NCBI GenBank assembly: GCA_023823795.1
Contig: CP085710.1
Span: forward strand, 2,382,001 to 2,446,000
From: Bacillus sp. F19
Lineage (GTDB): Bacteria; Bacillota; Bacilli; Bacillales; Bacillaceae
Reading direction: 5' to 3'
DNA length: 64,000 bases
Shown here one piece after another: positions 1 through 64,000 of the stretch. The translations under genes were made by a program, and so were the position numbers. The notes under the pieces were generated by a model. It saw only the letters and a list, made by a program, of their open reading frames with translations, was not told where the DNA came from and ran no database searches. Position 1 is the stretch's first letter. Each line of letters begins with the position of its first letter.

Positions 1-610
1 TGCGTTTATTCTTCATTTTTAATCCCTTAATGATTGTTTTGGTCAGCGGGATAGATAATGATTCTAAGCTTTGATCCGAATCGTGTAGCCCCCAATGATA
101 GATGATTCCCATTAGGCTTTGGGTGATCAGTGTTGAAAGATCATCTACGGATTGGCTAGTGTCAATGGCGCCTTGTTCCTTCGCTTCTTCAAGTAATGTA
201 CGGATGATTTGAAAAAGGTGGCGATTTGCATCTAAAAAATAAGTGTGTTCTTTTGATTCTAATGCGGAACTGTATATGACTTTCATTAGATCTTTACCCA
301 TTTCTTCCTCTAGAAAACGCATTAATTTCCGTATGAAAATAAATAACTTCTCAAACGCGTCCATATCTTTTGGAAAAGACTGAAAGACTTCAAGATAATA
401 ATTATCAACTTCGGTGAATCTTACTAATAATATGTCCGATTTAGCTGTAAAGTGTTGATAAAATGAACCTTTTGATGTGCCGCTTTTTTTTACGATTTCG
501 TCGACTGTTACTTTGTTAAAACCTTTTTCACTAAACAGTTTTAAAGACGTTTTTAATATTTTTTCGCGCGTTTGTTCTCCCCTGCGTTGCTTTCTTTTTG
601 GCTCAAACAT
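1..610 (-). CDS. TetR/AcrR family transcriptional regulator (3' end outside window)
   Basis: The minus strand reads open from an ATG at 610 to the left edge, about 203 codons, so the C-terminus is missing. GGAGG lies 7 bases before the start. Residues 12-58 form the usual TetR N-terminal helix-turn-helix, including TSKGSFYQHF, followed by a helical ligand-binding region. It is divergent from the CoA-transferase/hydroxybutyrate operon, and an inverted repeat lies in the shared intergenic region. It is therefore probably the ligand-responsive repressor of that operon. The ligand, perhaps an acyl-CoA or ketoacid, is inference. Family assignment is confident; the target is likely. Confidence 0.9.
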   Translation of the reverse strand, partial: MFEPKRKQRRGEQTREKILKTSLKLFSEKGFNKVTVDEIVKKSGTSKGSFYQHFTAKSDILLVRFTEVDNYYLEVFQSFPKDMDAFEKLFIFIRKLMRFLEEEMGKDLMKVIYSSALESKEHTYFLDANRHLFQIIRTLLEEAKEQGAIDTSQSVDDLSTLITQSLMGIIYHWGLHDSDQSLESLSIPLTKTIIKGLKMKNKR

Positions 611-631
611 GAAAAAACCTCCAAATAAACA

Positions 632-661
632 TTGACAGAATATTTAAATCTTTAATAATAT
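632..661 (+). promoter_or_regulatory. Sigma-A type promoter of the ketone-body operon
   Basis: TTGACA (632-637) and TAATAT (656-661) are separated by 18 bases, 120 bp before the first CoA-transferase gene. The downstream end touches the palindromic operator. Confidence 0.6.
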
Positions 662-677
662 TAGACTGTAGTCTAAT
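660..677. promoter_or_regulatory. Palindromic operator candidate for the divergent TetR regulator
   Basis: Perfect 8-bp arms ATTAGACT and AGTCTAAT flank two bases. The site begins at the -10 element, the classic position for TetR-type repression of the rightward operon and for autoregulation. Binding by the neighbouring regulator is inferred from position. Confidence 0.65.
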
Positions 678-781
678 TATAGGGTTGGTTGTCTTTTAAA
701 ATCTAACCTAGATTACGAATAATCACAACCATTTCCTAAACAAAAAAGACAGCGCTTACTTTATATTCTGGAGGGGAAATA

Positions 782-1468
782 ATGGATAAAGTTATTGAAT
801 CTAGTGAAATAAGAAAGTATTTCAAAAGTAGTGATGTCATTTTAACAGGCGGCTTTGGTTTATCAGGCACACCTTTGACGATCATTGATGAACTATTAGA
901 AGCAGATATTACCGATTTGACGATTGTCAGTAATAACTTAGGTGATGAAGGACAAGGATTGCATAAATTATTCATGCAGGGAAAAATCAAAAAAGCCATT
1001 GGCTCATTTTTTTCCATCAATAAAGAGGCTGTTATTGCTTGGTCTAAAGGTAAGTTAGAAATCGACTTGCTACCTCAAGGTACTTTAGCTGAAGCCATTC
1101 GTTGCGGTGGTGCTGGTATTGGAGGATTTTATACTAGAACCGGTGTTGGAACTGATTTAGCCGAAGGAAAAGAGGAAAGAGATATCGATGGAGAAAGATA
1201 TATTTTTGAAAAAGCGATTAAAGGTGATGTCGCTATTGTGAAAGCGGCTAAAGCAGATAAAATTGGAAATTTAGTGTATCATACGACAGCCAGAAACTTT
1301 AATCCAATGATGGCTACGGCAGGAAAAATAGTTATTGCTGAAGTTGACGAAATTGTTGAAGTGGGTCAACTAGACCCAGAATATATTGTGACGCCTCATG
1401 CTTATGTGAATTATGTCATCAAAAGCAAATATTCAAAAATAGGGAGTGATTATGTTGAGTCAAGATAA
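782..1468 (+). CDS. scoA: 3-oxoacid CoA-transferase subunit A
   Basis: Alpha subunit (228 aa) of a class I CoA-transferase that moves CoA from succinyl-CoA or an acyl-CoA to acetoacetate or a related 3-oxoacid. The GGFGLSGTP loop at residues 23-31 and the overall length match the family. GGAGGGG lies just upstream of the ATG. The next gene overlaps by 17 bp, as expected for subunits made in equal amounts. Followed by 3-hydroxybutyrate dehydrogenase and thiolase, it fits cytoplasmic ketone-body use. An atoD-like acetate:acetoacetate preference cannot be excluded. Confidence 0.93.
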   Translation: MDKVIESSEIRKYFKSSDVILTGGFGLSGTPLTIIDELLEADITDLTIVSNNLGDEGQGLHKLFMQGKIKKAIGSFFSINKEAVIAWSKGKLEIDLLPQGTLAEAIRCGGAGIGGFYTRTGVGTDLAEGKEERDIDGERYIFEKAIKGDVAIVKAAKADKIGNLVYHTTARNFNPMMATAGKIVIAEVDEIVEVGQLDPEYIVTPHAYVNYVIKSKYSKIGSDYVESR

Positions 1469-2111
1469 AAGACATGTAATTGCTAAAAGAATTGCTGAAG
1501 AATTAGAAGATGGTCAAATTGTTAACTTAGGAATAGGGATTCCGACACTGGTTACGTCCTATTTAGGAGATAAAAAAGTATATTTACAAACGGAGAATGG
1601 CTTGTTAGGAATGGGACCCCCTCCTTCGGAAGGAAATTTAGATATTGATTTAATTGATGCAGGAAAAGAGCCAGTTACGTATTTGAAAGGTGCATCCTTT
1701 TTTAATAGTGCAGATTCTTTTGCTTTGATTAGAGGCGGTCATGTGGATGTAGCGGTTTTAGGCATACTTCAAGTGGATATTCATGGTGAAATTGCCAATT
1801 GGGCTGTTCCTAATCAACCGATCTTAGGTGTCGGGGGAGCGATGGATCTAGTAACTGGAGCAAAGAAGGTTATTGTTGCTGCTACTTTATTTGCGAAAGA
1901 TGGAACGTCTAAATTAGTCAAAGAATTATCATATAAAACAAGCGGTATTCGAAGAGTAGAGCTTTTTGTTTCTGATTACGCTGTTTTTAAATTTACGGAT
2001 GAAGGCATCAAAGTGATTGAAATGATAGAAGATATTTCAATAGAAGAATTAAGTAAAAAGGTTGGTTTTACATTAGAGTATTTACATAATTTATCACCTA
2101 GTCTGTTATAG
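1452..2111 (+). CDS. scoB: 3-oxoacid CoA-transferase subunit B
   Basis: Beta subunit, 219 aa. The conserved TENGLLGMGP motif supplies the catalytic glutamate (Glu48), which forms the glutamyl-CoA thioester. The ATG at 1452 is chosen because AGGGAG sits five bases upstream. A GTG at 1446 would overlap that ribosome site. The reading frame overlaps the end of the alpha subunit, giving translational coupling. It works with subunit A to activate acetoacetate to acetoacetyl-CoA. Confidence 0.93.
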   Translation: MLSQDKRHVIAKRIAEELEDGQIVNLGIGIPTLVTSYLGDKKVYLQTENGLLGMGPPPSEGNLDIDLIDAGKEPVTYLKGASFFNSADSFALIRGGHVDVAVLGILQVDIHGEIANWAVPNQPILGVGGAMDLVTGAKKVIVAATLFAKDGTSKLVKELSYKTSGIRRVELFVSDYAVFKFTDEGIKVIEMIEDISIEELSKKVGFTLEYLHNLSPSLL

Positions 2112-2132
2112 ATGAATAATGGGGGAAAACTT

Positions 2133-2888
2133 ATGAACAAGCAACGAACCGTTTTAGTAACAGGTGCGGCTGGCGGTCTAGGTAAAGCTATCGCAAAGGA
2201 ATTTATTAAACATCATGACTTTGTATATATAGCCGATCTTAATAAAGAAGCAGCAGAGGAAACCGCACGAGCTCTAGGAGAAAATGCTAAAGGGATTTAT
2301 TTAGATGTGACGGATGAAGCCGTTATTCAATCAGCAATAGCGGACATTATTAATGAGAAAGGATCGATTGAGGTATTAATTAATAATGCCGGACTTCAAT
2401 ATCGTGCACCATTAGAGTCTTTTCCTTTAGAAAAATGGAACTTACTTATTAATGTCATGTTGACAGGTGTATTTCTGATGACGAAACATGTTTTTCCACA
2501 TATGAAAAGGGAAGAATACGGGAGGATTGTTAATATATCATCCGTTCATAGGAAGCTAGCCACACCAGAAAAAATTGCCTATGTGGCTGCCAAGCATGGT
2601 GTAATAGGCGTTACTGGCGTAACTGCTTTAGAAGGTGCGCCATATAAAATAACGGCTAACTCGATTTTACCTGGCCCAGTGAGAACAGAATTGTTAGTAA
2701 AGCAGCTTGATAGCTTAACAGAAAAAGGAATGAATGATAAAGAAGCGCTTGAGGCAATTATGTATCCAAGGCAAGCGATGAATCGTTTTATCGAACCTGA
2801 AGAGGTTGCTTCAGGAGTCGTTTATTTAGCATCAGAAGCTGCAGGTGGTATTACGGGAGAACACCTTAGTGTCGCAGGCGGCATGTAA
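2133..2888 (+). CDS. bdhA: 3-hydroxybutyrate dehydrogenase (SDR family)
   Basis: NAD-dependent short-chain dehydrogenase, 251 aa, that oxidises D-3-hydroxybutyrate to acetoacetate. Visible landmarks are the TGAAGGLG nucleotide loop (10-17), NNAG (84-87), the catalytic serine around 136 and Tyr150-Lys154 in YVAAKHG. The region around PYKITANSILPGPVRTE resembles bacterial hydroxybutyrate dehydrogenases. The ATG at 2133 follows GGGGGA; an in-frame ATG at 2112 has no ribosome site. Its place between CoA-transferase and thiolase supports the substrate, although a generic SDR is possible. Confidence 0.85.
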   Translation: MNKQRTVLVTGAAGGLGKAIAKEFIKHHDFVYIADLNKEAAEETARALGENAKGIYLDVTDEAVIQSAIADIINEKGSIEVLINNAGLQYRAPLESFPLEKWNLLINVMLTGVFLMTKHVFPHMKREEYGRIVNISSVHRKLATPEKIAYVAAKHGVIGVTGVTALEGAPYKITANSILPGPVRTELLVKQLDSLTEKGMNDKEALEAIMYPRQAMNRFIEPEEVASGVVYLASEAAGGITGEHLSVAGGM

Positions 2889-2908
2889 AAAAATGAGGAG
2901 GAAAACAG

Positions 2909-4093
2909 ATGACAACCTATATTATTGATGGGGCAAGAACAGCTTTTGGTACTTTCGGCGGTTCATTAAAAGATGTGAACGAAATTGATCTAGGCATAGC
3001 AGTTACTACTGAAGTAATTAAAAGAAGCGGCATTTCAGCTTCAGATATTGATGAAATCATATTTGGAAACATTATTCATACAAGTAGCAACTCTGCTTAT
3101 TTAGCAAGGCATATTGGTTTAAGAAGTGGCATGGAAGAGTCATCATCTGCCCTTACACTTAATCGATTATGTGGTTCAAGCATGCAGTCGATCGTATCTG
3201 CTGCACAGGCAATTGCATTAGGGGATGCAAATGTCATTGTTGCAGGCGGAACAGAAAATATGAGTCTATCTCCTCATGTATTAAGAGGAACACGCTTTGG
3301 CTCACCAAATAAGGCGCCAGTCGTAGATGATATGCTTTGGGAAACATTAACCGATCAATATGTTGGTTGTGGAATGGGCATGACAGCCGAAAATTTATCA
3401 GAAAAGTATAATATTTCTCGTGAAGAACAAGATGCGTTTGCGGTTCATTCACAGGAAAAAGCGATTCAAGCAAGAAATAGTGGTCGTTTCGCGGAAGAGA
3501 TTGTACCAATTTCGATCAAAGGGAAAAAAGGACAAGAAAATGTCTTTAAGGTCGATGAACATATTAGAGAAGGTGCAAGTGTAGAAGGCTTAACCAAACT
3601 AAAGCCGGCTTTTAAGAAAGCCGGGACGGTGACACCAGGAAATGCGAGCGGTATTAACGATGGGGCAGCAGCAGTCATGCTAGCATCGGAAGACTATGTC
3701 AATGAACATGATTTAAAACCATTAGCAAAGGTTGTTTCGTGGGGCGTAGCAGGAGTTGATCCAAAAATTATGGGAATTGGACCCGTTCCAGCAAGCAAAA
3801 AAGCATTAGAGAAGGCTGGTTTAAGACTAGATGATATTGGCTTGTTTGAATTTAACGAGGCATTTGCGGCACAATCTTTAGCCGTAATTAAAGAGTTAGG
3901 TGTCGATCAGGATAAAGTAAATGTAAACGGAGGGGCTATCGCATTAGGTCATCCGGTTGGTGCAAGCGGCTCAAGAATCACCTATACTTTAGCACTTGAA
4001 ATGAAGAAAAGAAATGTTAAATATGGATTAGCTTCGCTTTGTATTGGTGGCGGCCAAGGTATTGCCATTATTTTAGAAAATGTGAATATCTAA
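2909..4093 (+). CDS. Acetyl-CoA acetyltransferase (thiolase)
   Basis: Thiolase of 394 aa, the family's normal length. The nucleophilic cysteine is Cys88 in NRLCGSSMQS. The C-terminal half carries GHPVGASGSR (catalytic His) and CIGGGQG (second Cys). It cleaves acetoacetyl-CoA into two acetyl-CoA, the last step after dehydrogenase and CoA-transferase. GAGGAGG precedes the ATG. The gene lies 20 bp after bdhA in the same operon. Confidence 0.93.
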   Translation: MTTYIIDGARTAFGTFGGSLKDVNEIDLGIAVTTEVIKRSGISASDIDEIIFGNIIHTSSNSAYLARHIGLRSGMEESSSALTLNRLCGSSMQSIVSAAQAIALGDANVIVAGGTENMSLSPHVLRGTRFGSPNKAPVVDDMLWETLTDQYVGCGMGMTAENLSEKYNISREEQDAFAVHSQEKAIQARNSGRFAEEIVPISIKGKKGQENVFKVDEHIREGASVEGLTKLKPAFKKAGTVTPGNASGINDGAAAVMLASEDYVNEHDLKPLAKVVSWGVAGVDPKIMGIGPVPASKKALEKAGLRLDDIGLFEFNEAFAAQSLAVIKELGVDQDKVNVNGGAIALGHPVGASGSRITYTLALEMKKRNVKYGLASLCIGGGQGIAIILENVNI

Positions 4094-4204
4094 TTAAAGT
4101 TAATAGTAAAAGAGTCGATCAGAAGCAAAATTTTATCAATAGATATAGAGACAGGCGTTTTAGTTTAATGATTAAAAATTAGTATGAAAAGGGAGGGAAT
4201 AATC

Positions 4205-5515
4205 ATGAATCAATCTATTAGTATAATAGAAAAAAGAACAACCAGTAAAACAATGAAGCGCATTCTTCCATTTATCTTGATTCTTTATATTATTGCTTAC
4301 TTAGACCGGGTTAACTTAGGCTACGCCGCTTTAGAAATGAATGCGGAATTAGCTTTATCTGCTGAAGTTTTTGGTCTGCTTTCTGGTATATTCTTTATTG
4401 GCTATTTCTTTTTTGAAGTCCCAAGTAACATGATTATGCATAAAGTGGGAGCTCGCATGTGGATTGCTCGTATTATGATTTCATGGGGAATTGTCGTGGT
4501 CTTAACTGGTTTTGCGCAAACGACGACTCATCTATACATTCTACGTTTTCTTTTAGGCGTCGCTGAAGCTGGATTTTTCCCAGGTATTATTTTGTATTTA
4601 ACTTATTGGTTTAGAGCCCGAGAAAGAGGACGAGCAACAGCTGTCTTACTATTAGCTTTACCAATAGGTGGATTAATTGGCGCACCGGTGTCAACGTGGA
4701 TTCTTGATAATATATTTTGGTTCGATATGGCAGGATGGAGATGGGTGTTTATCCTTGAGGGAATCCCGGCTATTATTTTAGGTTTCGTTGTTGTTTTTTA
4801 CTTAACTAATAGACCTGCTAATGCTAAATGGTTATCTAAGGAAGAAAAAGATTGGTTAGAAGGTGAATTGAGCGCTGAACGACAATTAAGTGCACAAATA
4901 AATAAAGTCTCAAAACTAGACATGCTGAAGGATTTAAAAGTTTGGAAGTTATCTCTGCTTTATTTCTCTACTTATACAGGTCTCTATGGATTGTCATTCT
5001 GGATGCCAACCATCATTAAATCCTTATCAGAAAATGCATCGACCAACTTAGAGATAGGATGGTTAGCCATGATTCCTTCACTAGTAGGTATCCCATCTAT
5101 AATTTTTGTTGGTTGGAATTCGGATAGGACTAATGCGCACAAAATGCATTTAATAGTTTCCTTTATTATCGCGGTTATAGGGTTTATCGGATGTGGCTTT
5201 TCAGACAGCGTCTTTATGATGGTGCTTATGTTAACGGTTACATCTGCAGGACTATATGGATTTACTGGGTGTTTCTTTGCCTACATGACATTTTTCTTCA
5301 CCGAGTCTACTGCACCTGTTGGCATTGCTTTAGTCAATTCATTTGCAGCATTAGGTGGATTTGTAGGACCAATGATTCTAGGTGCTGTAGCATTTACTCA
5401 AGGGATGTTTATCATATCAGGCCTACTCGCAATCGGTCTAATCACCTTATTGACATTAAAATTGGCAAGTAATATAAATGAGAACATTGTTAAAGAAATC
5501 CCAGCTAGACAATAA
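4205..5515 (+). CDS. MFS transporter, anion:cation symporter (ACS) type
   Basis: Polytopic membrane protein of 436 aa with about 12 predicted membrane segments. The LDRVNLGYAALEM motif in the first helix is typical of ACS-family carriers for small organic anions. A charged central loop (about 215-245) separates the two halves. The ATG at 4205 follows AGGGAGGG. It is the last gene of the ketone-body operon, so uptake of 3-hydroxybutyrate, acetoacetate or a similar carboxylate is likely; the true substrate is unknown. Confidence 0.85.
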   Translation: MNQSISIIEKRTTSKTMKRILPFILILYIIAYLDRVNLGYAALEMNAELALSAEVFGLLSGIFFIGYFFFEVPSNMIMHKVGARMWIARIMISWGIVVVLTGFAQTTTHLYILRFLLGVAEAGFFPGIILYLTYWFRARERGRATAVLLLALPIGGLIGAPVSTWILDNIFWFDMAGWRWVFILEGIPAIILGFVVVFYLTNRPANAKWLSKEEKDWLEGELSAERQLSAQINKVSKLDMLKDLKVWKLSLLYFSTYTGLYGLSFWMPTIIKSLSENASTNLEIGWLAMIPSLVGIPSIIFVGWNSDRTNAHKMHLIVSFIIAVIGFIGCGFSDSVFMMVLMLTVTSAGLYGFTGCFFAYMTFFFTESTAPVGIALVNSFAALGGFVGPMILGAVAFTQGMFIISGLLAIGLITLLTLKLASNINENIVKEIPARQ

Positions 5516-5548
5516 AAACTGATTTAAATGAAAAGAAAAGGTTTTGAA

Positions 5549-5596
5549 AAAAGAAACACCAGAGAAATTCTTAAGAATTTCTCTGGTGTTTCTTTT
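5549..5596. terminator. Very strong palindromic terminator
   Basis: A perfect 48-bp palindrome (two 24-base arms, no fixed loop) ending in a T-rich run, 33 bp after the transporter. The same sequence works on either strand, so it can end the rightward operon and block leftward transcription. Confidence 0.85.
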
Positions 5597-5731
5597 GGTA
5601 TAGTAAGGAGTATGCGGATAAGAACCTTAATGTATCAATGTTTTCCGATATATTAATAAGGGGGCCTAACGGCAAAACGCAGAATGTTGACGGTACCCCT
5701 ATATGGTGTGTGTTAGTTGTAGTATCATAGT

Positions 5732-5823
5732 CTAAAATTTTGGCAAAGCATCAACCGCATCCGCTAAATCACTCGTTGTCGCAATGTTGCTATGTCCAGC
5801 CAATCTTCTCATCTTTTCAAATA
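5732..5823 (-). pseudogene. Tyrosine recombinase (phage integrase) C-terminal remnant
   Basis: The minus strand encodes about 30 residues ending at a stop, containing RRLAGHSNIATT followed by DLADAVDAL. This resembles the end of XerC/D-like integrases, where LxGHxxIxTT precedes the catalytic tyrosine. The tyrosine segment itself appears deleted and the rest of the gene is absent. It is a scar of an old integration event. Confidence 0.55.
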
Positions 5824-5847
5824 TATGTTCGCATTCTATCCACTACA

Positions 5848-6219
5848 TCATCTGTGTTGATCTACAAGAATGGTATTACCATCAGGATCTTCAATTGTAA
5901 AACTTGCAGGACCTTCGCTTGTTTCATCTGCTTCTGACAACATCTTAATTCCTTTTGCTTTAAGCTGCTTTTGAAGGTCCCGGATGTCTGTGAATGAATC
6001 AAGATTTTCGGCATTTTCATTCCAGCCTGGATTAAACGTCAGAATGTTCTTTTCAAACATTCCCTGAAATAGACCAATGACGGTACTTTCATTCTTCATT
6101 ATAAGCCAATTTTGGGTAATATCCCCACCTAAGGCTTGAAATCCTAGGCTTTCGTAAAATGATTTTGATTGATTAATGTCTTTTACACTTAAACTTATAG
6201 AGAATGCGCCTAGTTTCAT
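5848..6219 (-). CDS. VOC (glyoxalase/bleomycin resistance) family protein
   Basis: 123 aa, one VOC module with two beta-alpha-beta-beta-beta units. The N-terminal half holds [19 protein letters not shown] and the C-terminal half ends with [15 protein letters not shown], the usual placement of the second metal ligand glutamate or its equivalent. GAGGAGG lies just upstream of the ATG at 6219. Members include glyoxalase I, dioxygenases and antibiotic-binding proteins; the substrate cannot be read here. It stands alone, with an integrase scar directly downstream. Confidence 0.85.
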
Positions 6220-6896
6220 ATTTCCTCCTCATATAAAATAAATAATTTAGAAAGTTTTTTGCATTAATTAAGTATACATCATTACTTTGAAGAACACATC
6301 AGATAAAGAATTTTCAATCTTTTAAAAAGGCTGTTATGATCAAAGAACAAATGAACTATTCTGACCCTTTAAAAATGGCAGTGCCCTTTTGTTTAAGTAT
6401 TCCAGTATTCCGTGCTTTTTTGAGATCCTATGAATAAGCCAAAATTCAATAAAATAATAATAGTAGTTTCTAATTTTACTTTTGTTATGTTCATTTTCAG
6501 GGAATGAAGAATAGGTTCAGTTATGCTGCTTTGGCTGTTAAAGGTAGTACTTTTTTTGGACAATATAACGTATTGATAAAATTATGGATAACTTTAATTC
6601 GTTAAATGTGAATATTCCGTATTAGATGATTTTTTCATTAAGGTAGAGTCACGGTATATGTCATGTCTCATATACCAAAGAAGAACTTTGAGAAATATTC
6701 AATTTAAAGAAATCATTCTACATAATAAAGGTGTGTACTTTTGTTTAGAAGCAAAAAATAGTTAGATTAGTAGGGAATTATTTCATCTACTTATTATCAT
6801 GGGGTATTGCTCGATGGATTTTTAATCATAGTTCCACCTCTAATCAATGGTTAATATATTGTATTGTATAAAAACCGTTTTGAATGAGGTGGACCG
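6220..6896. other. Intergenic region with no recognisable gene
   Basis: AT-rich DNA with stops in all frames. No convincing coding remnant, RNA or strong hairpin was seen. The last 60 bases hold the likely promoter and the GAGGTGG ribosome site of the next gene. Confidence 0.5.
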
Positions 6897-7457
6897 ATGT
6901 ATTTTTTTAAATCAATTTCAGATGATGTTCGATTTGCCCAATTAGAATTTTGTAAACATACAAAAGCGAAGAGGCTTGTTTTAGGATCTTTTCTCGCCTG
7001 TATGGCTACTGTACTTCAAGCAGCAGGCGGCTTTTTACCAGGGATCGGATATTTTATCAGCCCATTTGCCACTTTACCCATTCTGATTGGTGCCATGTTT
7101 TCCCTTCATATGGGAGTGATGTCTTATTTTCTTACCATCCTGTTGCTATTTATTCTGTTCCCAAGTGAACTAGTCGTTTTTCCTTTTACAACAGGGTTGT
7201 TAGGGATTGGTATAGGCGCAGCTTTTTCCTTTTTCAAGAAGAGATTAAGCATTATTTCTATTGGTGCCATTCTCTTAACGATAGGAATTATGAGTCTACT
7301 AAATGTTTTCAACTTTCCCGTTCTTGGTCCAGCCGTATCCGATTCCTTTTCACTCCTTACAGCAGGAAGTATTTTTTTATTTTCTTTCCTTTATAACTGG
7401 TTATGGGTTGAGATGGCTTTATTCTTTTTTAAAAAATTAAAGGCCATTATAATTTAG
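6897..7457 (+). CDS. Multi-pass membrane protein, possibly ECF-transporter S-component-like
   Basis: 186 aa with a charged N-terminus (1-30) and five to six hydrophobic segments. The segment order, with a small-residue first helix and a PGIG..SP turn, recalls the substrate-binding S components of ECF transporters, but no vitamin-specific motif is visible. GAGGTGG precedes the ATG. It is a single gene with a terminator some 280 bp downstream and no transporter partner nearby. The membrane location is confident; the function is a guess. Confidence 0.65.
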   Translation: MYFFKSISDDVRFAQLEFCKHTKAKRLVLGSFLACMATVLQAAGGFLPGIGYFISPFATLPILIGAMFSLHMGVMSYFLTILLLFILFPSELVVFPFTTGLLGIGIGAAFSFFKKRLSIISIGAILLTIGIMSLLNVFNFPVLGPAVSDSFSLLTAGSIFLFSFLYNWLWVEMALFFFKKLKAIII

Positions 7458-7734
7458 TGACTCTCCAAATCTCTTATAAATTCCGCGGGATAAGTAGGAA
7501 CAAGGGAGAATGGCACCCGTCCATGTTTGTGCATTTGCTGTTTCAGATAAAAGATTTTGGGTTTTAAAATTTTCTCCCATAAGAGGAATATGTGAACCGG
7601 TATATAAGAGCGATTATATGCTCAACAAGTTAGTGAGAGCCAGATACGGCAGAACTTTGTCCGTTCTATTGTATGAGAAATACAAATATTTGGGATGAAA
7701 TCAAGGTGTTCGGCTTTTAAATACCCGGAAAAAT

Positions 7735-7772
7735 AAACAAACGAGGGAGTATGATTGCTCTCTTGTTTGTTT
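7735..7772. terminator. Bidirectional intrinsic terminator
   Basis: 15-base arms (with two G-T pairs) around an 8-base loop, A-rich on the left and T-rich on the right. It lies between the rightward membrane gene and the leftward dehydrogenase-like gene. Confidence 0.75.
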
Positions 7773-7841
7773 TATATTTCGATTCAATTAAATCCAAGAA
7801 AGAGATTTTTCTGGTATTAAGTCGAATTTTATAGTTGTGAA

Positions 7842-9257
7842 TCATGGAACAATTTCAAAAACAGTACCTTGGTTAAAATCAGTTACATTCATAGAGCCAT
7901 AAACCCCTAAATATAGTCTGGTTTGATTCAGATTCGTTCCCAAACTAACATAAAAAGCTGATTGAGACCCAAAATTATAATCGGTTTCAATAACACTAAA
8001 ATCATTTAGTTTACAATCTGTTCTTACCTTGGTATAAGCTAGAGCCCCTCTAACCGGAGGTTGAGATTCTTCATCCCGGGCAAAATCGGTAAACACAACG
8101 CTTCCCGTTAAATCGGGAATTCCATTCCCCATATATGACTGGACTCCTGTAAGTGCAGTTCCTCCAAACTTATCGGGTCGGGGATCTTTATGAAAATAAC
8201 TAGTTAGAGGCTGAAGACGCCGCACTGAAGTTTTTACCGCTTCATTGTAATAAGCAATTGTTTTCTCATCCAAAGTCGGATTTGTAGAGCAGCCCCTTAT
8301 AATCGAAGTAGGAAAAGCACCTTCCCACCCTCGCCAGCCAAAGTTAATAAATCCTTCTTGGTCAGGTTCAGAATTCATTAAAGAAGCTTGAATAAGCTGA
8401 GTAACCGGTATTGGTTTATAATGAACGAATGAAAAAATTGACTCTGCCAGATCCTGTCCGACATTTCCCACATATTTGATATACTGATTATAAATCCTTT
8501 GAAATGAAATGCCAGGTATATTGCGTACCCCTTTGGCAATTACTGTAAGCGTTTCCTGAATAGGTGCGGGAAGTTCATTAAAACGTGTGACTGCAGGTGG
8601 ATTATTGGTAAAGGTATTCTTAACTACATCAATTTCAATTATTTTACCGGCGATTTCCATATCATTCTGGCTTAAATTAAATGGATCATAGCCTGATCCA
8701 CCATCTCCGGTTGTTAAAACAAGTTTTCCTGTTTCAGGTGAAAAGTTTAAGCTATTGACACCATTATGATTAAAAAATGGTCTTCTTAAGTTAAGTAATG
8801 TCCGTCGTTTTTGAGGTTGACCATTCGATTGTAAAATCCATTCTTCAACTGTATCAATATGATCATATTGAGTTTCTCTATTTATCCACCTTAAGTTTAA
8901 GGTTCTGGGGTCACACGGGTTAGGCTTAAAAAATTCAGGAAGAGCACCTGGACCTTGTGTTCCAGCTACTGAATAATGAAGATAAAACAGACCGTTATAA
9001 TAAAATTCGGGATGAAATGCTAGCCCTAGCAATCCCCGTTCATCATATCCACCATCAGAAACACCTAGCCTTATGATTCGCGGGCGAATATCTAAAAAAG
9101 TCCTTATAACTCCGTTTCCTATGTAAAAGATCTCTCCTACCTGGGTTGCAATAAATAATCTTTCAATTGAGTCACCCGGAGGTATAGTTGTTTTCAAAAC
9201 AGTGGGTAAATTTATCTTACTAACAATGGGCCGTAAACTAACTTTAACTTTTATCAT
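7842..9257 (-). CDS. PQQ-dependent sugar dehydrogenase-like (glucose/sorbosone dehydrogenase) beta-propeller protein
   Basis: 471 aa, related to soluble aldose sugar dehydrogenases. Family signs are DERGLLGLAFHPEF near residue 75, a second HNG motif (FFNHNGVNSL) and LTTGDGGSGYDP in the blade that contacts PQQ. The ATG at 9257 is used because AAGGAG lies 11 bases upstream; the GTG at 9269 overlaps that site. No signal peptide is seen, unlike periplasmic homologues, so it may be cytoplasmic or spore-associated. No PQQ synthesis genes are in the window, so enzymatic activity is uncertain. It is monocistronic. Confidence 0.8.
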   Translation of the reverse strand: MIKVKVSLRPIVSKINLPTVLKTTIPPGDSIERLFIATQVGEIFYIGNGVIRTFLDIRPRIIRLGVSDGGYDERGLLGLAFHPEFYYNGLFYLHYSVAGTQGPGALPEFFKPNPCDPRTLNLRWINRETQYDHIDTVEEWILQSNGQPQKRRTLLNLRRPFFNHNGVNSLNFSPETGKLVLTTGDGGSGYDPFNLSQNDMEIAGKIIEIDVVKNTFTNNPPAVTRFNELPAPIQETLTVIAKGVRNIPGISFQRIYNQYIKYVGNVGQDLAESIFSFVHYKPIPVTQLIQASLMNSEPDQEGFINFGWRGWEGAFPTSIIRGCSTNPTLDEKTIAYYNEAVKTSVRRLQPLTSYFHKDPRPDKFGGTALTGVQSYMGNGIPDLTGSVVFTDFARDEESQPPVRGALAYTKVRTDCKLNDFSVIETDYNFGSQSAFYVSLGTNLNQTRLYLGVYGSMNVTDFNQGTVFEIVP

Positions 9258-9382
9258 CTGACTATACACTCCTTCTTATTGTTTTCTTTTATAAGAATAT
9301 TGTTAGAACTGTTCTATTAGTACCAAATTAAGGCCGTGGAATCTGACAAGGCATTGCACCATTTTCCGCACCAGCGTACTTA

Positions 9383-9420
9383 AAGGGTGCATTTCTTCAA
9401 GAAGGAGAAGTGCACTTTTT
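9383..9420 (+). terminator. Hairpin with T-run
   Basis: AAAGGGTGCA pairs imperfectly with TGCACTTTTT around a GA-rich loop. No intact rightward gene lies before it, so it probably belonged to a lost gene. Confidence 0.4.
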
Positions 9421-9560
9421 AATTGAATTAAAGAACAGGGATACCCTTTTTGCATAGGATAAAGGTGGCATCCATTAATTTTAGGATGATGGATATTGGA
9501 TTACTGATGACATATATGATTACGAATATTAAGAGTAAAAAATTTATGGGAGAGATATAT

Positions 9561-9842
9561 ATGAAAATAGAAAATCAAATACAATACCGTGAAGATTTGT
9601 TGGAATGGTGTAATAATATTTATTTTCACTGGGAAAGTTTAAAACCAAGGTTTTCAAAACTCTTTGATTTAAAAAGCCTAGAGGAATGGGAAGAGTCATA
9701 CCGCGAATTAAAAGGAAAATTACAGACAGATTTAAAAGTGGATTTCGATGACTATCAGGCAGCAAAAACCTATATGAACAGTGGGAACTGCTACACGAAG
9801 AATAACAGGGTTATCAAAAAAAAGAAGATGAATCTGATGTGA
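9561..9842 (+). CDS. Hypothetical protein upstream of sinI-like gene
   Basis: 93 aa, acidic, helical and tryptophan-rich (WCNNIYFHWES, EEWEESYREL), with a lysine-rich tail. The ATG at 9561 follows GGGAGAG. The family was not recognised. The last third may be out of frame: another frame continues as YEQWELLHEE and then, after one stop, reads through into the SinI coding region. A frameshift or small insertion in an ancestral longer gene is possible. It lies 44 bp before the SinI-like gene and is probably co-transcribed. Confidence 0.55.
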   Translation: MKIENQIQYREDLLEWCNNIYFHWESLKPRFSKLFDLKSLEEWEESYRELKGKLQTDLKVDFDDYQAAKTYMNSGNCYTKNNRVIKKKKMNLM

Positions 9843-9886
9843 GAAAGATGGCTGAGTTACCCTCTGATTCTAATAGGGGAATAGTA

Positions 9887-10018
9887 ATGATAAGTCAGGA
9901 GGCGAACGATACAGTAGAAGAACTTGATAAAGAATGGGTTGAACTCATTCAAATGATTATTAATTTGGAAATTCCAATACAAGAAATAAGAAATTTTGTA
10001 TCAGACTATAAACGGTAA
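9887..10018 (+). CDS. SinI-family antirepressor
   Basis: A 43-aa protein whose core, EELDKEWVELIQ followed by IPIQEIRNFV, matches the SinI helix-turn-helix that binds SinR. In Bacillus subtilis, SinI sequesters SinR and so releases biofilm matrix and related genes. AGGGGA lies 6 bases before the ATG. In-frame upstream codons lack a better start. A terminator follows within 20 bp. No sinR gene is adjacent, so it may act on a SinR-type protein elsewhere. Confidence 0.75.
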   Translation: MISQEANDTVEELDKEWVELIQMIINLEIPIQEIRNFVSDYKR

Positions 10019-10036
10019 TAAGTTGATAAACACACT

Positions 10037-10062
10037 TAGGTTGCCTATAGGGTAGCCTTTTA
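10037..10062 (+). terminator. Terminator of the sinI-like gene
   Basis: AGGTTGCC pairs with GGGTAGCCT (with G-T pairs) around a 3-base loop, followed by TTTTATTTT, 19 bp after the stop. Confidence 0.7.
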
Positions 10063-10708
10063 TTTTACATGTGTACCGCCAGCGAAAAGGATAAACCACG
10101 CAAAGCAAATTTCGATAGTAAAATAAGCAAAGCTAGTATCTTTTTTTGGTATTTAGGAGTGTTGGCTATAATATTTTGATACACAATGAGAAAAAAGGCT
10201 TTTTATTTTCCATTCTAAGGCGTGGTTTTTCCTAAATGAATAACCAAGGAAAAAATCTTATAATGCGTTAAATGTAGAAATGAAATAAAGATTGAAGGTT
10301 TCTAAAACATCTTTGATCAAAAAACTTTATTTTAAAATACGTGTTTTGAAATGTAGCCAATCTAAGGTTATTTATCTCCTATGTAAGAGTCTATTTTATG
10401 ATATCCACCATCGCCTAAAGATGTGGTTTTTAAGGAGTTTTTTAACAAGAAAAATTAAAACTTCTTTTAATCACACATCGAAAAAGCAGACAAAATAGAA
10501 AAAAGCAGGCAAAAAACAAGCCTACTAATGAGTTTAATTCTAATCTTAGTGGGGGAATACATGGAGTTTTTAACAAAATCAAATTCCATAGGTTATAGCG
10601 TAAAAAAAGAATCAAAATAATTTATGTTTTTACATAGCAATGGTGCTTTGTCAAAAATTAAAAAGGTTTTTTCAATGGGAGAATGATTCTTTTTTATGTT
10701 AGGTAATA
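10063..10708. other. Intergenic region without recognised genes
   Basis: AT-rich with short open frames lacking ribosome sites. Nothing coding could be supported. Confidence 0.45.
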
Positions 10709-10752
10709 AAAAGTGTCCAATATGAAAAGGGGAGTTTTCATCGGACACTTTT
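10709..10752. terminator. Long hairpin terminator
   Basis: AAAAGTGTCC and GGACACTTTT pair perfectly and enclose a second pairing of ATGAAAA with TTTTCAT. It sits 96 bp beyond the stop of the leftward DUF1657 gene, so it ends that transcript. Confidence 0.75.
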
Positions 10753-10847
10753 GGACGTTCTAATAACACAAGAAAAAAAGGAATTGAAAGAACACTGGCA
10801 TTAATATTATTCCCATTTCCCACACCAAAATTGATTTTTTATATTTT

Positions 10848-11054
10848 TTATTGTTGCTTGTATTGTGGTTCTTCCTGTTGAACTTGCTGAACACGTGGAG
10901 ATAGTTGGTCAATGATAAGTTGTGCTTGTTGAGCCGTATTTTGATACAGTTGTTGTGCCTGTTGATTGTCAGTGTCAAGCGCAAATCCTTCTAAGCTTGC
11001 TTGTGCACTTTTTAACCCTGCTATCGTTTGTTGTAGGTTTTTGATTACTGTCAT
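10848..11054 (-). CDS. DUF1657 family protein
   Basis: 68 aa, rich in Gln and Ala. It starts MTVIKNLQQTIAGLKSAQASLE and ends SPRVQQVQQEEPQYKQQ, the signature ends of DUF1657. GGAGG precedes the ATG. In other Bacillaceae this family is found beside spoVA genes and DUF421 membrane proteins, and a decayed DUF421 gene does lie 630 bp upstream here. A role in the spore membrane or coat is plausible, but no biochemical function is established. It is probably expressed in the forespore (inference). Confidence 0.85.
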   Translation of the reverse strand: MTVIKNLQQTIAGLKSAQASLEGFALDTDNQQAQQLYQNTAQQAQLIIDQLSPRVQQVQQEEPQYKQQ

Positions 11055-11177
11055 TTGAGATTCCTCCTTTTAAGTTAATCGAAACAATATATAGAATGTC
11101 GATCATTGAAAAGAAATATGTTTCCCAATTTTTGTTAAGGGAAATGAAACTAAGCTTTCTTTACTGTTATAAAAATT

Positions 11178-11210
11178 TAATGAATCCCCTTGTTTAAAGG
11201 GGATTCATTA
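11178..11210 (-). terminator. Terminator of the second SinI-like gene
   Basis: Perfect 14-bp arms (TAATGAATCCCCTT and its complement) with a 5-base loop. Reading leftward the stem is followed by AATTTTTAT. Confidence 0.75.
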
Positions 11211-11425
11211 GACAGAATGCCGAGATTTTGTTATTCGAATATTTCTTGTACTTAGAACGGAGTAATATTAATTATATGCAAAAATGTTTCATATGTAGAT
11301 TTCAAATACAATTACAAAACCACCTATACGGTGGATTCAGAAGTGTAGCAAAGATATAAAATTGGGACAATTGTCTAAATTCATTGTATGTTGGAAATTT
11401 TAATGTGTGCCAGATCTATTTATCT

Positions 11426-11557
11426 TCACTGGTTTTTGATTTTTTCTTCTAGGAACTTATTAAATTCTTTCTTAGTTATTACATTCGATTTCATTGCCTC
11501 TTTTACTAAATCAATTAATTCTTTGGTAAGATTTTGATCATTGTTTTCTTTTGTCAT
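11426..11557 (-). CDS. Small SinI-like protein
   Basis: 43 aa on the minus strand. The pattern KELIDLVKEAMKSNVITKKE then FNKFLEEK follows the SinI spacing (E..LxxEA then I..EEIRxFL), but the usual Trp and Arg are replaced. GGAAG lies 8 bases before the ATG and a strong terminator follows, which supports a real gene. It may be a diverged SinI antirepressor or only the dimerisation motif. It is the second such small gene within 1.7 kb. Confidence 0.5.
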   Translation of the reverse strand: MTKENNDQNLTKELIDLVKEAMKSNVITKKEFNKFLEEKIKNQ

Positions 11558-11682
11558 TTTCTTCTTCCTTTTTTAACTTATTTTATCAAAAGTAAATAAT
11601 GCATATTCTATACAAATCTAGTTAATCTAAAACTAATCTTTCCATCTTGTTAGTTTTCTGGGGTTAGTTATGTCCAAATAAA

Positions 11683-12191
11683 TTAAGCGTTCTGATTACC
11701 GGTGAGTCCTTGATAGTCTGTTTCAATGCTTAAGTGTCTAGGCGTCAAATTAACAACAGCTTGGTTTGGCAATATACTAAGATCTCCATTCGGTTCGAGA
11801 ATCACATAATCGAATCCTGTATATTCGGATATCCTGCGGTCCGGATGGCTGACAATAGTTCCACGAGAGGAAAGCGAGTTTTCTGTAATTCTCTTTTGGA
11901 GATTTTCCCATGCTTTACCAAAATGCTCGGCTGGCCGATGAACAAACGGTTTAACAAGCGAAAAAGATTTAATTTAGAAAATAACAGGTACATAACGACG
12001 ATGGTTATGATTCCTATAATAGCCTGTTCAATCCCATCGGCTTTGATGGGGGAAACGGACAATGTGACGAGAAATACAATAGCGGCAAGATCTGGAGGAG
12101 TCAACTGAGCCAACACAGTCTTTCCCATACAACGCATCGCTATAATTACCAAACCAAAAAGTAGGATTAATTTCCCAACAAGAAAGAACAT
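11683..12191 (-). pseudogene. DUF421 (YetF-like) membrane protein, frameshifted
   Basis: The first part (11802-12191) gives about 129 residues: membrane segments and a conserved cytoplasmic domain start (QPSILVKHGKISKRELQ). It stops early after NIQDSIM. A different frame then continues DYVILEPNGDLSILPNQAV to a stop at 11683, exactly the expected family C-terminus. One missing base near 11812-11820 explains it. The ATG at 12191 follows GAGGG. It could be a genuine mutation or a sequencing error. DUF421 proteins accompany DUF1657 and spoVA genes. Confidence 0.75.
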
Positions 12192-12418
12192 TTCCAACCC
12201 TCATTTTTATATACTTATCCATGAAAAATACAAATATTATTTTGGTCACATAAAATTGAAAACATACTTAATGGTATATTATTTTCCAGTATATATAAGT
12301 ACAATCGTCGAAAAATAAAGACGGAAGAACATTTTCTTCTAAATAAAATAAAAAAGAGGTACTTACAAAATGAACAATTTACGTTGGTTAACGTCCTTTT
12401 GGTCGCAATAATAGATGG

Positions 12419-12601
12419 ATGTTTGGGAAGAGACGTAATAATAGAGGTATGATGATTTCGTTATTGGGTCTAGGAGTTGGTGCTATTACTACTTATGGAA
12501 TGACAAGAGGACGTGGAAGTGAAATGGCACAGACAACCGTACAACCCATTCTAAGTAGGATCAATAATAGACAAATAAAAAGCGTTTTGCCTAATCAATA
12601 A
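12419..12601 (+). CDS. Small membrane-anchored protein, possibly DUF3918-like
   Basis: 60 aa with a basic start (MFGKRRNNRG), one hydrophobic glycine-rich segment (residues 11-25) and a hydrophilic tail. This layout resembles small DUF3918-type Bacillus proteins, but the match is from memory of pattern only. There is no ribosome site before 12419. A well-placed ATG at 12370 with AGAGGT upstream encodes MNNLRWLTSF and then stops in another frame. A one-base shift near 12397-12401 would join the two, so the gene may be frameshifted. Confidence 0.5.
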   Translation: MFGKRRNNRGMMISLLGLGVGAITTYGMTRGRGSEMAQTTVQPILSRINNRQIKSVLPNQ

Positions 12602-12901
12602 AATATAAACATACTTTTCTGACGTATAAGTTTGAAAAAAACTATAACTGTGACAATGTATCCTTTTCACATTTAGTTGACTAATGATTCTTCTCAGAAT
12701 AAAATTTTGCGGGATACATTTACAAAAATACTAGCGCATAGCTAACAGATTACATTAAAAATGCTTATCCAGTTCTTTTGAACCTTATGTTAATAACGTT
12801 TTAATGGGAACTATACATTTCTAAAGGAATTCACAATGTATGAATAACAAAATGACATTTTCTTATACTAAGGTCGAAACCAATTTAAGGAGGGATAACG
12901 A

Positions 12902-13069
12902 ATGACTGAGCAAAATCGATCTGCTATTGATCAAGGACGTAACAGAACAAAACGTGGGGTTGAAGCAGCAGGCGATGCAGCCAAAAATGCAATTGATGCT
13001 GTTGAAGATGTTGGAAAAGCAGCGGTTGACCGTATTTCCGATACAGTTAAAGATGTTACAGTAAGATGA
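12902..13069 (+). CDS. Small amphipathic helical protein, unrecognised
   Basis: 55 aa with a near-consensus AAGGAGGG ribosome site 7 bases before the ATG and a terminator 58 bp after the stop. The sequence, for example AAGDAAKNAIDAVEDVGKAA, repeats small residues and valines at 3-4 spacing, as in an amphipathic or coiled helix. No cysteine or tryptophan occurs. No family was recognised. The strong signals on both sides argue for a real, well-expressed gene, possibly stress- or sporulation-related. Confidence 0.6.
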   Translation: MTEQNRSAIDQGRNRTKRGVEAAGDAAKNAIDAVEDVGKAAVDRISDTVKDVTVR

Positions 13070-13127
13070 CTTGTTTGAGTCTCTGTTATAATAGTTAATC
13101 AAAGAAAAAAGAGGTATATATAGGAAT

Positions 13128-13155
13128 AAGATCGTCAAGAGACGGTCTTTTTTTA
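13128..13155 (+). terminator. Terminator of the 55-aa protein gene
   Basis: AAGATCGTC pairs with GACGGTCTT around a 4-base loop, followed by a T7 run. Confidence 0.75.
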
Positions 13156-13283
13156 AGTTCTTCACCTTACATAAGTACAGTTCCCACTTAGGTCATGTCC
13201 GTATTCCATTGACTCCTATTAGCTGGTTTAGTTCAACAAGCTAACAGCAGCAACCGTAATTTTAATCTTGATCTTCCGCAATC

Positions 13284-13314
13284 GGGCACGTTTCCACAGG
13301 AACGTGTCTTTTTC
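13284..13314 (+). terminator. Orphan hairpin with T-run
   Basis: A GC-rich stem (CACGTTTCC and GGAACGTG, with one bulge) around a 3-base loop, then TTTTT. It follows DNA with no intact gene. Confidence 0.45.
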
Positions 13315-13550
13315 ACATTAATAAGAATAAATAAGGACTTTTGTGGATCCTATACTTATAATAATTTAAGGCGTTTACGTTATTTTTACGCTTTTTACAC
13401 ATATATTCAACAATCTTATTTTATGATTAAACAGGTTTCAAAAAATTCTAACAAAAAAGGAGGTAAAAAATAAAAATAAGGAAAATTGTTGATCTATTTT
13501 TGAGTTTTTTATTCCCGTCAGTTACGAATGTATTTTACTCAACCTCATAA

Positions 13551-13694
13551 ACCTGTATTTATAGACAAGTTGGAGTTTGTTGGAATGGACGCTCTGATAC
13601 CGATGATGAAAGTTCAAAGATGTACAGTGAAGCATCAGTTGTCGTTACATACAGCAATGGTTCTCATTTTTACTTTAATAAAAAACTAACATAA
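13551..13694 (+). pseudogene. Fragment of an unknown protein
   Basis: 47 codons open up to a stop, without a start or ribosome site, reading WNGRSDTDDESSKMYSEASV and then VVTYSNGSHFYFNKK. The composition is that of a secreted beta-rich protein end. It lies just before the secreted protein gene and may be a decayed relative of it. Confidence 0.3.
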
Positions 13695-13756
13695 CAATTC
13701 AAAATCTATAATGTTAGTAGTTGTGATCAAAATTTAGCAGGAAGGATGTCGAAATA

Positions 13757-15142
13757 ATGAAAAAGCGTTTGTTTACTAGTCTTGCAATTTGCCTTTCGAC
13801 AGCATTAGTTACAACATCTGTTCAAGCGAGTGATCAAGTTCCCGATAAGAGCATTCATTCAATTGCTCAACAGAAGGTTGCTGATACGAATTTTAAAGTT
13901 ACCGAGTCTGGTGAAGCACTACTTGACATTACCGCACTTGCCCTAGGAGTTGATTGGGGAAAAAAAGGAAAAGAGTCTGCAGTAGTAACTGTTAAGGTAG
14001 ATGGTAACTATGTTCAAGATGTTGTTCTTTTCATGGGTCAGGAAAAATTTACATATGAGGTTAGTCTTGGGCACGTTTCGGCTGGCAAACACAAAGTGGA
14101 AGTATTTTTAAATGATGAGAAATCTCCAGATGGTGTTAAAAAGGTAATAATCACCAAAATAAACGTTAAGACAATTCCTTTAACGACTGAGGACGCTCTT
14201 ATTTATAAATATTCGCCAATTCTTTATGGACGTAATTTATCGGAAATTCCTGGGAATTATGAAAATAATGCCACTGATATACCTCTTCTAATGTATCATA
14301 AGAAATCAAAGGACAATGTCGGAAATATAACCATTGAGTATAGTATGATTTGGTCGAATGAGGACGGAGGAACGAATACACCGGCACTAATGGCGAGGTG
14401 GGGAAGGACCACAGATATTGAATGGGTTTACCGTGTGACTCTAAATCCAAATGGAGTGATCCTTTCTGAAAAATATCAAGGACTTAATCATGCTACTGTA
14501 CCTTTTACAGGAGTAAAAGAAGGTCACCACCCTCTTTTAGTGACATCTACCGCAAATAACATGGTAAGTCAGTTGGATGATCCGGCCGTATCAACCGGCT
14601 ATCGTTTTTTCTTAAATCCAGCGCAAACATTACCTGAAAACCGAACGAGAGAAGTATTAATGGATGCAAATCCATGGATCTATGAAATCATGGCAAAGGA
14701 AATGAACCGGGAAGAAAAAGTTGAGAAGGTAGCTGATCCGAATACTCCTGAGATCTCAGATCAGAAAAATTATTTATTTATCGAGCTTAATCAACAAAGA
14801 AAAAATTCCTCAGCTGGAACAGCCATTTCTGTAAAATTAAAGAATGATGAAACCTTGTATACTTCAAATCATGACATTCCCGACTGGTCGATTAACCGTA
14901 ACGGTCCTGCAGCGACAACCGTTGAACTACCTGCGGGTACGGATGTTAATGATATCGAAGTAATTAAAGCTGTATCTGTACCTATTAATAATTCACTAGA
15001 TTACAATATAAAGTTAACGAATATTAACCGTGCCTTTTTCCTTGATAAAACCTATCAACCCCAAAGCTCATTTTTTCAATGGGACGGTGAAAAGACATTA
15101 ACACCTGAAAAACCTGAATGTATCCTTTGGAATAGTAATTAA
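13757..15142 (+). CDS. Secreted protein of unknown function
   Basis: 461 aa. Residues 1-25 form a clear signal peptide (KK, hydrophobic core, VQASD cleavage region). The mature part is polar and beta-rich, with no repeats, cell-wall anchor or catalytic motif that I recognise. A domain at about 40-135 looks immunoglobulin-like (VTVKVDGNYVQDVVLF). AGGAAGG is upstream of the ATG and a strong terminator follows at 15212. It is monocistronic and no family is assigned. Confidence 0.75.
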   Translation: MKKRLFTSLAICLSTALVTTSVQASDQVPDKSIHSIAQQKVADTNFKVTESGEALLDITALALGVDWGKKGKESAVVTVKVDGNYVQDVVLFMGQEKFTYEVSLGHVSAGKHKVEVFLNDEKSPDGVKKVIITKINVKTIPLTTEDALIYKYSPILYGRNLSEIPGNYENNATDIPLLMYHKKSKDNVGNITIEYSMIWSNEDGGTNTPALMARWGRTTDIEWVYRVTLNPNGVILSEKYQGLNHATVPFTGVKEGHHPLLVTSTANNMVSQLDDPAVSTGYRFFLNPAQTLPENRTREVLMDANPWIYEIMAKEMNREEKVEKVADPNTPEISDQKNYLFIELNQQRKNSSAGTAISVKLKNDETLYTSNHDIPDWSINRNGPAATTVELPAGTDVNDIEVIKAVSVPINNSLDYNIKLTNINRAFFLDKTYQPQSSFFQWDGEKTLTPEKPECILWNSN

Positions 15143-15211
15143 GGGACCCCCGAAATACAAAAAAAGACAGAAAATCCCAACAATAGTTTTTCATTAATCA
15201 ATTGCTTTTCT

Positions 15212-15250
15212 CCCCCTCCTCATTACGATAGAAAGAGGAGGGGGTTTTTT
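15212..15250 (+). terminator. Strong terminator after the secreted protein gene
   Basis: CCCCCTCCTC and GAGGAGGGGG pair perfectly around a 13-base loop and are followed by T7. Confidence 0.85.
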
Positions 15251-15355
15251 TATAGGTTCATTTGGCCCTTTATCAGAATGGGATTCAAGAAAGGCATCAA
15301 TCGTGAACAAGTCATAGGAGCAAGTTGAGTTATTGGTCCTCCAGGATTTAATATA

Positions 15356-15598
15356 ATGAATACATTAGATGGTTATGAAACAGAAGCAGCAAAAGGCTGT
15401 TTAGAAATCTCTAAGAATAACCGAATGGTTCGCACCATTTTTGCTTCAGCAGACAAGCAAAACAAACAATCTTTGGAAATATTAAAAAAATTGGATTCGC
15501 CTTTAAGAAATGAAGTGATTTTAAGTCCTCATAAGAGGTTGAATAAAACCCCATTTTTTTATGTTGCTGCTTGGTTTCAGCAGAAGCCGAAATGTTGA
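15356..15598 (+). pseudogene. Degraded fragment, weakly acetyltransferase-like
   Basis: 80 codons without a ribosome site. An in-frame stop just upstream interrupts a sequence that seems to continue (GINREQVIGAS then VIGPPGF). The stretch SADKQNKQSLEILKKL recalls the N..S..vLeKlGF end of GNAT acetyltransferases, but the rest does not fit. It is treated as decayed DNA of uncertain origin. The remaining bases to 15780 show only another short fragment (KLYETEGFMDI). Confidence 0.3.
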
Positions 15599-15779
15599 TT
15601 CATCAACAAGAAAGGCGTCTGCAGCGGATGTACTCCGACAACGTAACTTTTGGATTAGGTTCAACTGTTAAACACAAAAAAGTTGTATGAAACAGAAGGC
15701 TTCATGGACATAACGCTTTTGTTTAATCGATTACTCTTTAAGTCACTAAAAAGCTTTTGGAAAAACTTTCATTTTTTTA

Positions 15780-15808
15780 TTGAAGACTTATAAAAAATGT
15801 TTTATTCT
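15780..15808 (+). promoter_or_regulatory. Promoter of the SDR/monooxygenase operon
   Basis: TTGAAG (15780-15785), a 17-base spacer and TATTCT (15803-15808), immediately before a palindromic operator. Confidence 0.5.
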
Positions 15809-15811
15809 ATA

Positions 15812-15834
15812 AATGAATGAATTATTCATTCATT
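15812..15834. promoter_or_regulatory. Perfect palindromic operator, TetR type
   Basis: Arms AATGAATGAAT and ATTCATTCATT (11 bp each) flank one base, four bases after the -10 element. The 23-bp site resembles TetR-family operators; the TetR gene at 18613 is the natural candidate. Confidence 0.7.
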
Positions 15835-15891
15835 GTTAAAAAGCATTTTTTCTTTCTTTCAGTAAAAATCGATATAAGGGAGCGATTTACA

Positions 15892-16743
15892 ATGGGCGAA
15901 AAGAAAGTATGGTTTGTAACCGGAGCTTCAAGAGGGTTAGGGCTTGCTTTAATAAAGCAATTGATAAAGAGTGGCGACTATGTTGCCGCAACTTCAAGAT
16001 CGTTGAATGATTTAACGCAGGCAGTAAGCGATGATACGAAACAATTCCTCCCATTAACAGTTGACTTAACAAATGAAGCGAGCATACAACAAGCAGTCGA
16101 GAAAACAATGGAAACTTTTGGGAAGATCGATGTCATCGTCAATAATGCTGGTTATGGCTTAGGCGGAAGCATCGAAGAACTGACAGATCAAGAAATCCGT
16201 CTAAATTTTGATGTAAATGTATTTGCCCTATTGAACGTCATCAGAAAAACACTGCCTTATTTAAGGGAGCAAAGGTCAGGACATATTTTTAATATCGCTT
16301 CTCTTTCAGGATACGTGGGCAGTCCCGGTTTTGGCAGCTATAGTGCTACAAAATTCGCCGTAATTGGTTTATCCGAATCCCTTGCCGCCGAAGTTGAACC
16401 ATTTGGCATAAAAGTAACTGTAGTGGCACCTGGCTTTTTTAGAACTAACTTCTTAAGCAGCAGCTCGGTAATGTATGGAAAAAATCAAATTGAGGATTAC
16501 AAAGCAGTACATGAGGTAAAGGATTTTCTTGAAAATATGGTAGATGGGAAGCAAGAAGGCGATCCTGAAAAAGCAGCTTTGGCCATGATTCACATAGCTA
16601 ACGAACCTGAGCCTCCCCTTCATTTATTGTTGGGCGCAGACGCCTATCAAATGGCTTCGGATAAACTTATTGCCTTACAAAAAGAATTTGATAAGTGGAA
16701 AGACATCACTTGCTCAACGAAGTTTGAAAACAAGCCTATTTGA
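15892..16743 (+). CDS. SDR family oxidoreductase
   Basis: 283 aa classical short-chain dehydrogenase. It shows TGASRGLG (10-17), NNAG (84-87), catalytic serine at about 137 and Tyr150-xxx-Lys154 in SYSATKFAV. The length and C-terminal extension resemble the retinol-dehydrogenase-like subgroup. The substrate is unknown. The ATG at 15892 follows AGGGAG; upstream in-frame codons overlap the promoter. It is transcribed with the FAD monooxygenase that begins 95 bp later and is probably repressed by the TetR protein further downstream. A detoxification or xenobiotic role fits that pairing. Confidence 0.88.
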   Translation: MGEKKVWFVTGASRGLGLALIKQLIKSGDYVAATSRSLNDLTQAVSDDTKQFLPLTVDLTNEASIQQAVEKTMETFGKIDVIVNNAGYGLGGSIEELTDQEIRLNFDVNVFALLNVIRKTLPYLREQRSGHIFNIASLSGYVGSPGFGSYSATKFAVIGLSESLAAEVEPFGIKVTVVAPGFFRTNFLSSSSVMYGKNQIEDYKAVHEVKDFLENMVDGKQEGDPEKAALAMIHIANEPEPPLHLLLGADAYQMASDKLIALQKEFDKWKDITCSTKFENKPI

Positions 16744-16838
16744 AATTTGAATGCAAAGCATTAATGCCAGTACATCTTTAAAGGTGCAATTCCGGGAAAA
16801 ATGTCATGATGACAAATCTAAAAACGGAGGGCAAGAAT

Positions 16839-18125
16839 ATGGCGGATTCAAATTTTGCACTGACACAAGGAAAAACAGAACGAGCGATTGTGATTGGAGG
16901 AGGCATGGCTGGATTGATGACAGCGAGAGTCCTATCTGATTATTATGAAGAGGTTCTCATCGTCGATAAAGATGAATTCCCCGAGAAGCCTGAAAACCGT
17001 CCCGGTACGCCGCAAGCCTTTCATCCCCATCGTTTCACACAACGCGGCAAGTCAATTACAGAACACCTCTTTCCTGGTTATGAGGAGGATTTATTGGCAC
17101 TTGGTTCTCCCTCTTCGTTCAATAAAACCATTCATAACATGAATCATTACGGAAGCATGGTTGGTCAATATCCACGGAAAGATGTCAAATTTAGCAGAGC
17201 GATGCTCGAGTGGGTCATCCGCAATCGGGTGAAAGAGATTCCCAATGTTCGATTGTTTCCAAATCATGATGTAATTTGTTTTTCATCGAGTGAAGACAAA
17301 GAAACAATCACAGGAGTCCAAGTTCGGGACCGTAGGCAAGCCGGTAAGGAAAGACGATTAACGGCTAATATGATAATTGATTCGAGCGGACGTTTCTCTA
17401 AACTCGCAGAATGGCTTGAAGATTTAGGTTACGAGGTGCCAAAACCCGACCTCCTCAAAGTCAATCTCGGCTATAGCACTCGGCGTTATAAGGTACCTTA
17501 TCATCTAACACATTTAGTAGAAAAATGGGATGTCATCAATATAGCAGGTCAACCTGCTAACGGAACACTCACAGGAGTTTTTTCCTTTATTGAAAACCAT
17601 GTAGCTGAAGTATTGCTTTACCGCCCAGGCGGGCAATACCCCCCTATAAATGCTGAAGAATTTGAAAAGGCTGTTTCCGAACTTCCGAGCCCAGCCATTG
17701 CGGAAATAACGCAAAAGCTTGAACCGGTCACTTCTCCGCGAAGTTACCGTGTGTCGGAACTTTACTGCCAACGCTATGAAAAAATGAAACGCTGGCCAGC
17801 CGGATTGCTGGTCCTTGGAGATGCATTTTGCATTTATGATCCCATTTTCGGCCAAGGAATGACTGTTGCTGCAATAGAGGCAGAACTGCTTGAATCATGT
17901 TTTCACAAACAACGCACTGATCCAAAACCCTTATTTGAGCACAACGTTCTGCAAAAGATAAAAGCTACGATTGAACCCGCCTGGTGGCTGAACTGCGCCA
18001 ATGACCTACAATGGGAGGGCGTCGAATATGAAGGGCATGAACCATTGAAAGGAATTTCTTTTGGCCGGAAATATATAGATCTGTTTCTCAAACAAGCTAC
18101 GATCGAACAGAATTGGGAATTATAA
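16839..18125 (+). CDS. FAD-dependent monooxygenase/oxidoreductase
   Basis: 428 aa with an N-terminal Rossmann FAD loop (VIGGGMAGLMTARVL, residues 18-32), the acidic end of beta-2 (IVDKDEF) and the late flavin contact GDAFCIYDPIFGQGM. These place it with PHBH-like hydroxylases and epoxidases acting on lipophilic compounds. No membrane anchor is evident. The start at 16839 follows GGAGGG; earlier in-frame ATGs lack a site. It partners with the SDR and the TetR regulator. The substrate is unknown. Confidence 0.85.
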   Translation: MADSNFALTQGKTERAIVIGGGMAGLMTARVLSDYYEEVLIVDKDEFPEKPENRPGTPQAFHPHRFTQRGKSITEHLFPGYEEDLLALGSPSSFNKTIHNMNHYGSMVGQYPRKDVKFSRAMLEWVIRNRVKEIPNVRLFPNHDVICFSSSEDKETITGVQVRDRRQAGKERRLTANMIIDSSGRFSKLAEWLEDLGYEVPKPDLLKVNLGYSTRRYKVPYHLTHLVEKWDVINIAGQPANGTLTGVFSFIENHVAEVLLYRPGGQYPPINAEEFEKAVSELPSPAIAEITQKLEPVTSPRSYRVSELYCQRYEKMKRWPAGLLVLGDAFCIYDPIFGQGMTVAAIEAELLESCFHKQRTDPKPLFEHNVLQKIKATIEPAWWLNCANDLQWEGVEYEGHEPLKGISFGRKYIDLFLKQATIEQNWEL

Positions 18126-18567
18126 GGACTGTATTGGTCAGTCAATACGTTGTCCGCCTCACCTTGTGAAATCTTGAATCCCAAAATGGCAATGGCCATT
18201 CTAACCTCTTCTGAGGAAGGTAAGCAAGTGCTCACTGAACTTTCGCAAGAATATGGGCAGCCATCGGAAAAGGCGTTAGCTGAAATTTTTCCTTCCTTTT
18301 CCGGGGCAACCTACCCTTCTATGAGTATATAAACATCTTTTCAAGTTAATAGAGAGTTAGCTATCCTGATCTTCCTTTCTTATAGAATGCCAAGCCATCA
18401 ATGGTGAAGCTGATTTCAAGAAACGCAGGGATTCATCTTAAAGACATGTGGGCTTTTTCCGGATTAGTGAATTAAGAATTAAAAATGATATACCTCTTCT
18501 GGGCAATGTTTTTCATCATTAGCAACCATCATGACTGAGAATGATTGAATGGAACAAATAAATAATG
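18126..18567. other. Intergenic region with unrecognised short open frames
   Basis: A 60-codon open frame (18150-18332) with a TTG start overlaps no ribosome site and has no recognised relatives. It may be a relic. No terminator was clearly seen. Confidence 0.35.
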
Positions 18568-18589
18568 TTTCGTTATGATCCTAACGAAA
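18568..18589. promoter_or_regulatory. Inverted repeat upstream of the TetR gene
   Basis: TTTCGTTA and TAACGAAA (perfect 8-bp arms) with a 6-base spacer, ending about 24 bp before the start codon. It is a likely autoregulatory operator, although its sequence differs from the 15812 palindrome. Confidence 0.5.
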
Positions 18590-18612
18590 TTTACCTAAGG
18601 AGTGAATGATCT

Positions 18613-19209
18613 TTGACACCTTTAAACGAGGAACAATTGCAGCAGATTCGTGATGAACGTAAAGAACAAATTATGGAAGCAGCCCTTAAGGTCTTTGCTC
18701 GAAGAGGCATCATCGGAACGAAAATGAGTATGATTGCAACCGAAGCCGGCATTAGCCCGGGTCTACTTTACCGCTATTTCAAATCAAAAGATGAACTTTT
18801 TACTACACTTGTTAAACAGGCAATAGAAGAGTCGGCTTCTGAAATGCAGAACGTCTATAAGCTGCCTGGATCGCCAATCGACAAAATCAGGACTCTGACT
18901 GAGGCTACACTTGACGAAAATGGTCAGCTTTACTTTATGCTCATTCACCAGGCACGTACATCAGACGAAGTACCAGAGGAAGCGAAACGGCTTATCGAAC
19001 AATATTCCATGAAAACGTATGTCGACCAATTGGAACCTTTATTTGTGGAAGGGCAGAAAGCAAACCAAATTGCCTCAGGCGATCCCAGGAAACTGATTTC
19101 CTGCTATCTTGCCGTTCTTTCCGGCCTTATGACATTGAATATTCACGAGGATGAAAATTACCAAATACCAGAAGTCGACCTATTAATGCGGATCGTGACC
19201 GGTCCTTGA
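18613..19209 (+). CDS. TetR/AcrR family transcriptional regulator
   Basis: 198 aa. The helix-turn-helix spans about residues 15-60 (KVFARRGIIGTKMSMIATEA followed by GLLYRYFKSKDELF), with a helical ligand domain after it. The start is a TTG, ten bases after AAGGAG; nearby ATG and GTG codons are out of frame. It lies downstream of the SDR and FAD-monooxygenase genes in the same direction and probably represses them. The ligand is unknown. Confidence 0.9.
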   Translation: MTPLNEEQLQQIRDERKEQIMEAALKVFARRGIIGTKMSMIATEAGISPGLLYRYFKSKDELFTTLVKQAIEESASEMQNVYKLPGSPIDKIRTLTEATLDENGQLYFMLIHQARTSDEVPEEAKRLIEQYSMKTYVDQLEPLFVEGQKANQIASGDPRKLISCYLAVLSGLMTLNIHEDENYQIPEVDLLMRIVTGP

Positions 19210-19287
19210 CAACGCGACGATGCCCATCGTTTTTATAATCGCCTAGGATTTTTGGCGAGTCATGAAGGTATGAAGCTAATCTTGTAA
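19210..19287 (+). pseudogene. C-terminal tail of a GNAT acetyltransferase
   Basis: Twenty-five codons before a stop read DDAHRFYNRLGF then SHEGMKL, the standard end of a GNAT domain (HxFYxxxGF). Nothing of the remaining domain is present. It directly follows the TetR stop codon, so a deletion joined the two. Confidence 0.5.
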
Positions 19288-19337
19288 ATTGAAAACTTTA
19301 ATAATGCTTACTTCATTAAAGGGCGCTATCCTTGAAT

Positions 19338-19362
19338 TGAACTGGCCCATAGAAATGAGACA
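19338..19362. mobile_element. Probable terminal inverted repeat of an IS3-family element
   Basis: TGAACTGGCCCATAGAAATG begins 13 bp beyond the transposase stop and resembles IS3-group ends. No matching second end was found, because the element is truncated. Confidence 0.35.
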
Positions 19363-19374
19363 TGAAAAAAGCAC

Positions 19375-19668
19375 CTATGCTGCCTGTTCCCGAAATTCTA
19401 TCGGGGACAGGTAGTTTAATTTTGCCTGAAGTCGTATTTTATTGTAGTAATAGATGAATTTTCTTACTTTTTCCACTACAATAGGGTTTGTAAGATCCTC
19501 TCGTGGCTGAGAGTAGAATTCTTCCGACTTTATCGTAGAGTGGAAGGATTCAATGACGGCGTTATCGAAGCAGTTGCCTTTCCGAGACATGCTTGTGATA
19601 ATGCCGTTTTCTTTTGCTGAATTCTGAAAAGCACAAGAGGTATATTGCGATCCTTGATCACTAAAGGT
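19375..19668 (-). pseudogene. IS3-family transposase (orfB), C-terminal fragment
   Basis: The fragment starts at SDQGSQYTS, holding the second aspartate of the DDE triad. It runs in one frame through MSRKGNCFDNAVIESFHSTI with the catalytic glutamate, to the family-typical end YLSPIEFREQAA. Upstream of SDQ an in-frame stop occurs and the sequence changes to a different transposase. About two thirds of orfB and all of orfA are missing, so it cannot be active. Confidence 0.85.
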
Positions 19669-20095
19669 TCAACTTTCCATTTACGAAAGAGACTGTATGC
19701 TTGGTTTTTTAAATAGTCTATATCATGTGTAAACTGAACTTGTTCTTCTAACCAATGTCCAAAAACGCTCATTATCTGTACGTGTAAGTTCCTGAATACC
19801 AAAATAATCCCTTATATTTTTTCGATGCCGGGTATAAGTTTTTTCTTTTCCACCCCCAACTATATTCGTCAAATCGATCAGGCGAAATACCCAATTGTTT
19901 AGCTATGTATTTGATCATTGTTTTAGGAACATCTTGTTTTTTACTCGGAAATTTAGCTTCCTGTTGAAAATATTTTAGTAATACAGCAAAGCGCAAACGA
20001 TTCGTTTCTGTTTTATTCCCCATAGCTAAATGCAGTTCATTTGGCATTAACATAAAGTTTGCTAAAAGCTCTTCTTCAGTCCAATTTTTCTTCAC
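19665..20095 (-). pseudogene. Tn3-family transposase TnpA, N-terminal fragment (DUF4158)
   Basis: From an ATG at 20095 the sequence reads MKKNWTEEELLANFMLMPNE and KYIAKQLGISPDRFDEYSW, the N-terminus of Tn3 transposases. A frameshift follows, continuing RHRKNIRDYFGIQELT. A further shift gives HWLEEQVQFTHDIDYLKNQA and FRKWKVEPL, all parts of the same domain. It ends abruptly where the IS3 fragment begins. About 140 of roughly 1000 residues remain. Confidence 0.8.
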
Positions 20096-20467
20096 TGGTT
20101 CTCCCTCTGATCTACATGTTTTATTATTAATATAATTTCAAACATAGAGAACCATCAAGGTAACTAAGAAGATAAGCATAACTAAACCATTTCCCTTTTA
20201 TTGTAATCTATCTGACGGACTAGAGCAGTAACCCTGTGATTAGGCCTATTTAAAGTATTCGTCAATTATTTTTTTGATTTGGACAAGAATATAGGGTGAA
20301 AGTGGATTTAGATGGGAAGTCAGGGGAGTTTTAGTATTTCTATACTTTATGACTGTTCTCTTTCTGTAATGGCTGATCCTTCGTTTCTGCAAGAAACGAC
20401 TTGCAGTTTCTTATTGCTAGATTCATGTGTAATTTAATAAGTCGTTTCATATTAGAAATTTCTTGAG
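20096..20467. other. Intergenic region without recognised genes
   Basis: No coding sequence could be supported. A short stretch near 20229-20258 resembles one near 57094-57120 (ACCCTGT then GCCTATTTAAA), perhaps a shared relic. Confidence 0.4.
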
Positions 20468-20492
20468 GCAGGAGAAAAAATCCTGTCTTTTT
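20468..20492 (+). terminator. Intrinsic terminator-like hairpin
   Basis: GGCAGGA and TCCTGTC pair around a 6-base A-rich loop, followed by TTTTT. No intact gene precedes it. Confidence 0.55.
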
Positions 20493-20788
20493 GGTATTTA
20501 ATTAGAATTATCAAGACGAGGATAATCCTTAATAACTAGTTAAATATTCATGGTTTGATTTGACTGCATATATGATCGAATATATTTTTCTTAACAAGTA
20601 CGAGGTACACTGAATTTGCGAAAAAAGGGAAGACTGACGTCTCTCAATAATATGATTTCTTTCTCGTTCTCATCTTTCAATGGGACTCATTTTTTAACCA
20701 TAAAACTACCAAATATATTCCATTATAATCATGTGATTGTTGTTGGTGAAAAAAAATACCCATTTTTATTTTTAAAAAGGATTTTTTC

Positions 20789-20816
20789 TTTACAATTCTA
20801 AAATCGTTGATATAAT
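20789..20816 (+). promoter_or_regulatory. Promoter of the secreted glycan-enzyme genes
   Basis: TTTACA (20789-20794), a 16-base spacer and TATAAT (20811-20816). It gives a leader of about 280 bases before the DUF4855 gene. Confidence 0.65.
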
Positions 20817-20818
20817 AA

Positions 20819-20832
20819 TGAAAACGGTATCA
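20819..20832. promoter_or_regulatory. Catabolite-response element (cre) for CcpA
   Basis: TGAAAACGGTATCA fits the consensus TGWAANCGNTNWCA at every position and overlaps the expected transcription start. CcpA bound here would block transcription when preferred sugars are present. Confidence 0.75.
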
Positions 20833-20894
20833 ATTTTCAGATAAAAATGAATAGTTAGAAAAAACGATACGTGTAAGAAATATTTGAATCTCTG

Positions 20895-20939
20895 CAAACT
20901 CTCTCCATCTAGTAAACAATCTACCTTTTTGAGAGTTTG
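20895..20939 (+). promoter_or_regulatory. Inverted repeat in the 5' leader
   Basis: CAAACTCTC and GAGAGTTTG (9 bp, perfect) enclose 27 bases ending in TTTTT. It could fold in the mRNA leader or bind a regulator; no T-run follows. Confidence 0.4.
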
Positions 20940-21029
20940 TCAAATACCATACATACGTTTTTTGGACTGATGACCAATTTACAGCTTTGTTATTTCTCTT
21001 CTATTGCTATTGATACGAAAGGAGGTGAA

Positions 21030-21068
21030 ATGGTTGAGCATTTTTTTTTGATTTTAGCAATCAAATAA
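21030..21068 (+). CDS. Possible 12-residue leader peptide
   Basis: AAAGGAGGTG, a near-perfect ribosome site, precedes an ATG that encodes MVEHFFLILAIK and stops 35 bp before the DUF4855 gene. It may couple translation or attenuate expression. It may also be a chance frame in an AT-rich leader; the strength of the site is the main argument. Confidence 0.35.
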   Translation: MVEHFFLILAIK

Positions 21069-21103
21069 AGATCGATTAATGGGGAGTATGAAAGGAGCGT
21101 AAA

Positions 21104-23683
21104 ATGATGGGATCAATAAAGAAATGGGTATCCTTCACTGTTTTAGCAGTAATGATGCTGGCGCTGATTCCTATAGCACAAGCAGAAGAAGAACAGCCGA
21201 AGCTTCGTAATCTTGCGAAAGGTTTAGACTATGAATGGTCGGAGGGACCTGAGTCTAAATATCCTGATTCTGGGAACGAACTAACCGATGGGAAATACGG
21301 CAAATTGCAGCTGTCAGATCCAGCATGGGTGGGGCACGTGCAAAAAAAGACACGTGAAGTAGTGTTTGATTTAGGAGAGAAAAAATCTATTTCAAACATA
21401 AAGGCACATTTTTTACAAGATTGGCCAACAAACTCAATTCTAGTTCCGTTGACGGTCTCAATGTACGTCTCCGACGACAAGGAAAATTGGGGGACGCTAT
21501 CCCATAAGTCTACAGAGCTTCTGTGGGGAGATGGGCCGCCACGAGAAGAATACTTTGTTTGGGATGGAAGCAAAGACGGTATTCCGAAAAATGAATCCAA
21601 TGCAAAAATGGCTTATGCCCGGTATGTCAAAGTAACATTTACGATGCATACAAGGGCATGGACATTCCTCGATGAAATCGAAATATTGGGGCAGGATGGA
21701 AAGGTTGAAGGTGCCGAAAGTATTCCTCCTGAGCAGCCTGCATACCAACAACCGGGGGATGCTACAGCTGGAGTTCGCAACCTGTCATTACTATATAACG
21801 GACATTATAAAAGCGGAGAGGGAGATTGGACGAAGGATAGAATTATTCCTAATATCAGCTATGTGGATCAAAACGGAAACCCAGTCGACTGGTTCTTTGA
21901 CAGCGTCCTTTATCTTGGTTTGACTTCCCCAGCAGGACGAGGATTCGGCGGAGGGGCGAACCTTCAAGATTGGAACTGGTATCTTAATAAGACTTTTGCC
22001 CAAAATGGCGATATGCAGCAGTTAAATGAAGCAGTCAAAGAAGTCGGATTAAAATTGAATGAGCCTGATCATAAAATGAAAGTAATTTTGATGGTGCCAG
22101 ATCCTGGGGAATATATGACCGACTTTGGTGATGTAGATGGTGATGGCATATCTGAGAACTTCAATGCTTCAATAATCGGTGAGGAAAAAGCACTGGCAAA
22201 CAGAGAAAAAGTTATCAATTGGTGGCTGACAAAGGTTAAACAAAACTGGATGGAAAATAATTATTCCAATCTGGAGCTTGTTGGCATGTACTGGTTGGAA
22301 GAACAAATAAGTACTAGCGAAACGGGGCCAGATTTACTCCGAAAAGTGAGTCATCTCGTTCATAATGAAGACTTGAAGTTGTTCTGGATCCCACACTTCT
22401 TAGCCTACAAGAGTCATATGTGGAAGGATGTCGGCATTGACGCCGCTGCTTTTCAGCCCAACTATTTCTTTGAGGAAATGAGCCGTACACGCATCGAGGA
22501 TGCTGCATACCTGGCTAAGCAATATGGGATGGGGGTAGAAATGGAATTTGATGACCGTATGCTAACAGATGATGTATTCCGTCAGCGATTTATTGATTAC
22601 CTTAACGGCGGCGTTGAATACGGCTATATGCAGCATGCTTTTAAAGCATATTATCAAGGAAATAATGCTATTTATAACACTGCAATAAGCAAAGACCCTA
22701 AAACACGGATTTTGTATGATTGGCTTTACCAATTTGTGAATGGGACTTACATTAAGGATCAAACAGCACCAGAAGTAAATGCGATGATAAACGGTAGCGT
22801 GCTTCAAAATGAAATCAGCGTACATGATACAGAAAAACTCCATTTTACCTGGGAAGTGAAGGATGACAATAGTGGAATTTCCAAAGTTTCTGCTTTCTTT
22901 AATGGCAAGACATACAATGAAGGAACAGACATTGATTTTGCAGGGAAGCCTGGAAAACATGAACTTATTATAACTGCAGCTGACTTAGCTGGAAATGTTA
23001 ATAAGAAGTCTTATTTGATTAATGTTACGACAAGTGCAGCTGATATGAAGACACATGTCCTGCGCTTTGAAAAAGCGGGGGAATTTGAAAGCCAAGGTAC
23101 TGCTCGTTCCTTACAAGCCCATTTGGATGCGGTAAAGCAATTCGAAGAAAATGCTGAAAAGTTTATATATCACCTAAAAAGTTTTAATGCATTGCTGGAT
23201 GATCATAAAAAGAACCAGTTAATTTCGGAAAAAGTATACGATATTTTGAAAGCAGACACGGGTTATTTGCTTGGTAACCTTGCGTTAAATAAATCTGCAG
23301 AATCGTCAGCAATTGAACCTTTTAGACCTGATTTAACTCCTGATAAGGCGGTAGATGGCAATTATAGTACGAGGTGGTCGAGTGCTTACGCAGACGATGC
23401 CTGGTTCTCTGTCGATCTTGGCGAGCAAAAAGCAATAGACACGGTAGTCATACAATGGGAAGGTGCCTTTGCAAAAAAATATAAGATTTTAGTTTCGGAC
23501 GATAAGGAAAATTGGACAAATGTAATCAAAGATAACAGCGGAATAATTGAGGGACAAGGCGGAAAAGAAACATTGAGTTTTGATAAAGTAAGGGCGAGAT
23601 ACGTTAAATTTCAAGGGGTAGAAAGAGCGACTGATTACGGATATTCTTTCTATGATTTTGGAGTATACCAGTATGGAAACTAA
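21104..23683 (+). CDS. Secreted DUF4855 protein with discoidin-like domains
   Basis: 859 aa. A signal peptide covers residues 1-27 (cleavage near AQAEE). A discoidin-like region follows (about 35-200), then DUF4855 (about 225-560; RNLSLLYNGHY, DWFFDSVLYLGL), an Ig-like region (about 565-645), a helical linker and a C-terminal F5/8C (CBM32) domain (about 725-858). DUF4855 is likely a TIM-barrel hydrolase-like domain of unknown activity; acidic pairs such as WLEEQ and EFDDR are visible. The CBM32 nearly repeats the one in the next protein. It is controlled by the cre-bearing promoter. Confidence 0.85.
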   Translation: MMGSIKKWVSFTVLAVMMLALIPIAQAEEEQPKLRNLAKGLDYEWSEGPESKYPDSGNELTDGKYGKLQLSDPAWVGHVQKKTREVVFDLGEKKSISNIKAHFLQDWPTNSILVPLTVSMYVSDDKENWGTLSHKSTELLWGDGPPREEYFVWDGSKDGIPKNESNAKMAYARYVKVTFTMHTRAWTFLDEIEILGQDGKVEGAESIPPEQPAYQQPGDATAGVRNLSLLYNGHYKSGEGDWTKDRIIPNISYVDQNGNPVDWFFDSVLYLGLTSPAGRGFGGGANLQDWNWYLNKTFAQNGDMQQLNEAVKEVGLKLNEPDHKMKVILMVPDPGEYMTDFGDVDGDGISENFNASIIGEEKALANREKVINWWLTKVKQNWMENNYSNLELVGMYWLEEQISTSETGPDLLRKVSHLVHNEDLKLFWIPHFLAYKSHMWKDVGIDAAAFQPNYFFEEMSRTRIEDAAYLAKQYGMGVEMEFDDRMLTDDVFRQRFIDYLNGGVEYGYMQHAFKAYYQGNNAIYNTAISKDPKTRILYDWLYQFVNGTYIKDQTAPEVNAMINGSVLQNEISVHDTEKLHFTWEVKDDNSGISKVSAFFNGKTYNEGTDIDFAGKPGKHELIITAADLAGNVNKKSYLINVTTSAADMKTHVLRFEKAGEFESQGTARSLQAHLDAVKQFEENAEKFIYHLKSFNALLDDHKKNQLISEKVYDILKADTGYLLGNLALNKSAESSAIEPFRPDLTPDKAVDGNYSTRWSSAYADDAWFSVDLGEQKAIDTVVIQWEGAFAKKYKILVSDDKENWTNVIKDNSGIIEGQGGKETLSFDKVRARYVKFQGVERATDYGYSFYDFGVYQYGN

Positions 23684-23821
23684 TAGCGAGAACACAGATC
23701 TGAATGTAAAAACCGTTTGGCGATATTGAAACCATATGGCCGGCAAATAGAGAATGAAGCAATCTCTAGAGGATATAAAATTCCAGGACTGTTTTACAAT
23801 CTTTGATTAAGTATAAATACA

Positions 23822-23848
23822 CCCGCCCAATTTCAGAGACTGGGCGGG
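23822..23848. other. GC-rich hairpin between the two secreted enzyme genes
   Basis: CCCGCCCA and TGGGCGGG pair perfectly around an 11-base loop. There is no T-run, so mRNA stability or partial attenuation is more likely than termination. Confidence 0.45.
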
Positions 23849-23950
23849 ACTACTAGAAAGGGTAGAAGAAAACATTGCTATCCTATGTTTGGCGAAAAGA
23901 ATCTTCTGGTAGATGTGAGGGATGAAATACATATTTAGGATGGGGAAACT

Positions 23951-26900
23951 ATGATCTTTAAAAAAACGTTCGGTTTGATTGTATTAATGATGATTCTTAC
24001 GATTATTCATTCTTTAGTCAGGCCTGAGCAGATTTTTGCTGAAACAAAAAACCTCGCTTTAGGTAAAACGGTATCTGCTTCAGGTAATGAAGTAGAATGG
24101 CTTTTTGCGGAGAATGCTGTTGATGGAGATCCTGCTTCAAGATGGTCATCTGCTATAGAAGATGATCAATGGTTAATAGTTAATCTTGGAAAAAATGAAA
24201 ATATATCACGAGTAGTCATTAATTGGCAAACCCCTGCTGAAAGATACAAAATTTTAGTCTCTAAAGATAAGGAGCATTGGGTAAATGTTAAAGAAGACGA
24301 TGGGGTACTTACAGCAGGAGGGAAGAAAGATACGATCGAGTTCGATAAAGCAGAAGCCAGATATGTCAAATTTCAGGGAGTAAAGAGAAGACCAGTAGAA
24401 GGTATATTATACGGATATTCAATTTTCGAATTTGAAGTATACGAAGACAAAGATCCTTTAACTGAAATAATAAAGGATATTAGAGAAAAAATAAGTATCG
24501 AAAAAGGACAAAAAGAAATCGTTCTGCCTAAAACACCTGAAGGATATAAAGTTACTTTATATGGAAGTGATCGACTGCCTGTTATCGATGCAAAAGGCCG
24601 TATTAACAAACCATTGGTAGACGCTAAGGTAAATCTTCTTTTGCAGGTTGAAGATGAGAGTGATCCTGATAATAAAATATCTGATAATGTTCTTGTAACC
24701 GTTCCTGGACAACATGTACAAACGGAGGATTTAAATCAAGAGCCGAGAGTAATACCGTCATTGCGTGAATGGTATGGCAGAACAGAGAAATTTGCATTGG
24801 CAAAGACTTCAAAGATCGTCGTGAATAAAGCAGACAAAGATGCTCTCGGAAGAACAGCTGAATTAACCAAAAATGATATAAAAGAGATTACAAATCTTAA
24901 TTTGGAGATTACTTACGGTACTCCAAAAGCGGGAGATATATATTTATCCTTAGATGATTCATTAACGTCTCTCGGGGAAGAAGGGTCCATCTTTGATGTT
25001 GAAGATTACGTATCCATAAAATCATCGAAAGTTAAAGGTGTATTTTATGGGACAAGGACAGCTCTGCAAATATTACAACAGGATGAAAAACACAAATATA
25101 TCCCAAAGGGGATTGCAAGGGATTATCCGAAATATGAAGATCGAGGGTTTATGCTGGATGTAGCTAGGAAATTTTATTCCATTGAGTTCTTAAGGGATTA
25201 TGTCAAGCAAATGTCCTTTTATAAGATGAACCGTTTTCAAATACATTTGAATGATGATGTAGGCACTCCATTTCCTGATGGCACAAAAGCAGCCTTTCGA
25301 TTGGAGAGCGAAAAGTATCCTGGTCTAACGAGTAAAAACGGTTTTTATACGAAAAAGGAATTTAGAGATCTTCAGCAGCTCGGTATGGATTATGGCATTA
25401 ATGTCGTTCCGGAGATTGATACTCCAGGACATTCTGGGGCATTTATCAAATATGATCCAACTTTAGGAACAGCCAATAATCTGGACATAACTAAGCCCAA
25501 AACAGTGAATTTTGTTAAAGGCTTGTTTGATGAATATATCGATGGTGATAATCCGGTTTTCATAGGACCAGATGTTCATATTGGCACTGACGAATATTCG
25601 GGTAATGATAACGAGGCATTCCGAAAATACATGGACACACTTATTAACCATATTAACAGTAAGGGCAAGCATCCGCGTCTATGGGGTGGGTTGACAAAGC
25701 ATGATGGTGAAACACCAATCAGCAATAATGCAACAATGGATATTTGGTATGAACCATATGGCGGAGCACAGCATGCAATTGATCTTGGATATAATATCGT
25801 AAATGTTTATACGAACCTTTTATATATTGTTCCACAATTATATGCGGACTATTTAAATTCCGGGTATCTTTATAACAATTGGGAGCCAAATAATTGGGTT
25901 GAAACGGTATTGCCATTCGGACATCCGAACGTTAAGGGTGCAATGTTTGCATTATGGAATGACATTTCCACAGCAAAGGGAGTTTCAATGGCTGATTCCC
26001 ATCACAGAATTCTGCCTGCAATGCAGGTGGTGTCAGAAAAGATGTGGTCTGGAACAAGTGCAGACAAGGATTTCAACAAGTTTGAAGAAGATGCATCCAA
26101 GATCGGAGATGCTCCAAACGTCAACCTATCTCATAAAATTCATGTTGGAAATAAAGATGGAAACGTCGTCAAATACCTTTTTGAAGAGAAGTTCAGGGAT
26201 TCATCAGGCAACGATTTTGATGGTTCCGGAAAAAATGTGAAGATGGCTGATGGGCTGTTTGGGAATGGGGTAAAGTTTAATGGCGGAGAAAGTTACATTA
26301 AAACACCTTTACGATCATTGGGCTTTGGCTGGACCATCTCTATGTGGGTTAAACCAGATGCCGACAATCCGGATGATGCCGTACTGCTCGAATCGCCTGA
26401 AGGTCAATTAAAGCTTTCTCAAGGGGATACCGGAAAATTAGGGTTCTCAAAGGAAGGCTATCATAGTGTTTTCGATTACAAAGTTCCTGCAGGTGAATGG
26501 ACACATCTGCTGTTGACAGGCGATAGCAGTGGTACATCTCTTTTTGTAAATGGCAGTAAATATGCTGAAAGCCTTAAAGATGGCGGAAAGCTTGAAACAT
26601 TTGTTTTACCTATGCAGAGAATAGGGAGTAAAACAAACTCGTTTAAAGGTGTAATTGATCATGTGTCAATTAATAATAAAGCCGTAGATTTACATGGTAA
26701 TTTGGCATTGAATAAAAATGCGGAATCGTCAAGAGCAGAATCTTCTACTTATTCATCGGATAAAGCTGTAGACGGGAAATGGGATACAAGGTGGTCAAGT
26801 GCTTCAGAAGATGATGCATGGTTTTTAGTTGATCTTGATGAACCAATTGAAATTAACAAGGTATCGATTGCGTGGGAGACTGCCTACGCTAAAAAATATA

Positions 26901-27322
26901 AAATTCTAGTTTCAGAAGACAAGGAAAATTGGACAAATGTGATTAAAGATAACAATGGGATAGTAACGGGAAGCGGTGGCAGAGACAATATCACATTTGA
27001 CAAAGTAAAAGCCAGATATGTTAAATTTCAAGGAATTGAAAGGGCAACGATCTTCGGGTATTCTTTCTATGAATTTGAGATTTTTTCTGACAAAAACCTA
27101 GTAGGAAATAAAACGGATCTGAAGAATCGTTTGACTGAAATCAATAGTGAAAACCTGAAAGAATCTAAATATACAAAAGAAAGCTGGCAACATCTCGAGC
27201 AGGCGCAGCAGGTAACCGAAATCACACTGAACAAACTGGACGCAAACCAAGCGGAGATCGATGATGCATTAGCCGCTTTGAGTAAAGCACGTGACGGGCT
27301 GGAAGAAAAGCAATCGTCATAA
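23951..27322 (+). CDS. Secreted modular GH20 beta-N-acetylhexosaminidase
   Basis: 1123 aa: signal peptide (1-30), CBM32 (about 33-170), GH20 N-terminal domain (about 265-395), GH20 catalytic barrel (about 397-710), LamG-like domain (about 735-915), second CBM32 (about 917-1050) and a C-terminal FIVAR-type helical repeat. The catalytic Asp547-Glu548 pair lies in VHIGTDEY, where most relatives have HIGGDE. It would remove terminal GlcNAc or GalNAc from glycans outside the cell. No sortase or SLH anchor is visible. It follows the DUF4855 gene by 267 bp and ends with a terminator. Confidence 0.92.
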   Translation: MIFKKTFGLIVLMMILTIIHSLVRPEQIFAETKNLALGKTVSASGNEVEWLFAENAVDGDPASRWSSAIEDDQWLIVNLGKNENISRVVINWQTPAERYKILVSKDKEHWVNVKEDDGVLTAGGKKDTIEFDKAEARYVKFQGVKRRPVEGILYGYSIFEFEVYEDKDPLTEIIKDIREKISIEKGQKEIVLPKTPEGYKVTLYGSDRLPVIDAKGRINKPLVDAKVNLLLQVEDESDPDNKISDNVLVTVPGQHVQTEDLNQEPRVIPSLREWYGRTEKFALAKTSKIVVNKADKDALGRTAELTKNDIKEITNLNLEITYGTPKAGDIYLSLDDSLTSLGEEGSIFDVEDYVSIKSSKVKGVFYGTRTALQILQQDEKHKYIPKGIARDYPKYEDRGFMLDVARKFYSIEFLRDYVKQMSFYKMNRFQIHLNDDVGTPFPDGTKAAFRLESEKYPGLTSKNGFYTKKEFRDLQQLGMDYGINVVPEIDTPGHSGAFIKYDPTLGTANNLDITKPKTVNFVKGLFDEYIDGDNPVFIGPDVHIGTDEYSGNDNEAFRKYMDTLINHINSKGKHPRLWGGLTKHDGETPISNNATMDIWYEPYGGAQHAIDLGYNIVNVYTNLLYIVPQLYADYLNSGYLYNNWEPNNWVETVLPFGHPNVKGAMFALWNDISTAKGVSMADSHHRILPAMQVVSEKMWSGTSADKDFNKFEEDASKIGDAPNVNLSHKIHVGNKDGNVVKYLFEEKFRDSSGNDFDGSGKNVKMADGLFGNGVKFNGGESYIKTPLRSLGFGWTISMWVKPDADNPDDAVLLESPEGQLKLSQGDTGKLGFSKEGYHSVFDYKVPAGEWTHLLLTGDSSGTSLFVNGSKYAESLKDGGKLETFVLPMQRIGSKTNSFKGVIDHVSINNKAVDLHGNLALNKNAESSRAESSTYSSDKAVDGKWDTRWSSASEDDAWFLVDLDEPIEINKVSIAWETAYAKKYKILVSEDKENWTNVIKDNNGIVTGSGGRDNITFDKVKARYVKFQGIERATIFGYSFYEFEIFSDKNLVGNKTDLKNRLTEINSENLKESKYTKESWQHLEQAQQVTEITLNKLDANQAEIDDALAALSKARDGLEEKQSS

Positions 27323-27365
27323 CTGCCTCCAGTTTGAAAGGACGTGTGGAGATCTTTTATTTTTG

Positions 27366-27398
27366 AAACTGGCAAGGAAAAAATTCCTTGTCAGTTTT
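27366..27398 (+). terminator. Terminator after the GH20 gene
   Basis: AACTGGCAAGGAA pairs with TTCCTTGTCAGTT (one G-T) around a 4-base loop, followed by TT and a T-rich tail. Confidence 0.75.
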
Positions 27399-27529
27399 AT
27401 CTAACAGGTTCACAAATTATATGTAGTTTAATTGAAACCGCAGGGGCTAAAGCAGAAGGACTAGCACTTTTTCCTGGTCAACATAATCAACCTAGGATGG
27501 CTGGTTAGTCAAAGTTAAATAGAGATAAT

Positions 27530-27564
27530 ATCCTCCTTATTAAAAATAAATGGAGGATTTTTCC
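27530..27564 (+). terminator. Second hairpin terminator
   Basis: ATCCTCC and GGAGGAT pair around an AT-rich loop, then TTTTT. It follows a 24-codon relic (ETAGAKAEGLALFPGQHNQP) ending in a stop at about 27508, and probably ended that lost gene. Confidence 0.6.
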
Positions 27565-27822
27565 ATTTTTACATTGAATGTATTTCTGAATAGTGCTAAT
27601 ATTTAGGTTAATAGAGATTAAGTTTTCCACTTTTATTAATACATAATTTATGAGCAAAAGTTTTAAAAAGGGCGCAGAGATTCCAAAATCATTAACTCTG
27701 TATTCATAAGGATTTATGTTTTACCTATCGGCGAGTAATTTTTACATCATAGATAAATGTTAGTTTTCTTCTTATAGCTTAATAGATTAAAACAATAATA
27801 TAGGAAGTGAGGAGATTTAATT

Positions 27823-28833
27823 ATGAAACATGTTCTTGTTATCGGTGCTGGAACAATGGGAAGTGTTCATGCTTCGGCATATGCAAAAATGGAGGGTGTT
27901 AAATTAGCAGGGATTGTGGATATACGAGAACAGATAGGTATAGAGCTTGCCTTATCGGTCAGCACAAATTATTACAAGACCATTGATGAAGCAATGAACA
28001 GCGTTCCGGTAATCGACATTATTGATGTATGTTTGCCGACCTATCTGCATAAAGAATTTGTCATGCAGGCTGCAGACTTAGGGAAAAATGTCATATGCGA
28101 AAAACCGCTCGCAAGAACAAAAGAAGATGCACAAGAAATGATTGCTTATTGTAAAGAAAAAGGTGTCAAATTGTTTGTCGGACACGTCCTTCGTTTTTTC
28201 CAAGAGTATAAAAAAACAAAAGAAATCGTTGATTCGAATGAAATCGGTAAGCCAGTAATGGTAAGAACCAAAAGGGGCGGGGTATTTCCAGAAGCTTGGA
28301 ATGATTGGTACGCAGATTTTCAAAAAAGCGGCGGATTAGTACTGGATATGGTAATACATGATATTGATTTCTTAAGATGGTGCTTTGGTGAGGTTGAACG
28401 AGTTTATGGAAAAAGTGTATTAGGAAGAAGTTTTAACCGAATAGATTATGCCCTTCTTACACTTAGATTTGAAAGTGGAGTGATTGCTCATGTTGAAGGA
28501 ACATGGGCACATCAAGGATTCTCTACTTCAATAGAGATTGTTGGCGACAAGGGAATAATAGAATATGATAGCTCAAAAGAACGAAGCATTTATTCACAAA
28601 TTCGGCAAAAAGAAAATAGCGGTGGTGTAGCTGTTCCGTCGAGTCCATTAAAAGAAGATCCATATTTTCAGGAATTGGCACATTTTCTGGATTGTATAGA
28701 AAATGATTTAGAACCACTCGTTTCAGCTGAAGATGCATACAAAGCCCTAGAAATATCACTTGCAGGACTTGAATCTATTAAGAGTGGTAAAGTTGTAGAA
28801 ATCAAATCTTCATTGTCTATCCCTAGAGTTTAA
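27823..28833 (+). CDS. Gfo/Idh/MocA family oxidoreductase (first of four)
   Basis: 336 aa. The Rossmann loop VIGAGTMGSVHA (residues 6-17) binds NAD(P), the EKP motif (93-95) gives the conserved lysine, and DMVIHDIDFLRW (175-186) holds the catalytic His179. Such enzymes oxidise or epimerise sugars, often at C3, or cyclitols. GTGAGGAG precedes the ATG. It starts a run of seven genes with the same direction and short gaps, ending in an RpiR regulator. The substrate is not known. Confidence 0.9.
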   Translation: MKHVLVIGAGTMGSVHASAYAKMEGVKLAGIVDIREQIGIELALSVSTNYYKTIDEAMNSVPVIDIIDVCLPTYLHKEFVMQAADLGKNVICEKPLARTKEDAQEMIAYCKEKGVKLFVGHVLRFFQEYKKTKEIVDSNEIGKPVMVRTKRGGVFPEAWNDWYADFQKSGGLVLDMVIHDIDFLRWCFGEVERVYGKSVLGRSFNRIDYALLTLRFESGVIAHVEGTWAHQGFSTSIEIVGDKGIIEYDSSKERSIYSQIRQKENSGGVAVPSSPLKEDPYFQELAHFLDCIENDLEPLVSAEDAYKALEISLAGLESIKSGKVVEIKSSLSIPRV

Positions 28834-28868
28834 TCATTTCAGAATTAGAAAAAAGGAGGAAATAAGAT

Positions 28869-29840
28869 ATGAAGGTAGGAATTATAAGTTTCGCACATAT
28901 GCATGCGCATAGTTATGCAAGTGCTCTCAAGGAAATAGATGGAGTCATCCTTGTTGGAATTGCTGATGAAAATGAGGCGCGTGGACGCGATGCAGCAGAT
29001 AAGTTTGGTGTTGCTTATTATATTGATTTCAATGACCTTCTTGCTGAAGACATAGATGCTGTAATTGTTACTTCCGAAAATAGCAATCACCACCGCCATG
29101 TAACTGCAGCAGCAAAAGCGGGAAAACATATTCTTTGTGAAAAACCTCTCGGAACGACAATGAAAGAGATGGAGGAAATGGTATTAACTTGTCAAAAACA
29201 CGGTGTAAAACTTCAAACTGCTTTCCCTGTTCGTTTTAATACATCCATTCAAGAAGCCGAAAAAATAATTAAAGAAGGTAAACTTGGTCGAGTTATTGCA
29301 ATGAAAGGAACAAATCGCGGGACAAATCCAGGTGGTTGGTTTGTCAATAAATCTCTATCCGGCGGCGGTGCCGTTATGGATCATACCGTCCATGTAGTTG
29401 ATATCATGCGTTGGTTCTTGAATGCAGAAGTAACAGAGGTCTATGCTGAGGCCGATGCTTTTTTCTCAGATGAAATTGATGATTGTGGAATATTAACGAT
29501 GGAGTTTGATAATGGTGTGTTTGCCACATTAGATTGCAGCTGGTCCCGCAATAAGACGTATCCCACTTGGGGTGACGTAACACTTGAAGTGATTGGTTCG
29601 GAAGGAACTATTTTCATAGATGCATTCGGGCAAAAGATAAATGTTTATAGTGATGCAAATGGAACAAAATGGCATTATTGGGGAGATGATATGGATAAAG
29701 ATCTTATCAAAGATTTTATCACATGTGTAAAGCTAGATTTAGAGCCATCAATTACGGGGCAAGATGGATTGAAGGCTGTTGAAGTGGCTCTTGCAGCTTA
29801 TCAGGCTGTTGAGCAAAAAAGTCCGGTAAAACTAGAGTGA
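28869..29840 (+). CDS. Gfo/Idh/MocA family oxidoreductase (second of four), unusual nucleotide loop
   Basis: 323 aa. EKP is at 91-93 and GGGAVMDHTVHVVDIM places Asp171, His175 and Asp178 as in the family. The N-terminal loop, however, reads ISFAHMHAHSYASAL instead of GxGxxG. This variant occurs in a subgroup of the family and may change cofactor handling; some relatives keep NAD tightly bound. AAAGGAGG precedes the ATG, 35 bp after the first oxidoreductase. Its active site differs enough from its neighbours to suggest a different step of the same pathway. Confidence 0.88.
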   Translation: MKVGIISFAHMHAHSYASALKEIDGVILVGIADENEARGRDAADKFGVAYYIDFNDLLAEDIDAVIVTSENSNHHRHVTAAAKAGKHILCEKPLGTTMKEMEEMVLTCQKHGVKLQTAFPVRFNTSIQEAEKIIKEGKLGRVIAMKGTNRGTNPGGWFVNKSLSGGGAVMDHTVHVVDIMRWFLNAEVTEVYAEADAFFSDEIDDCGILTMEFDNGVFATLDCSWSRNKTYPTWGDVTLEVIGSEGTIFIDAFGQKINVYSDANGTKWHYWGDDMDKDLIKDFITCVKLDLEPSITGQDGLKAVEVALAAYQAVEQKSPVKLE

Positions 29841-29943
29841 TTCCATATTTCCCCTTTTTTAGAAGCGCGTGGATGAAATAGGAAATAGGAAATAGGAATA
29901 TATGCCCTAAACATTAAACAAATTATGGAGGGAGTGTTTTTGT

Positions 29944-30777
29944 GTGGGTTTTAAAAAAGGAATCAATGCTTGGTGCTTTCCTAAATCAATGGAAATTGAA
30001 AAAATATTTTATCAAGCAAAGGATTACAAATTTGATGGTGTAGAATTGAACTTGACCGAAGATGCCGATTCCCCTTTTCATATGGGATCATCTGAAGAGG
30101 AATTGTTAAAAATCATTGAATTAGCTGAGCAATATGACCTAGTGCTTCCAACAGTTGCTACAGGCCTTCACTGGAAATATTCCTTAACTTCAAATGAACA
30201 GAAAATACGAGAAAAAGGTAAAGCAGTGATCAGCAAGATGCTGGAAGCAGCAAAAATTTTTGGTGCTAAAACCATACTTGTTGTTCCAGGTGTCGTAGAT
30301 TCATCTGTCTCCTATGACATTGCTTATGAACGCTCTTTAACGGCTATTAAGGAACTAGCAGAAAAAGCTGAGGAGCTGCAAGTCTCTATTGGGGTCGAAA
30401 ACGTATGGAATAAATTTCTATTAAGTCCATTAGAAATGAGAGATTTCGTAGACAAAACGAAAAGCAATTATGTAGGTGTCTATTTTGATGCAGGAAATAT
30501 TCTGCAATTCGGATACCCGGAGCAATGGATTAAAATACTCGGAAATCGAATCTGTGCGGTTCATGTTAAGGATTTTAACTGTTCGGTAGGAAATATTAAT
30601 GGGTTTGTTCCACTGCTTGCAGGGGATGTTCAGTGGGAAAGGGTAGTAACTGCATTAAAGGAAATTAATTATAACGGTTTTATTACACCAGAGATTCCAC
30701 CATATAAATTCAGCCCTGAGCAAATGATTAGGCATACTTCTAATAGCTTAGAGACAATTTTGAAACTAGAAAACTAA
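29944..30777 (+). CDS. Xylose-isomerase-like TIM-barrel protein (sugar phosphate isomerase/epimerase family)
   Basis: 277 aa. The four expected metal ligands are visible: Glu in VSIGVENVW, Asp in VYFDAGNI, His in AVHVKDF and Glu in ITPEIPPY. The fold includes isomerases, epimerases, inosose dehydratases (IolE) and lyases acting on 3-keto-glycosides. The start is GTG, nine bases after GGAGGGAG. It lies between two Gfo/Idh/MocA genes, so it probably acts on an oxidised sugar made by one of them (inference). Confidence 0.87.
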   Translation: MGFKKGINAWCFPKSMEIEKIFYQAKDYKFDGVELNLTEDADSPFHMGSSEEELLKIIELAEQYDLVLPTVATGLHWKYSLTSNEQKIREKGKAVISKMLEAAKIFGAKTILVVPGVVDSSVSYDIAYERSLTAIKELAEKAEELQVSIGVENVWNKFLLSPLEMRDFVDKTKSNYVGVYFDAGNILQFGYPEQWIKILGNRICAVHVKDFNCSVGNINGFVPLLAGDVQWERVVTALKEINYNGFITPEIPPYKFSPEQMIRHTSNSLETILKLEN

Positions 30778-30891
30778 TAATTTCTGTTATTTGGACGTCC
30801 GAATAGTTCAAAAAGGTAAATAGAAGAATCAGTTTTTTAATAAATGTTTTTTTCGGAATATTTCGATTCTTAAACACTATGGAGGAATTAT

Positions 30892-31998
30892 ATGAGTAAG
30901 AAATTGAATGTCGGAATCATTGGCTGTGGAGGGATTGGAACCGAAAAACATATGCCTAGTCTTGCGAAGCTGAAACAAGTAGAAATGGTCGCATTTTGTG
31001 ATATTTTATTTGAAAAAGCACACCATGCTGCCCAAAAATTTGGGGCTAGAGATGCAAAAGTTTATGATGATTTTACAGATTTATTAAAAGATGAAAATAT
31101 TGATGTCATTCATGTTTGTACACCTAATGATTCGCATGCCGATATTACTGTGGCCTCATTGGAAGCCGGGAAGCATGTTATGTGTGAAAAACCAATGGCA
31201 AAAACAGCAGCTGAAGCACGCCGGATGGTTGAAACTGCAAGACGAACTGTGAAAAAACTATCAATTGGCTATCAAAACCGATTCCGTCATGATAGTCAGT
31301 ATTTACATAAGGTGTGTACAGAGGGAGGACTGGGGGATATTTATTTTGCTAAAGCCCATTCGATCAGGCGAAGAGCTGTACCAACGTGGGGAGTATTCCT
31401 AGATAAAGAAAAACAAGGGGGAGGTCCATTAATTGATATTGGGACGCATGCACTTGATTTAACTTTATGGATGATGAACAACTATAAACCAAAAGTAGTG
31501 CTAGGTAAAACCTACCATGAACTTGGCAAAAAAGAAAATGCTGCAAATGCTTGGGGCCCATGGGATCCAAAGCAATTTACAGTCGAGGATTCCGCGTTTG
31601 GGTTCATTACGATGGAAAATGGTGCAACGATCATACTGGAATCCAGTTGGGCTATAAATTTGCTGGACGCTGAGGAAGGAAGATGTACGCTGGCAGGTAC
31701 AGAAGGCGGTGCTGATATGAAGGATGGACTTCGTATTAATGGAGAAAGGCATGGTAAATTATATACTAACCATATTGAGCTGGAAAGCAGTGGGGTAGCT
31801 TTCTATGAAGGAAAGACCGAAAATGAATCTGATCTGGAATCTCGCTTGTGGATTGAAAGCATATTAAACGACACTGATCCTGTGGTTAAACCAGAGGAAG
31901 CGCTAGTAGTTACAGAGATTTTAGAAGCAATCTATGAGTCTTCAAAAACCGGTAAAGCCGTTTATTTTCACGATAAACTCCATGCGGTACAAGGATAA
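30892..31998 (+). CDS. Gfo/Idh/MocA family oxidoreductase (third of four)
   Basis: 368 aa, with the NAD(P) loop IIGCGGIGTEKHMP (9-22), CEKPMAK (Lys100) and GGGPLIDIGTHALDLTLW carrying the catalytic His. The longer C-terminal domain resembles the fourth oxidoreductase at 40353 more than the first two. GGAGG is upstream of the ATG and 114 bp separate it from the preceding gene. It is likely a sugar or sugar-acid dehydrogenase in the cytoplasm. Confidence 0.9.
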   Translation: MSKKLNVGIIGCGGIGTEKHMPSLAKLKQVEMVAFCDILFEKAHHAAQKFGARDAKVYDDFTDLLKDENIDVIHVCTPNDSHADITVASLEAGKHVMCEKPMAKTAAEARRMVETARRTVKKLSIGYQNRFRHDSQYLHKVCTEGGLGDIYFAKAHSIRRRAVPTWGVFLDKEKQGGGPLIDIGTHALDLTLWMMNNYKPKVVLGKTYHELGKKENAANAWGPWDPKQFTVEDSAFGFITMENGATIILESSWAINLLDAEEGRCTLAGTEGGADMKDGLRINGERHGKLYTNHIELESSGVAFYEGKTENESDLESRLWIESILNDTDPVVKPEEALVVTEILEAIYESSKTGKAVYFHDKLHAVQG

Positions 31999-32062
31999 CA
32001 GCTGATATGTGGTGGGTATAAATTAAATGATGGCAAATAAATAAATCCAAGGTGGTGCAAGA

Positions 32063-32821
32063 ATGAAAATAGGATTACAACTTTATACTTTACGGGATGA
32101 GTTATCAAAGGACTTTATTAGTACCCTTAGAAAGGTGGCTGATATTGGTTACCAAGGTGTAGAGTTCGCTGGATATGGAGGGCTTAAGCCAGAAGAATTG
32201 AAAGATGTTTTGGAGCAATTAAATATAAAATCTCTTGGCAGTCATGTGAGTGTAGATCGTCTAAAACATGCATTGGATGAAGAGATTAATATAAATCGTT
32301 TCATTGGCAGCGAGTACGTAGTTTGTCCAGGTTTGCCTTTAGAAATGAGAAATTCACTAGATGCAATTAAAGAAACTGCACAGCTTTTTACAGAGTATGG
32401 AAAGAAATTTGCCGAACATGGAATTCAGTTTTGTTATCATAATCATTCCTTTGAGTTTGAAGAAAAAATTGCAGATGAACTGCTTTTCGATCGTTTAATG
32501 AACGCAGCTTCTGAAAAATTTATGGGAATCGAACTTGATGTTTGCTGGGTTTATAATGCTGGATACGACCCATTAATTTACTTGAAAGAATACAACGGAC
32601 GTATACCATTGCTTCATGTAAAGGATATTATTCATGCCGGTACGAAAGCGGCAGAGACAGTTGAACTTGGAAAAGGTGAAATGGATCTTATTCCTATTTT
32701 GGATGCTGCAGTTAAAAATAAAGTACAGTGGTTAATTGTTGAACAGGATGAATGCAGCAATCCGCCTTTAGAGTGTGTTGAGTCGAGCTTCAAGTGGTTG
32801 AAAAATACGATTGAACAATAA
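32063..32821 (+). CDS. Xylose-isomerase-like TIM-barrel protein
   Basis: 252 aa. Conserved elements are KIGLQLYTLRDEL at the N-terminus, FCYHNHSFEF, GIELDVCWV, LLHVKDI and LIVEQDEC, giving the usual His, Glu, Asp, His and Glu active-site set. The IGLQLYTLR start is characteristic of the subgroup often found beside Gfo/Idh/MocA dehydrogenases. AAGGTGG lies upstream. The gap to the next gene is 24 bp. The reaction is unknown: isomerisation, epimerisation or beta-elimination of a keto sugar. Confidence 0.87.
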   Translation: MKIGLQLYTLRDELSKDFISTLRKVADIGYQGVEFAGYGGLKPEELKDVLEQLNIKSLGSHVSVDRLKHALDEEININRFIGSEYVVCPGLPLEMRNSLDAIKETAQLFTEYGKKFAEHGIQFCYHNHSFEFEEKIADELLFDRLMNAASEKFMGIELDVCWVYNAGYDPLIYLKEYNGRIPLLHVKDIIHAGTKAAETVELGKGEMDLIPILDAAVKNKVQWLIVEQDECSNPPLECVESSFKWLKNTIEQ

Positions 32822-32845
32822 ATCTAAACTCTATGGAGGAAAAAA

Positions 32846-33709
32846 ATGAAAATCGGGTTAAGTTCTTATAGTTTATTTTCTGAAATCCAATCTGGTCAAA
32901 TGACGATTTTTGATATTATCAACTGGATAGCTGAACATGGCGGGGAGCATATAGAAATTGTCCCTCTTGGGTATAGTCTAGTAGAAAACCCAAGTTTAGC
33001 AGAGGAAATTGTTCAAAGGGCGAAAGAGGCAGGAATTGAGATTTCCAACTATGCTATTGGTGCAAATTTTATTACGAATGACGAAGAGGCCTATCAAGCT
33101 GAAATTATGAGAGTCAAAAAAGAAGTAGACATTGCTCATCGGCTTGGTGTTACACTTATGCGCCATGATGTCGCATGGCGTTCTATACTTGAATCGTCAA
33201 TTATGCAGTATGAAGAGGATTTGCCAAGACTTGTTCATGCTTGTCAAGAAGTCGCTGATTATGCAATTCAATACGGGATTACAACCAGTGTAGAAAATCA
33301 TGGATTTTTTATACAAGCGAGTGATCGTGTTTTACGTCTTCTTGATCTAGTTAATCGGCCAAATTTTAAGACTACAATGGACATTGGAAATTTCATGTGT
33401 GTTGATGAAGACCCGATCGCTGCTGTGAAGAAAAATATATCGCATGCTTCTATGCTGCATATCAAGGATTTTTATTTGAGACCCTCAGATGAAAACCCTG
33501 GAGAAGGCTGGTTTCAAACAACTTCAGGAAATTATTTAAGAGGATCTATTGTTGGACATGGAGACATTCCAATTCGGAAGATTCTAAACATAGTCAAGGA
33601 ATCCGGCTATGATGGCTATTTATCAATTGAGTTCGAAGGGATGGAAAATTCCAGGAAAGGTTCACAAATTAGCTTGGATAATGTTCGTCGTTTATGGAGC
33701 GAATTGTAA
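32846..33709 (+). CDS. Xylose-isomerase-like TIM-barrel protein
   Basis: 287 aa. The ligands appear in TTSVENHGFF (Glu, His), TTMDIGNFM (Asp), MLHIKDFY (His) and LSIEFEGME (Glu). It is the third member of this fold in the island and is clearly diverged from the other two, so it likely has its own substrate or step. GGAGG precedes the ATG. It ends 163 bp before the RpiR regulator's ribosome site region. Confidence 0.87.
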   Translation: MKIGLSSYSLFSEIQSGQMTIFDIINWIAEHGGEHIEIVPLGYSLVENPSLAEEIVQRAKEAGIEISNYAIGANFITNDEEAYQAEIMRVKKEVDIAHRLGVTLMRHDVAWRSILESSIMQYEEDLPRLVHACQEVADYAIQYGITTSVENHGFFIQASDRVLRLLDLVNRPNFKTTMDIGNFMCVDEDPIAAVKKNISHASMLHIKDFYLRPSDENPGEGWFQTTSGNYLRGSIVGHGDIPIRKILNIVKESGYDGYLSIEFEGMENSRKGSQISLDNVRRLWSEL

Positions 33710-33884
33710 AACCTTTTACTAAGGGTTTGCTGATCTGGTAATACTAGTATGAAAATAAAGCGCATGATAAAATAATGGAATGAATCTCTTTTTTTAATAA
33801 GTAATGGAGGAAAAATTCTCCAATGGCTATTTTAACTTTGTCATATCCAAAAGGCAATGCTGAAAAAGGGAGGTGAATATAGAA

Positions 33885-34748
33885 TTGAGTAATGAGAATA
33901 TAAAAAAAGGTAATCCCTTAATCATGATACAAAGTGTCTACAAGTCATTAACTAAAGCAGAGCAAAAGGTGGCTGATGTAATTTTGGTGGATTCGAAAGA
34001 ATCTATGTATTATTCAGTCACAGATTTAGCTGAGAAAGCGAATGTAGGTGAAACAACGGTAATTCGTTTTTGCAGAAAATTGGGATTTCGTGGTTATCAG
34101 GAGTTTAAGTTGGCAATTGCTCAAAATATTGCTGGTATTGTTGATAGAGCTTCAGAAGAACTACGAGAAACAGATGATTTTAATGAATTGGCGCAGAAGA
34201 TAACCTTACACAATAAACAAGTAATTAAAGAGACTTTAAGCTTAATACAAGAATCTCAATTTCAAAAAGCGGTTGATGCGATTGTAAAAGCTAGAAGACT
34301 ATATTTCTTTGGCGTAGGTTCATCTGGTATGACAGCCTCCGATGCCCAATATCGATTTATGCGCCTAGGCTTTAATGCTGAATGTGCAACAGACGCACAT
34401 ATTATTGCAATGAATTGTGCACTAGTTTCGGAGCAGGATGTTGTTGTTGGAATTACGAGTTCCGGGAGCACGAAGGATTTAGTTGATTTAGTCGAGTTGG
34501 CAAAGGTAAAAGGAGCTTTTATTATTTGTATAACAAACCATGCGAAATCTCCTATAACTCAATATGCGGATGCCATTTTATTGGCTGCAGCAAGAGAAAA
34601 TCCATTGCAAGGCGGAGCTTTTTCCTCGAAGATTGGTCAACTTCATGTTTTAGATATATTGACCACGATTATCTCCATTCAACAAAAAGAACAGAGCCAG
34701 CTATCACTTGAAAAAACAGCAAAAGCTGTTCTTGACCGTTTGTTTTAA
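33885..34748 (+). CDS. RpiR-family transcriptional regulator
   Basis: 287 aa: N-terminal HTH (about 10-80; LTKAEQKVADVIL, ANVGETTVIRFCRKLGFRGY) and a C-terminal SIS sugar-phosphate-binding domain (about 120-255; FFGVGSSGMTASDA, TSSGSTKDLVDL). The TTG at 33885 is preferred: GGGAGG at 33868-33873 is 11 bases away, while a GTG at 33873 overlaps it. RpiR proteins sense sugar phosphates. It sits at the end of the oxidoreductase run and just before the ABC transporter promoter, so it is the best candidate controller of both. Confidence 0.9.
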   Translation: MSNENIKKGNPLIMIQSVYKSLTKAEQKVADVILVDSKESMYYSVTDLAEKANVGETTVIRFCRKLGFRGYQEFKLAIAQNIAGIVDRASEELRETDDFNELAQKITLHNKQVIKETLSLIQESQFQKAVDAIVKARRLYFFGVGSSGMTASDAQYRFMRLGFNAECATDAHIIAMNCALVSEQDVVVGITSSGSTKDLVDLVELAKVKGAFIICITNHAKSPITQYADAILLAAARENPLQGGAFSSKIGQLHVLDILTTIISIQQKEQSQLSLEKTAKAVLDRLF

Positions 34749-34751
34749 ATA

Positions 34752-34783
34752 GAATCGAAAGTTGCTTATGCAGCTTTCGATTC
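34752..34783 (+). terminator. Hairpin after the RpiR gene
   Basis: GAATCGAAAGTTGC and GCAGCTTTCGATTC pair (one G-T) around a 4-base loop, three bases after the stop codon. There is no strong T-run, so termination may be partial. Confidence 0.55.
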
Positions 34784-34844
34784 CACTTCACTATTCAATG
34801 GACCCGCATGAAGTATATTTCCATTTAAATTAGTTTGAAAATTA

Positions 34845-34915
34845 AAATTATTCTTTACTCTAGGTGTGGTCCGCCTTATAATAAAAGTATATTCCACATT
34901 TTTATATAAAAAGGG
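34845..34915 (+). promoter_or_regulatory. ABC transporter promoter, twin copy A
   Basis: TTTACT (34854-34859), a 17-base spacer and TATAAT (34877-34882). About 70 bp around it match the region at 39401-39471 almost position by position, including GTATATTCC just after the -10 box and TTTTTATATAAAA further on. The shared bases outside the boxes suggest a common regulator site. Confidence 0.75.
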
Positions 34916-35067
34916 AGGAAATATCCTTTCTTAATCAGAGAGGAGGCAACCACTTGAAAATCTATGATTAAAGTCAAGAAACTGATACTTGGATCTTATT
35001 TCAGTAAAGGAGTTTTATAGGTGGTTAGTTTGTAAAATACACTTTAAAGTTTGGGGAGGTTATAAAA

Positions 35068-36366
35068 ATGAAAGCGCTATATCGGAAGTTTGTCTTGATG
35101 CTATTAGCAGTATCGTTAGTATTTGTTCTTGGAGCCTGTAGTTCTAAAACATCAAAAGAAGGAGAAAAAGTTGAAATTAGTTTTTGGCATGGCTACGCGG
35201 AAAGAGATTCAGAAGCTCTTAACGAAAGAGTGGAAGCATTTAATAAAAGCCAAGACAAAATACATGTCAAAATAGTAGGAAATCAGAATCCAGAAAAGCA
35301 AATTACAGCAATTTCCGGCGGTAATCCACCAGACATCGTTCAAACACAGTGGAATAATATTGGACCATGGGCTGATGCAGGGGCGGTACAAGATTTAGAT
35401 GAGAATATTAAAAAGGATCAATTTGATACTTCAAGGATTATTCCAGCTGCATTAGAAAGAATGGTAGTTAAAGAGAAAACATATGCTTTGCCAATTACAA
35501 TGAGCATGTCATCCAATTTACTGTACAACAAAGAAGCATTTGAGAAAGCAGGGCTTACAAGTCCTCCTGAGACAATGGAGGAACTGATGGAATATGCAAA
35601 AAAATTAACACTTAGAGATAAAGATAATAATATTACTCAAATTGGTTTTGTTCCTGATTATCCATGGATCGATAATGTTTTTTGGCCAATTGTTTTTGGC
35701 GGTTCTTTTTATGATGATGCTACAGAAGAAGTTACCCCAAATGGTGATGAAAATATAAAGGCAATTGAATTTCAGCATCAATTTTATGAAGAATTTGGCG
35801 AGGCGGAAATAGATAAATTCCGATCTGGCATGGGAAAAATGGATACGAAACAAGACCCGTTATTAACGGGGAAATTAGCGATGATGATCGGATGGGAATA
35901 TAACTTTGAAGATGAAAGAGGGCCGGAGGGACCAATAGGCATAGCACCATTTCCGTATCCAGCTGACAAACCTGAATTAAAAGGATCAGGAATGGTAAGT
36001 CCCGTTGCTATGTTTATTCCAAAAAATGCAAAGCATAAAAACGAGGCGTGGGAATTTTTGAAGTTCTTGCTTTCAGATGACTCTCAAGTAAAAATCGCAA
36101 CTGCTGATCACAAAATCCCTATTATTAAAGATGTTTTAGATGATCCTCGCCTAACTGAGAATAAGGATATGGAACCTATGTTTCCATTCTATGAGGCAGC
36201 AAAAAATGATAATTTAAAAGGTTTCCCTAACAGTATTTATATCAACGAGTATTTACAGGCATTGACCGAAGAAACGGAAAAGGCGCTTAAAGGTACAGTT
36301 TCTGCCAAAGAGGCAATGGATAACGTGAAGGAGAAAATTCAACCTTTAGCAGATAAAGCAAAATAA
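35068..36366 (+). CDS. ABC transporter sugar-binding lipoprotein
   Basis: 432 aa extracellular solute-binding protein of family 1. The lipobox VLGAC makes Cys24 the lipid-anchored N-terminus. The motifs SFWHGYAERDSEAL and NGNP-type hinge regions fit carbohydrate-binding members. GGGGAGG precedes the ATG, and a leader of about 180 bases separates it from promoter A. It delivers an oligosaccharide or amino sugar to the two permeases downstream. Confidence 0.92.
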   Translation: MKALYRKFVLMLLAVSLVFVLGACSSKTSKEGEKVEISFWHGYAERDSEALNERVEAFNKSQDKIHVKIVGNQNPEKQITAISGGNPPDIVQTQWNNIGPWADAGAVQDLDENIKKDQFDTSRIIPAALERMVVKEKTYALPITMSMSSNLLYNKEAFEKAGLTSPPETMEELMEYAKKLTLRDKDNNITQIGFVPDYPWIDNVFWPIVFGGSFYDDATEEVTPNGDENIKAIEFQHQFYEEFGEAEIDKFRSGMGKMDTKQDPLLTGKLAMMIGWEYNFEDERGPEGPIGIAPFPYPADKPELKGSGMVSPVAMFIPKNAKHKNEAWEFLKFLLSDDSQVKIATADHKIPIIKDVLDDPRLTENKDMEPMFPFYEAAKNDNLKGFPNSIYINEYLQALTEETEKALKGTVSAKEAMDNVKEKIQPLADKAK

Positions 36367-36386
36367 TATAAGTATGTTTATTGTAT

Positions 36387-36412
36387 AAGGGGCTGTTCTT
36401 TGGCCCTTTTCT
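36387..36412 (+). terminator. Weak intra-operon attenuator hairpin
   Basis: AAGGG and CCCTT pair, followed by TTCTTTT. Such hairpins between binding-protein and permease genes commonly allow excess binding protein. Confidence 0.5.
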
Positions 36413-36429
36413 TTTAAGGAGGGACAGAA

Positions 36430-37353
36430 ATGAAAGAAAGCCTAGAATCAGGTATTAATAGGAGGAAACGAAAACAATTCTTAATAGGAATTTTATTTAC
36501 CAGCCCTTGGATTGTCGGTTTTTTTATTTTTCAAATCTATCCAATATTAATGTCTTTTTATTACAGTTTAACGGATTATAATTTATTTTCCGATCCTGTT
36601 TGGGTAGGTTTTGATAATTATAAACAGTTATTTTCAGACGAAAAGTTTTTCTTATCACTTTATAATACTTTTTATATCACGGCTTTTGGCTTGATTCCTC
36701 ATATGGCTTTTGCATTGCTGATGGCAATGTTGTTAAATACAAAAGTTAAAGGGATGTCTATCTATCGGACCATTTATTTTTTGCCAACTCTTGTACCGGC
36801 TGTAGCAGGTTCTTTATTGTGGATGTGGATGTTTAATGGTCAATATGGGTTAATTAATGAAGTACTATCCTGGTTTGGACTTGTTCAGCCGAATTGGCTG
36901 GTTGATCCGAATTGGACAAAGCCAGCTATTATTATCATGGGCTTTTGGGGAACGGGAACAACTACGATTATGTATCTAGCTTCCCTTCAAGATGTACCAG
37001 CTGTTTACTATGAAGCAGCCGAGATAGATGGTGCGAATTTTTGGCATAAATTTAGGCATATTACGTTACCTGCAATATCACCTGTAACTTTATTTCTTTT
37101 AATAATAGGATTAATAGGTTCTTTTCAATTTTTCACCCAAGGAATCATTTTTGCTCAATCTGCTCAATCGATAGGCGGGCCTGAGAACTCCATGTTGTTC
37201 TATGCGGTCTATTTATATCAAACTGCTTTTTCATTTTTGAAGATGGGCTATGCATCAGCCATGGCTTGGGTACTATTTATCATCGTGCTGCTATTTACAA
37301 TTATTATTTTGAAAACTTCCGCTAGATGGGTTTACTATGGAGGTGAAAAGTAA
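36430..37353 (+). CDS. ABC sugar transporter permease (MalF/UgpA type)
   Basis: 307 aa with six membrane segments. The EAA loop reads YYEAAEIDGANFWHKFRHIT, in which the glycine contacts the ATPase. AGGAGGG precedes the ATG. It pairs with the second permease, whose start overlaps this stop codon. It forms half of the membrane channel of the sugar importer. Confidence 0.93.
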   Translation: MKESLESGINRRKRKQFLIGILFTSPWIVGFFIFQIYPILMSFYYSLTDYNLFSDPVWVGFDNYKQLFSDEKFFLSLYNTFYITAFGLIPHMAFALLMAMLLNTKVKGMSIYRTIYFLPTLVPAVAGSLLWMWMFNGQYGLINEVLSWFGLVQPNWLVDPNWTKPAIIIMGFWGTGTTTIMYLASLQDVPAVYYEAAEIDGANFWHKFRHITLPAISPVTLFLLIIGLIGSFQFFTQGIIFAQSAQSIGGPENSMLFYAVYLYQTAFSFLKMGYASAMAWVLFIIVLLFTIIILKTSARWVYYGGEK

Positions 37354-38282
37354 TGCCGAATTTAGAACTAAATAATGCAAACAAACAGCTGGCGAATACG
37401 CTCGAAAAGAATCAGGCCAGCAAAAAATCTATTAAACTGAAAGAAGTTAGAAAGAATAATCGAAACAGAGTCAAAAGAAAAATATTGTCACATCTAGGAC
37501 TTTCATTAGTAGGTATTCTATTTCTTTTCCCTTTTGCCTGGCTTGTACTTACTTCGGTTAAAACGGCGGATGAAATTTTCGCAATACCTATTGTCTGGTG
37601 GCCAGAAGAGATTCAATGGTCCAATTATGTAAATTCTATTCAAAAAATTCCTTTTTTCCAATATACATGGAATACGATTGTCATTTGTTTCTTTTCTGTT
37701 GTTGGACAACTATTATCCGCTCCATTAGTAGCATATGGATTAGCACGGATTAAATTCACTGGACGAAATTTTATCTTTATTGTCATTATCGGTACAATGA
37801 TATTGCCTTTTCAAGTAACGATGATTCCAGTTTATGTTTTGTTCAATAAACTGGGGATGCTTGATTCTTTTCTGCCATTAATATTGCCAAACTTCTTTGG
37901 GTCAGCATTATACATATTTATGCTGCGCCAATTTTTCTTAACCATTCCGTTTGAATTAACGGAGTCAGCGAAAATAGATGGAGCATCAGAGTTCAGAATA
38001 TATTGGCAAATTATTTTGCCATTATCAAGACCTGCACTTTACTCAGTGGCACTATTTACGTTTTTAGCATCATGGGGAGATTTTCTTGGACCATTAATCT
38101 ATTTAACGGATCCGGAAAAATGGACATTATCCATTGGCTTGAAAGCGTTTATTGGCGAGTTTGATGTTGAATGGGGACTGTTGATGGCTGCTTCAACGTT
38201 ATTTACCTTTCCAATAATTGTTTTGTATTTCTTTGTTCAGCGCCAATTTATTCAGGGGATTACACTTACTGGTTTTAAATAA
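37353..38282 (+). CDS. ABC sugar transporter permease (MalG/UgpE type)
   Basis: 309 aa. After a polar, lysine-rich N-terminal extension of about 45 residues come six membrane segments. The EAA loop reads TESAKIDGASEFRIYWQIIL. The start shares one base with the previous stop (TAATG), giving tight coupling. No ATPase gene follows, so the transporter probably uses a shared MsmX-type ATPase encoded elsewhere, as is common in Bacillaceae. Confidence 0.93.
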   Translation: MPNLELNNANKQLANTLEKNQASKKSIKLKEVRKNNRNRVKRKILSHLGLSLVGILFLFPFAWLVLTSVKTADEIFAIPIVWWPEEIQWSNYVNSIQKIPFFQYTWNTIVICFFSVVGQLLSAPLVAYGLARIKFTGRNFIFIVIIGTMILPFQVTMIPVYVLFNKLGMLDSFLPLILPNFFGSALYIFMLRQFFLTIPFELTESAKIDGASEFRIYWQIILPLSRPALYSVALFTFLASWGDFLGPLIYLTDPEKWTLSIGLKAFIGEFDVEWGLLMAASTLFTFPIIVLYFFVQRQFIQGITLTGFK

Positions 38283-38308
38283 ATGTTTTTGATTTTGTGC
38301 AGCATAAA

Positions 38309-38334
38309 AGGATAGCTAAATGCTATCCTATTTC
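38309..38334 (+). terminator. Terminator after the permease genes
   Basis: AGGATAGC and GCTATCCT pair perfectly around a 5-base loop, followed by ATTTCT. Confidence 0.65.
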
Positions 38335-38403
38335 TCTAAATTTATCCCGCATTAACTGGCAGTAAAAGACCCCCACTGATTGAAGTTTCACTTTATTTCT
38401 TGA

Positions 38404-38423
38404 TAGGTATTGAATAATACCTA
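38404..38423. promoter_or_regulatory. Palindrome upstream of the YesL gene
   Basis: TAGGTATT and AATACCTA with a 4-base centre. A related half-site TGATAGGTA recurs about 50 bp further on, so it may be an operator. Confidence 0.35.
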
Positions 38424-38489
38424 CCAGGAGAGTATGAATCTTTCAATAATTAGTGATAGGTAAATTAGTATTCTCTAGGAGTTGAAAAT

Positions 38490-39089
38490 ATGTCATATAA
38501 CGGAAAGATATTTCAATTATTGGAAGTGGCGCAAAGATATTCATACTTAAATCTTTTGTGGATATTATTTTCTGTTCCTATTATCACTATTTCCCCTGCA
38601 ACAGTTGCAGCTCAGGGAGTTATCAAGGAATGGACAGAGGGCATTGAAACCCCGATAACAAGTACATTTCTGTTCCATTTTAAAAGGAATTTGAAAAGAT
38701 CCATATCGGTTGGGCTAATCCAGTTCATCTTCTTAGGTGTATTTTTCGGATATTTAATGATCTTTTTCCAACTGCCGTCTTTATGGAAAGTTTTTGCTTG
38801 TATTATCCTTCTCTTTTTTCTTGTTATCTACTTAATAATGTCGGTTTATTTGTATCCGCTGATCATTCATTTTGAAATGGGCTTTCAACAACTATTTCGC
38901 AATTCGTTTTATCTTGCGGTATCGCAGCCATTTGCAGCAATTTTGAATCTATTAATCTTAAGTATAATGCTAGTTGTTTCTTTTATATTGCCCGTATTAT
39001 TTATTCTATGTACATTTAGTGTATGCATTATGATGAACTATAAAATGACCAATTTCATATTTAATAAGGTTAAGAAAGTAGCAGTTTAA
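38490..39089 (+). CDS. YesL family (DUF624) membrane protein
   Basis: 199 aa with about five membrane segments. The ITISPATVAAQGVIKEW stretch near residue 30 is typical of DUF624. Family members sit beside carbohydrate ABC transporters in Bacillus and Paenibacillus, as here, but their role is not established; a transporter accessory is often supposed. TAGGAG lies before the ATG. It follows the permeases by 207 bp. Confidence 0.85.
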   Translation: MSYNGKIFQLLEVAQRYSYLNLLWILFSVPIITISPATVAAQGVIKEWTEGIETPITSTFLFHFKRNLKRSISVGLIQFIFLGVFFGYLMIFFQLPSLWKVFACIILLFFLVIYLIMSVYLYPLIIHFEMGFQQLFRNSFYLAVSQPFAAILNLLILSIMLVVSFILPVLFILCTFSVCIMMNYKMTNFIFNKVKKVAV

Positions 39090-39179
39090 CCGAAACAAGA
39101 CTAGGTAGCCCAAAAGACCATACATCTTATTAATATAGGTGAAACAGAGAGTTGAGTCATATAATACAACAGCTGCAAT

Positions 39180-39353
39180 ATGAAATTGCATTCAGGCGAT
39201 GTGTTTGAAGACAAAAGGGCAGCCTCACCAACATGTGGAGTTTGCCCGGTCGTCGTTAAACCCATTCATAAGTTATTGGACTTGCATCACTTTTTTGGAA
39301 ATAAACAGCTTAAACAGGCGTTGTCTTTTAATTTTTTCGTTGCAAACAAATAA
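39180..39353 (+). CDS. Unrecognised 57-residue open frame with a CxxC motif
   Basis: The frame contains ASPTCGVCPVVV and ends LHHFFGNKQLKQALSF. The composition looks protein-like, yet no ribosome site precedes the ATG and no family was recognised. It may be the C-terminal relic of a larger gene. The rest of this intergenic stretch holds only promoter copy B. Confidence 0.3.
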   Translation: MKLHSGDVFEDKRAASPTCGVCPVVVKPIHKLLDLHHFFGNKQLKQALSFNFFVANK

Positions 39354-39400
39354 GCAATTACTTTCTAAATTTTATAGGAGTGTAAATTGTAAAAAAATTC

Positions 39401-39471
39401 AAATCATTCTTTACTTTATAGATGGTCGACTTTATAATGGAGGTATATTCCGGTTTTTTATATAAAATAGA
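39401..39471 (+). promoter_or_regulatory. nanE operon promoter, twin copy B
   Basis: TTTACT (39410-39415), a 17-base spacer and TATAAT (39433-39438), followed by GTATATTCC and TTTTTATATAAAA. It is near-identical in layout and sequence to the region before the ABC transporter. Confidence 0.75.
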
Positions 39472-39620
39472 AAGAAAAATCCTCCTGTAAAAAGGTTAAA
39501 TAAATATATTTTTTTAGATGTGGTTATCAAAAATTTGTTGTCCCCAATCAGGTTGAGACATTGATGCAAAAATAACAATCTCTCATCCTTTTAATTCATC
39601 AAGTGGAAGGGAGCTATCAG

Positions 39621-40340
39621 ATGGAAAGTGAAGTGTTATTAAGCAAGATTAAAGGTAAGTTAATCGTCTCCTGTCAAGCATTGGATAATGAACCTTTGGC
39701 AGGATTAGGTATGATGGGAAACATGGCAAGAGCAGCTAAATTAGGTGGTGCTGCAGCGATTAGGGCAAATGGAGGGAGTGATGTTAACGATATTAAAACA
39801 AAAACAAGTTTACCGGTAATTGGAATTGTGAAAAAGTATTATTCCGACAGTGAAGTATTTATAACTCCAACTGTAAAAGAAATAGATGAATTAATTCAGG
39901 CAAAAGCCGACATTATCGCTTTAGATGCGACCAGTCGCCTGCGCCCTGGGGGCATTTCCTTTGATGAACTTATCCAATATATCAGAGAAAAAAGTTCCGC
40001 TCTTATAATGGGTGATGTTTCAACAGTCCATGAAGGTATTTCAGCTAAGGAATTAGGTGTAGATCTTATATCGACAACTTTATCGGGATATACATCTTAT
40101 AGTCCTCAAATAACAGGACCGGATTTTTCTTTAATTCAGGAACTTGTAAAGTATGTTGGATTGCCAATCATTGCAGAAGGAAGAATTCGGGAGCCGGAAG
40201 AGGCTAGCAAAGCTTTACAGATGGGTGCACATGCAGTAGTTGTTGGTGCGGCCATTACTCGACCGCATCTTATCACAAGACGTTTTGCAGATGCACTGGA
40301 AAATAACTTTCCAATAAAATCAGGAAACATTAAAAATTAA
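39621..40340 (+). CDS. nanE: N-acetylmannosamine-6-phosphate 2-epimerase
   Basis: 239 aa TIM-barrel enzyme converting ManNAc-6-P to GlcNAc-6-P. Recognisable segments are LIVSCQALDNEPL, AKLGGAAAIRANG, PVIGIVKKYY, DIIALDATSR and IIAEGRI, which supply the substrate-binding arginine, lysine, aspartate and glutamate. The ATG at 39621 follows AAGGGAG. The next two genes, an oxidoreductase and a ROK kinase, follow closely. This indicates use of N-acetylmannosamine or sialic-acid-related sugars, though no sialidase or aldolase is present. Confidence 0.93.
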   Translation: MESEVLLSKIKGKLIVSCQALDNEPLAGLGMMGNMARAAKLGGAAAIRANGGSDVNDIKTKTSLPVIGIVKKYYSDSEVFITPTVKEIDELIQAKADIIALDATSRLRPGGISFDELIQYIREKSSALIMGDVSTVHEGISAKELGVDLISTTLSGYTSYSPQITGPDFSLIQELVKYVGLPIIAEGRIREPEEASKALQMGAHAVVVGAAITRPHLITRRFADALENNFPIKSGNIKN

Positions 40341-40352
40341 GGAGGAATTCTG

Positions 40353-41429
40353 ATGAGGTTATTAAACATCGGCCTAATTGGTGCAGGAGGAATCTCAGAT
40401 CTTCATTTTAATTCGTATGAAAAAAATCCAGAGGCAAATATTTATGCAATTTGTGATTTAAACAAAACAAGAGCAGAAGAGAAAGCTGAAAAATATGGCG
40501 CTTCAAAAGTTTATACAGATTATCGTGAACTTCTCACAGATCCTGATGTGGATGCTGTCAGCATTTGTACATGGAATAATTTACATGCCGAAATTATCAT
40601 TGATGCATTACATGCTGGAAAACATGTATTAGTTGAAAAGCCACTCTGTACTACATTAGAAGATGCCTACAAAATTCAAGAGGCGGTTCAAAGAACAGGA
40701 AAATTCCTTCAAGTTGGATTTGTAAGAAGATATGGTGATAATACTCAGCTATTGAAAAAATTTATTGATAAGGGAGAACTTGGTGAGATTTATTATGCCA
40801 AAGCGTCCTGCATAAGAAGACTTGGCAATCCAGGCGGCTGGTTTGCTGACAAAGAGCGTTCTGGCGGAGGGCCTCTTATTGACATTGGGGTCCATGTCAT
40901 TGATCTATGCTGGTATTTAATGGGGAGACCGAAAGTAAAAAGTGTAAGTGGAAATTCATATAAAAAATTAGGGAATCGAGCGAACATTAAAAATTTATCG
41001 TTTTATAAGGCGGCTGATTATGACGCGGAAAAAAATACAGTAGAAGATATGGCCAATGCCATCATCCGTTTCGAAAATGGGGCATCCCTAATGGTTGATG
41101 TCAGCTTCACCCTGCATGCTAAACAAGACGAGATTACCGCAAAAATTTACGGTAACAAAGGCGGAGCAGAAATTGAACCGGAGTTATTTATTGTTTCAGA
41201 AAAGCACGATACGATTTTAAATATCAGTCCGCAAGTCGATCATTCGACTTATGACTTTGAAAAAGGGTTCCAAAATGAAATTGATGCTTTTGTTGATAGC
41301 TGTCTAAATGGGACCCCAGTTATTAGCCCGGTCGAAGATGGGGTAGAGATTATGAAGATTTTAACAGCTATCTATGAATCTAGTGAAAAAGGCTGTGAAA
41401 TCCAGTTTACACCAGCAGCAATTAAATGA
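40353..41429 (+). CDS. Gfo/Idh/MocA family oxidoreductase (fourth of four)
   Basis: 358 aa, with NAD(P) loop LIGAGGISDLHFN (8-20), VEKPLCT (Lys96) and GGGPLIDIGVHVIDLCWYL with the catalytic His. It begins 12 bp after nanE, with GGAGG just before the ATG. Its closest relative in the window appears to be the 30892 gene. In this position an action on an N-acetylated hexosamine, or on a sugar released by the secreted enzymes, is plausible. Confidence 0.9.
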   Translation: MRLLNIGLIGAGGISDLHFNSYEKNPEANIYAICDLNKTRAEEKAEKYGASKVYTDYRELLTDPDVDAVSICTWNNLHAEIIIDALHAGKHVLVEKPLCTTLEDAYKIQEAVQRTGKFLQVGFVRRYGDNTQLLKKFIDKGELGEIYYAKASCIRRLGNPGGWFADKERSGGGPLIDIGVHVIDLCWYLMGRPKVKSVSGNSYKKLGNRANIKNLSFYKAADYDAEKNTVEDMANAIIRFENGASLMVDVSFTLHAKQDEITAKIYGNKGGAEIEPELFIVSEKHDTILNISPQVDHSTYDFEKGFQNEIDAFVDSCLNGTPVISPVEDGVEIMKILTAIYESSEKGCEIQFTPAAIK

Positions 41430-41511
41430 GACGTCCATATTAAATAATCACTTACCTGCTAAGAAGCTTATGAAAAGAGAGTAAATTGAAAATGAATGAA
41501 GGTGGCGTTTC

Positions 41512-42513
41512 ATGAGTACAGAAAATGAATATTACATTGGAATTGATATTGGAGGTACAAAAATTGCTGCAGGTATTGTTGGAAACAACGGTACCATTCT
41601 AAAAAAAATCCTTCATCCAACACCGGAAAGTGGCAGAGAGGAAGTTCTTTATACTTTAAAGGAAATCATTTTTGAACTAAACAGCTATTCAGTTAAAGAA
41701 CAACTCCAACCGATTATTGGCATAGGTATTGGAACAGCTGGTCAAGTAGATATTCAATCAGGTGTAGTATTAAGTGGCACAACTAACATAAAAGATTGGA
41801 ATAATGTCCCGTTGCGTGAAGAACTTTCAAAAATTTGTGATATTCCAGTCTATATTGACAATGATGTGAATGCTTTAGCGATTGCAGAAAAAATATTAGG
41901 TGAAGCTCAACCAGCAGATCATTTCGTTTGTCTTGCTCTTGGTACTGGTGTTGGTGGTGCTGTTTACTCTAATGGGAATCTATTAAGAGGTTCTTGGGGG
42001 GGAGCAGCAGAACTCGGACATATTTCGATAGATTTAAACGGGGCCCCTTGTAATTGCGGTTTTCGAGGTTGTTTAGAGCAATATGCATCAGGTACGGGAA
42101 TTGCTAAAAGAATGCAAGAAAGAATAGCTGCTATAACGGATCCATTACATCCGTTATTCAGTTGGAAAAATAGCCCTGAACCAATAACAAGTTATCAAGT
42201 GTTTCAATTATATGAACAAGGTGAATCAACAGCGAAGGAAGTAATTGATCTAATGATCCAATCACTTTCTTATGGGATCGTATCGATTATTCATTCGTTT
42301 AATCCTTCTATGGTTATTTTAGGCGGGGGAATTATTAAGAATCATCAATGGATTTGCGAAACTGTGTCCGAAAATATAAAAAAAATGGGGATTTCTTCAT
42401 TAGTTAACCCAGTTAAAATAAGACAGGCAGCCTTTGTAGAGGATGCAGGTTTAATCGGTGCAGCCTATCAATCAAAGTTTTACAGGAAGCATACTAGTTT
42501 GAAATTAATTTAA
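41512..42513 (+). CDS. ROK family sugar kinase (N-acetylmannosamine kinase or glucokinase)
   Basis: 333 aa. The ATP-binding IGIDIGGTKIAAGI (residues 8-21), AELGHISID and the zinc motif CNCGFRGCLEQY define a ROK kinase rather than a ROK repressor; there is no N-terminal HTH. Coupling with nanE suggests phosphorylation of ManNAc to ManNAc-6-P, but glucose or another hexose is possible. AGGTGG precedes the ATG. It is the last gene before the terminator at 42642. Confidence 0.9.
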   Translation: MSTENEYYIGIDIGGTKIAAGIVGNNGTILKKILHPTPESGREEVLYTLKEIIFELNSYSVKEQLQPIIGIGIGTAGQVDIQSGVVLSGTTNIKDWNNVPLREELSKICDIPVYIDNDVNALAIAEKILGEAQPADHFVCLALGTGVGGAVYSNGNLLRGSWGGAAELGHISIDLNGAPCNCGFRGCLEQYASGTGIAKRMQERIAAITDPLHPLFSWKNSPEPITSYQVFQLYEQGESTAKEVIDLMIQSLSYGIVSIIHSFNPSMVILGGGIIKNHQWICETVSENIKKMGISSLVNPVKIRQAAFVEDAGLIGAAYQSKFYRKHTSLKLI

Positions 42514-42641
42514 CAGGATCTTTCTAATTTTTCAGTAGCAGGCTCTCCCTCGTCAAGGAAATAACTTTTGAGCAGGTTGAAGGATAAGCCACTTTTTTTT
42601 GATACGCTGGTACCAAAAAAAGATAACAATGAAATCAAATA

Positions 42642-42670
42642 AAAGGTACTCAAAAAAGAGTATCTTTTTC
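42642..42670 (+). terminator. Terminator of the nanE operon
   Basis: AAAGGTACTC and GAGTATCTTT pair around a 6-base A-loop, followed by TTCCTTTTTT. Confidence 0.7.
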
Positions 42671-42687
42671 CTTTTTTAAGTAATTAA

Positions 42688-42894
42688 AACGCTTTCGAAA
42701 CTACGAAAGAATTCCTTCTCTTAACAATAATCCAACTGCATGTGAGCGGTTCTGGGGCTCCAAGCTTTTTGATGGTAGATTTACATGTAAATGGAATTTT
42801 AACAAATTTCCGAAAGAATTCCCCTTCTTCAAGGCTTAATGACAGGGTTGCTGCTCTAGACCGCAAAGTAGAGTTTTTACCCTCTATTCAATAG
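42688..42894 (+). pseudogene. Unrecognised fragment with coiled-coil-like end
   Basis: 68 open codons without a start and ribosome site. They read GSGAPSFLMVDLHVNGILTN and end SRLNDRVAALDRKVEFL, a heptad-like tail. It looks like the end of a structural or coat-type protein. No family is assigned. Confidence 0.3.
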
Positions 42895-43175
42895 TATGCA
42901 TTGAATAGAGAAGACTTAGGTAACGGACTTCCGTCCGTGCGACAAAAAACAAGGTTTAAATCATGATGATATAGGGGTCCTAATGCAATTTTGTCTTCAT
43001 TTTGTTTTTTAAAATTAAAATGAAGAGCATCTGCAAAACTTTTACTGACATTTGCTCTATCTAAGTCAATACAGTCAACTTCCTTGCCCTCAACTTTGAA
43101 ATAAAATCTATATCTAATATCACCGTCAATATCTCCATTTTCATAATAACAAATGTAGTAATTTGATTTCTGCAA
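42888..43175 (-). pseudogene. Chimeric remnant with tyrosine recombinase segment
   Basis: Residues 53-95 (FNFKKQNEDKIALGP, LVFCRTDGSPLPKSSLFNA) match the mid-catalytic region of phage- and ICE-type integrases. The active-site HxxR and tyrosine segments are missing. Residues 1-52 do not belong to an integrase; GKEVDCIDLDRANVSKSFAD weakly recalls the STAS-like DUF4325. Two unrelated fragments seem fused, and the frame is unlikely to be functional. Confidence 0.5.
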
Positions 43176-43300
43176 TCCGATGGAGCATATAACCTCTGGA
43201 CTTTCCTTATTATAAAATTTCCCTTTATTATCCTCAGTGCGAAGATGAATACAATTTCAAAAAATAATATGGTTAACAGACTATTTAAGTTTGTTAACTT

Positions 43301-43432
43301 GGGTAGCGCTACACCACCATCCCCAAAACGAAAATTTTATCTCTTCACAGTTAATGATAATAATTCATCTCATTTTTTTCGTTTTGGGGAACAACCAATT
43401 TCTTAACTTGATGGCGATGTGGCGCTACCCCT
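43301..43432. repeat. Imperfect inverted repeat with IS231-like ends
   Basis: The left arm (GGGTAGCGC to CCCCAAAACGAAAA, 43301-43334) and right arm (TTTTCGTTTTGGGG to GCGCTACCC, 43377-43430) are inverted. The right arm contains TTCTTAACTTGATGGCGATG, close to the IS231 terminal repeat. It is probably a collapsed element consisting of ends only. Confidence 0.5.
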
Positions 43433-43587
43433 GACGCTACCCCAAGAATAGATAATAGTTTTTACTTTCTGATTGTTCTACTGCAATAGTTCGGTTATTT
43501 ATTTACGCTCTGTTAAATTTACACATCATTTATACGTAATAAGAGAGATAAAGAGCAAACCTTTACAGAGGTTTGCTCTACTTTTAG

Positions 43588-43708
43588 TTATCGATATAAT
43601 GTTGCAGCCGAAACCCCTGTTGCTTCCTGAATTTTCTTCACTGTCATCCGTTTAGAATGGCACATTATAATTGTGAATTAATTTTTGTTGATTGACTTTT
43701 GGTCTGCC
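43588..43708 (-). pseudogene. Serine resolvase C-terminal remnant
   Basis: GRPKVNQQKLIHNY is in one frame and TVKKIQEATGVSAATLYR before a stop is in another. Together they form the C-terminal HTH of Tn3-type resolvases and Pin invertases. The catalytic domain is absent. It may be related to the Tn3 transposase relic at 19.7-20.1 kb. Confidence 0.65.
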
Positions 43709-44198
43709 CTGTTAAAAAGCCTACTTTTTAAAGACGTACTAAAATGAACAAATGTATTTCTAAAAAAAACCCCCACCAATAATAGGTGAGGATGGCAATA
43801 AAAATTTGCCGAATAATGACTTACTTAATATAACATATTTCACAGTAACGCAACAACGTAATAAAGTTATACGAAAAAGGATGAGCAATTTATCTTTAAT
43901 ACATATTATAGGAAAGTTTAAAGATCCACTTCTATGAGTGAAGTTCATTAAACAAGGTAAAAGACGGTAGAGTGATTCAAAACGTGCAACAACTATTCTA
44001 AGTTGTTCGCACGTTTCTTTCCTATTTCCACATATAGGGGTAGAGTCATTGGTAGGACCCCAATGAAACAAAATATCTATTTAGTAGGTAGTAGGTTGGA
44101 TTTCTAAGAAATCCCGTTATCCGACTTAGTAAGGATACCCCCAGAATGCATAATAAAAATTGGTTTTTCTGATCTTGTACTAATCAAATCAGCATGAA

Positions 44199-44273
44199 GA
44201 TTTTTGGATGGGAATTGATACGCCTAAAGATTTAGAAGATGCGAACAAAATTTGGGGGAAATATTCAACATAA
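44199..44273 (+). pseudogene. Nucleotidyltransferase C-terminal remnant
   Basis: Codons before a stop read FWMGIDTPKDLEDANKIWGK, like the WxDIDTPEDLExA segment of sugar-nucleotide and MobA-like transferases. No upstream part was found. A strong terminator follows 26 bp later. Confidence 0.5.
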
Positions 44274-44298
44274 TTCTTTAAAATGAAAGCAGTCAGTT

Positions 44299-44328
44299 AT
44301 GACTCCGGTATATGCCGGAGTCATTTTT
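44299..44328 (+). terminator. Strong terminator left from a lost gene
   Basis: ATGACTCCGG and CCGGAGTCAT pair perfectly around a 6-base loop, then TTTTAT. Confidence 0.8.
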
Positions 44329-44755
44329 ATTAGATAGTGAAATGAATAGACAGTTTACTGACTGTATTTTTTTATCCTTAGTTTTTAAAATACTATATTG
44401 TTTTTAATGATACATATAAAACCAAATTTTGGTACCTCCTAATTCTGACGTTTCGAAGATTAATATTACGCTTTAGTTTTACACTTGGTTATATTGTTCC
44501 AAGGATTGAAATGCACAAAATTCTTAATGTTAAAAATTATTTTATATTTGAAAATTATTAATTATTGAACTAATAACAGAATATCTTAACATAGTTGCTC
44601 TTTATTTATATTATGCATACCTTTTTATATGTGAATCCTCATATAAAATAGTCCAGCATAAAATATCTGAGCTAATTAACTTCTAAAATGAAAAAGGTAT
44701 CAATATTAGATAAATTGCAAACAAAAATCCGTAAATATAACACGGGAGGAATAGT

Positions 44756-45363
44756 ATGAATAATCATGAAGAAGAACTGAAAAATCAGGACAGACAAGAT
44801 GAGAAGAAAGGCGAAAAACTAAAGAAAAAAGAACTGAAAAAACAACAAAAAAAAGTGAAGAAAAAAGCTGAAAAACTAAAAAATGAAGAATTGAAACAAC
44901 AAAAAAAGGAGAAGGCTGCCGCAGAAAATAACGCTTTGGAAGAACAAGCACTCCTGCAACAGGCTGCTGATGCTGCATTAAAAGCAGAGGAGGAGTTAAA
45001 AAGCCAGGATTCTCATGTGTCACTAAATACGGCAAGAAAGGTAATTCGACAAAAAGCAAATACAAGAATTCATAAATCTGGAAACAGCAAAAAACAGGCG
45101 TTGGAAGAACAAGCACTCGTGCAACAGGCTGCCGATGCTGCATTAAAAGCAGAGGAGGAGTTAAAAAGCCAGGAACAGGCTGCTGCTGAAAAACAGGCGT
45201 TGAAAAACAAGCACTCGTGCAACAGGCTGCTGATGCTGCATTAAAAGCAGAAGAGGAGCTAAAAAGCCAGGATTCTCATGTTTCACAACATACAGCAAGA
45301 AAGGTAATTCCACAAAAAGCAAATACAAGAATTCATAAATCCGGAAACAGCAAAACCCCTTGA
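44756..45363 (+). pseudogene. Lys/Glu/Ala-rich repeat protein, frameshifted near its end
   Basis: The GGAGG-preceded ATG opens a frame of 162 codons ending at 45244. A one-base deletion at about 45204, in the third repeat, diverts it. The restored frame continues with the same repeat to a stop at 45363, about 202 residues in total. Residues 1-60 are almost only K, E, Q, D and L (coiled coil), followed by repeats of EEQALLQQAADAALKAEEEL alternating with DSHVS..TARKVI.QKANTRIHKSGNSK. There is no signal peptide. The function is unknown; a coat, exosporium or nucleic-acid-binding role is possible. Confidence 0.6.
44933..45354 (+). repeat. Tandem coding repeats
   Basis: A 73-76 bp unit occurs three times (44933-45008, 45099-45173, 45198-45270) and an 82-84 bp unit twice (45009-45090, 45271-45354). 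The copies are more than 90% alike, so the expansion is recent. Confidence 0.8.
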
Positions 45364-45369
45364 TTATGA

Positions 45370-45415
45370 ACTGCACCTCCAATTGTTAGATAATGTCTAA
45401 CAATTGGGGTACAGT
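45370..45415 (+). terminator. Long hairpin after the repeat protein gene
   Basis: CCAATTGTTAGA and TCTAACAATTGG pair perfectly around a 5-base loop, extended by ACTGCACC and GGTACAGT. Confidence 0.75.
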
Positions 45416-45557
45416 TCAATTGGTGTCAGGTTTTTTTTATAATTCTAAATATTTTATTGAGTAAAAAGGTTTTATAAGAGCAATCAGCGAATATCTCTGG
45501 ATGTAATAAACCTAAAAGGTTGTATGGTTAACGAATCTAGAATTATAAGAGAGAGAA

Positions 45558-45674
45558 ATGTGGGTGATAGAACACTTTGGAGTAGCTCCAAGCGAAAGAA
45601 AACTAACTGGTAATAAAACAAGCGTTAGTCGTTTGTTTCCCATTCATATACGCCAGGCCCAAAACTACGTATAA
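45558..45674 (+). other. Short open frame of 38 codons, unrecognised
   Basis: It reads MWVIEHFGVAPSERKLTGNK and more up to a stop, without a clear ribosome site. It may be a relic. The remainder of 45416-45692 holds nothing recognisable. Confidence 0.25.
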
Positions 45675-45692
45675 TTAGTAAAGAATTGCAGC

Positions 45693-45735
45693 AGTGTCTT
45701 TCTGAATTTTTCAGTGAGACACTTTCTCTTTATTT
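45693..45735 (+). terminator. Hairpin terminator upstream of the GntR gene
   Basis: AGTGTCT and AGACACT pair and enclose a second pairing of CTGAA with TTCAG, followed by TTCTCTTT. Confidence 0.6.
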
Positions 45736-45816
45736 TACTAGAGCTGAAAATTATCGTATATTAGAGAAGAAAAGAATGTAAAAAGCATTTGATGTTTGGG
45801 AGGGAATTTGCAGAAA

Positions 45817-46563
45817 ATGAAACTTGATACAAGTAAAGAGGCGGCACCCCTCTATATTCAGGTGAAGAATGATATCAAGAAGAAAATCGAAAACAAGGTT
45901 TGGAATCCAGGTGATAAAATACCTTCTGAATTAGAATTTTGTAAAACCTATGACGTCAGTAGAATTACTGTTAGGGAAGCCATTAATGAATTAGTTTGGG
46001 AAGAGTACGTAGTTAGAAAAAGACCGACAGGTACTTTCGTATTAGATCAAAAAGATCAGTTTGAAGAAAAAAATAACTATTATACATATGTTAAAGGCTT
46101 CACCTTTGAAATGAATGAACTAGGAAAAAAAGTAACTACTATAAAAGCAAAGATATCAATAGTCCAAGCAGACCAGCATGTTGCGAAGCAATTAAATATT
46201 TCTGCAGGGGAAAATGTATATGAGATAAGACGGGTACGAGGTACCGAAGATAATGTAATGGTCTATTTTAAAACGTTTATTAAAACAACTGTTATTTTAC
46301 CAACAGACCCAAAGGATTATTATGGATCGTTATCCAAAATGTTAAATGAAAAAGGTATTCACATTTCGAAGATTAAAGAATATCTAGAAGCAGTAAAGCC
46401 AACGGAAGAAGTAATAGGGGAATTAAATATTGCAGAAGATATTCCAGTCCTAAAACGGGTAAAAAAAACTTTTTGTAAAGATGTTGATTTTGCAGAATAT
46501 ACAGAATGCTATTATAATGGAGACCAATATCGTTATTATATTGACGTTAATTCGACCATTTAA
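45817..46563 (+). CDS. GntR-family regulator, HutC/UTRA subgroup
   Basis: 248 aa. The winged HTH spans about residues 9-75 (PLYIQVKNDIKKKIENKVWN, ISRITVREAINELVWEEYV-type positions) and the UTRA ligand domain about 95-240. UTRA members such as NagR bind amino-sugar phosphates. The ATG at 45817 follows GGGAGGG by 12 bases; a TTG nine bases upstream is an alternative. It lies in the glycan island between relics and before the GH92 gene, so it may control the mannosidase or amino-sugar genes. Confidence 0.9.
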   Translation: MKLDTSKEAAPLYIQVKNDIKKKIENKVWNPGDKIPSELEFCKTYDVSRITVREAINELVWEEYVVRKRPTGTFVLDQKDQFEEKNNYYTYVKGFTFEMNELGKKVTTIKAKISIVQADQHVAKQLNISAGENVYEIRRVRGTEDNVMVYFKTFIKTTVILPTDPKDYYGSLSKMLNEKGIHISKIKEYLEAVKPTEEVIGELNIAEDIPVLKRVKKTFCKDVDFAEYTECYYNGDQYRYYIDVNSTI

Positions 46564-46660
46564 GGAGAAATACAAAATTTCAAAAAAATGTATTGCAATA
46601 GATATTTTTTGGGGCATTCTATTATCATAACATTATGATGTTGAATATCTTTTTTCTTTA

Positions 46661-47176
46661 ATGATCGAATATCAGTTAGCTGCCATCTCTACTCCAGAGA
46701 TGAATGAAAGTGATGAAATCATACATGGAAGAAAAGCAAAAGATTGGGTTTATGGATATAATGTCAATAGCGATGGAACAGACATCAATCAAAATCGTAT
46801 CCATCCAGTCTATAATGCAGCTGCAACCGGTGTAAACAGCTCGATTGTTAATAGCTTAGTTGGCGAAAAACTTTCACTAGCTGCAAAATACAATTTGGAC
46901 AATCTTTATAGTGGATTATCTGAAGCAACTTTACATCTCCACCGTATGATGCGCCGGGTGGAACAATTTATATAAAAGATTCTGGCGAAATATATTATCC
47001 TCAAGGTACGGACTGGGGCAATGATGTATTTGCCAATATTGATATTTCTGCTTACGTAAATGGATATGATAAAGATGCAAAAAAAATGGGCAGAATTACA
47101 TGCAAATAAAATATTAGAACAACAAGGTCGCCATAAAGATGGTCATACATATGAGAAGTATCTCCAGAAGAACTAA
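46661..47176 (+). pseudogene. Frameshifted remnant of a large, probably carbohydrate-active protein
   Basis: The first frame (to 46975) gives KDWVYGYNVNSDGTDINQNR and YNAAATGVNSSIVNSLVGEK. A shift near 46940 continues PPYDAPGGTIYIKDSGEIYY and GTDWGNDVFANIDI. A second shift near 47088 continues AELHANKILEQQGRHKDGHT. Such sequence occurs in large secreted proteins of Paenibacillus-like bacteria; I cannot name the family. At least two frameshifts and a missing N-terminus make it non-functional. Confidence 0.55.
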
Positions 47177-47626
47177 CATTTGAAAAGATTCTTAGACTCA
47201 ATATTTTACAATTTTGAATATTCGTTAAATCCTGTATATACAGGATTTAAATTTTGAATTATATAGTTATAACAATATATCGATATTACAAAATGTTCAC
47301 ATTGGATTTACACTCTATTAATATTTATCACTTACCATTAAGCAGAAAAGCAAATTTGATTCTGAAGGGGGGGGTTCAAATGATAATGTTTGGTCGTTTG
47401 TAAAAAAGTTGCACCGTTTATAAAAAAGATTGATTAAAATACAGTACATATTTTATAAGAACATTGATAAATCAAGGTATGAATATTTTTTGTTCGAACT
47501 TTATTCTAAAAATGTTGTCTGAAACATGAGAGGATTAAAGGATTTGATCAACTTTTTTCAAAAAATAAACTTCGTCGTATTGATAAATTAATGTTCATAG
47601 CGTATTTTAAATCAAAATTTTTTACA
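47177..47626. other. Non-coding stretch
   Basis: Very AT-rich. A G8 run occurs at about 47366. No gene or clear signal was seen. Confidence 0.4.
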
Positions 47627-48750
47627 AGGCAACACTTGCTACGCTTAGGGGTCCGTCCTCGGTTCAGACAGGATCTTCATTCAGCACCAATTTCGGCTTT
47701 GACAATGATAGCGCAAATTCCGCGGTATATGTGGCGGATATCTTATTAAGCTTTGGTACCAATGCCATTGATTTTGTATCGGTGGAACCGTTAAAGCCCG
47801 GATTTACAGTGTCGAATTATAGCTGCTAGCCAAGGCGTAACATTTAGTTGCTTAATCTTACAAAATTTCAATTAATGCTTAAAGTTCCCAAGTTAAACAC
47901 GGCAGCTTAACGATTGATTCATACAGATCCGGAGAAGATGCAGCGTTTGACACTTACACTATTATCAGAAATGATAGCAAACCTAATGCGGTTGAAGAAT
48001 TAGTGGCAAACAAAAATGATAATGGAGATATTGTACTTTCTTGGAGAAAGCCAATGGAATCCGACGATAAGGACCTTACACGCGGCATCCGAATTATTGA
48101 GAAACACGGTCGCTTAGGGTCAAATTGGAATGTCTATGTTCCAGTAGAAGCAGAGAAGAACAACTATCAATATACTGTGAAGGATGTCAAAGCTGGTCAA
48201 GCCTATGATTTTGTAGTCAAAGCGGTGGATGAGCGCGACAATTCAACTCCTAGCTTCGTAAACCACAGAGTCTATTAAACCTATGGCACCAACCAATCCT
48301 AAGGTTGACGATGGATTTAATACATATGGCTGGACGGATGTCCCTGGATATTCGGAACCAACAGATTATGAATACAGTGTCAACAATGGTCAGACATGGA
48401 AGCAAGTAACCAATCCACAGCCTGCCGGGGATGGCGAAATCTGAACTGGTGCAGTGCAGGTTCGGGTAAAATTCAGTGAAGAGACAGGAGACCCTGCAGG
48501 TTTGCCATTGAAATCGAATAAAGATTTTACCGAAAACAATGTTCACGATGTGTATTTTGTAGAGGGTACCTTGACTAGAGGTAATGAGCTAGCAGTGAAT
48601 GTGAAAATTAATCAACAAGCTGCTTACAGTGATGACGCATATGTGGTATTCGAGCTGTTTAAGGGCAATAGATCAATGATGATCAATGCAATCCCTATTC
48701 ATCAAAGCTCGATGGAAGTCACTCAGTATCTTAATATAAGAGGATCTTAA
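47627..48750 (+). pseudogene. Decayed cohesin-like and fibronectin type III modules of a secreted protein
   Basis: Successive frames encode GPSSVQTGSSFSTNFGFDND with VADILLSFG and FVSVEPLKPGF (cohesin-like, about 47640-47826). An Fn3-like region follows at about 47990-48278 (GDIVLSWRKPME, AYDFVVKAVDERDNST). Then come a TDYEYSVNNGQTWKQV segment and a beta-rich end to 48750. Stops and shifts separate the parts. It was probably the C-terminal half of the protein whose remnant starts at 46661. Confidence 0.6.
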
Positions 48751-48883
48751 TACAAGGTTAAAGTATTTGTGTTCCAACAGTGACATTCCTGTCCATTTGG
48801 CAGAACACTCGTGCTTAAGTAAAAGATAGAACTATAGGTGAATAAAAGATTCATAATTAATGATATTGGGAGGACAGATTAAA

Positions 48884-51800
48884 ATGGGAAAAAAGCTTTT
48901 ATCCATGTTTATGATCGTATTGATTCTATTGACTATGATGGAACCATTATCGTCGGACTCCGTTATGGCAGTATCCGAATCCCATCCGCAGGAATCAAAG
49001 ACAACGAATGTGGCTTTGAATGCGAAGGCGACAGCCAGCGGTCAATGTAATGAATATGAAAACCCTAGTTTTGCCGTGGATGGCAGAACCGATACGAAGT
49101 GGTGTGACAATTCTGGTACTCCTCAGAAATGGCTAGAGTTGGATTTGGGCAAAGAATACAACATTAACCAATGGGTTGTACAAAATGCTTGTATTGGTGA
49201 ATCAAAAAATTGTCCTTACTGGAATACCAATTCATTTCGTTTGCAGATGAGTGAAGACGGAAAGACCTGGGAAGATATCGATGTTGTAAAGGATAACTAT
49301 CAGACAATCGTTGACAGATACGTCCCTACGTTTAAAGCTCGTTATATTAGGCTCTATCTAGATAGACCTTCCACTCAAGACTCAAACGCTAGGATTTACG
49401 AGTTAGAATTGTATGGCACAGATGTAGAACAAACGCCTGTTTATCCGGAGATTAACAAAAAACCTGTAGATTATGTCGATCCATTTATCAACACATTAGG
49501 CGATAATGGCCAGACGAATCCTGGTCCAACAACGCCGTTCGGTCTAGTATCATTGGGACCGGATTCCGATGGTGGGGCATTTAGTGGATATTATTATCAA
49601 GATAAATATCTGAAAGGGTTTTCACACCTTCGATTCAGCGGTGTCGGCTGCAGCGGTGCAGGTGGAAATATCTTGATGAAGCCTGGGATCGGTTCGTTTA
49701 CGAATGACAGCAAAAAATATAAAGAGAAGTACGACAAAAACAGTGAGGAAGCATCACCTGGCTATTATAAAGTGAAACTTGAATCCGACATTGAAGTGGA
49801 ACTGACTGCTTCGAAGCGTGTAGGATTCCATAAATATAAGTTTCCTAAATCACAAGATGGGTATGTGCTAATTGATCTAGCAAACTCATATGCAGGGATG
49901 CTAGATGCTAGTCTTAAGGTTGAAAATAACAATGAAATATCAGGCTATATTACAGGAAAAAATGTATGTGGTCATGGCTACTATAAAATGTATTATTCTA
50001 TTCAGTTTGATCAAGATTTCGACTCCTATCAGTCTTGGTCTGGCGATGCTGTCGGAGACGATGAGAGTCGCAGCGGCACAAAGATTGGGGTATTTGCAAA
50101 ATTTGACACAAACAAAAATCAGGAGATAAAAGCAAAAGTTGGTCTTTCTCCAATTAGTGTAGAAGAGGCAAAATATGAAAGAGATCATGATATTCCGAAT
50201 TGGAATTTTGACCAGCAACGGAGCAAAACGAGAAAAATTTGGAGTAAGCTTCTAAACAAGGTGGAAATCACCGACAACGATGAGGAAAACAAGACGATTT
50301 TCTATACGCAGCTGTATCACTCCTTCCTTCACCCAAATAATGTCACAAGCTCAAAAGGCGAGTTCCGAGCGGCAAGGGATGAGAATACGATTCGCAGCAC
50401 CTCTGAGTTTGGCAAGGACTTTGAATATTACTCAGGCTGGACGACATGGGATGATTTTAGGAAATACTCCTTGTATTCAATACTTGCTCCTCAGGAGTTT
50501 GATAATATTGTGAAATCTATGGTGGATGTATATAAGACTAGGGGCTCCTATGTCCAGTGGGGGCAAGGGTACTGGCCAAGTCCGACTGTACGGAATGAAT
50601 TTAACGGTGCGGTAATCCTTGATGCTTATACAAAAGGATTTGATGATTTCGACGCGTATACGGCTCTTCAAGGGATGGCTGTCGATACAGATCATTATGT
50701 TCCTAATAAAGTATCCGGAGCACTAGAGAAAGCATACAGTGCTTATTACCCGATGAAGCTAGCTTCTCTTCTTGGAGACAAGGCAACCTATTTGAAATAC
50801 CGGGAAATTGCGTTGTCTTATCAGGATCTCTGGAACCCAACACAGAAGGATGACCAACAAAATGTACGAGGATTTTTTACGCCGAATGCAGAAACAGTTG
50901 CAAGCGTTTCAAAGATCAATGAATTTGCTTATCAAGGAAATCTGTGGCATTACCGATGGTTCGTTCCGCATGATGTCCAAGGTCTGGCCAAACTAAGGGG
51001 GAGCTCTGAAAAGTTAGCTGATGACCTAGAGTATTTCTTTGAAATTGATGAATATATGGCAATCAACGAACCGGATATTCAAGCGCCGTATATGTTTAAT
51101 TATTTGGGCAAGCCTTATTTAACCCAGAAATATGTGAGAGAATACACGACGGAAGTAGTTACACAAAAGTACCATAACCATGGATTGTATGCTTTGCCGA
51201 TCAAATCACGTGTATACCGTGCTGATCCAGAGGGGTATTTGCCTTCGATGGATGATGATGCCGGGGCAATGTCTTCCTGGTTCGTGTATAGCGCAATGGG
51301 GTTATTCCCTGGAAATCCCGGAGACCCTTACTATATGATCGGTTCGCCTATCTTCTCTGAAATGACATTGCATCTTGAGAAAGGGAAGTCATTTACGATA
51401 AAGGCAAACGATGTATCTAGTAAAAATCGCTATATTCAAGAGGCGAAGCTGAACGGGAAAAGCTTTGATCAGGCATGGATCAGCTACGAGGATATTATGA
51501 AAGGCGGAAAACTAGAATTCCAAATGGGCTCAACCCCGAACAAAGAATGGGGAGCTGATCCAAGTAAAACTCCTCCTGCTACGGATTTCACAAAAGAGGT
51601 CGATCTTAAATTAAACAGCATCACTGCGCCTGCTGACATAACAGGGTTGACAACCGGAACGGCGAAGACAGCGGACGCCCTTGGATTGCCAAAGACAGTA
51701 GACTTGGTTACCGATTCAGGCAGCTTGAATGGGGTGGCCAAGGTGACATGGAATGTAGATGCTTCAGACTATGATCCTACGGTAAAGACTGTACAGACCT

Positions 51801-52327
51801 TTACTGTAAATGGAACTGTAATTTTGCCAAATGGGGTGGAAAATCCCAATAACGTCCCTTTGACAACAAGCATTAAAGTAACGGTTAATGTTAATAAGAT
51901 CCCTCAGTCTCAAATGACGGCAACGGCGACAAGTCAGGAAACGATTGGTGAAAATAATTCAGCATCCATGGCGATTGACGGAAATTCACAAACTTTTTGG
52001 CATACAAAGTGGGATAAATCTGATGTTCTCCCCCAATCGATCACCTTAAATCTTGGAGGAACTTACGCAATCGATAAGGTCGCGTATTTACCAAGGCCAT
52101 CAGGCAGCAACGGAAATATTACAGGATATAACGTTTATGTAAGTACAGATGGAGTGACCTTTACTAAAGTTGCAAGCGGAACTTGGGCAAACGACAATGC
52201 GGAGAAAGTAGCAACTTTTGATCCGACAGAAGCATCGTATGTCAAGCTCGAAGCAACGGCGGGTACTGGCGGCTTTGCATCGGCCGCGGAGATTAGCGTC
52301 CTTGAAACAGTAACTGTAAAGAATTAG
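48884..52327 (+). CDS. Secreted GH92 alpha-mannosidase with carbohydrate-binding modules
   Basis: 1147 aa: signal peptide (about 1-32), N-terminal F5/8C domain (about 45-185), GH92 (about 200-890), an Ig-like BIG_4-type domain (about 905-1000) and a C-terminal F5/8C domain (about 1005-1145). GH92 signs are YVDPFINTLGD, TTPFGLVSLGPDS and SMDDDAGAMSSWFVYSAMG (acidic catalytic area). GH92 enzymes are calcium-dependent exo-alpha-mannosidases that trim N-glycans or fungal mannans. The ATG at 48884 follows GGGAGG. It lies within degraded modular DNA. Confidence 0.92.
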   Translation: MGKKLLSMFMIVLILLTMMEPLSSDSVMAVSESHPQESKTTNVALNAKATASGQCNEYENPSFAVDGRTDTKWCDNSGTPQKWLELDLGKEYNINQWVVQNACIGESKNCPYWNTNSFRLQMSEDGKTWEDIDVVKDNYQTIVDRYVPTFKARYIRLYLDRPSTQDSNARIYELELYGTDVEQTPVYPEINKKPVDYVDPFINTLGDNGQTNPGPTTPFGLVSLGPDSDGGAFSGYYYQDKYLKGFSHLRFSGVGCSGAGGNILMKPGIGSFTNDSKKYKEKYDKNSEEASPGYYKVKLESDIEVELTASKRVGFHKYKFPKSQDGYVLIDLANSYAGMLDASLKVENNNEISGYITGKNVCGHGYYKMYYSIQFDQDFDSYQSWSGDAVGDDESRSGTKIGVFAKFDTNKNQEIKAKVGLSPISVEEAKYERDHDIPNWNFDQQRSKTRKIWSKLLNKVEITDNDEENKTIFYTQLYHSFLHPNNVTSSKGEFRAARDENTIRSTSEFGKDFEYYSGWTTWDDFRKYSLYSILAPQEFDNIVKSMVDVYKTRGSYVQWGQGYWPSPTVRNEFNGAVILDAYTKGFDDFDAYTALQGMAVDTDHYVPNKVSGALEKAYSAYYPMKLASLLGDKATYLKYREIALSYQDLWNPTQKDDQQNVRGFFTPNAETVASVSKINEFAYQGNLWHYRWFVPHDVQGLAKLRGSSEKLADDLEYFFEIDEYMAINEPDIQAPYMFNYLGKPYLTQKYVREYTTEVVTQKYHNHGLYALPIKSRVYRADPEGYLPSMDDDAGAMSSWFVYSAMGLFPGNPGDPYYMIGSPIFSEMTLHLEKGKSFTIKANDVSSKNRYIQEAKLNGKSFDQAWISYEDIMKGGKLEFQMGSTPNKEWGADPSKTPPATDFTKEVDLKLNSITAPADITGLTTGTAKTADALGLPKTVDLVTDSGSLNGVAKVTWNVDASDYDPTVKTVQTFTVNGTVILPNGVENPNNVPLTTSIKVTVNVNKIPQSQMTATATSQETIGENNSASMAIDGNSQTFWHTKWDKSDVLPQSITLNLGGTYAIDKVAYLPRPSGSNGNITGYNVYVSTDGVTFTKVASGTWANDNAEKVATFDPTEASYVKLEATAGTGGFASAAEISVLETVTVKN

Positions 52328-52330
52328 CTT

Positions 52331-52790
52331 CTAAAAAAGAATTTATTGTATTGAATTCTGAATTTGAAGATGAGATTGCAGGTGAATTTGCTAAAGGAGA
52401 GGTTCAGGTAAGAGTGAAGGCCGACGAGAACAAAAACCGCCTGGCAGGGAAAGTGCTTGTTTCAGATCAAGCTTATTCTTACGACTAACTATGGAACGTC
52501 TACGAGTTAGATGGGAAGGTAACATGAAGGTTAATGTGAGCGGTTCATTAACTGCCGACTATGACGGTTCTGCAGTAGTTGTTTATCAAATATTAAATGG
52601 TAATAAACCGTATCGACCATTCGTGATCAAGGAGGTCGAGAAATTTCGAGGCTGTGGAGATAGGAAGAAAGGGTTCAAGCCCTTTCTTTGTGAGAGACTC
52701 CAAATGTTCGGAAAGTTCCTTATCGATGTAAAGGCCGATGTTGTAAGATCTGTTCAGTGGGAGAAAGCGAAGAATGGAGTCAGATTTTAG
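52331..52790 (+). pseudogene. Remnant of a modular secreted protein
   Basis: One frame gives EDEIAGEFAKGEVQVRVKAD up to a stop near 52488, and another gives VNVSGSLTADYDGSAVVVYQ. The second part resembles the end of the relic at 48.6 kb (AVNVKINQQAAYSDDAYVVF), so both may stem from one duplicated module. Confidence 0.45.
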
Positions 52791-52926
52791 CTGAGGATGT
52801 GCTACAAGTGAATCAAAAAATGGCATCTTCATAACCAAAATGTAATTGTTTTTTACATTAGTTAAATAAAACCTATATATTAACTCTGTACAATTATGCT
52901 TGAGATCTAAGAGAGGTGAGGATGAA

Positions 52927-53784
52927 ATGAGAAAGGTATCGTTCATGTTGGCTGTTATGGTTTTAGTTGTGTCACTATCATCTTTAGTCGGGAATGCTTT
53001 TGCCGAAGAGCAGGAATTCCCGCGCGGAAAATCGGTTAATGTCAATGTTATGTCTTATAATATTCATCACGGCGAAGGGGTAGACGGCGTTTTGGATTTG
53101 GAACGAATTGCAAGTATCATTGAAGAGGGGGAAGCCGATATTGTTGGTCTGCAGGAAGTGGACAACCATTTTTCCGATCGCAGTGACTTTCAAGATCAGG
53201 CAAAATGGCTGGCAAACCGGCTTGGAATGTTTTATACATATGCCGCAAACCTTGACTACGAACCGTTAAATGAAGGTGAGCCACGTCGCCAGTATGGGAC
53301 AGCCATTTTAAGCAAGTACCCAATTTTAAAATCTGAAAATCACCTGCTGCCTAAAATTGGAAATACAGAACAGCGAGGACTGTCGGAAGTGACCATCAAC
53401 GTGAAAGGGAATCACCTTCATGCTTATAACACACATCTATCACATCTGACTTCAGCTGAACGTCAAATCCAAATGGAGGAAGTTATCCAGATTACTGGTG
53501 AATCAAAAGGGCCAAAAGTTATTATGGGTGATTTGAATGCGACACCTGAAAGTAACGAAATGAAGCTAATGTATTCCAATTATATTGATGCATTTGCAAA
53601 TCAAAATGAGGCATACACTTTTCCTGCGGAAAACCCAACAAAAAGAATCGATTATATTTTTACCTCAAATAATATTGAAACAAATGGTGCCCGGGTGATT
53701 GACACTCTTGCATCAGATCATCTTCCATTGATGACTACGATTGTGCTGGATCGGGCTGAGCCTTTTAATAATGGAGAAAAGTAA
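52927..53784 (+). CDS. Secreted endonuclease/exonuclease/phosphatase (EEP) family protein
   Basis: 285 aa. A signal peptide spans residues 1-26 (cut after AFAEE). EEP landmarks are VMSYNIHHGEG (Asn), GLQEVDNH (metal-binding Glu), THLSH (His), MGDLNATPES (Asp, Asn) and the final SDHLPLM (Asp-His). The family includes DNases, sphingomyelinases and inositol phosphatases; the substrate is undefined. The ATG at 52927 follows GAGGTGAGG. It is the last gene of the glycan island and may remove phosphate groups from glycans or scavenge phosphate. Confidence 0.88.
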   Translation: MRKVSFMLAVMVLVVSLSSLVGNAFAEEQEFPRGKSVNVNVMSYNIHHGEGVDGVLDLERIASIIEEGEADIVGLQEVDNHFSDRSDFQDQAKWLANRLGMFYTYAANLDYEPLNEGEPRRQYGTAILSKYPILKSENHLLPKIGNTEQRGLSEVTINVKGNHLHAYNTHLSHLTSAERQIQMEEVIQITGESKGPKVIMGDLNATPESNEMKLMYSNYIDAFANQNEAYTFPAENPTKRIDYIFTSNNIETNGARVIDTLASDHLPLMTTIVLDRAEPFNNGEK

Positions 53785-53787
53785 TTC

Positions 53788-53822
53788 GGGGTCCCTTCGC
53801 TTTTTGCGAGGGGCTTTTTTAA
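53788..53822 (+). terminator. Terminator after the EEP gene
   Basis: CCCTTCGC and GCGAGGGG pair (one G-T) around TTTTT, followed by CTTTTTT. The stretch from here to 54087 has no recognisable gene. Confidence 0.8.
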
Positions 53823-54087
53823 AACGTGCAATCTGTCAGGTTAAATAAGAAAAAATTTTCAATTTTACCCTAATTATTTAAATGGTAAAAAGGGTAAATG
53901 ATTTTTAATTTTTTTTGCTAAATCAGCTAATAGAATCTAATGTGTTATTCAATTAAAGGGCACGATTGTGAAAGATCCTAACTAAATATTTAAACGACTT
54001 TAATGTTATATTTTTAGTTTACGGTGGATGAATTTGCTAGTCGAATTTTGCTTAGCGTATGTTTTTCGCGAAATGTTGGTGAGACCC

Positions 54088-55733
54088 CATCGCCATCAAG
54101 CTAAGGGTGCCAAGAGGGTACATATGAGTGTTATTTCTTTAAATTTCTACGACTATACTAAAGATATGCATAACAAATAAACCTATTAAATAGGTGCTTT
54201 AAAAAATATTATGCTACTTTGAAACTTTGAGCTAACGTACAATTATACACAACGCCTAAGATATCAAAGACTGTTTTCTTTTCGTACCGATGAGATTTTT
54301 GCCCATTTTTCTCTAAAAGATAAAACAAACGCAGCAAAACTTTTAATAATTCATGGATGTCCTTTTGTAATCCTTCATAAAACAACAGATAATAATTCTT
54401 TATCATATAGATGGATTTATATTCACTTAACTCTTTCTTTTTCTTATCCAAGAGTAACTGACGCATTTTAAACATCGTTGATGAACAGAGTAAAATACTA
54501 ATGAGTTTTCCATATAAATGGCATTCTAAGCGTTTTTTCTTGATTTCTTTGCACTTGTCAATTTGAAAGAAAGATTTCCATGTTTTAAATAAAATTTCAA
54601 TTTGCCAACGTAATGAATAGAGGTCATGGACATGTTCCGTTGGAACGTTTTCTGCAGAAAGATTTGTAATATATACGTTTATTCCACTTAACCGTTTACT
54701 CCGTTCTTTGTAGGTAATACCTTTCTTTTTTTCTCTTTTGGCTTGTTCTTTCAATCTTTTCTCTGTTTGTTCCTTTGTTAATCTGTGAACAATAACACGA
54801 GCTGGTAATTTTTGATACTGTCCAATGTATGCTTCTGAAATTTCCATTGTTTGACCAGGATGTAATTGATCCATGAGTTCTTCCATGTCCAATGGAATAT
54901 AGAGTGTTCCTTTCTTCACGGTCCCATTTCGAAAATACTCTGGTTCATCATTCTTACGATAGATTCGAGAATTTAATTTCAAACGTGAGACATAGTAAGC
55001 TCCTTTATCATGGATCTTCTGTAAGTCATGTAAGTCGAAATAGCCTAAATCTCTTATGTACAAGTCTTTTGGTTGAATGGTTTGTAGGCTTGTTGAACCA
55101 AAGGTTTTATCATTTTCTCTTCCTTCTCCTACATAAACGTGCAGGAACTTTCCACTCAATAGGTCATACTCCAATTGAATTTTAACTCCTGCCGTATGGC
55201 TACTTCCACCTGAACCTTGATAATGTGAAGAAAACTTATCTGGAAGCTGAAATGTTGTAGAGTCTAGAATCCGAATACACTTAAATATCGCAGTATATTG
55301 ATGAATCATTTCTTGTGTTGAATGGATTCTTTGAGTTAGAAGGTTAGCTAGAACTTGTTCAAAAAACTGTACTGCGGAAACATTAAATCGTTGATTAAGT
55401 CCTTCAGGACTGATAAGAACACCTGTAGATACTTCAAGACAGCTACATAATTGTGTGAGTGATGTACTTGCGACCTGTTGACTAAGCCATACACATAAAG
55501 CAACTAACTCCTGTGCTTGATATTTACTCTTTCGCTGAACGAATCCTTTTTCTTTGGCTAGGTGTTCTAGAACATGAGGAGACATATGTCGTTGTAATTC
55601 TTCAGCAATCAGCTGAAGTTCATCAAGAATCGAAAGATTCATAAAGAAACGCCATCCTTTCGTATAATTCTACAGAAAGGATAACGCCTTTTTTACTTTA
55701 TAGATAGTGCAAAACCTTAGCTTTATAGCGTTG
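54088..55733. mobile_element. IS231-like (IS4 family) insertion sequence
   Basis: About 1.65 kb. The left end CATCGCCATCAAGCTAAGG (54088-54106) and the inverted right end CCTTAGCTTTATAGCGTTG (55715-55733) agree at 16 of 19 positions. A single intact leftward transposase gene fills it. Length and end sequence fit IS231. The 10-12 bp flanks do not form a target duplication, so one end may have been rearranged. Confidence 0.7.
54209..55642 (-). CDS. IS231-like transposase (IS4 family)
   Basis: 477 aa, the normal full length for IS231. DDE residues are seen: Asp in IRILDSTTFQLPDKF, Asp in LYIRDLGYFDLHDL and Glu within the YREK signature YSLRWQIEILFKTWK. The N-terminus MNLSILDELQLIAEELQRHM is typical. 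AGGATG lies upstream of the ATG at 55642. No frameshift is seen, so it may still be active. Confidence 0.93.
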   Translation of the reverse strand: MNLSILDELQLIAEELQRHMSPHVLEHLAKEKGFVQRKSKYQAQELVALCVWLSQQVASTSLTQLCSCLEVSTGVLISPEGLNQRFNVSAVQFFEQVLANLLTQRIHSTQEMIHQYTAIFKCIRILDSTTFQLPDKFSSHYQGSGGSSHTAGVKIQLEYDLLSGKFLHVYVGEGRENDKTFGSTSLQTIQPKDLYIRDLGYFDLHDLQKIHDKGAYYVSRLKLNSRIYRKNDEPEYFRNGTVKKGTLYIPLDMEELMDQLHPGQTMEISEAYIGQYQKLPARVIVHRLTKEQTEKRLKEQAKREKKKGITYKERSKRLSGINVYITNLSAENVPTEHVHDLYSLRWQIEILFKTWKSFFQIDKCKEIKKKRLECHLYGKLISILLCSSTMFKMRQLLLDKKKKELSEYKSIYMIKNYYLLFYEGLQKDIHELLKVLLRLFYLLEKNGQKSHRYEKKTVFDILGVVYNCTLAQSFKVA

Positions 55734-55819
55734 TAGCGATGCCTCATATAGCCGTTTAATAATTATTTCTGTTACCTTTATATATTTACATAATCTTCGT
55801 TATTGGGAGTGAAATGAGC

Positions 55820-56365
55820 TTACACATCCAAGCTGTTGATGATAGCTAATACTTGATGATCTGTCCATTTGCCATTAATCTTTACATTTTCTTTAGCTAT
55901 ACCTTCTTTTTTAAACCCTACTTTTTCTAATACACGAATAGATGCTATATTGTCAGGCATAGCTCCTGCTTCAATTCTATGTAGTTTTAATTCTCTAAAA
56001 GCAAAGTCTACAACAAGTTGAAGAGCTTCTGTTGTATAGCCCTTTGCATTATACTCCTTATCTAAAGTAAATCCCGTATAACAGCTTTGGACGTTTCCCC
56101 TAACAATTTGAGTTAATGAAATGTCTCCGATAAGTTTATCAGTTGCTTTTAAAAAGATTCCAAAAGCATATACTTGCCCTTCATCTGTCTTTTTTAATAC
56201 CTGTTCAATGCGTATTTTTTGATGTTCTTCTGTATAAAAGGCTTCTGGGAGTAATGGGGAAACTCGTTGAAAAAATTCACGATTTCTAGTATGTAAGTTA
56301 GCTAACTCGCTGGCATCAGAAGTTTTGTAAAGTCGAAGATAAATTTGTTGTCCTAGTAGCTTCAT
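55820..56365 (-). CDS. GNAT family N-acetyltransferase, RimJ/RimL type
   Basis: 181 aa. The acetyl-CoA region includes YTGFTLDKEYNAKGYTTEAL and IASIRVLEKVGFKKEG. These, with the start QQIYLRLYKTSDASELANLH, are typical of ribosomal-protein serine/alanine acetyltransferases. GGAGGG precedes the ATG at 56365. It acetylates an amine, either a protein N-terminus or a small molecule; the exact substrate is unknown. It stands alone next to the IS element. Confidence 0.9.
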   Translation of the reverse strand: MKLLGQQIYLRLYKTSDASELANLHTRNREFFQRVSPLLPEAFYTEEHQKIRIEQVLKKTDEGQVYAFGIFLKATDKLIGDISLTQIVRGNVQSCYTGFTLDKEYNAKGYTTEALQLVVDFAFRELKLHRIEAGAMPDNIASIRVLEKVGFKKEGIAKENVKINGKWTDHQVLAIINSLDV

Positions 56366-57217
56366 AAAATCCCTCCAATCTCTTTTTACTATTTTATTCT
56401 AATTAGGCAAAAGTATGATGTATATCCTATTCAAGTCTTGTTCACATAACGCAACATTATCAGTAGTCAACAATGGATAGAATTTTCGTTTTGGGGGGAT
56501 TTTGATTTTTTAGGTTGATGGGCATGTGGTGAGACCCCTGATAGGGATTATTTTTTATAGTCCGTAAACGAAGCCTTTTCTATAGCAACCATTTTTATAA
56601 TGAGTGAGTATTAGTATGAATATCCTTGATGGTACAACTTCATTATTTGTTCCCTTCCCATTCTTAATCTCCTTGGATATAGGTCAAAAGAGGTTATTTT
56701 TAATGAGCGTAAAAGTGATTCCTTTTAGTTGTCTAAGCTAGTGAGGCGAAGAGAAATGATAAGGATCCCTTGAACCCCGTTCGCAAAAATACACTTTTGT
56801 GAACAGTTTTATTACCCATACAAAATGCAGTTTTCACCGTTCATTAAAATACGAAAAGACTTTTTTCACAACCATATTCAGTAAGTATAATAATTTGCCG
56901 ATTTAAGTTTTGGTCAATAGTAGAGACACGTGCATATCCGATAATCATATGTAACCTCCAATATACTTGTATTTTTTAATTTTAATAGAGGTATCTTTAT
57001 TGTAAAGGTTTTTTGGAATCTTTTTGGTGACTAGTCATTCAAGATTAACAAAAATGATTCTTAACTGGAGGATTACTTTGCGGTTCATAGCAGAAACCCT
57101 GTCACCAAGCCTATTTAAACGTAATTTTATAAGAATTGGCTGGTCTGTGCTACCGACAGGATTATTAAATCGTATTCTCTTTCGGGGAAGGAGAGTTTTG
57201 TAGTTGGTGAGGCATTT
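56366..57217. other. Intergenic region with an orphan IS231-type end
   Basis: Apart from the IS end at 56505-56526 and the segment at 57094-57120 resembling 20229-20258, no gene or clear signal was found. Confidence 0.4.
56505..56526. mobile_element. Orphan IS231 terminal inverted repeat
   Basis: Read leftward, CATGCCCATCAACCTAAAAA closely matches the known IS231 end. It is followed outside by GTGGTGAGACCCC, a sequence also near the 54.1 kb element end. No transposase is attached, so it is a solo remnant. Confidence 0.55.
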
Positions 57218-57901
57218 TTATTGTATGATCCCTCTCCGCAAAGCTTCGGCCACTCCCTGCACTCGATTGAGTCCCCCGAGTTTTCGAATGGCGGTTCGGA
57301 CATAATCCTGGACGGTAAATTCGCTAATCCCAAGGGATACAGCCATTTCCTTCGTGCTTTCTCCCCAAGACATTTTCTGCAATACTTCAATTTCCCGCTT
57401 GCTAAGTCTTTTGGGGTCTCGGGAGTAGTCATCATCTCCAAATACTTGTCCTAAATGTTGCCCATATATATCTAGAGAGTGAAGAAGGATATCTCTAACG
57501 GTAAAGGAATCGGTACTCCCCATACAGGCATAGCCAACTACGTGTGAGCCATGGCTAAGGGGAACTACTAGAATTTCAGTTTTCATACCATTGGTGTATT
57601 TTTTCGGTAATTGGTGAATTAATTGAGAATCCACATGTTTTGGCTTTCTCTCTTGAATGGCCGAATAGATGGGCGGCATGTTTCTAACATCTTCTCGCCA
57701 TTCCCTTAAGGAAGATACCCCATGTTTATCGATTCGCAAAATACCTTCACCGATTTTGCTTAAAGTCGAATAGAAATAGAGACCCACACGAGAAAATTGG
57801 AAAAGATCCATAAATCCCCGAACGGCAAGGATTTGCTTTTCATCAAGGGAACGAGCTGACTCAATGGATTGAATTTGCTTTTTTATGGCTGTACTAAGCA
57901 T
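57218..57901 (-). CDS. LuxR-type transcriptional regulator
   Basis: 227 aa. The C-terminal LuxR HTH is at about 163-220 (LSKREIEVLQKMSWGESTKE then MAVSLGISEFTVQDYVRTAI). The N-terminal 150 residues form a sensory domain of GAF or autoinducer-binding type; the canonical acyl-homoserine-lactone residues are not obvious. GGAGA lies before the ATG at 57901. It is divergent from the alcohol dehydrogenase operon with a 16-bp palindrome between them, so it likely controls that catabolic operon in response to a substrate. Confidence 0.87.
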   Translation of the reverse strand: MLSTAIKKQIQSIESARSLDEKQILAVRGFMDLFQFSRVGLYFYSTLSKIGEGILRIDKHGVSSLREWREDVRNMPPIYSAIQERKPKHVDSQLIHQLPKKYTNGMKTEILVVPLSHGSHVVGYACMGSTDSFTVRDILLHSLDIYGQHLGQVFGDDDYSRDPKRLSKREIEVLQKMSWGESTKEMAVSLGISEFTVQDYVRTAIRKLGGLNRVQGVAEALRRGIIQ

Positions 57902-57997
57902 GGATTGATCTCCTCTATTTTATCTAAATATTCATATTATACATAATAATCATTTAATTATAAACCCTATAGCCCCTGTTATTAATAATTTAATTTC

Positions 57998-58013
57998 AGT
58001 GTAATATTACACT
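57998..58013. promoter_or_regulatory. Perfect 16-bp palindrome, LuxR-type operator candidate
   Basis: AGTGTAATATTACACT lies in the divergent luxR/adh intergenic region, 242 bp before the dehydrogenase and 97 bp from the regulator start. Confidence 0.6.
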
Positions 58014-58103
58014 TTCTGTACAATTTTATTGATGACAATAAGGTAAAGGGTGAATCATCTATAAATAATCGAGGAGCGGAAGAGAAGCTTAATGGGGAAG
58101 TAC

Positions 58104-58119
58104 CCCCTATTTTTAGGGG
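58104..58119. other. Small hairpin in the operon leader
   Basis: CCCCTA and TAGGGG around TTTT, without a following T-run. It may influence the leader mRNA. Confidence 0.35.
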
Positions 58120-58155
58120 ATATAACATTCGAAAAAATTAGCTTATTATCAATAT

Positions 58156-58169
58156 TGTAAGCGGTTACG
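58156..58169. promoter_or_regulatory. Near-consensus cre (CcpA) site
   Basis: TGTAAGCGGTTACG fits TGWAANCGNTNWCA except for the last base. Its position 86 bp before the dehydrogenase suggests carbon-catabolite control. Confidence 0.55.
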
Positions 58170-58254
58170 ATGGTGAAAGCCATGAAAGTTTAGGAATGAT
58201 AAAAGTCATTTTCTATTCGAATGAATTCATATTTTCAGAAAGCAGGTGGTGGAA

Positions 58255-59466
58255 ATGATTAGTTCTTTTTCTGAATTTCATTTAAGAACATCCATATTCA
58301 GCGGAGCGGGGTCAAGAAGCTTACTTCCGCAGATGATTCAAGGGTTAGGCGGAAAGCGGGCCATCCTGTTTACGGATAAGGGATTAATCCAGGCAGGCGT
58401 TGCTGCCCAAATCATTGGACTGTTTAAAAGAATACAGGAGAACGTAGAGATTGTTGGTGTCTTTGATGAGATCGAACAGGATACCAAAGCGGAAAATGTC
58501 ACCAAGGCTGTCCGGTTTTTCAAAAAGCATCAGGCGGACGCTTTGATTGCTCTTGGAGGTGGAAGTGTTCTCGATGCTGTAAAGGGCATCAAGTGGATGC
58601 TGCACAAAGGGTATGACGATACGGAGGAAGTTCTCCATACCAGTATCAGAGAATTTCCGCCGGTAGCCCAACCAATGGGCATCCCGCATGTGGCGATTCC
58701 TACCACAGCGGGAACGGGTGCAGAAGTATCGCCGATGGCTGTCATTTTTAATGAAAAACTCGGCTTGAAAGTAGTGCTTAGGACTCCGTTTCTCAATGCC
58801 GACATGGCTATCTTGGATCCCGAGTTGACAGTTGGATTGCCGCCGAAGATAACGGCCTTTACGGGATTTGATGCCTTGACGCATGCGGTAGAAGGTTATT
58901 TCTCAACAACAGCCACCCCGTTTACGGATTCTTATGCTCTGCATTCAATCCAGTTGATTGTAGAGAATCTGCCGATCGCAGTTAAGGAGGGATCTAATCT
59001 GGAAGCCAGGGCCAACATGCTGATTGCAAGTGCGATGGCAATTACTGCATTCGGCTTTGGTAACAATGGAGTTCCGGTGCATAACATGGCTCATATATTT
59101 GGGGCCAAGTTTAGAATTCCGCACGGCCTGGCCAATTCAGTGCTCCTGCCGAACATGATGGCTGCCCTGCCTTCCTTATATTTGCCGAAGATTAAGCGGT
59201 TTGCCGAAGCACTGGGAATTGTAAAACCGTCTTCTAATCCTCAAGAGTGCTTGACGGAGGTGATCGGATTAATCCGTGATCTGCGGCACCAAATCGGGCT
59301 GCCTGATACCTTTGCTGAATTTACCATCGACCCGGATTTACTTCAAAGCATTGTGGTTGAAGTGCAAAGTGATCCCGCCTCCGCTCGGTTTCTCATCCCG
59401 GCTGATGTGATCACCAAAGTGACGGACGAAGTTTCCGGACTTGCTTCAGGAAAGGCTAACTCATAA
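58255..59466 (+). CDS. Iron-containing alcohol dehydrogenase
   Basis: 403 aa, group III ADH. Signs are ALGGGSVLDAVKGIKW (NAD binding), IPTTAGTGAEVSP and the metal ligands Asp and His in FDALTHAVEGYFS plus His in VPVHNMAHIFGAKFRIPHGL. AGGTGG precedes the ATG at 58255, although two upstream GTGs are in frame. It opens the operon of hydrolase, Baeyer-Villiger monooxygenase and aldehyde dehydrogenase, where it could oxidise the starting alcohol or the hydroxyacid from lactone opening. Confidence 0.9.
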   Translation: MISSFSEFHLRTSIFSGAGSRSLLPQMIQGLGGKRAILFTDKGLIQAGVAAQIIGLFKRIQENVEIVGVFDEIEQDTKAENVTKAVRFFKKHQADALIALGGGSVLDAVKGIKWMLHKGYDDTEEVLHTSIREFPPVAQPMGIPHVAIPTTAGTGAEVSPMAVIFNEKLGLKVVLRTPFLNADMAILDPELTVGLPPKITAFTGFDALTHAVEGYFSTTATPFTDSYALHSIQLIVENLPIAVKEGSNLEARANMLIASAMAITAFGFGNNGVPVHNMAHIFGAKFRIPHGLANSVLLPNMMAALPSLYLPKIKRFAEALGIVKPSSNPQECLTEVIGLIRDLRHQIGLPDTFAEFTIDPDLLQSIVVEVQSDPASARFLIPADVITKVTDEVSGLASGKANS

Positions 59467-59494
59467 CACCTTTAAAGGAGGGATTAGTCCAATC

Positions 59495-60433
59495 ATGTTA
59501 GATCCTCAAGCGAAAGCATTCCTGGATCTGTTAGGGGAAAGGGAACCAACCTCTGCTCTGACACCTGGGCAAAACCGAGTCAGAGCGGCGGAACTGAGAA
59601 GACTGGCAGGTCCAGCAGAGCCGGTCGCCAAGGTAGAAGAGTACTTGATTCCCGTGAAAAATGGTGAAATCAAGGTGAGGGTGTATACACCAGAAGGGGA
59701 AGGGCTATTTCCAATTTTTATCTACCTTCATGGCGGAGGATGGGTTTTTGGAGATCTTGATAACGCAGACTCACCTTGCCGCAGTCTGGCTAATCAGGCA
59801 GAGTGTATTGTGGTGTCCGTAGATTATCGTCTGTCTCCCGAATATAAGTTCCCTACCCCCCTCGAAGATTGTTATGCAGCAGCAAGATGGGTGGCCGATC
59901 ATGCGAGAGAGTGGAATGGAGATCCGACGAGAATCGCCATCGGTGGGGATAGTGCTGGTGGAAACCTGGCTGCTTCCGTCTCCCTGAAGACAAAAGATCA
60001 AGAGGGACTCACTTTTGTGGCACAAATTTTGATCTATCCGGTAACGGATTTCTCTTTTAGTACGTCATCGTACGAGACGAATGGGGAGGGATATTTCCTC
60101 ACCCGTGATAGTATGGAATGGTTTATTCGTCAATATCTAAATGAAGAAGAAGACAAGCTTAACTTCTACGCAGCACCGCTGCAGGCCGAAGATCTAAGCA
60201 AACTTCCCCCGGCACTCGTCATTACGGCAGAGTATGACCCGCTTCGTGACGAGGGATTGGCCTATGCTAATCGGCTACGTCAAGCGAGTATTCAGGTAGA
60301 ATACATCTGCTACGAAGGAATGATTCACGGATTCTTCTGGATGGCGGGAATTATGGATAAAGGCAAGCAGGCAATTGAACAAGTAGCACATCACTTGCAT
60401 TCGGCTTTTCATAATAAGTACGATTTTTCATAA
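59495..60433 (+). CDS. Alpha/beta hydrolase, hormone-sensitive-lipase family esterase
   Basis: 312 aa. The oxyanion motif HGGG is at 79-82, the nucleophile Ser153 in GGDSAGG, the acid Asp in AEYDPLRDEG and His in MIHGFFWM. This is a complete catalytic set. The ATG at 59495 follows AAAGGAGGG; an earlier in-frame start lies inside the previous gene. It lies 26 bp before the Baeyer-Villiger enzyme, so it probably hydrolyses the ester or lactone that enzyme makes. It is cytoplasmic, with no signal peptide. Confidence 0.9.
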   Translation: MLDPQAKAFLDLLGEREPTSALTPGQNRVRAAELRRLAGPAEPVAKVEEYLIPVKNGEIKVRVYTPEGEGLFPIFIYLHGGGWVFGDLDNADSPCRSLANQAECIVVSVDYRLSPEYKFPTPLEDCYAAARWVADHAREWNGDPTRIAIGGDSAGGNLAASVSLKTKDQEGLTFVAQILIYPVTDFSFSTSSYETNGEGYFLTRDSMEWFIRQYLNEEEDKLNFYAAPLQAEDLSKLPPALVITAEYDPLRDEGLAYANRLRQASIQVEYICYEGMIHGFFWMAGIMDKGKQAIEQVAHHLHSAFHNKYDFS

Positions 60434-60459
60434 TTGTAATTAATGGGGAGGAATAAAAA

Positions 60460-62100
60460 GTGACAAAAACGAGTCAAAGCATAAACTTGGATGCAGTCGT
60501 TGTCGGGGCAGGTTTTTCGGGGTTGTACATGCTATATCGATTACGAGAGGCCGGATTTTCCACCCGTGCTTTTGAGGCCGCATCTGATGTCGGGGGTGTA
60601 TGGTATGCGAATCGTTATCCTGGAGCGCGATGCGACTCAGAGAGCATCATTTATAATTATACTTTCTCTGATGAGCTACTTCAGGAATGGACATGGACTT
60701 CTAGATTTCCAGAACAGGCTGAAATATTAAATTACCTTAATTACGTGGCAGATAAGTTTAACTTGCGCCGTGACATCCAATTCAATACACGCATTACGTC
60801 TGCTCATTACGACGAAGTCAATAATAGATGGAGGATCCAAACGGACGATGGCACCAGCTTGACTGCTAAGTACTTCATCACAGGTGTAGGCTGCCTCTCT
60901 GCCTCCAATATACCCAACTTTAAGGGCTTAGATAGTTTCGAGGGTGAGGCATACCACACCGGACACTGGCCACATGAAAAGGTAGGCTTCAGGGGGAAGC
61001 GTGTCGGTGTGATCGGTACGGGTTCAAGCGGTATCCAGGCTATCCCAGTCATTGCGGAAGAAGCAGGCCACCTTACTGTCTTTCAGCGGACCCCAGCGTA
61101 CAGTACTCCAGCGAGAAACTATCGGTATGACCCCGAGTTCATACGTCAAACTAAAGCAAACTACAAAGAGATTAAGAGACAAATACGTTGGTCCAAAATG
61201 GGCTATCTTCATACGGTGATCAATGATAAATCAGCGCTGGAAGATACACCAGAAGAACGCCAGCGGGAATACGTAAAGGTCTGGGAGAGAGGGGGATTGG
61301 GATTTAGCCAAACTTACAATGACTTGTTGGTAAACGGAGAAGCCAACGAAACTGCTAGTGAATTTATCCGCTCTAAGATAGGTGAAATCGTAAAGGACCC
61401 AAAGGTGACCGAGAAGCTGAAGCCAACCCATTACTACTCCGCTAAACGGCCAGTCCTGGACACCAATTATTATGAGACGTTTAACCGTGAAAATGTCACC
61501 TTGGTAGATGTAAAGGCTGCACCAATTGTGGAGATCACGCCCAAGGGGCTTAGAACCTTGGAAGCGGAGTATGAACTGGATGTCATTGTTTTTGCTACTG
61601 GCTACGATGCGATGACAGGACCGTTGTTTAAGATCGATATCCGTGGTAAAGATGGGGTGGCACTAAAGGAGAAATGGGCTAACGGAACACTAACAAGGAC
61701 GTACCTCGGTATCGCAAATGCCGGTTTTCCGAACATGTTTATGATTACAGGCCCAGAGAGTCCTTCCGTACTATCCAACGTGCCTGTATCTATTGAGCAG
61801 CATGTTGAATGGATTGGTGATTGTATCGAGTATCTTCGCGAGCATGAGGTGGAAACGATTGAGGCAAAGGTGGAGGCAGAAGAGGCTTGGAGTAAGCATT
61901 GCAAAGAGTTGGCTGAATCCACGCTCCTTACTAAGGTTGACTCTTGGTACACAGGCGCGAATATTAAAGATAAGCCACGTGGATTCCTCATTTATATCGG
62001 GGGTGTTGGGGAATACCGTAAGATATGTGACGAAGTCGCGGCTAAAGGCTACGAGGGATTTTCTTTAATATACACGCCCTCAAGCGAGACGGTTTCCTAA
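60460..62100 (+). CDS. Baeyer-Villiger flavin monooxygenase
   Basis: 546 aa. Two Rossmann loops, GAGFSG (16-21, FAD) and GTGSSG (186-191, NADPH), flank the BVMO fingerprint FxGxxxHxxxWP at 160-171 (FEGEAYHTGHWP). The size matches type I cyclohexanone or acetone monooxygenases. The start is GTG after GGGGAGG. It would convert a ketone to an ester or lactone using NADPH and O2. Its placement between an esterase and an aldehyde dehydrogenase supports a ketone-degradation pathway; cyclic versus linear ketone is unresolved. Confidence 0.92.
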   Translation: MTKTSQSINLDAVVVGAGFSGLYMLYRLREAGFSTRAFEAASDVGGVWYANRYPGARCDSESIIYNYTFSDELLQEWTWTSRFPEQAEILNYLNYVADKFNLRRDIQFNTRITSAHYDEVNNRWRIQTDDGTSLTAKYFITGVGCLSASNIPNFKGLDSFEGEAYHTGHWPHEKVGFRGKRVGVIGTGSSGIQAIPVIAEEAGHLTVFQRTPAYSTPARNYRYDPEFIRQTKANYKEIKRQIRWSKMGYLHTVINDKSALEDTPEERQREYVKVWERGGLGFSQTYNDLLVNGEANETASEFIRSKIGEIVKDPKVTEKLKPTHYYSAKRPVLDTNYYETFNRENVTLVDVKAAPIVEITPKGLRTLEAEYELDVIVFATGYDAMTGPLFKIDIRGKDGVALKEKWANGTLTRTYLGIANAGFPNMFMITGPESPSVLSNVPVSIEQHVEWIGDCIEYLREHEVETIEAKVEAEEAWSKHCKELAESTLLTKVDSWYTGANIKDKPRGFLIYIGGVGEYRKICDEVAAKGYEGFSLIYTPSSETVS

Positions 62101-62152
62101 ATGACTGTATTACGCAGATAAGGTGTACCTGAATGTGTCTATCGTATTTTGA

Positions 62153-62195
62153 ATACCCGATCCTATCACGGAGAAACCGTGATAGGATCGGGTAT
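62153..62195. other. Long perfect hairpin after the BVMO gene
   Basis: Two 19-base arms (ATACCCGATCCTATCACGG and its complement) around AGAAA. No T-run follows on either strand, so it is not a standard terminator. It may stabilise the upstream mRNA 3' end. Confidence 0.6.
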
Positions 62196-62390
62196 CGTTC
62201 CAAAAAATCCTGATGTGACGGAAGCGGAGATACTCGAATGATGCAACTAGAAGCTGGATCGTTACAAAGTACCTCGCGTCATTGAATTTCGAAAAAATGG
62301 CCCAAATCGGCTGTTGGCAAAATCCTACACAGTATATGGATAGAGAATGGAAAAAAGGAACAGTCCAATCTCACCATAGCTTGAAAGCAG
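62184..62390 (+). pseudogene. Acyl-CoA synthetase C-terminal remnant
   Basis: Frames with stops and one shift encode VPKNPDVTEAEILE, then KLDRYKVPRVIEFR and PKSAVGKIL, the C-terminal domain of AMP-forming ligases (the Lys in PKSAxGK is catalytic). The rest of the gene is gone. It may once have activated the acid product of this pathway. Confidence 0.6.
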
Positions 62391-62504
62391 ATGTGCAGGA
62401 AGCATTCATGGTAGCATTCTGATAAGCTTCATTAATTCTGGAAAAGTCGACTATTCCTAGTTCGGCTTTTCCGATAGATATAAGATCGTGAGGGAGTGTT
62501 GATG

Positions 62505-63923
62505 ATGTATATCAATGGTGAATGGTTGAGAACGGATCAGGTATTTGAAGTGAATAACCCGGCTACAGGGGAAAAGGTGGATACCGTTTATTTTGCCGGT
62601 GAAGAAGAGACGAATTGGGCGATTCAGGCCGCAGAGAATGCGTTTCCACAATGGGCCGCATTCACAGCAGAACAGCGCAGTTCCTATTTATGGCGGATTG
62701 TCGAGAAACTTCGGGAAAAGAAGGAAGAAATGGCTCAAATCATTACAAAAGAAATGGGGAAAACAATTCATCATGCCAGGCAAGAGGTAGCTTCGACCGT
62801 GGCTTTCTTTCAATGGTATGCCGAAGAGGCACGCAGAATTTACGGAGAAATCATTCCTCCATCTGCAGCCAACAAACGCCTTCAGGTGATTCGTCAACCT
62901 GTCGGTGTTGTAGGGGCCATTACTCCTTGGAATTTTCCGTTGTCCATGGCAGCCAGAAAGTTGGGGCCAGCCCTAGCTACCGGGTGTACAGTAATACTGA
63001 AGCCTTCGAAAGAAGCTCCGTTGTCTTCAGTTGCGTTATTTAAAATCTTTGATGAAATTGGTATGCCGAAAGGAGTGGCTAATCTCGTCATCGGGCAATC
63101 TGGTCCTATAGCCAACACGCTCATGAACAGCAAAATCGTAAAGAAAATTTCCTTTACTGGTTCAACGGAAGTGGGGAAAGTTCTCATTGCCCAGTCTGCA
63201 CAAACCGTTAAGCGTGTATCGATGGAATTAGGGGGCCATGCTCCTTTTATCGTTTTTAATGATGCTGACATCGACTTGGCTGTTGAAGGCTTAGTGGGAA
63301 GTAAATTTGGTTCAAATGGCCAACAATGCGTTTGCCCGAATCGGGTTTATGTGCAGGAAGGAATTTATTCGGAATTTGCCGAAAAGTTGAAAGGGAAAGT
63401 CCAAAACATCAAAGTAGGTAACGGACTGGATGAACAAAATGAAATGGGGCCATTAGTATATGAAGAAGCCATTGGAAAGGTACAAGAGCAAGTTGATGAT
63501 GCCGTTCGCCTCGGAGCTTGTGTACTTAACGGTGGCAAAAGGCTGTCGGGTGGAAGCTACTCCAATGGATATTTTTATGCCCCAACTGTTTTGGCGGATG
63601 TTACGGATAATATGCTGATTACCAGGGAAGAAACGTTCGGACCCGTCATTCCACTCCTAAGGTTCCGCAGTGAGGAAGAAGTGATCGAAAGAGCGAATAA
63701 CATTGAATATGGACTTGCCTCTTATTTTTATACGAAAGATCTTTCCCGCATGTATCGCGTTTCTGAAAAACTTGATTATGGCATGGTCGGAGTGAATGAT
63801 GCTATTCCCTTTGCAGTCCAAGCGCCATTTGGCGGTGTAAAAGAAAGCGGGTTAGGTCGAGAAGGCGGAAAGTATGGCTTAGATGACTATTTAGACACAA
63901 AAATGATTTCCGTACAGATTTAA
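62505..63923 (+). CDS. NAD(P)-dependent aldehyde dehydrogenase, succinate-semialdehyde dehydrogenase-like
   Basis: 472 aa. Visible are PWNFPLSMAARKLGPALATG (NAD-binding region), SFTGSTEVGK, the general base Glu241 in MELGGHAP and catalytic Cys275 in GQQCVCPNR. The second Cys, two residues later, resembles the redox pair of GabD enzymes. AGGGAG is 8 bases before the ATG at 62505; an ATG at 62502 is equally possible. It would oxidise the semialdehyde made by the alcohol dehydrogenase to an acid. It is separated from the BVMO gene by a decayed synthetase. Confidence 0.9.
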   Translation: MYINGEWLRTDQVFEVNNPATGEKVDTVYFAGEEETNWAIQAAENAFPQWAAFTAEQRSSYLWRIVEKLREKKEEMAQIITKEMGKTIHHARQEVASTVAFFQWYAEEARRIYGEIIPPSAANKRLQVIRQPVGVVGAITPWNFPLSMAARKLGPALATGCTVILKPSKEAPLSSVALFKIFDEIGMPKGVANLVIGQSGPIANTLMNSKIVKKISFTGSTEVGKVLIAQSAQTVKRVSMELGGHAPFIVFNDADIDLAVEGLVGSKFGSNGQQCVCPNRVYVQEGIYSEFAEKLKGKVQNIKVGNGLDEQNEMGPLVYEEAIGKVQEQVDDAVRLGACVLNGGKRLSGGSYSNGYFYAPTVLADVTDNMLITREETFGPVIPLLRFRSEEEVIERANNIEYGLASYFYTKDLSRMYRVSEKLDYGMVGVNDAIPFAVQAPFGGVKESGLGREGGKYGLDDYLDTKMISVQI

Positions 63924-64000
63924 TGGATTATCGATACATTTAAATTTCGTTTTGCCTAATTAATGGGAGTGGAAAGCCAATTGCCGTTTGTTTTTGATAC

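Follow-up and report, generated by a model that had tools for sequence, protein, structure and literature searches.

A Bacillus cluster of Gfo/Idh/MocA oxidoreductases and TIM-barrel proteins: an apparent variation on 3-keto-glycoside chemistry linked to hexosamine and mannose glycans

Which sugars, and by what chemistry, might be processed by a run of Gfo/Idh/MocA oxidoreductases and TIM-barrel proteins encoded next to a β-hexosaminidase gene in Bacillus sp. F19? We analyzed a window of 64,000 nucleotides (contig CP085710.1, positions 2,382,001 to 2,446,000) in which four Gfo/Idh/MocA proteins (P1, P2, P4, and P7), three TIM barrels (P3, P5, and P6), an RpiR regulator, a sugar ABC transporter, nanE, and a ROK kinase share one strand. 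ORF calls placed P1 to P6 and the RpiR gene on the + strand, and the features are as follows:

21104..23683, +, DUF4855, FIMAH, and F5/8C (CBM32-type) protein, probably secreted (PF16147, 323 bits)
23951..27322, +, GH20 β-hexosaminidase with F5/8C domains (PF00728, 123 bits)
27823..28833, +, P1, Gfo/Idh/MocA oxidoreductase, a proposed 3-keto reductase or dehydrogenase and partner of P2 (Pfam, tree, K/D/H)
28869..29840, +, P2, Gfo/Idh/MocA oxidoreductase (Pfam, own tree clade)
29944..30777, +, P3, TIM barrel of the 3-epimerase type, E/D/H/E (PF01261, 150 bits; ligand columns)
30892..31998, +, P4, DgpA-family, likely glycoside 3-dehydrogenase (9m3d, E 2.5e-133; DgpA clade)
32063..32821, +, P5, predicted AtOGE-type Mn2+ 3-keto-O-glycoside β-eliminase (8bvk, E 2.2e-27; alignment, ligand table)
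32846..33709, +, P6, TIM barrel with E-x-H / D / H / E, partner of a P7-type dehydrogenase and predicted hydratase, eliminase, or epimerase (PF01261, ligand table)
33873..34748, +, RpiR-family regulator (profile search)
35068..38282, +, carbohydrate ABC transporter, a binding protein and two permeases (ORFs, homologues)
38490..39089, +, DUF624 protein (Pfam)
39603..40340, +, NanE, N-acetylmannosamine-6-P 2-epimerase (NF002231, 301 bits against a cut-off of 189)
40353..41429, +, P7, Gfo protein of the YcjS/DgpA superclade, a predicted, likely glycoside 3-dehydrogenase (7xr9, E 1.9e-61; tree)
41512..42513, +, ROK-family sugar kinase (PF00480, 244 bits)
48860..52327, +, GH92 α-mannosidase with F5/8C domains (PF07971, 337 bits; TIGR01180, 379 bits against 249.55)

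The initial annotation had described three oxidoreductases and three TIM barrels running in one direction before the RpiR gene, with a fourth oxidoreductase after nanE, and both ORFs and Pfam agreed with this description (PF01408, 89.6-116 bits for P1, P2, and P4; PF01261, 63.5-150 bits for P3, P5, and P6; Pfam also for P7). Its statement that the families alternate was loose, as their order is Gfo-Gfo-TIM-Gfo-TIM-TIM. The Lys-Asp-His active site is kept in all four oxidoreductases, and the TIM-barrel metal ligands are intact, as had been noticed, forming an E/D/H/E site in P3 and P6 and an H/D/H/E site in P5. The nearby GH20 and GH92 genes are likewise real, and single copies of GH20 (E 1e-5) and NanE were detected in the genome. 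The ABC permeases were identified from their own sequence and homologues, the binding protein gave weak NCBIfam carbohydrate/chitobiose matches under the cut-off, and the ROK kinase had no NCBIfam model above cut-off. The observation was thus confirmed, and its interpretation was partly supported by the results below.

That the cluster degrades myo-inositol or another cyclitol through IolG-, IolE-, and IolI-type enzymes has close to negligible probability. IolG was indeed the top-scoring NCBIfam model for all four Gfo proteins, but at 123-194 bits against a cut-off of 355, and IolE matches reached at most 66 of 290 bits. Moreover, the tree sets IolG apart in a 100/100 clade of its own, which includes the real IolG of this genome, encoded in an iol locus at about 959-966 kb together with IolD, IolE, and an IolA-type methylmalonate-semialdehyde dehydrogenase, all above NCBIfam cut-offs. 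The earlier view against plain inositol use is supported, and orthology to IolG, IolE, or IolI was not found; the reported lack of classical inositol genes is true of the window but not of the genome.

P4 and P5 were the best identified members of the cluster. In the Gfo tree, P4 and two DgpA chains (7xr9 and 9m3d) share a clade with 100/100 support; P4 is 59% identical to one of these chains and 55% to the other, compared with 36% for E. coli YcjS, and its catalytic set is K100, D182, and H186. Family placement and conserved residues make P4 a likely DgpA-type glycoside 3-dehydrogenase, with NAD-dependent C3 oxidation as the predicted reaction. P5 aligns with AtOGE (8BVK, E 2.2e-27) and keeps six active-site residues, H126, H128, E157, D159, H185, and E227 (numbers counted by hand on the translation), which correspond to AtOGE H132, H134, E161, D163, H189, and E233. 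Five of these AtOGE residues, H132, H134, D163, H189, and E233, are given as metal ligands and base in the excerpted report on that enzyme (PMC10628242), and all five are identical in P5. By these residues, P5 is likely an OGE-type Mn2+ β-eliminase, predicted to release the aglycone. The clade of P4 and the catalytic residues of P5 together point to a likely oxidation-elimination pair of already known chemistry, in line with the 3-keto-glycoside reading proposed initially.

The two genes also travel together elsewhere. In a Bacilli MAG (L097), a P4 orthologue (72%) directly follows a P5 orthologue (52%) in a locus that ends at the contig end, and a paralogous locus of the same genome (L010) carries P4 and P5 homologues (69 and 39%) with one other Gfo gene between them, an arrangement seen in 4/20 P4-homologue loci. 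Across the P5 comparison, a Gfo homologue was present in 19/34 loci; it was absent from the stretch fetched of the five Paenibacillus contigs with the closest P5 relatives (54-55%), and a radical-SAM gene follows P5 in all three Paenibacillus loci checked (L099, L101, and L107). A search for the P4 family in 81 genomes found a match in 19, and the 11 best copies outside the own genome (70-73%) lie in other operons, where queries for hexosaminidase, mannosidase, and NanE found no match. Both comparisons count against the reading favored below, the Paenibacillus one slightly.

Because characterized D3dgpA, of the P4 clade, acted on glucosides and was inert on galactose, rhamnose, and glucuronide glycosides in the excerpted report (PMC11239390), P4-P5 may serve plain β-glucosides. 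This resemblance of P4 and P5 to glucoside enzymes weakens the earlier proposal of an N-acetylhexosaminide or mannoside substrate. Alternatively, the operon may be a plain one of the dgp/AtOGE type that degrades aryl- or C-glucosides, with the hexosaminidase and nanE as unrelated neighbors; the 55-59% identity of P4 to DgpA proteins and the occurrence of P4 with P5 away from hexosaminidases (L097 and L010) would fit this. We consider this explanation unlikely, as the linkage of P1, P2, P3, P6, P7, RpiR, and NanE to GH20 or amino-sugar genes is conserved. The CGDB β subunit (PF19906) was also undetected in the genome, in a search that was silent in every control genome too.

The remaining enzymes form separate modules, P1-P2(-P3) and P6-P7, that recur in other Bacilli: P1 was present in 23 of 27 P2 loci and a P7 orthologue in 16 of 19 P6 loci, within a set of 42 loci. 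Linkage was counted in 36 genomes, the own included. Of 15 GH20-bearing genomes, 6 had GH20 no more than 6 kb from a P2/P6 locus (0.09 expected); for NanE, the counts among 24 genomes were 8 at up to 12 kb (0.27 expected) and 3 at up to 6 kb (0.13 expected). These counts rest on a few families (f1, f50, f53, f71, and f81) and are uncorrected for kinship. A GH20, GH20C, GH123, GH85, or GH38 gene was found in 11/42 P2/P6 loci and in 0/20 control loci of P4 homologues, with queries drawn from positive loci (self matches removed), which favors the positive set; in the other 31, these tests detected no hexosaminidase or GH38. Some P2/P6 loci adjoin other glycosidases, namely GH95 with GH3 (L159), a GH2 β-galactosidase (L163), GH36 (L198), and a rhamnosidase type (L155).

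None of the other loci retrieved repeats the order P1-P6 exactly. In one relative (G725), a single run reads NanE-NagB-ROK-P7-TIM-P7-ADH-GH20-X-P3-P1-P2, and in a genome of another family (G706), P1, P2, P4, P5, P6, P7, and GH123 lie within 13 kb. Since parts of the P1-P6 cluster are found side by side again in other families of this class, its grouping in the window is more than chance. The initial expectation of conserved gene order with GH20 or GH92 was borne out for GH20 in some genomes, but not for GH92, whose catalytic gene was in 0/42 related loci; GH38 is the recurring α-mannosidase there. Together, these results support an association of the P1/P2/P3 and P6/P7 modules with NanE, hexosaminidases of the GH20 type, and GH38 mannosidases, and GH92 possibly shares the cluster's substrate, though its linkage is not conserved.

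We infer the exact reactions of P1, P2, P3, P6, and P7. P1 and P2 each form their own Gfo clade, and P7 belongs to the YcjS/DgpA superclade (99/99; 34% identity to E. coli YcjS over 353 aa). P3 and P6, which carry the E/D/H/E site of YcjR instead of the H-x-H of eliminases, may eliminate, hydrate, or epimerize. E. coli YcjQRS is a D-guloside/D-glucoside route that uses a Gfo 3-dehydrogenase, a TIM-barrel epimerase, and a second dehydrogenase. In a comparable scheme, which is possible though rather unlikely here, P7 or P1/P2 would oxidize C3, P3 or P6 would epimerize C2 or C4, and another oxidoreductase would reduce the product, while ordinary hydrolases cut the glycan bond. The metal sites of P3 and P6 are consistent with it, as are the YcjS relationship, closest in the window for P4 and P7, the action of NanE on the C2 epimer ManNAc, and a zinc-type dehydrogenase, weakly YcjQ-like (24-26%), in some related clusters. 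Against it, P5 is an eliminase by its residues, P6 retains, where AtOGE has its base, a His that is missing from YcjR, and YcjR groups with neither P3 nor P6 in a quick TIM-barrel tree with long branches and low support. The window also differs from YcjQRS in adding P5, NanE, and GH20, and a zinc-type YcjQ homologue was unseen among the window proteins scanned.

Sialic acid catabolism, with P1 or P7 as a NanOx/YjhC-type 2,7-anhydro-Neu5Ac oxidoreductase acting alongside NanE and a NanK-like ROK kinase, is highly improbable. P7 is flanked by NanE and ROK, and the ten best PDB matches of P1 include YjhC (6o15) and 6z3b, which we take to be R. gnavus NanOx; YjhC homologues are located in Neu5Ac operons according to the excerpted text of PMC7315737. 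The genome, however, has no NanA above cut-off, with 143 of 382 bits as the best score, which rules out sialic acid as the source. In G725, moreover, the NanE linked to P2 stands apart from a second copy, whose neighbor is a NanA-like gene (361 of 382 bits), and P7 groups with YcjS/DgpA in a tree built without YjhC.

On balance, we lean slightly towards the cluster being a 3-keto-glycoside system that breaks down imported oligosaccharides derived from hexosamine- or mannose-containing glycans, a substrate that we infer. Secreted GH20, perhaps with DUF4855 and GH92, would trim the glycan, and the ABC transporter would import the product. P4 and P7 would then oxidize C3 of the sugar ring with NAD+, and P5 (perhaps also P6) would exploit the acidic C2 proton for Mn2+-dependent β-elimination of the glycosidic bond. 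The keto product would be hydrated or epimerized by P6 or P3 and reduced back to a normal sugar by P1 and P2, and the ROK kinase and NanE would convert the amino sugar to GlcNAc-6-phosphate.

Cleavage of amino-sugar glycans is generally attributed to hydrolases or phosphorylases. A bolder proposal, which we hold only tentatively, is that N-acetylhexosaminides or their mannosyl partners (GlcNAc, ManNAc, or GalNAc glycosides, or the N-glycan core) have an oxidative route of their own, built of modules, with C3 oxidation by a DgpA/YcjS-type Gfo protein, elimination or C2 epimerization at a metal-dependent TIM barrel of the E-x-H kind, reduction back by P1-P2, and entry into glycolysis through ROK and NanE without NanA. 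If true, it would account for NanE in genomes unable to make ManNAc-6-P from sialic acid. Should P6/P7 and P1/P2/P3 act on hexosaminides via the 3-keto form, several Bacilli families would possess a further, NAD- and metal-based way of opening or remodeling them, and NanE genes of NanA-less genomes would gain a function. Even a modest reading offers testable functions for genes whose annotation would otherwise stop at "oxidoreductase", "sugar phosphate isomerase", or "kinase".

The underlying chemistry is known, because operons pairing Gfo and TIM-barrel proteins for oxidation, elimination, hydration, and reduction are already described, in excerpted accounts of the levoglucosan pathway (PMC7676230) and the AtOGE operon (PMC10628242) and in the dgp cluster; as regards the chemistry, the initial view of an undescribed combination is not supported. 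The four-enzyme AtOGE operon of Agrobacterium tumefaciens shares with the window a P5-family Mn2+ β-eliminase, a second TIM barrel, a Gfo protein, and 3-keto-glycoside chemistry, but there the flavoenzyme GlycDH performs the first oxidation, and the excerpt names no DgpA-type Gfo, NanE, ROK, or GH20. Levoglucosan LgdA/B1/B2/C of Bacillus smithii likewise combines two Gfo proteins, two TIM barrels, and an ABC transporter, whereas the window Gfo proteins fall outside the clades of LgdA homologues and their Gfo neighbors, and LgdA is absent from the whole genome (NF052479, cut-off 650; P7 and P4 scored 154 and 109 bits, with P7 the best of the four). From the DgpA/DgpBC puerarin C-deglycosylation cluster, which shares the P4 clade, the window differs in an OGE-type P5, a P6 that matches a DgpC1 chain only at E 5.6e-5, and a DgpB (CGDB) that went undetected in the search with silent controls. 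The cluster is apparently a variation on this chemistry linked to hexosamine and mannose glycans. RpiR copies of 57-62% identity are encoded within NanE clusters from other families (L156, L195-L197, L200, and L201), and DUF4855 homologues with 29-34% identity are also present in NanE clusters L195-L198.

The best explanation of this gene cluster, held at little better than an even chance, is a 3-keto-glycoside system that would serve the catabolism of imported oligosaccharides from hexosamine- and mannose-containing glycans. The positions noted initially for six enzyme genes and an RpiR regulator were confirmed as seven open genes, all on one strand. They are listed here with P7, an oxidoreductase gene following NanE.

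Gfo/Idh/MocA oxidoreductase (Gfo), TIM-barrel (TIM) and regulator genes in the window
27823-28833, + strand, P1, Gfo
28869-29840, + strand, P2, Gfo
29944-30777, + strand, P3, TIM
30892-31998, + strand, P4, Gfo
32063-32821, + strand, P5, TIM
32846-33709, + strand, P6, TIM
33873-34748, + strand, RpiR regulator
40353-41429, + strand, P7, Gfo following NanE

Downstream of RpiR come genes for a carbohydrate ABC transporter, DUF624, NanE, P7, and a ROK kinase; a DUF4855 protein and GH20 precede P1, and the GH92 gene starts 6.3 kb past the ROK gene. Lys-Asp-His is kept in all four window oxidoreductases (P1, P2, P4, and P7). A promoter scan found 62 promoter-like sites against 57.3 ± 7.5 in shuffled sequence, which is no excess. 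A DDE transposase lies downstream of the GH92 gene (54209-55642), and elsewhere a 461-aa ORF with no Pfam matches (13757-15142) is followed by a short-chain dehydrogenase and an FAD oxidoreductase.

The nearest solved relatives of P4 were two chains of DgpA, a glucoside 3-dehydrogenase (E = 2.5e-133 and 3.6e-127; 59% and 55% identity), and P4 fell inside a 100/100 clade of DgpA chains in a tree built, like our others, from selected rows. PMC11239390 describes C3 oxidation of C- and O-glucosides by D3dgpA and no reaction with galactose, rhamnose, or glucuronide glycosides. The nearest solved relative of P5 was 8BVK, the Agrobacterium tumefaciens O-glycoside beta-eliminase AtOGE, for which PMC10628242 gives a metal site of His132, Asp163, His189, and Glu233 and a catalytic His134. 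All five residues are kept in P5 and seven aligned relatives, and chain 8tcs matches the same residues over the copied segment. Because P4 lies in the DgpA clade and P5 carries the AtOGE residues, the two very likely form an oxidase-eliminase couple, as judged from sequence. Such chemistry is already described: Gfo and TIM-barrel proteins act on levoglucosan by oxidation, elimination, hydration, and reduction (PMC7676230), the AtOGE operon uses the same chemistry with a flavoenzyme first (PMC10628242), and dgp enzymes oxidize C3 before metal-dependent cleavage (PMC8563793).

In a Bacilli MAG (L097), P5 (52%) is directly followed by a P4 orthologue (72%) that the contig end cuts. Homologues of P4 (69%) and P5 (39%) are separated by one Gfo in a paralogous locus of the F19 genome (L010), and four of the 20 P4-homologue loci have both with one Gfo between. 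A Gfo homologue was present in 19 of the 34 loci with P5 relatives. Counting against the P4-P5 couple, no Gfo homologue was found in the fetched stretch near the closest relatives of P5 (54-55%), which lie on five Paenibacillus contigs (L098-L101 and L107, at about 10.0-12.0 kb); because of them, our confidence in the 3-keto-glycoside system was slightly lowered. A radical-SAM/BATS protein follows P5 in all three Paenibacillus loci checked (L099, L101, and L107). The 11 P4 copies that scored best in the rest of the family (70-73%) were rejected as an orthologous operon, given their other gene context. A search of the genome for CGDB, the DgpB subunit, gave no matches, and its control was also silent.

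An inositol reading of the cluster would draw on IolG being the top NCBIfam model for all four Gfo proteins, yet they scored 123-194 bits, below the cut-off of 355, and P3, P5, and P6 all scored at most 66 bits against 290 for IolE. IolG formed a distinct 100/100 clade in the Gfo tree, and the genome's IolG (463 bits) is encoded at 959 kb with IolD (958 bits against 715) and IolE (433 against 290). The NCBIfam scores, the tree, and the separate iol locus led us to reject this reading and bear out the initial annotation, which had argued against plain inositol use. We also dropped P3, P5, and P6 as three interchangeable IolE-like dehydratases, because their metal-site patterns differ; the first metal ligand of P6 is Glu, not His, and the His at the AtOGE base position is retained. 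Recent tandem duplication of the Gfo genes was discarded in view of separate clades and low pairwise identity (P1-P2 27%, P4-P1 25%, P4-P2 26%, and P4-P7 37%). The levoglucosan pathway was rejected because LgdA was not found in the genome, and the sialic acid pathway because the best NanA score of any protein in the genome was 143 bits, below the cut-off of 382. Therefore, sialic acid does not account for the NanE of the window, and the source of ManNAc-6-phosphate must be either imported ManNAc or C2 epimerization via a 3-keto form.

Linkage to amino-sugar genes was followed across 348 genomes of the class, where close homologues of P6 and P2 occurred in 44 and 32, respectively (56 genomes in total), and GH20 and NanE were mapped in 36 of the 56, one to three per genus. 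Counted without regard to kinship and against uniform placement, GH20 (in 15 of the 36) lay no more than 6 kb from a P2 or P6 locus in six genomes (F19, G566, G615, G739, G573, and G725; expected 0.09), unchanged at 12 kb, and NanE (in 24) lay within 12 kb in eight (F19, G507, G588, G646, G544, G627, G670, and G725; expected 0.27) and within 6 kb in three (expected 0.13); the linked genomes are not independent events, because G566, G615, and G739 belong to one genus and G507, G588, and G646 to another. With F19 excluded, NanE linkage stood at 7 of 23. Of the conserved linkage with GH20 or GH92 that the initial annotation had raised for checking, the GH20 part held in some genomes (5 of 14 other GH20 genomes) and the GH92 part did not, as none of the other clusters had a GH92 catalytic gene that we could find next to it. 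An 88% GH92 match in the F19 locus L173 was rejected as linkage, since it covers only an F5/8C domain, with no GH92 catalytic domain by Pfam.

G725 holds, in one run, NanE, NagB (290 bits against an NCBIfam cut-off of 237), ROK, a P7-like Gfo, a TIM, P7, a zinc-type dehydrogenase, GH20, an unnamed gene, P3, P1, and P2. RpiR (47-62% identity) recurs in all seven NanE loci (L156, L195-L198, L200, and L201) and a ROK kinase in six. A DUF4855 gene is found in L195-L198, as at 21104-23683 of the window; its protein, with a domain without known function, may be a secreted enzyme that acts on glycans. Single-sequence AlphaFold models of P6 and the DUF4855 protein (mean pLDDT 50 and 36) were too poor for use.

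YcjQRS is a related route with an epimerizing mechanism. P7, DgpA, and E. coli YcjS, a D-glucoside 3-dehydrogenase by RefSeq annotation, formed one 99/99 superclade, and P1 and P2 each formed a separate clade; the TIM tree was a quick build with low support. Of 43 loci retrieved around homologues of P2 or P6 (L009, L015, and L173 from F19), 42 entered the counts, and L199 was set aside as a second stretch of one contig; overlapping or same-genus loci among the 42 are L157/L195, L158/L196, L155/L201, and L151/L152. A P6 homologue (at least 250 bits) occurred in 19 of the 42, with a P7 orthologue (at least 350 bits) in 16 of these; 27 loci had P2 (at least 250 bits), and 23 of them also had P1 (at least 180 bits), while P3 (at least 120 bits) occurred in 10 of the 42. 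P4 mostly stands apart from P1, P2, P6, and P7, its orthologue occurring in two of the 42 loci (L162 and L165). In L162, from another family (G706), a stretch of about 11 kb beside GH123 carries P2, P1, P6, a TIM barrel, a Gfo, P5 (37%), P7, another Gfo, and P4 (73%). Because the P4 orthologue is confined to these two loci and L162 combines both modules, joining as in the window is rare, not unique in kind.

Near P6, P7, or P2 we found GH38 (L160, L161, L166, L169, L170, L201, and L211) and GH20 or GH20C (L153, L155/L201, L161, L166, and L211). Those in L166 and L211, as well as GH38 in L160 and L201, were assigned from their resemblance to proteins typed with Pfam rather than from Pfam itself. 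A GH2 protein in L160 carries Ig domains of the mannosidase type, and in L173 (about 4.80 Mb) a GH85 endo-beta-N-acetylglucosaminidase (7165-9252) adjoins a P6 copy together with a second TIM barrel. Taken as a set, GH85, GH92, GH38, and GH20 enzymes suggest N-glycan breakdown. Other glycosidases were GH95 and GH3 (L159), a GH2 beta-galactosidase (L163), GH36 (L198), and a rhamnosidase type (L155). With part of the genes Pfam-run, a hexosaminidase or GH38 was present in 11 of the 42 loci and none was seen in 31. Twenty control loci of P4 homologues (L047-L066) gave no matches to the GH queries, NanE, or DUF4855, a comparison biased toward the positive set, from which most GH queries came (self hits removed). 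Among the matches listed, which comprise titles and abstract openings and leave most subscription papers uncovered, we found no description of this gene set, nor of its recurring association with GH20, NanE, and GH38, nor of the P1-P2 pair.

F19 carries a paralogous cluster at about 4.177-4.185 Mb (L009), ordered ROK-P3-Gfo-P1-P2-SBP-permeases-P6-P7, with an in-frame TAA in its P6 copy (62%), no glycoside hydrolases among the adjoining genes tested, and a YcaO gene downstream. L199 (G544) has short P7 and P6 fragments beside a second NanE and RpiR (about 11776-14300), possibly a decayed cluster copy. In L163, an N-sulfoglucosamine sulfohydrolase-type sulfatase (8422-9867) lies immediately next to P6-P7, a hint that the substrates in this genome may be sulfated.
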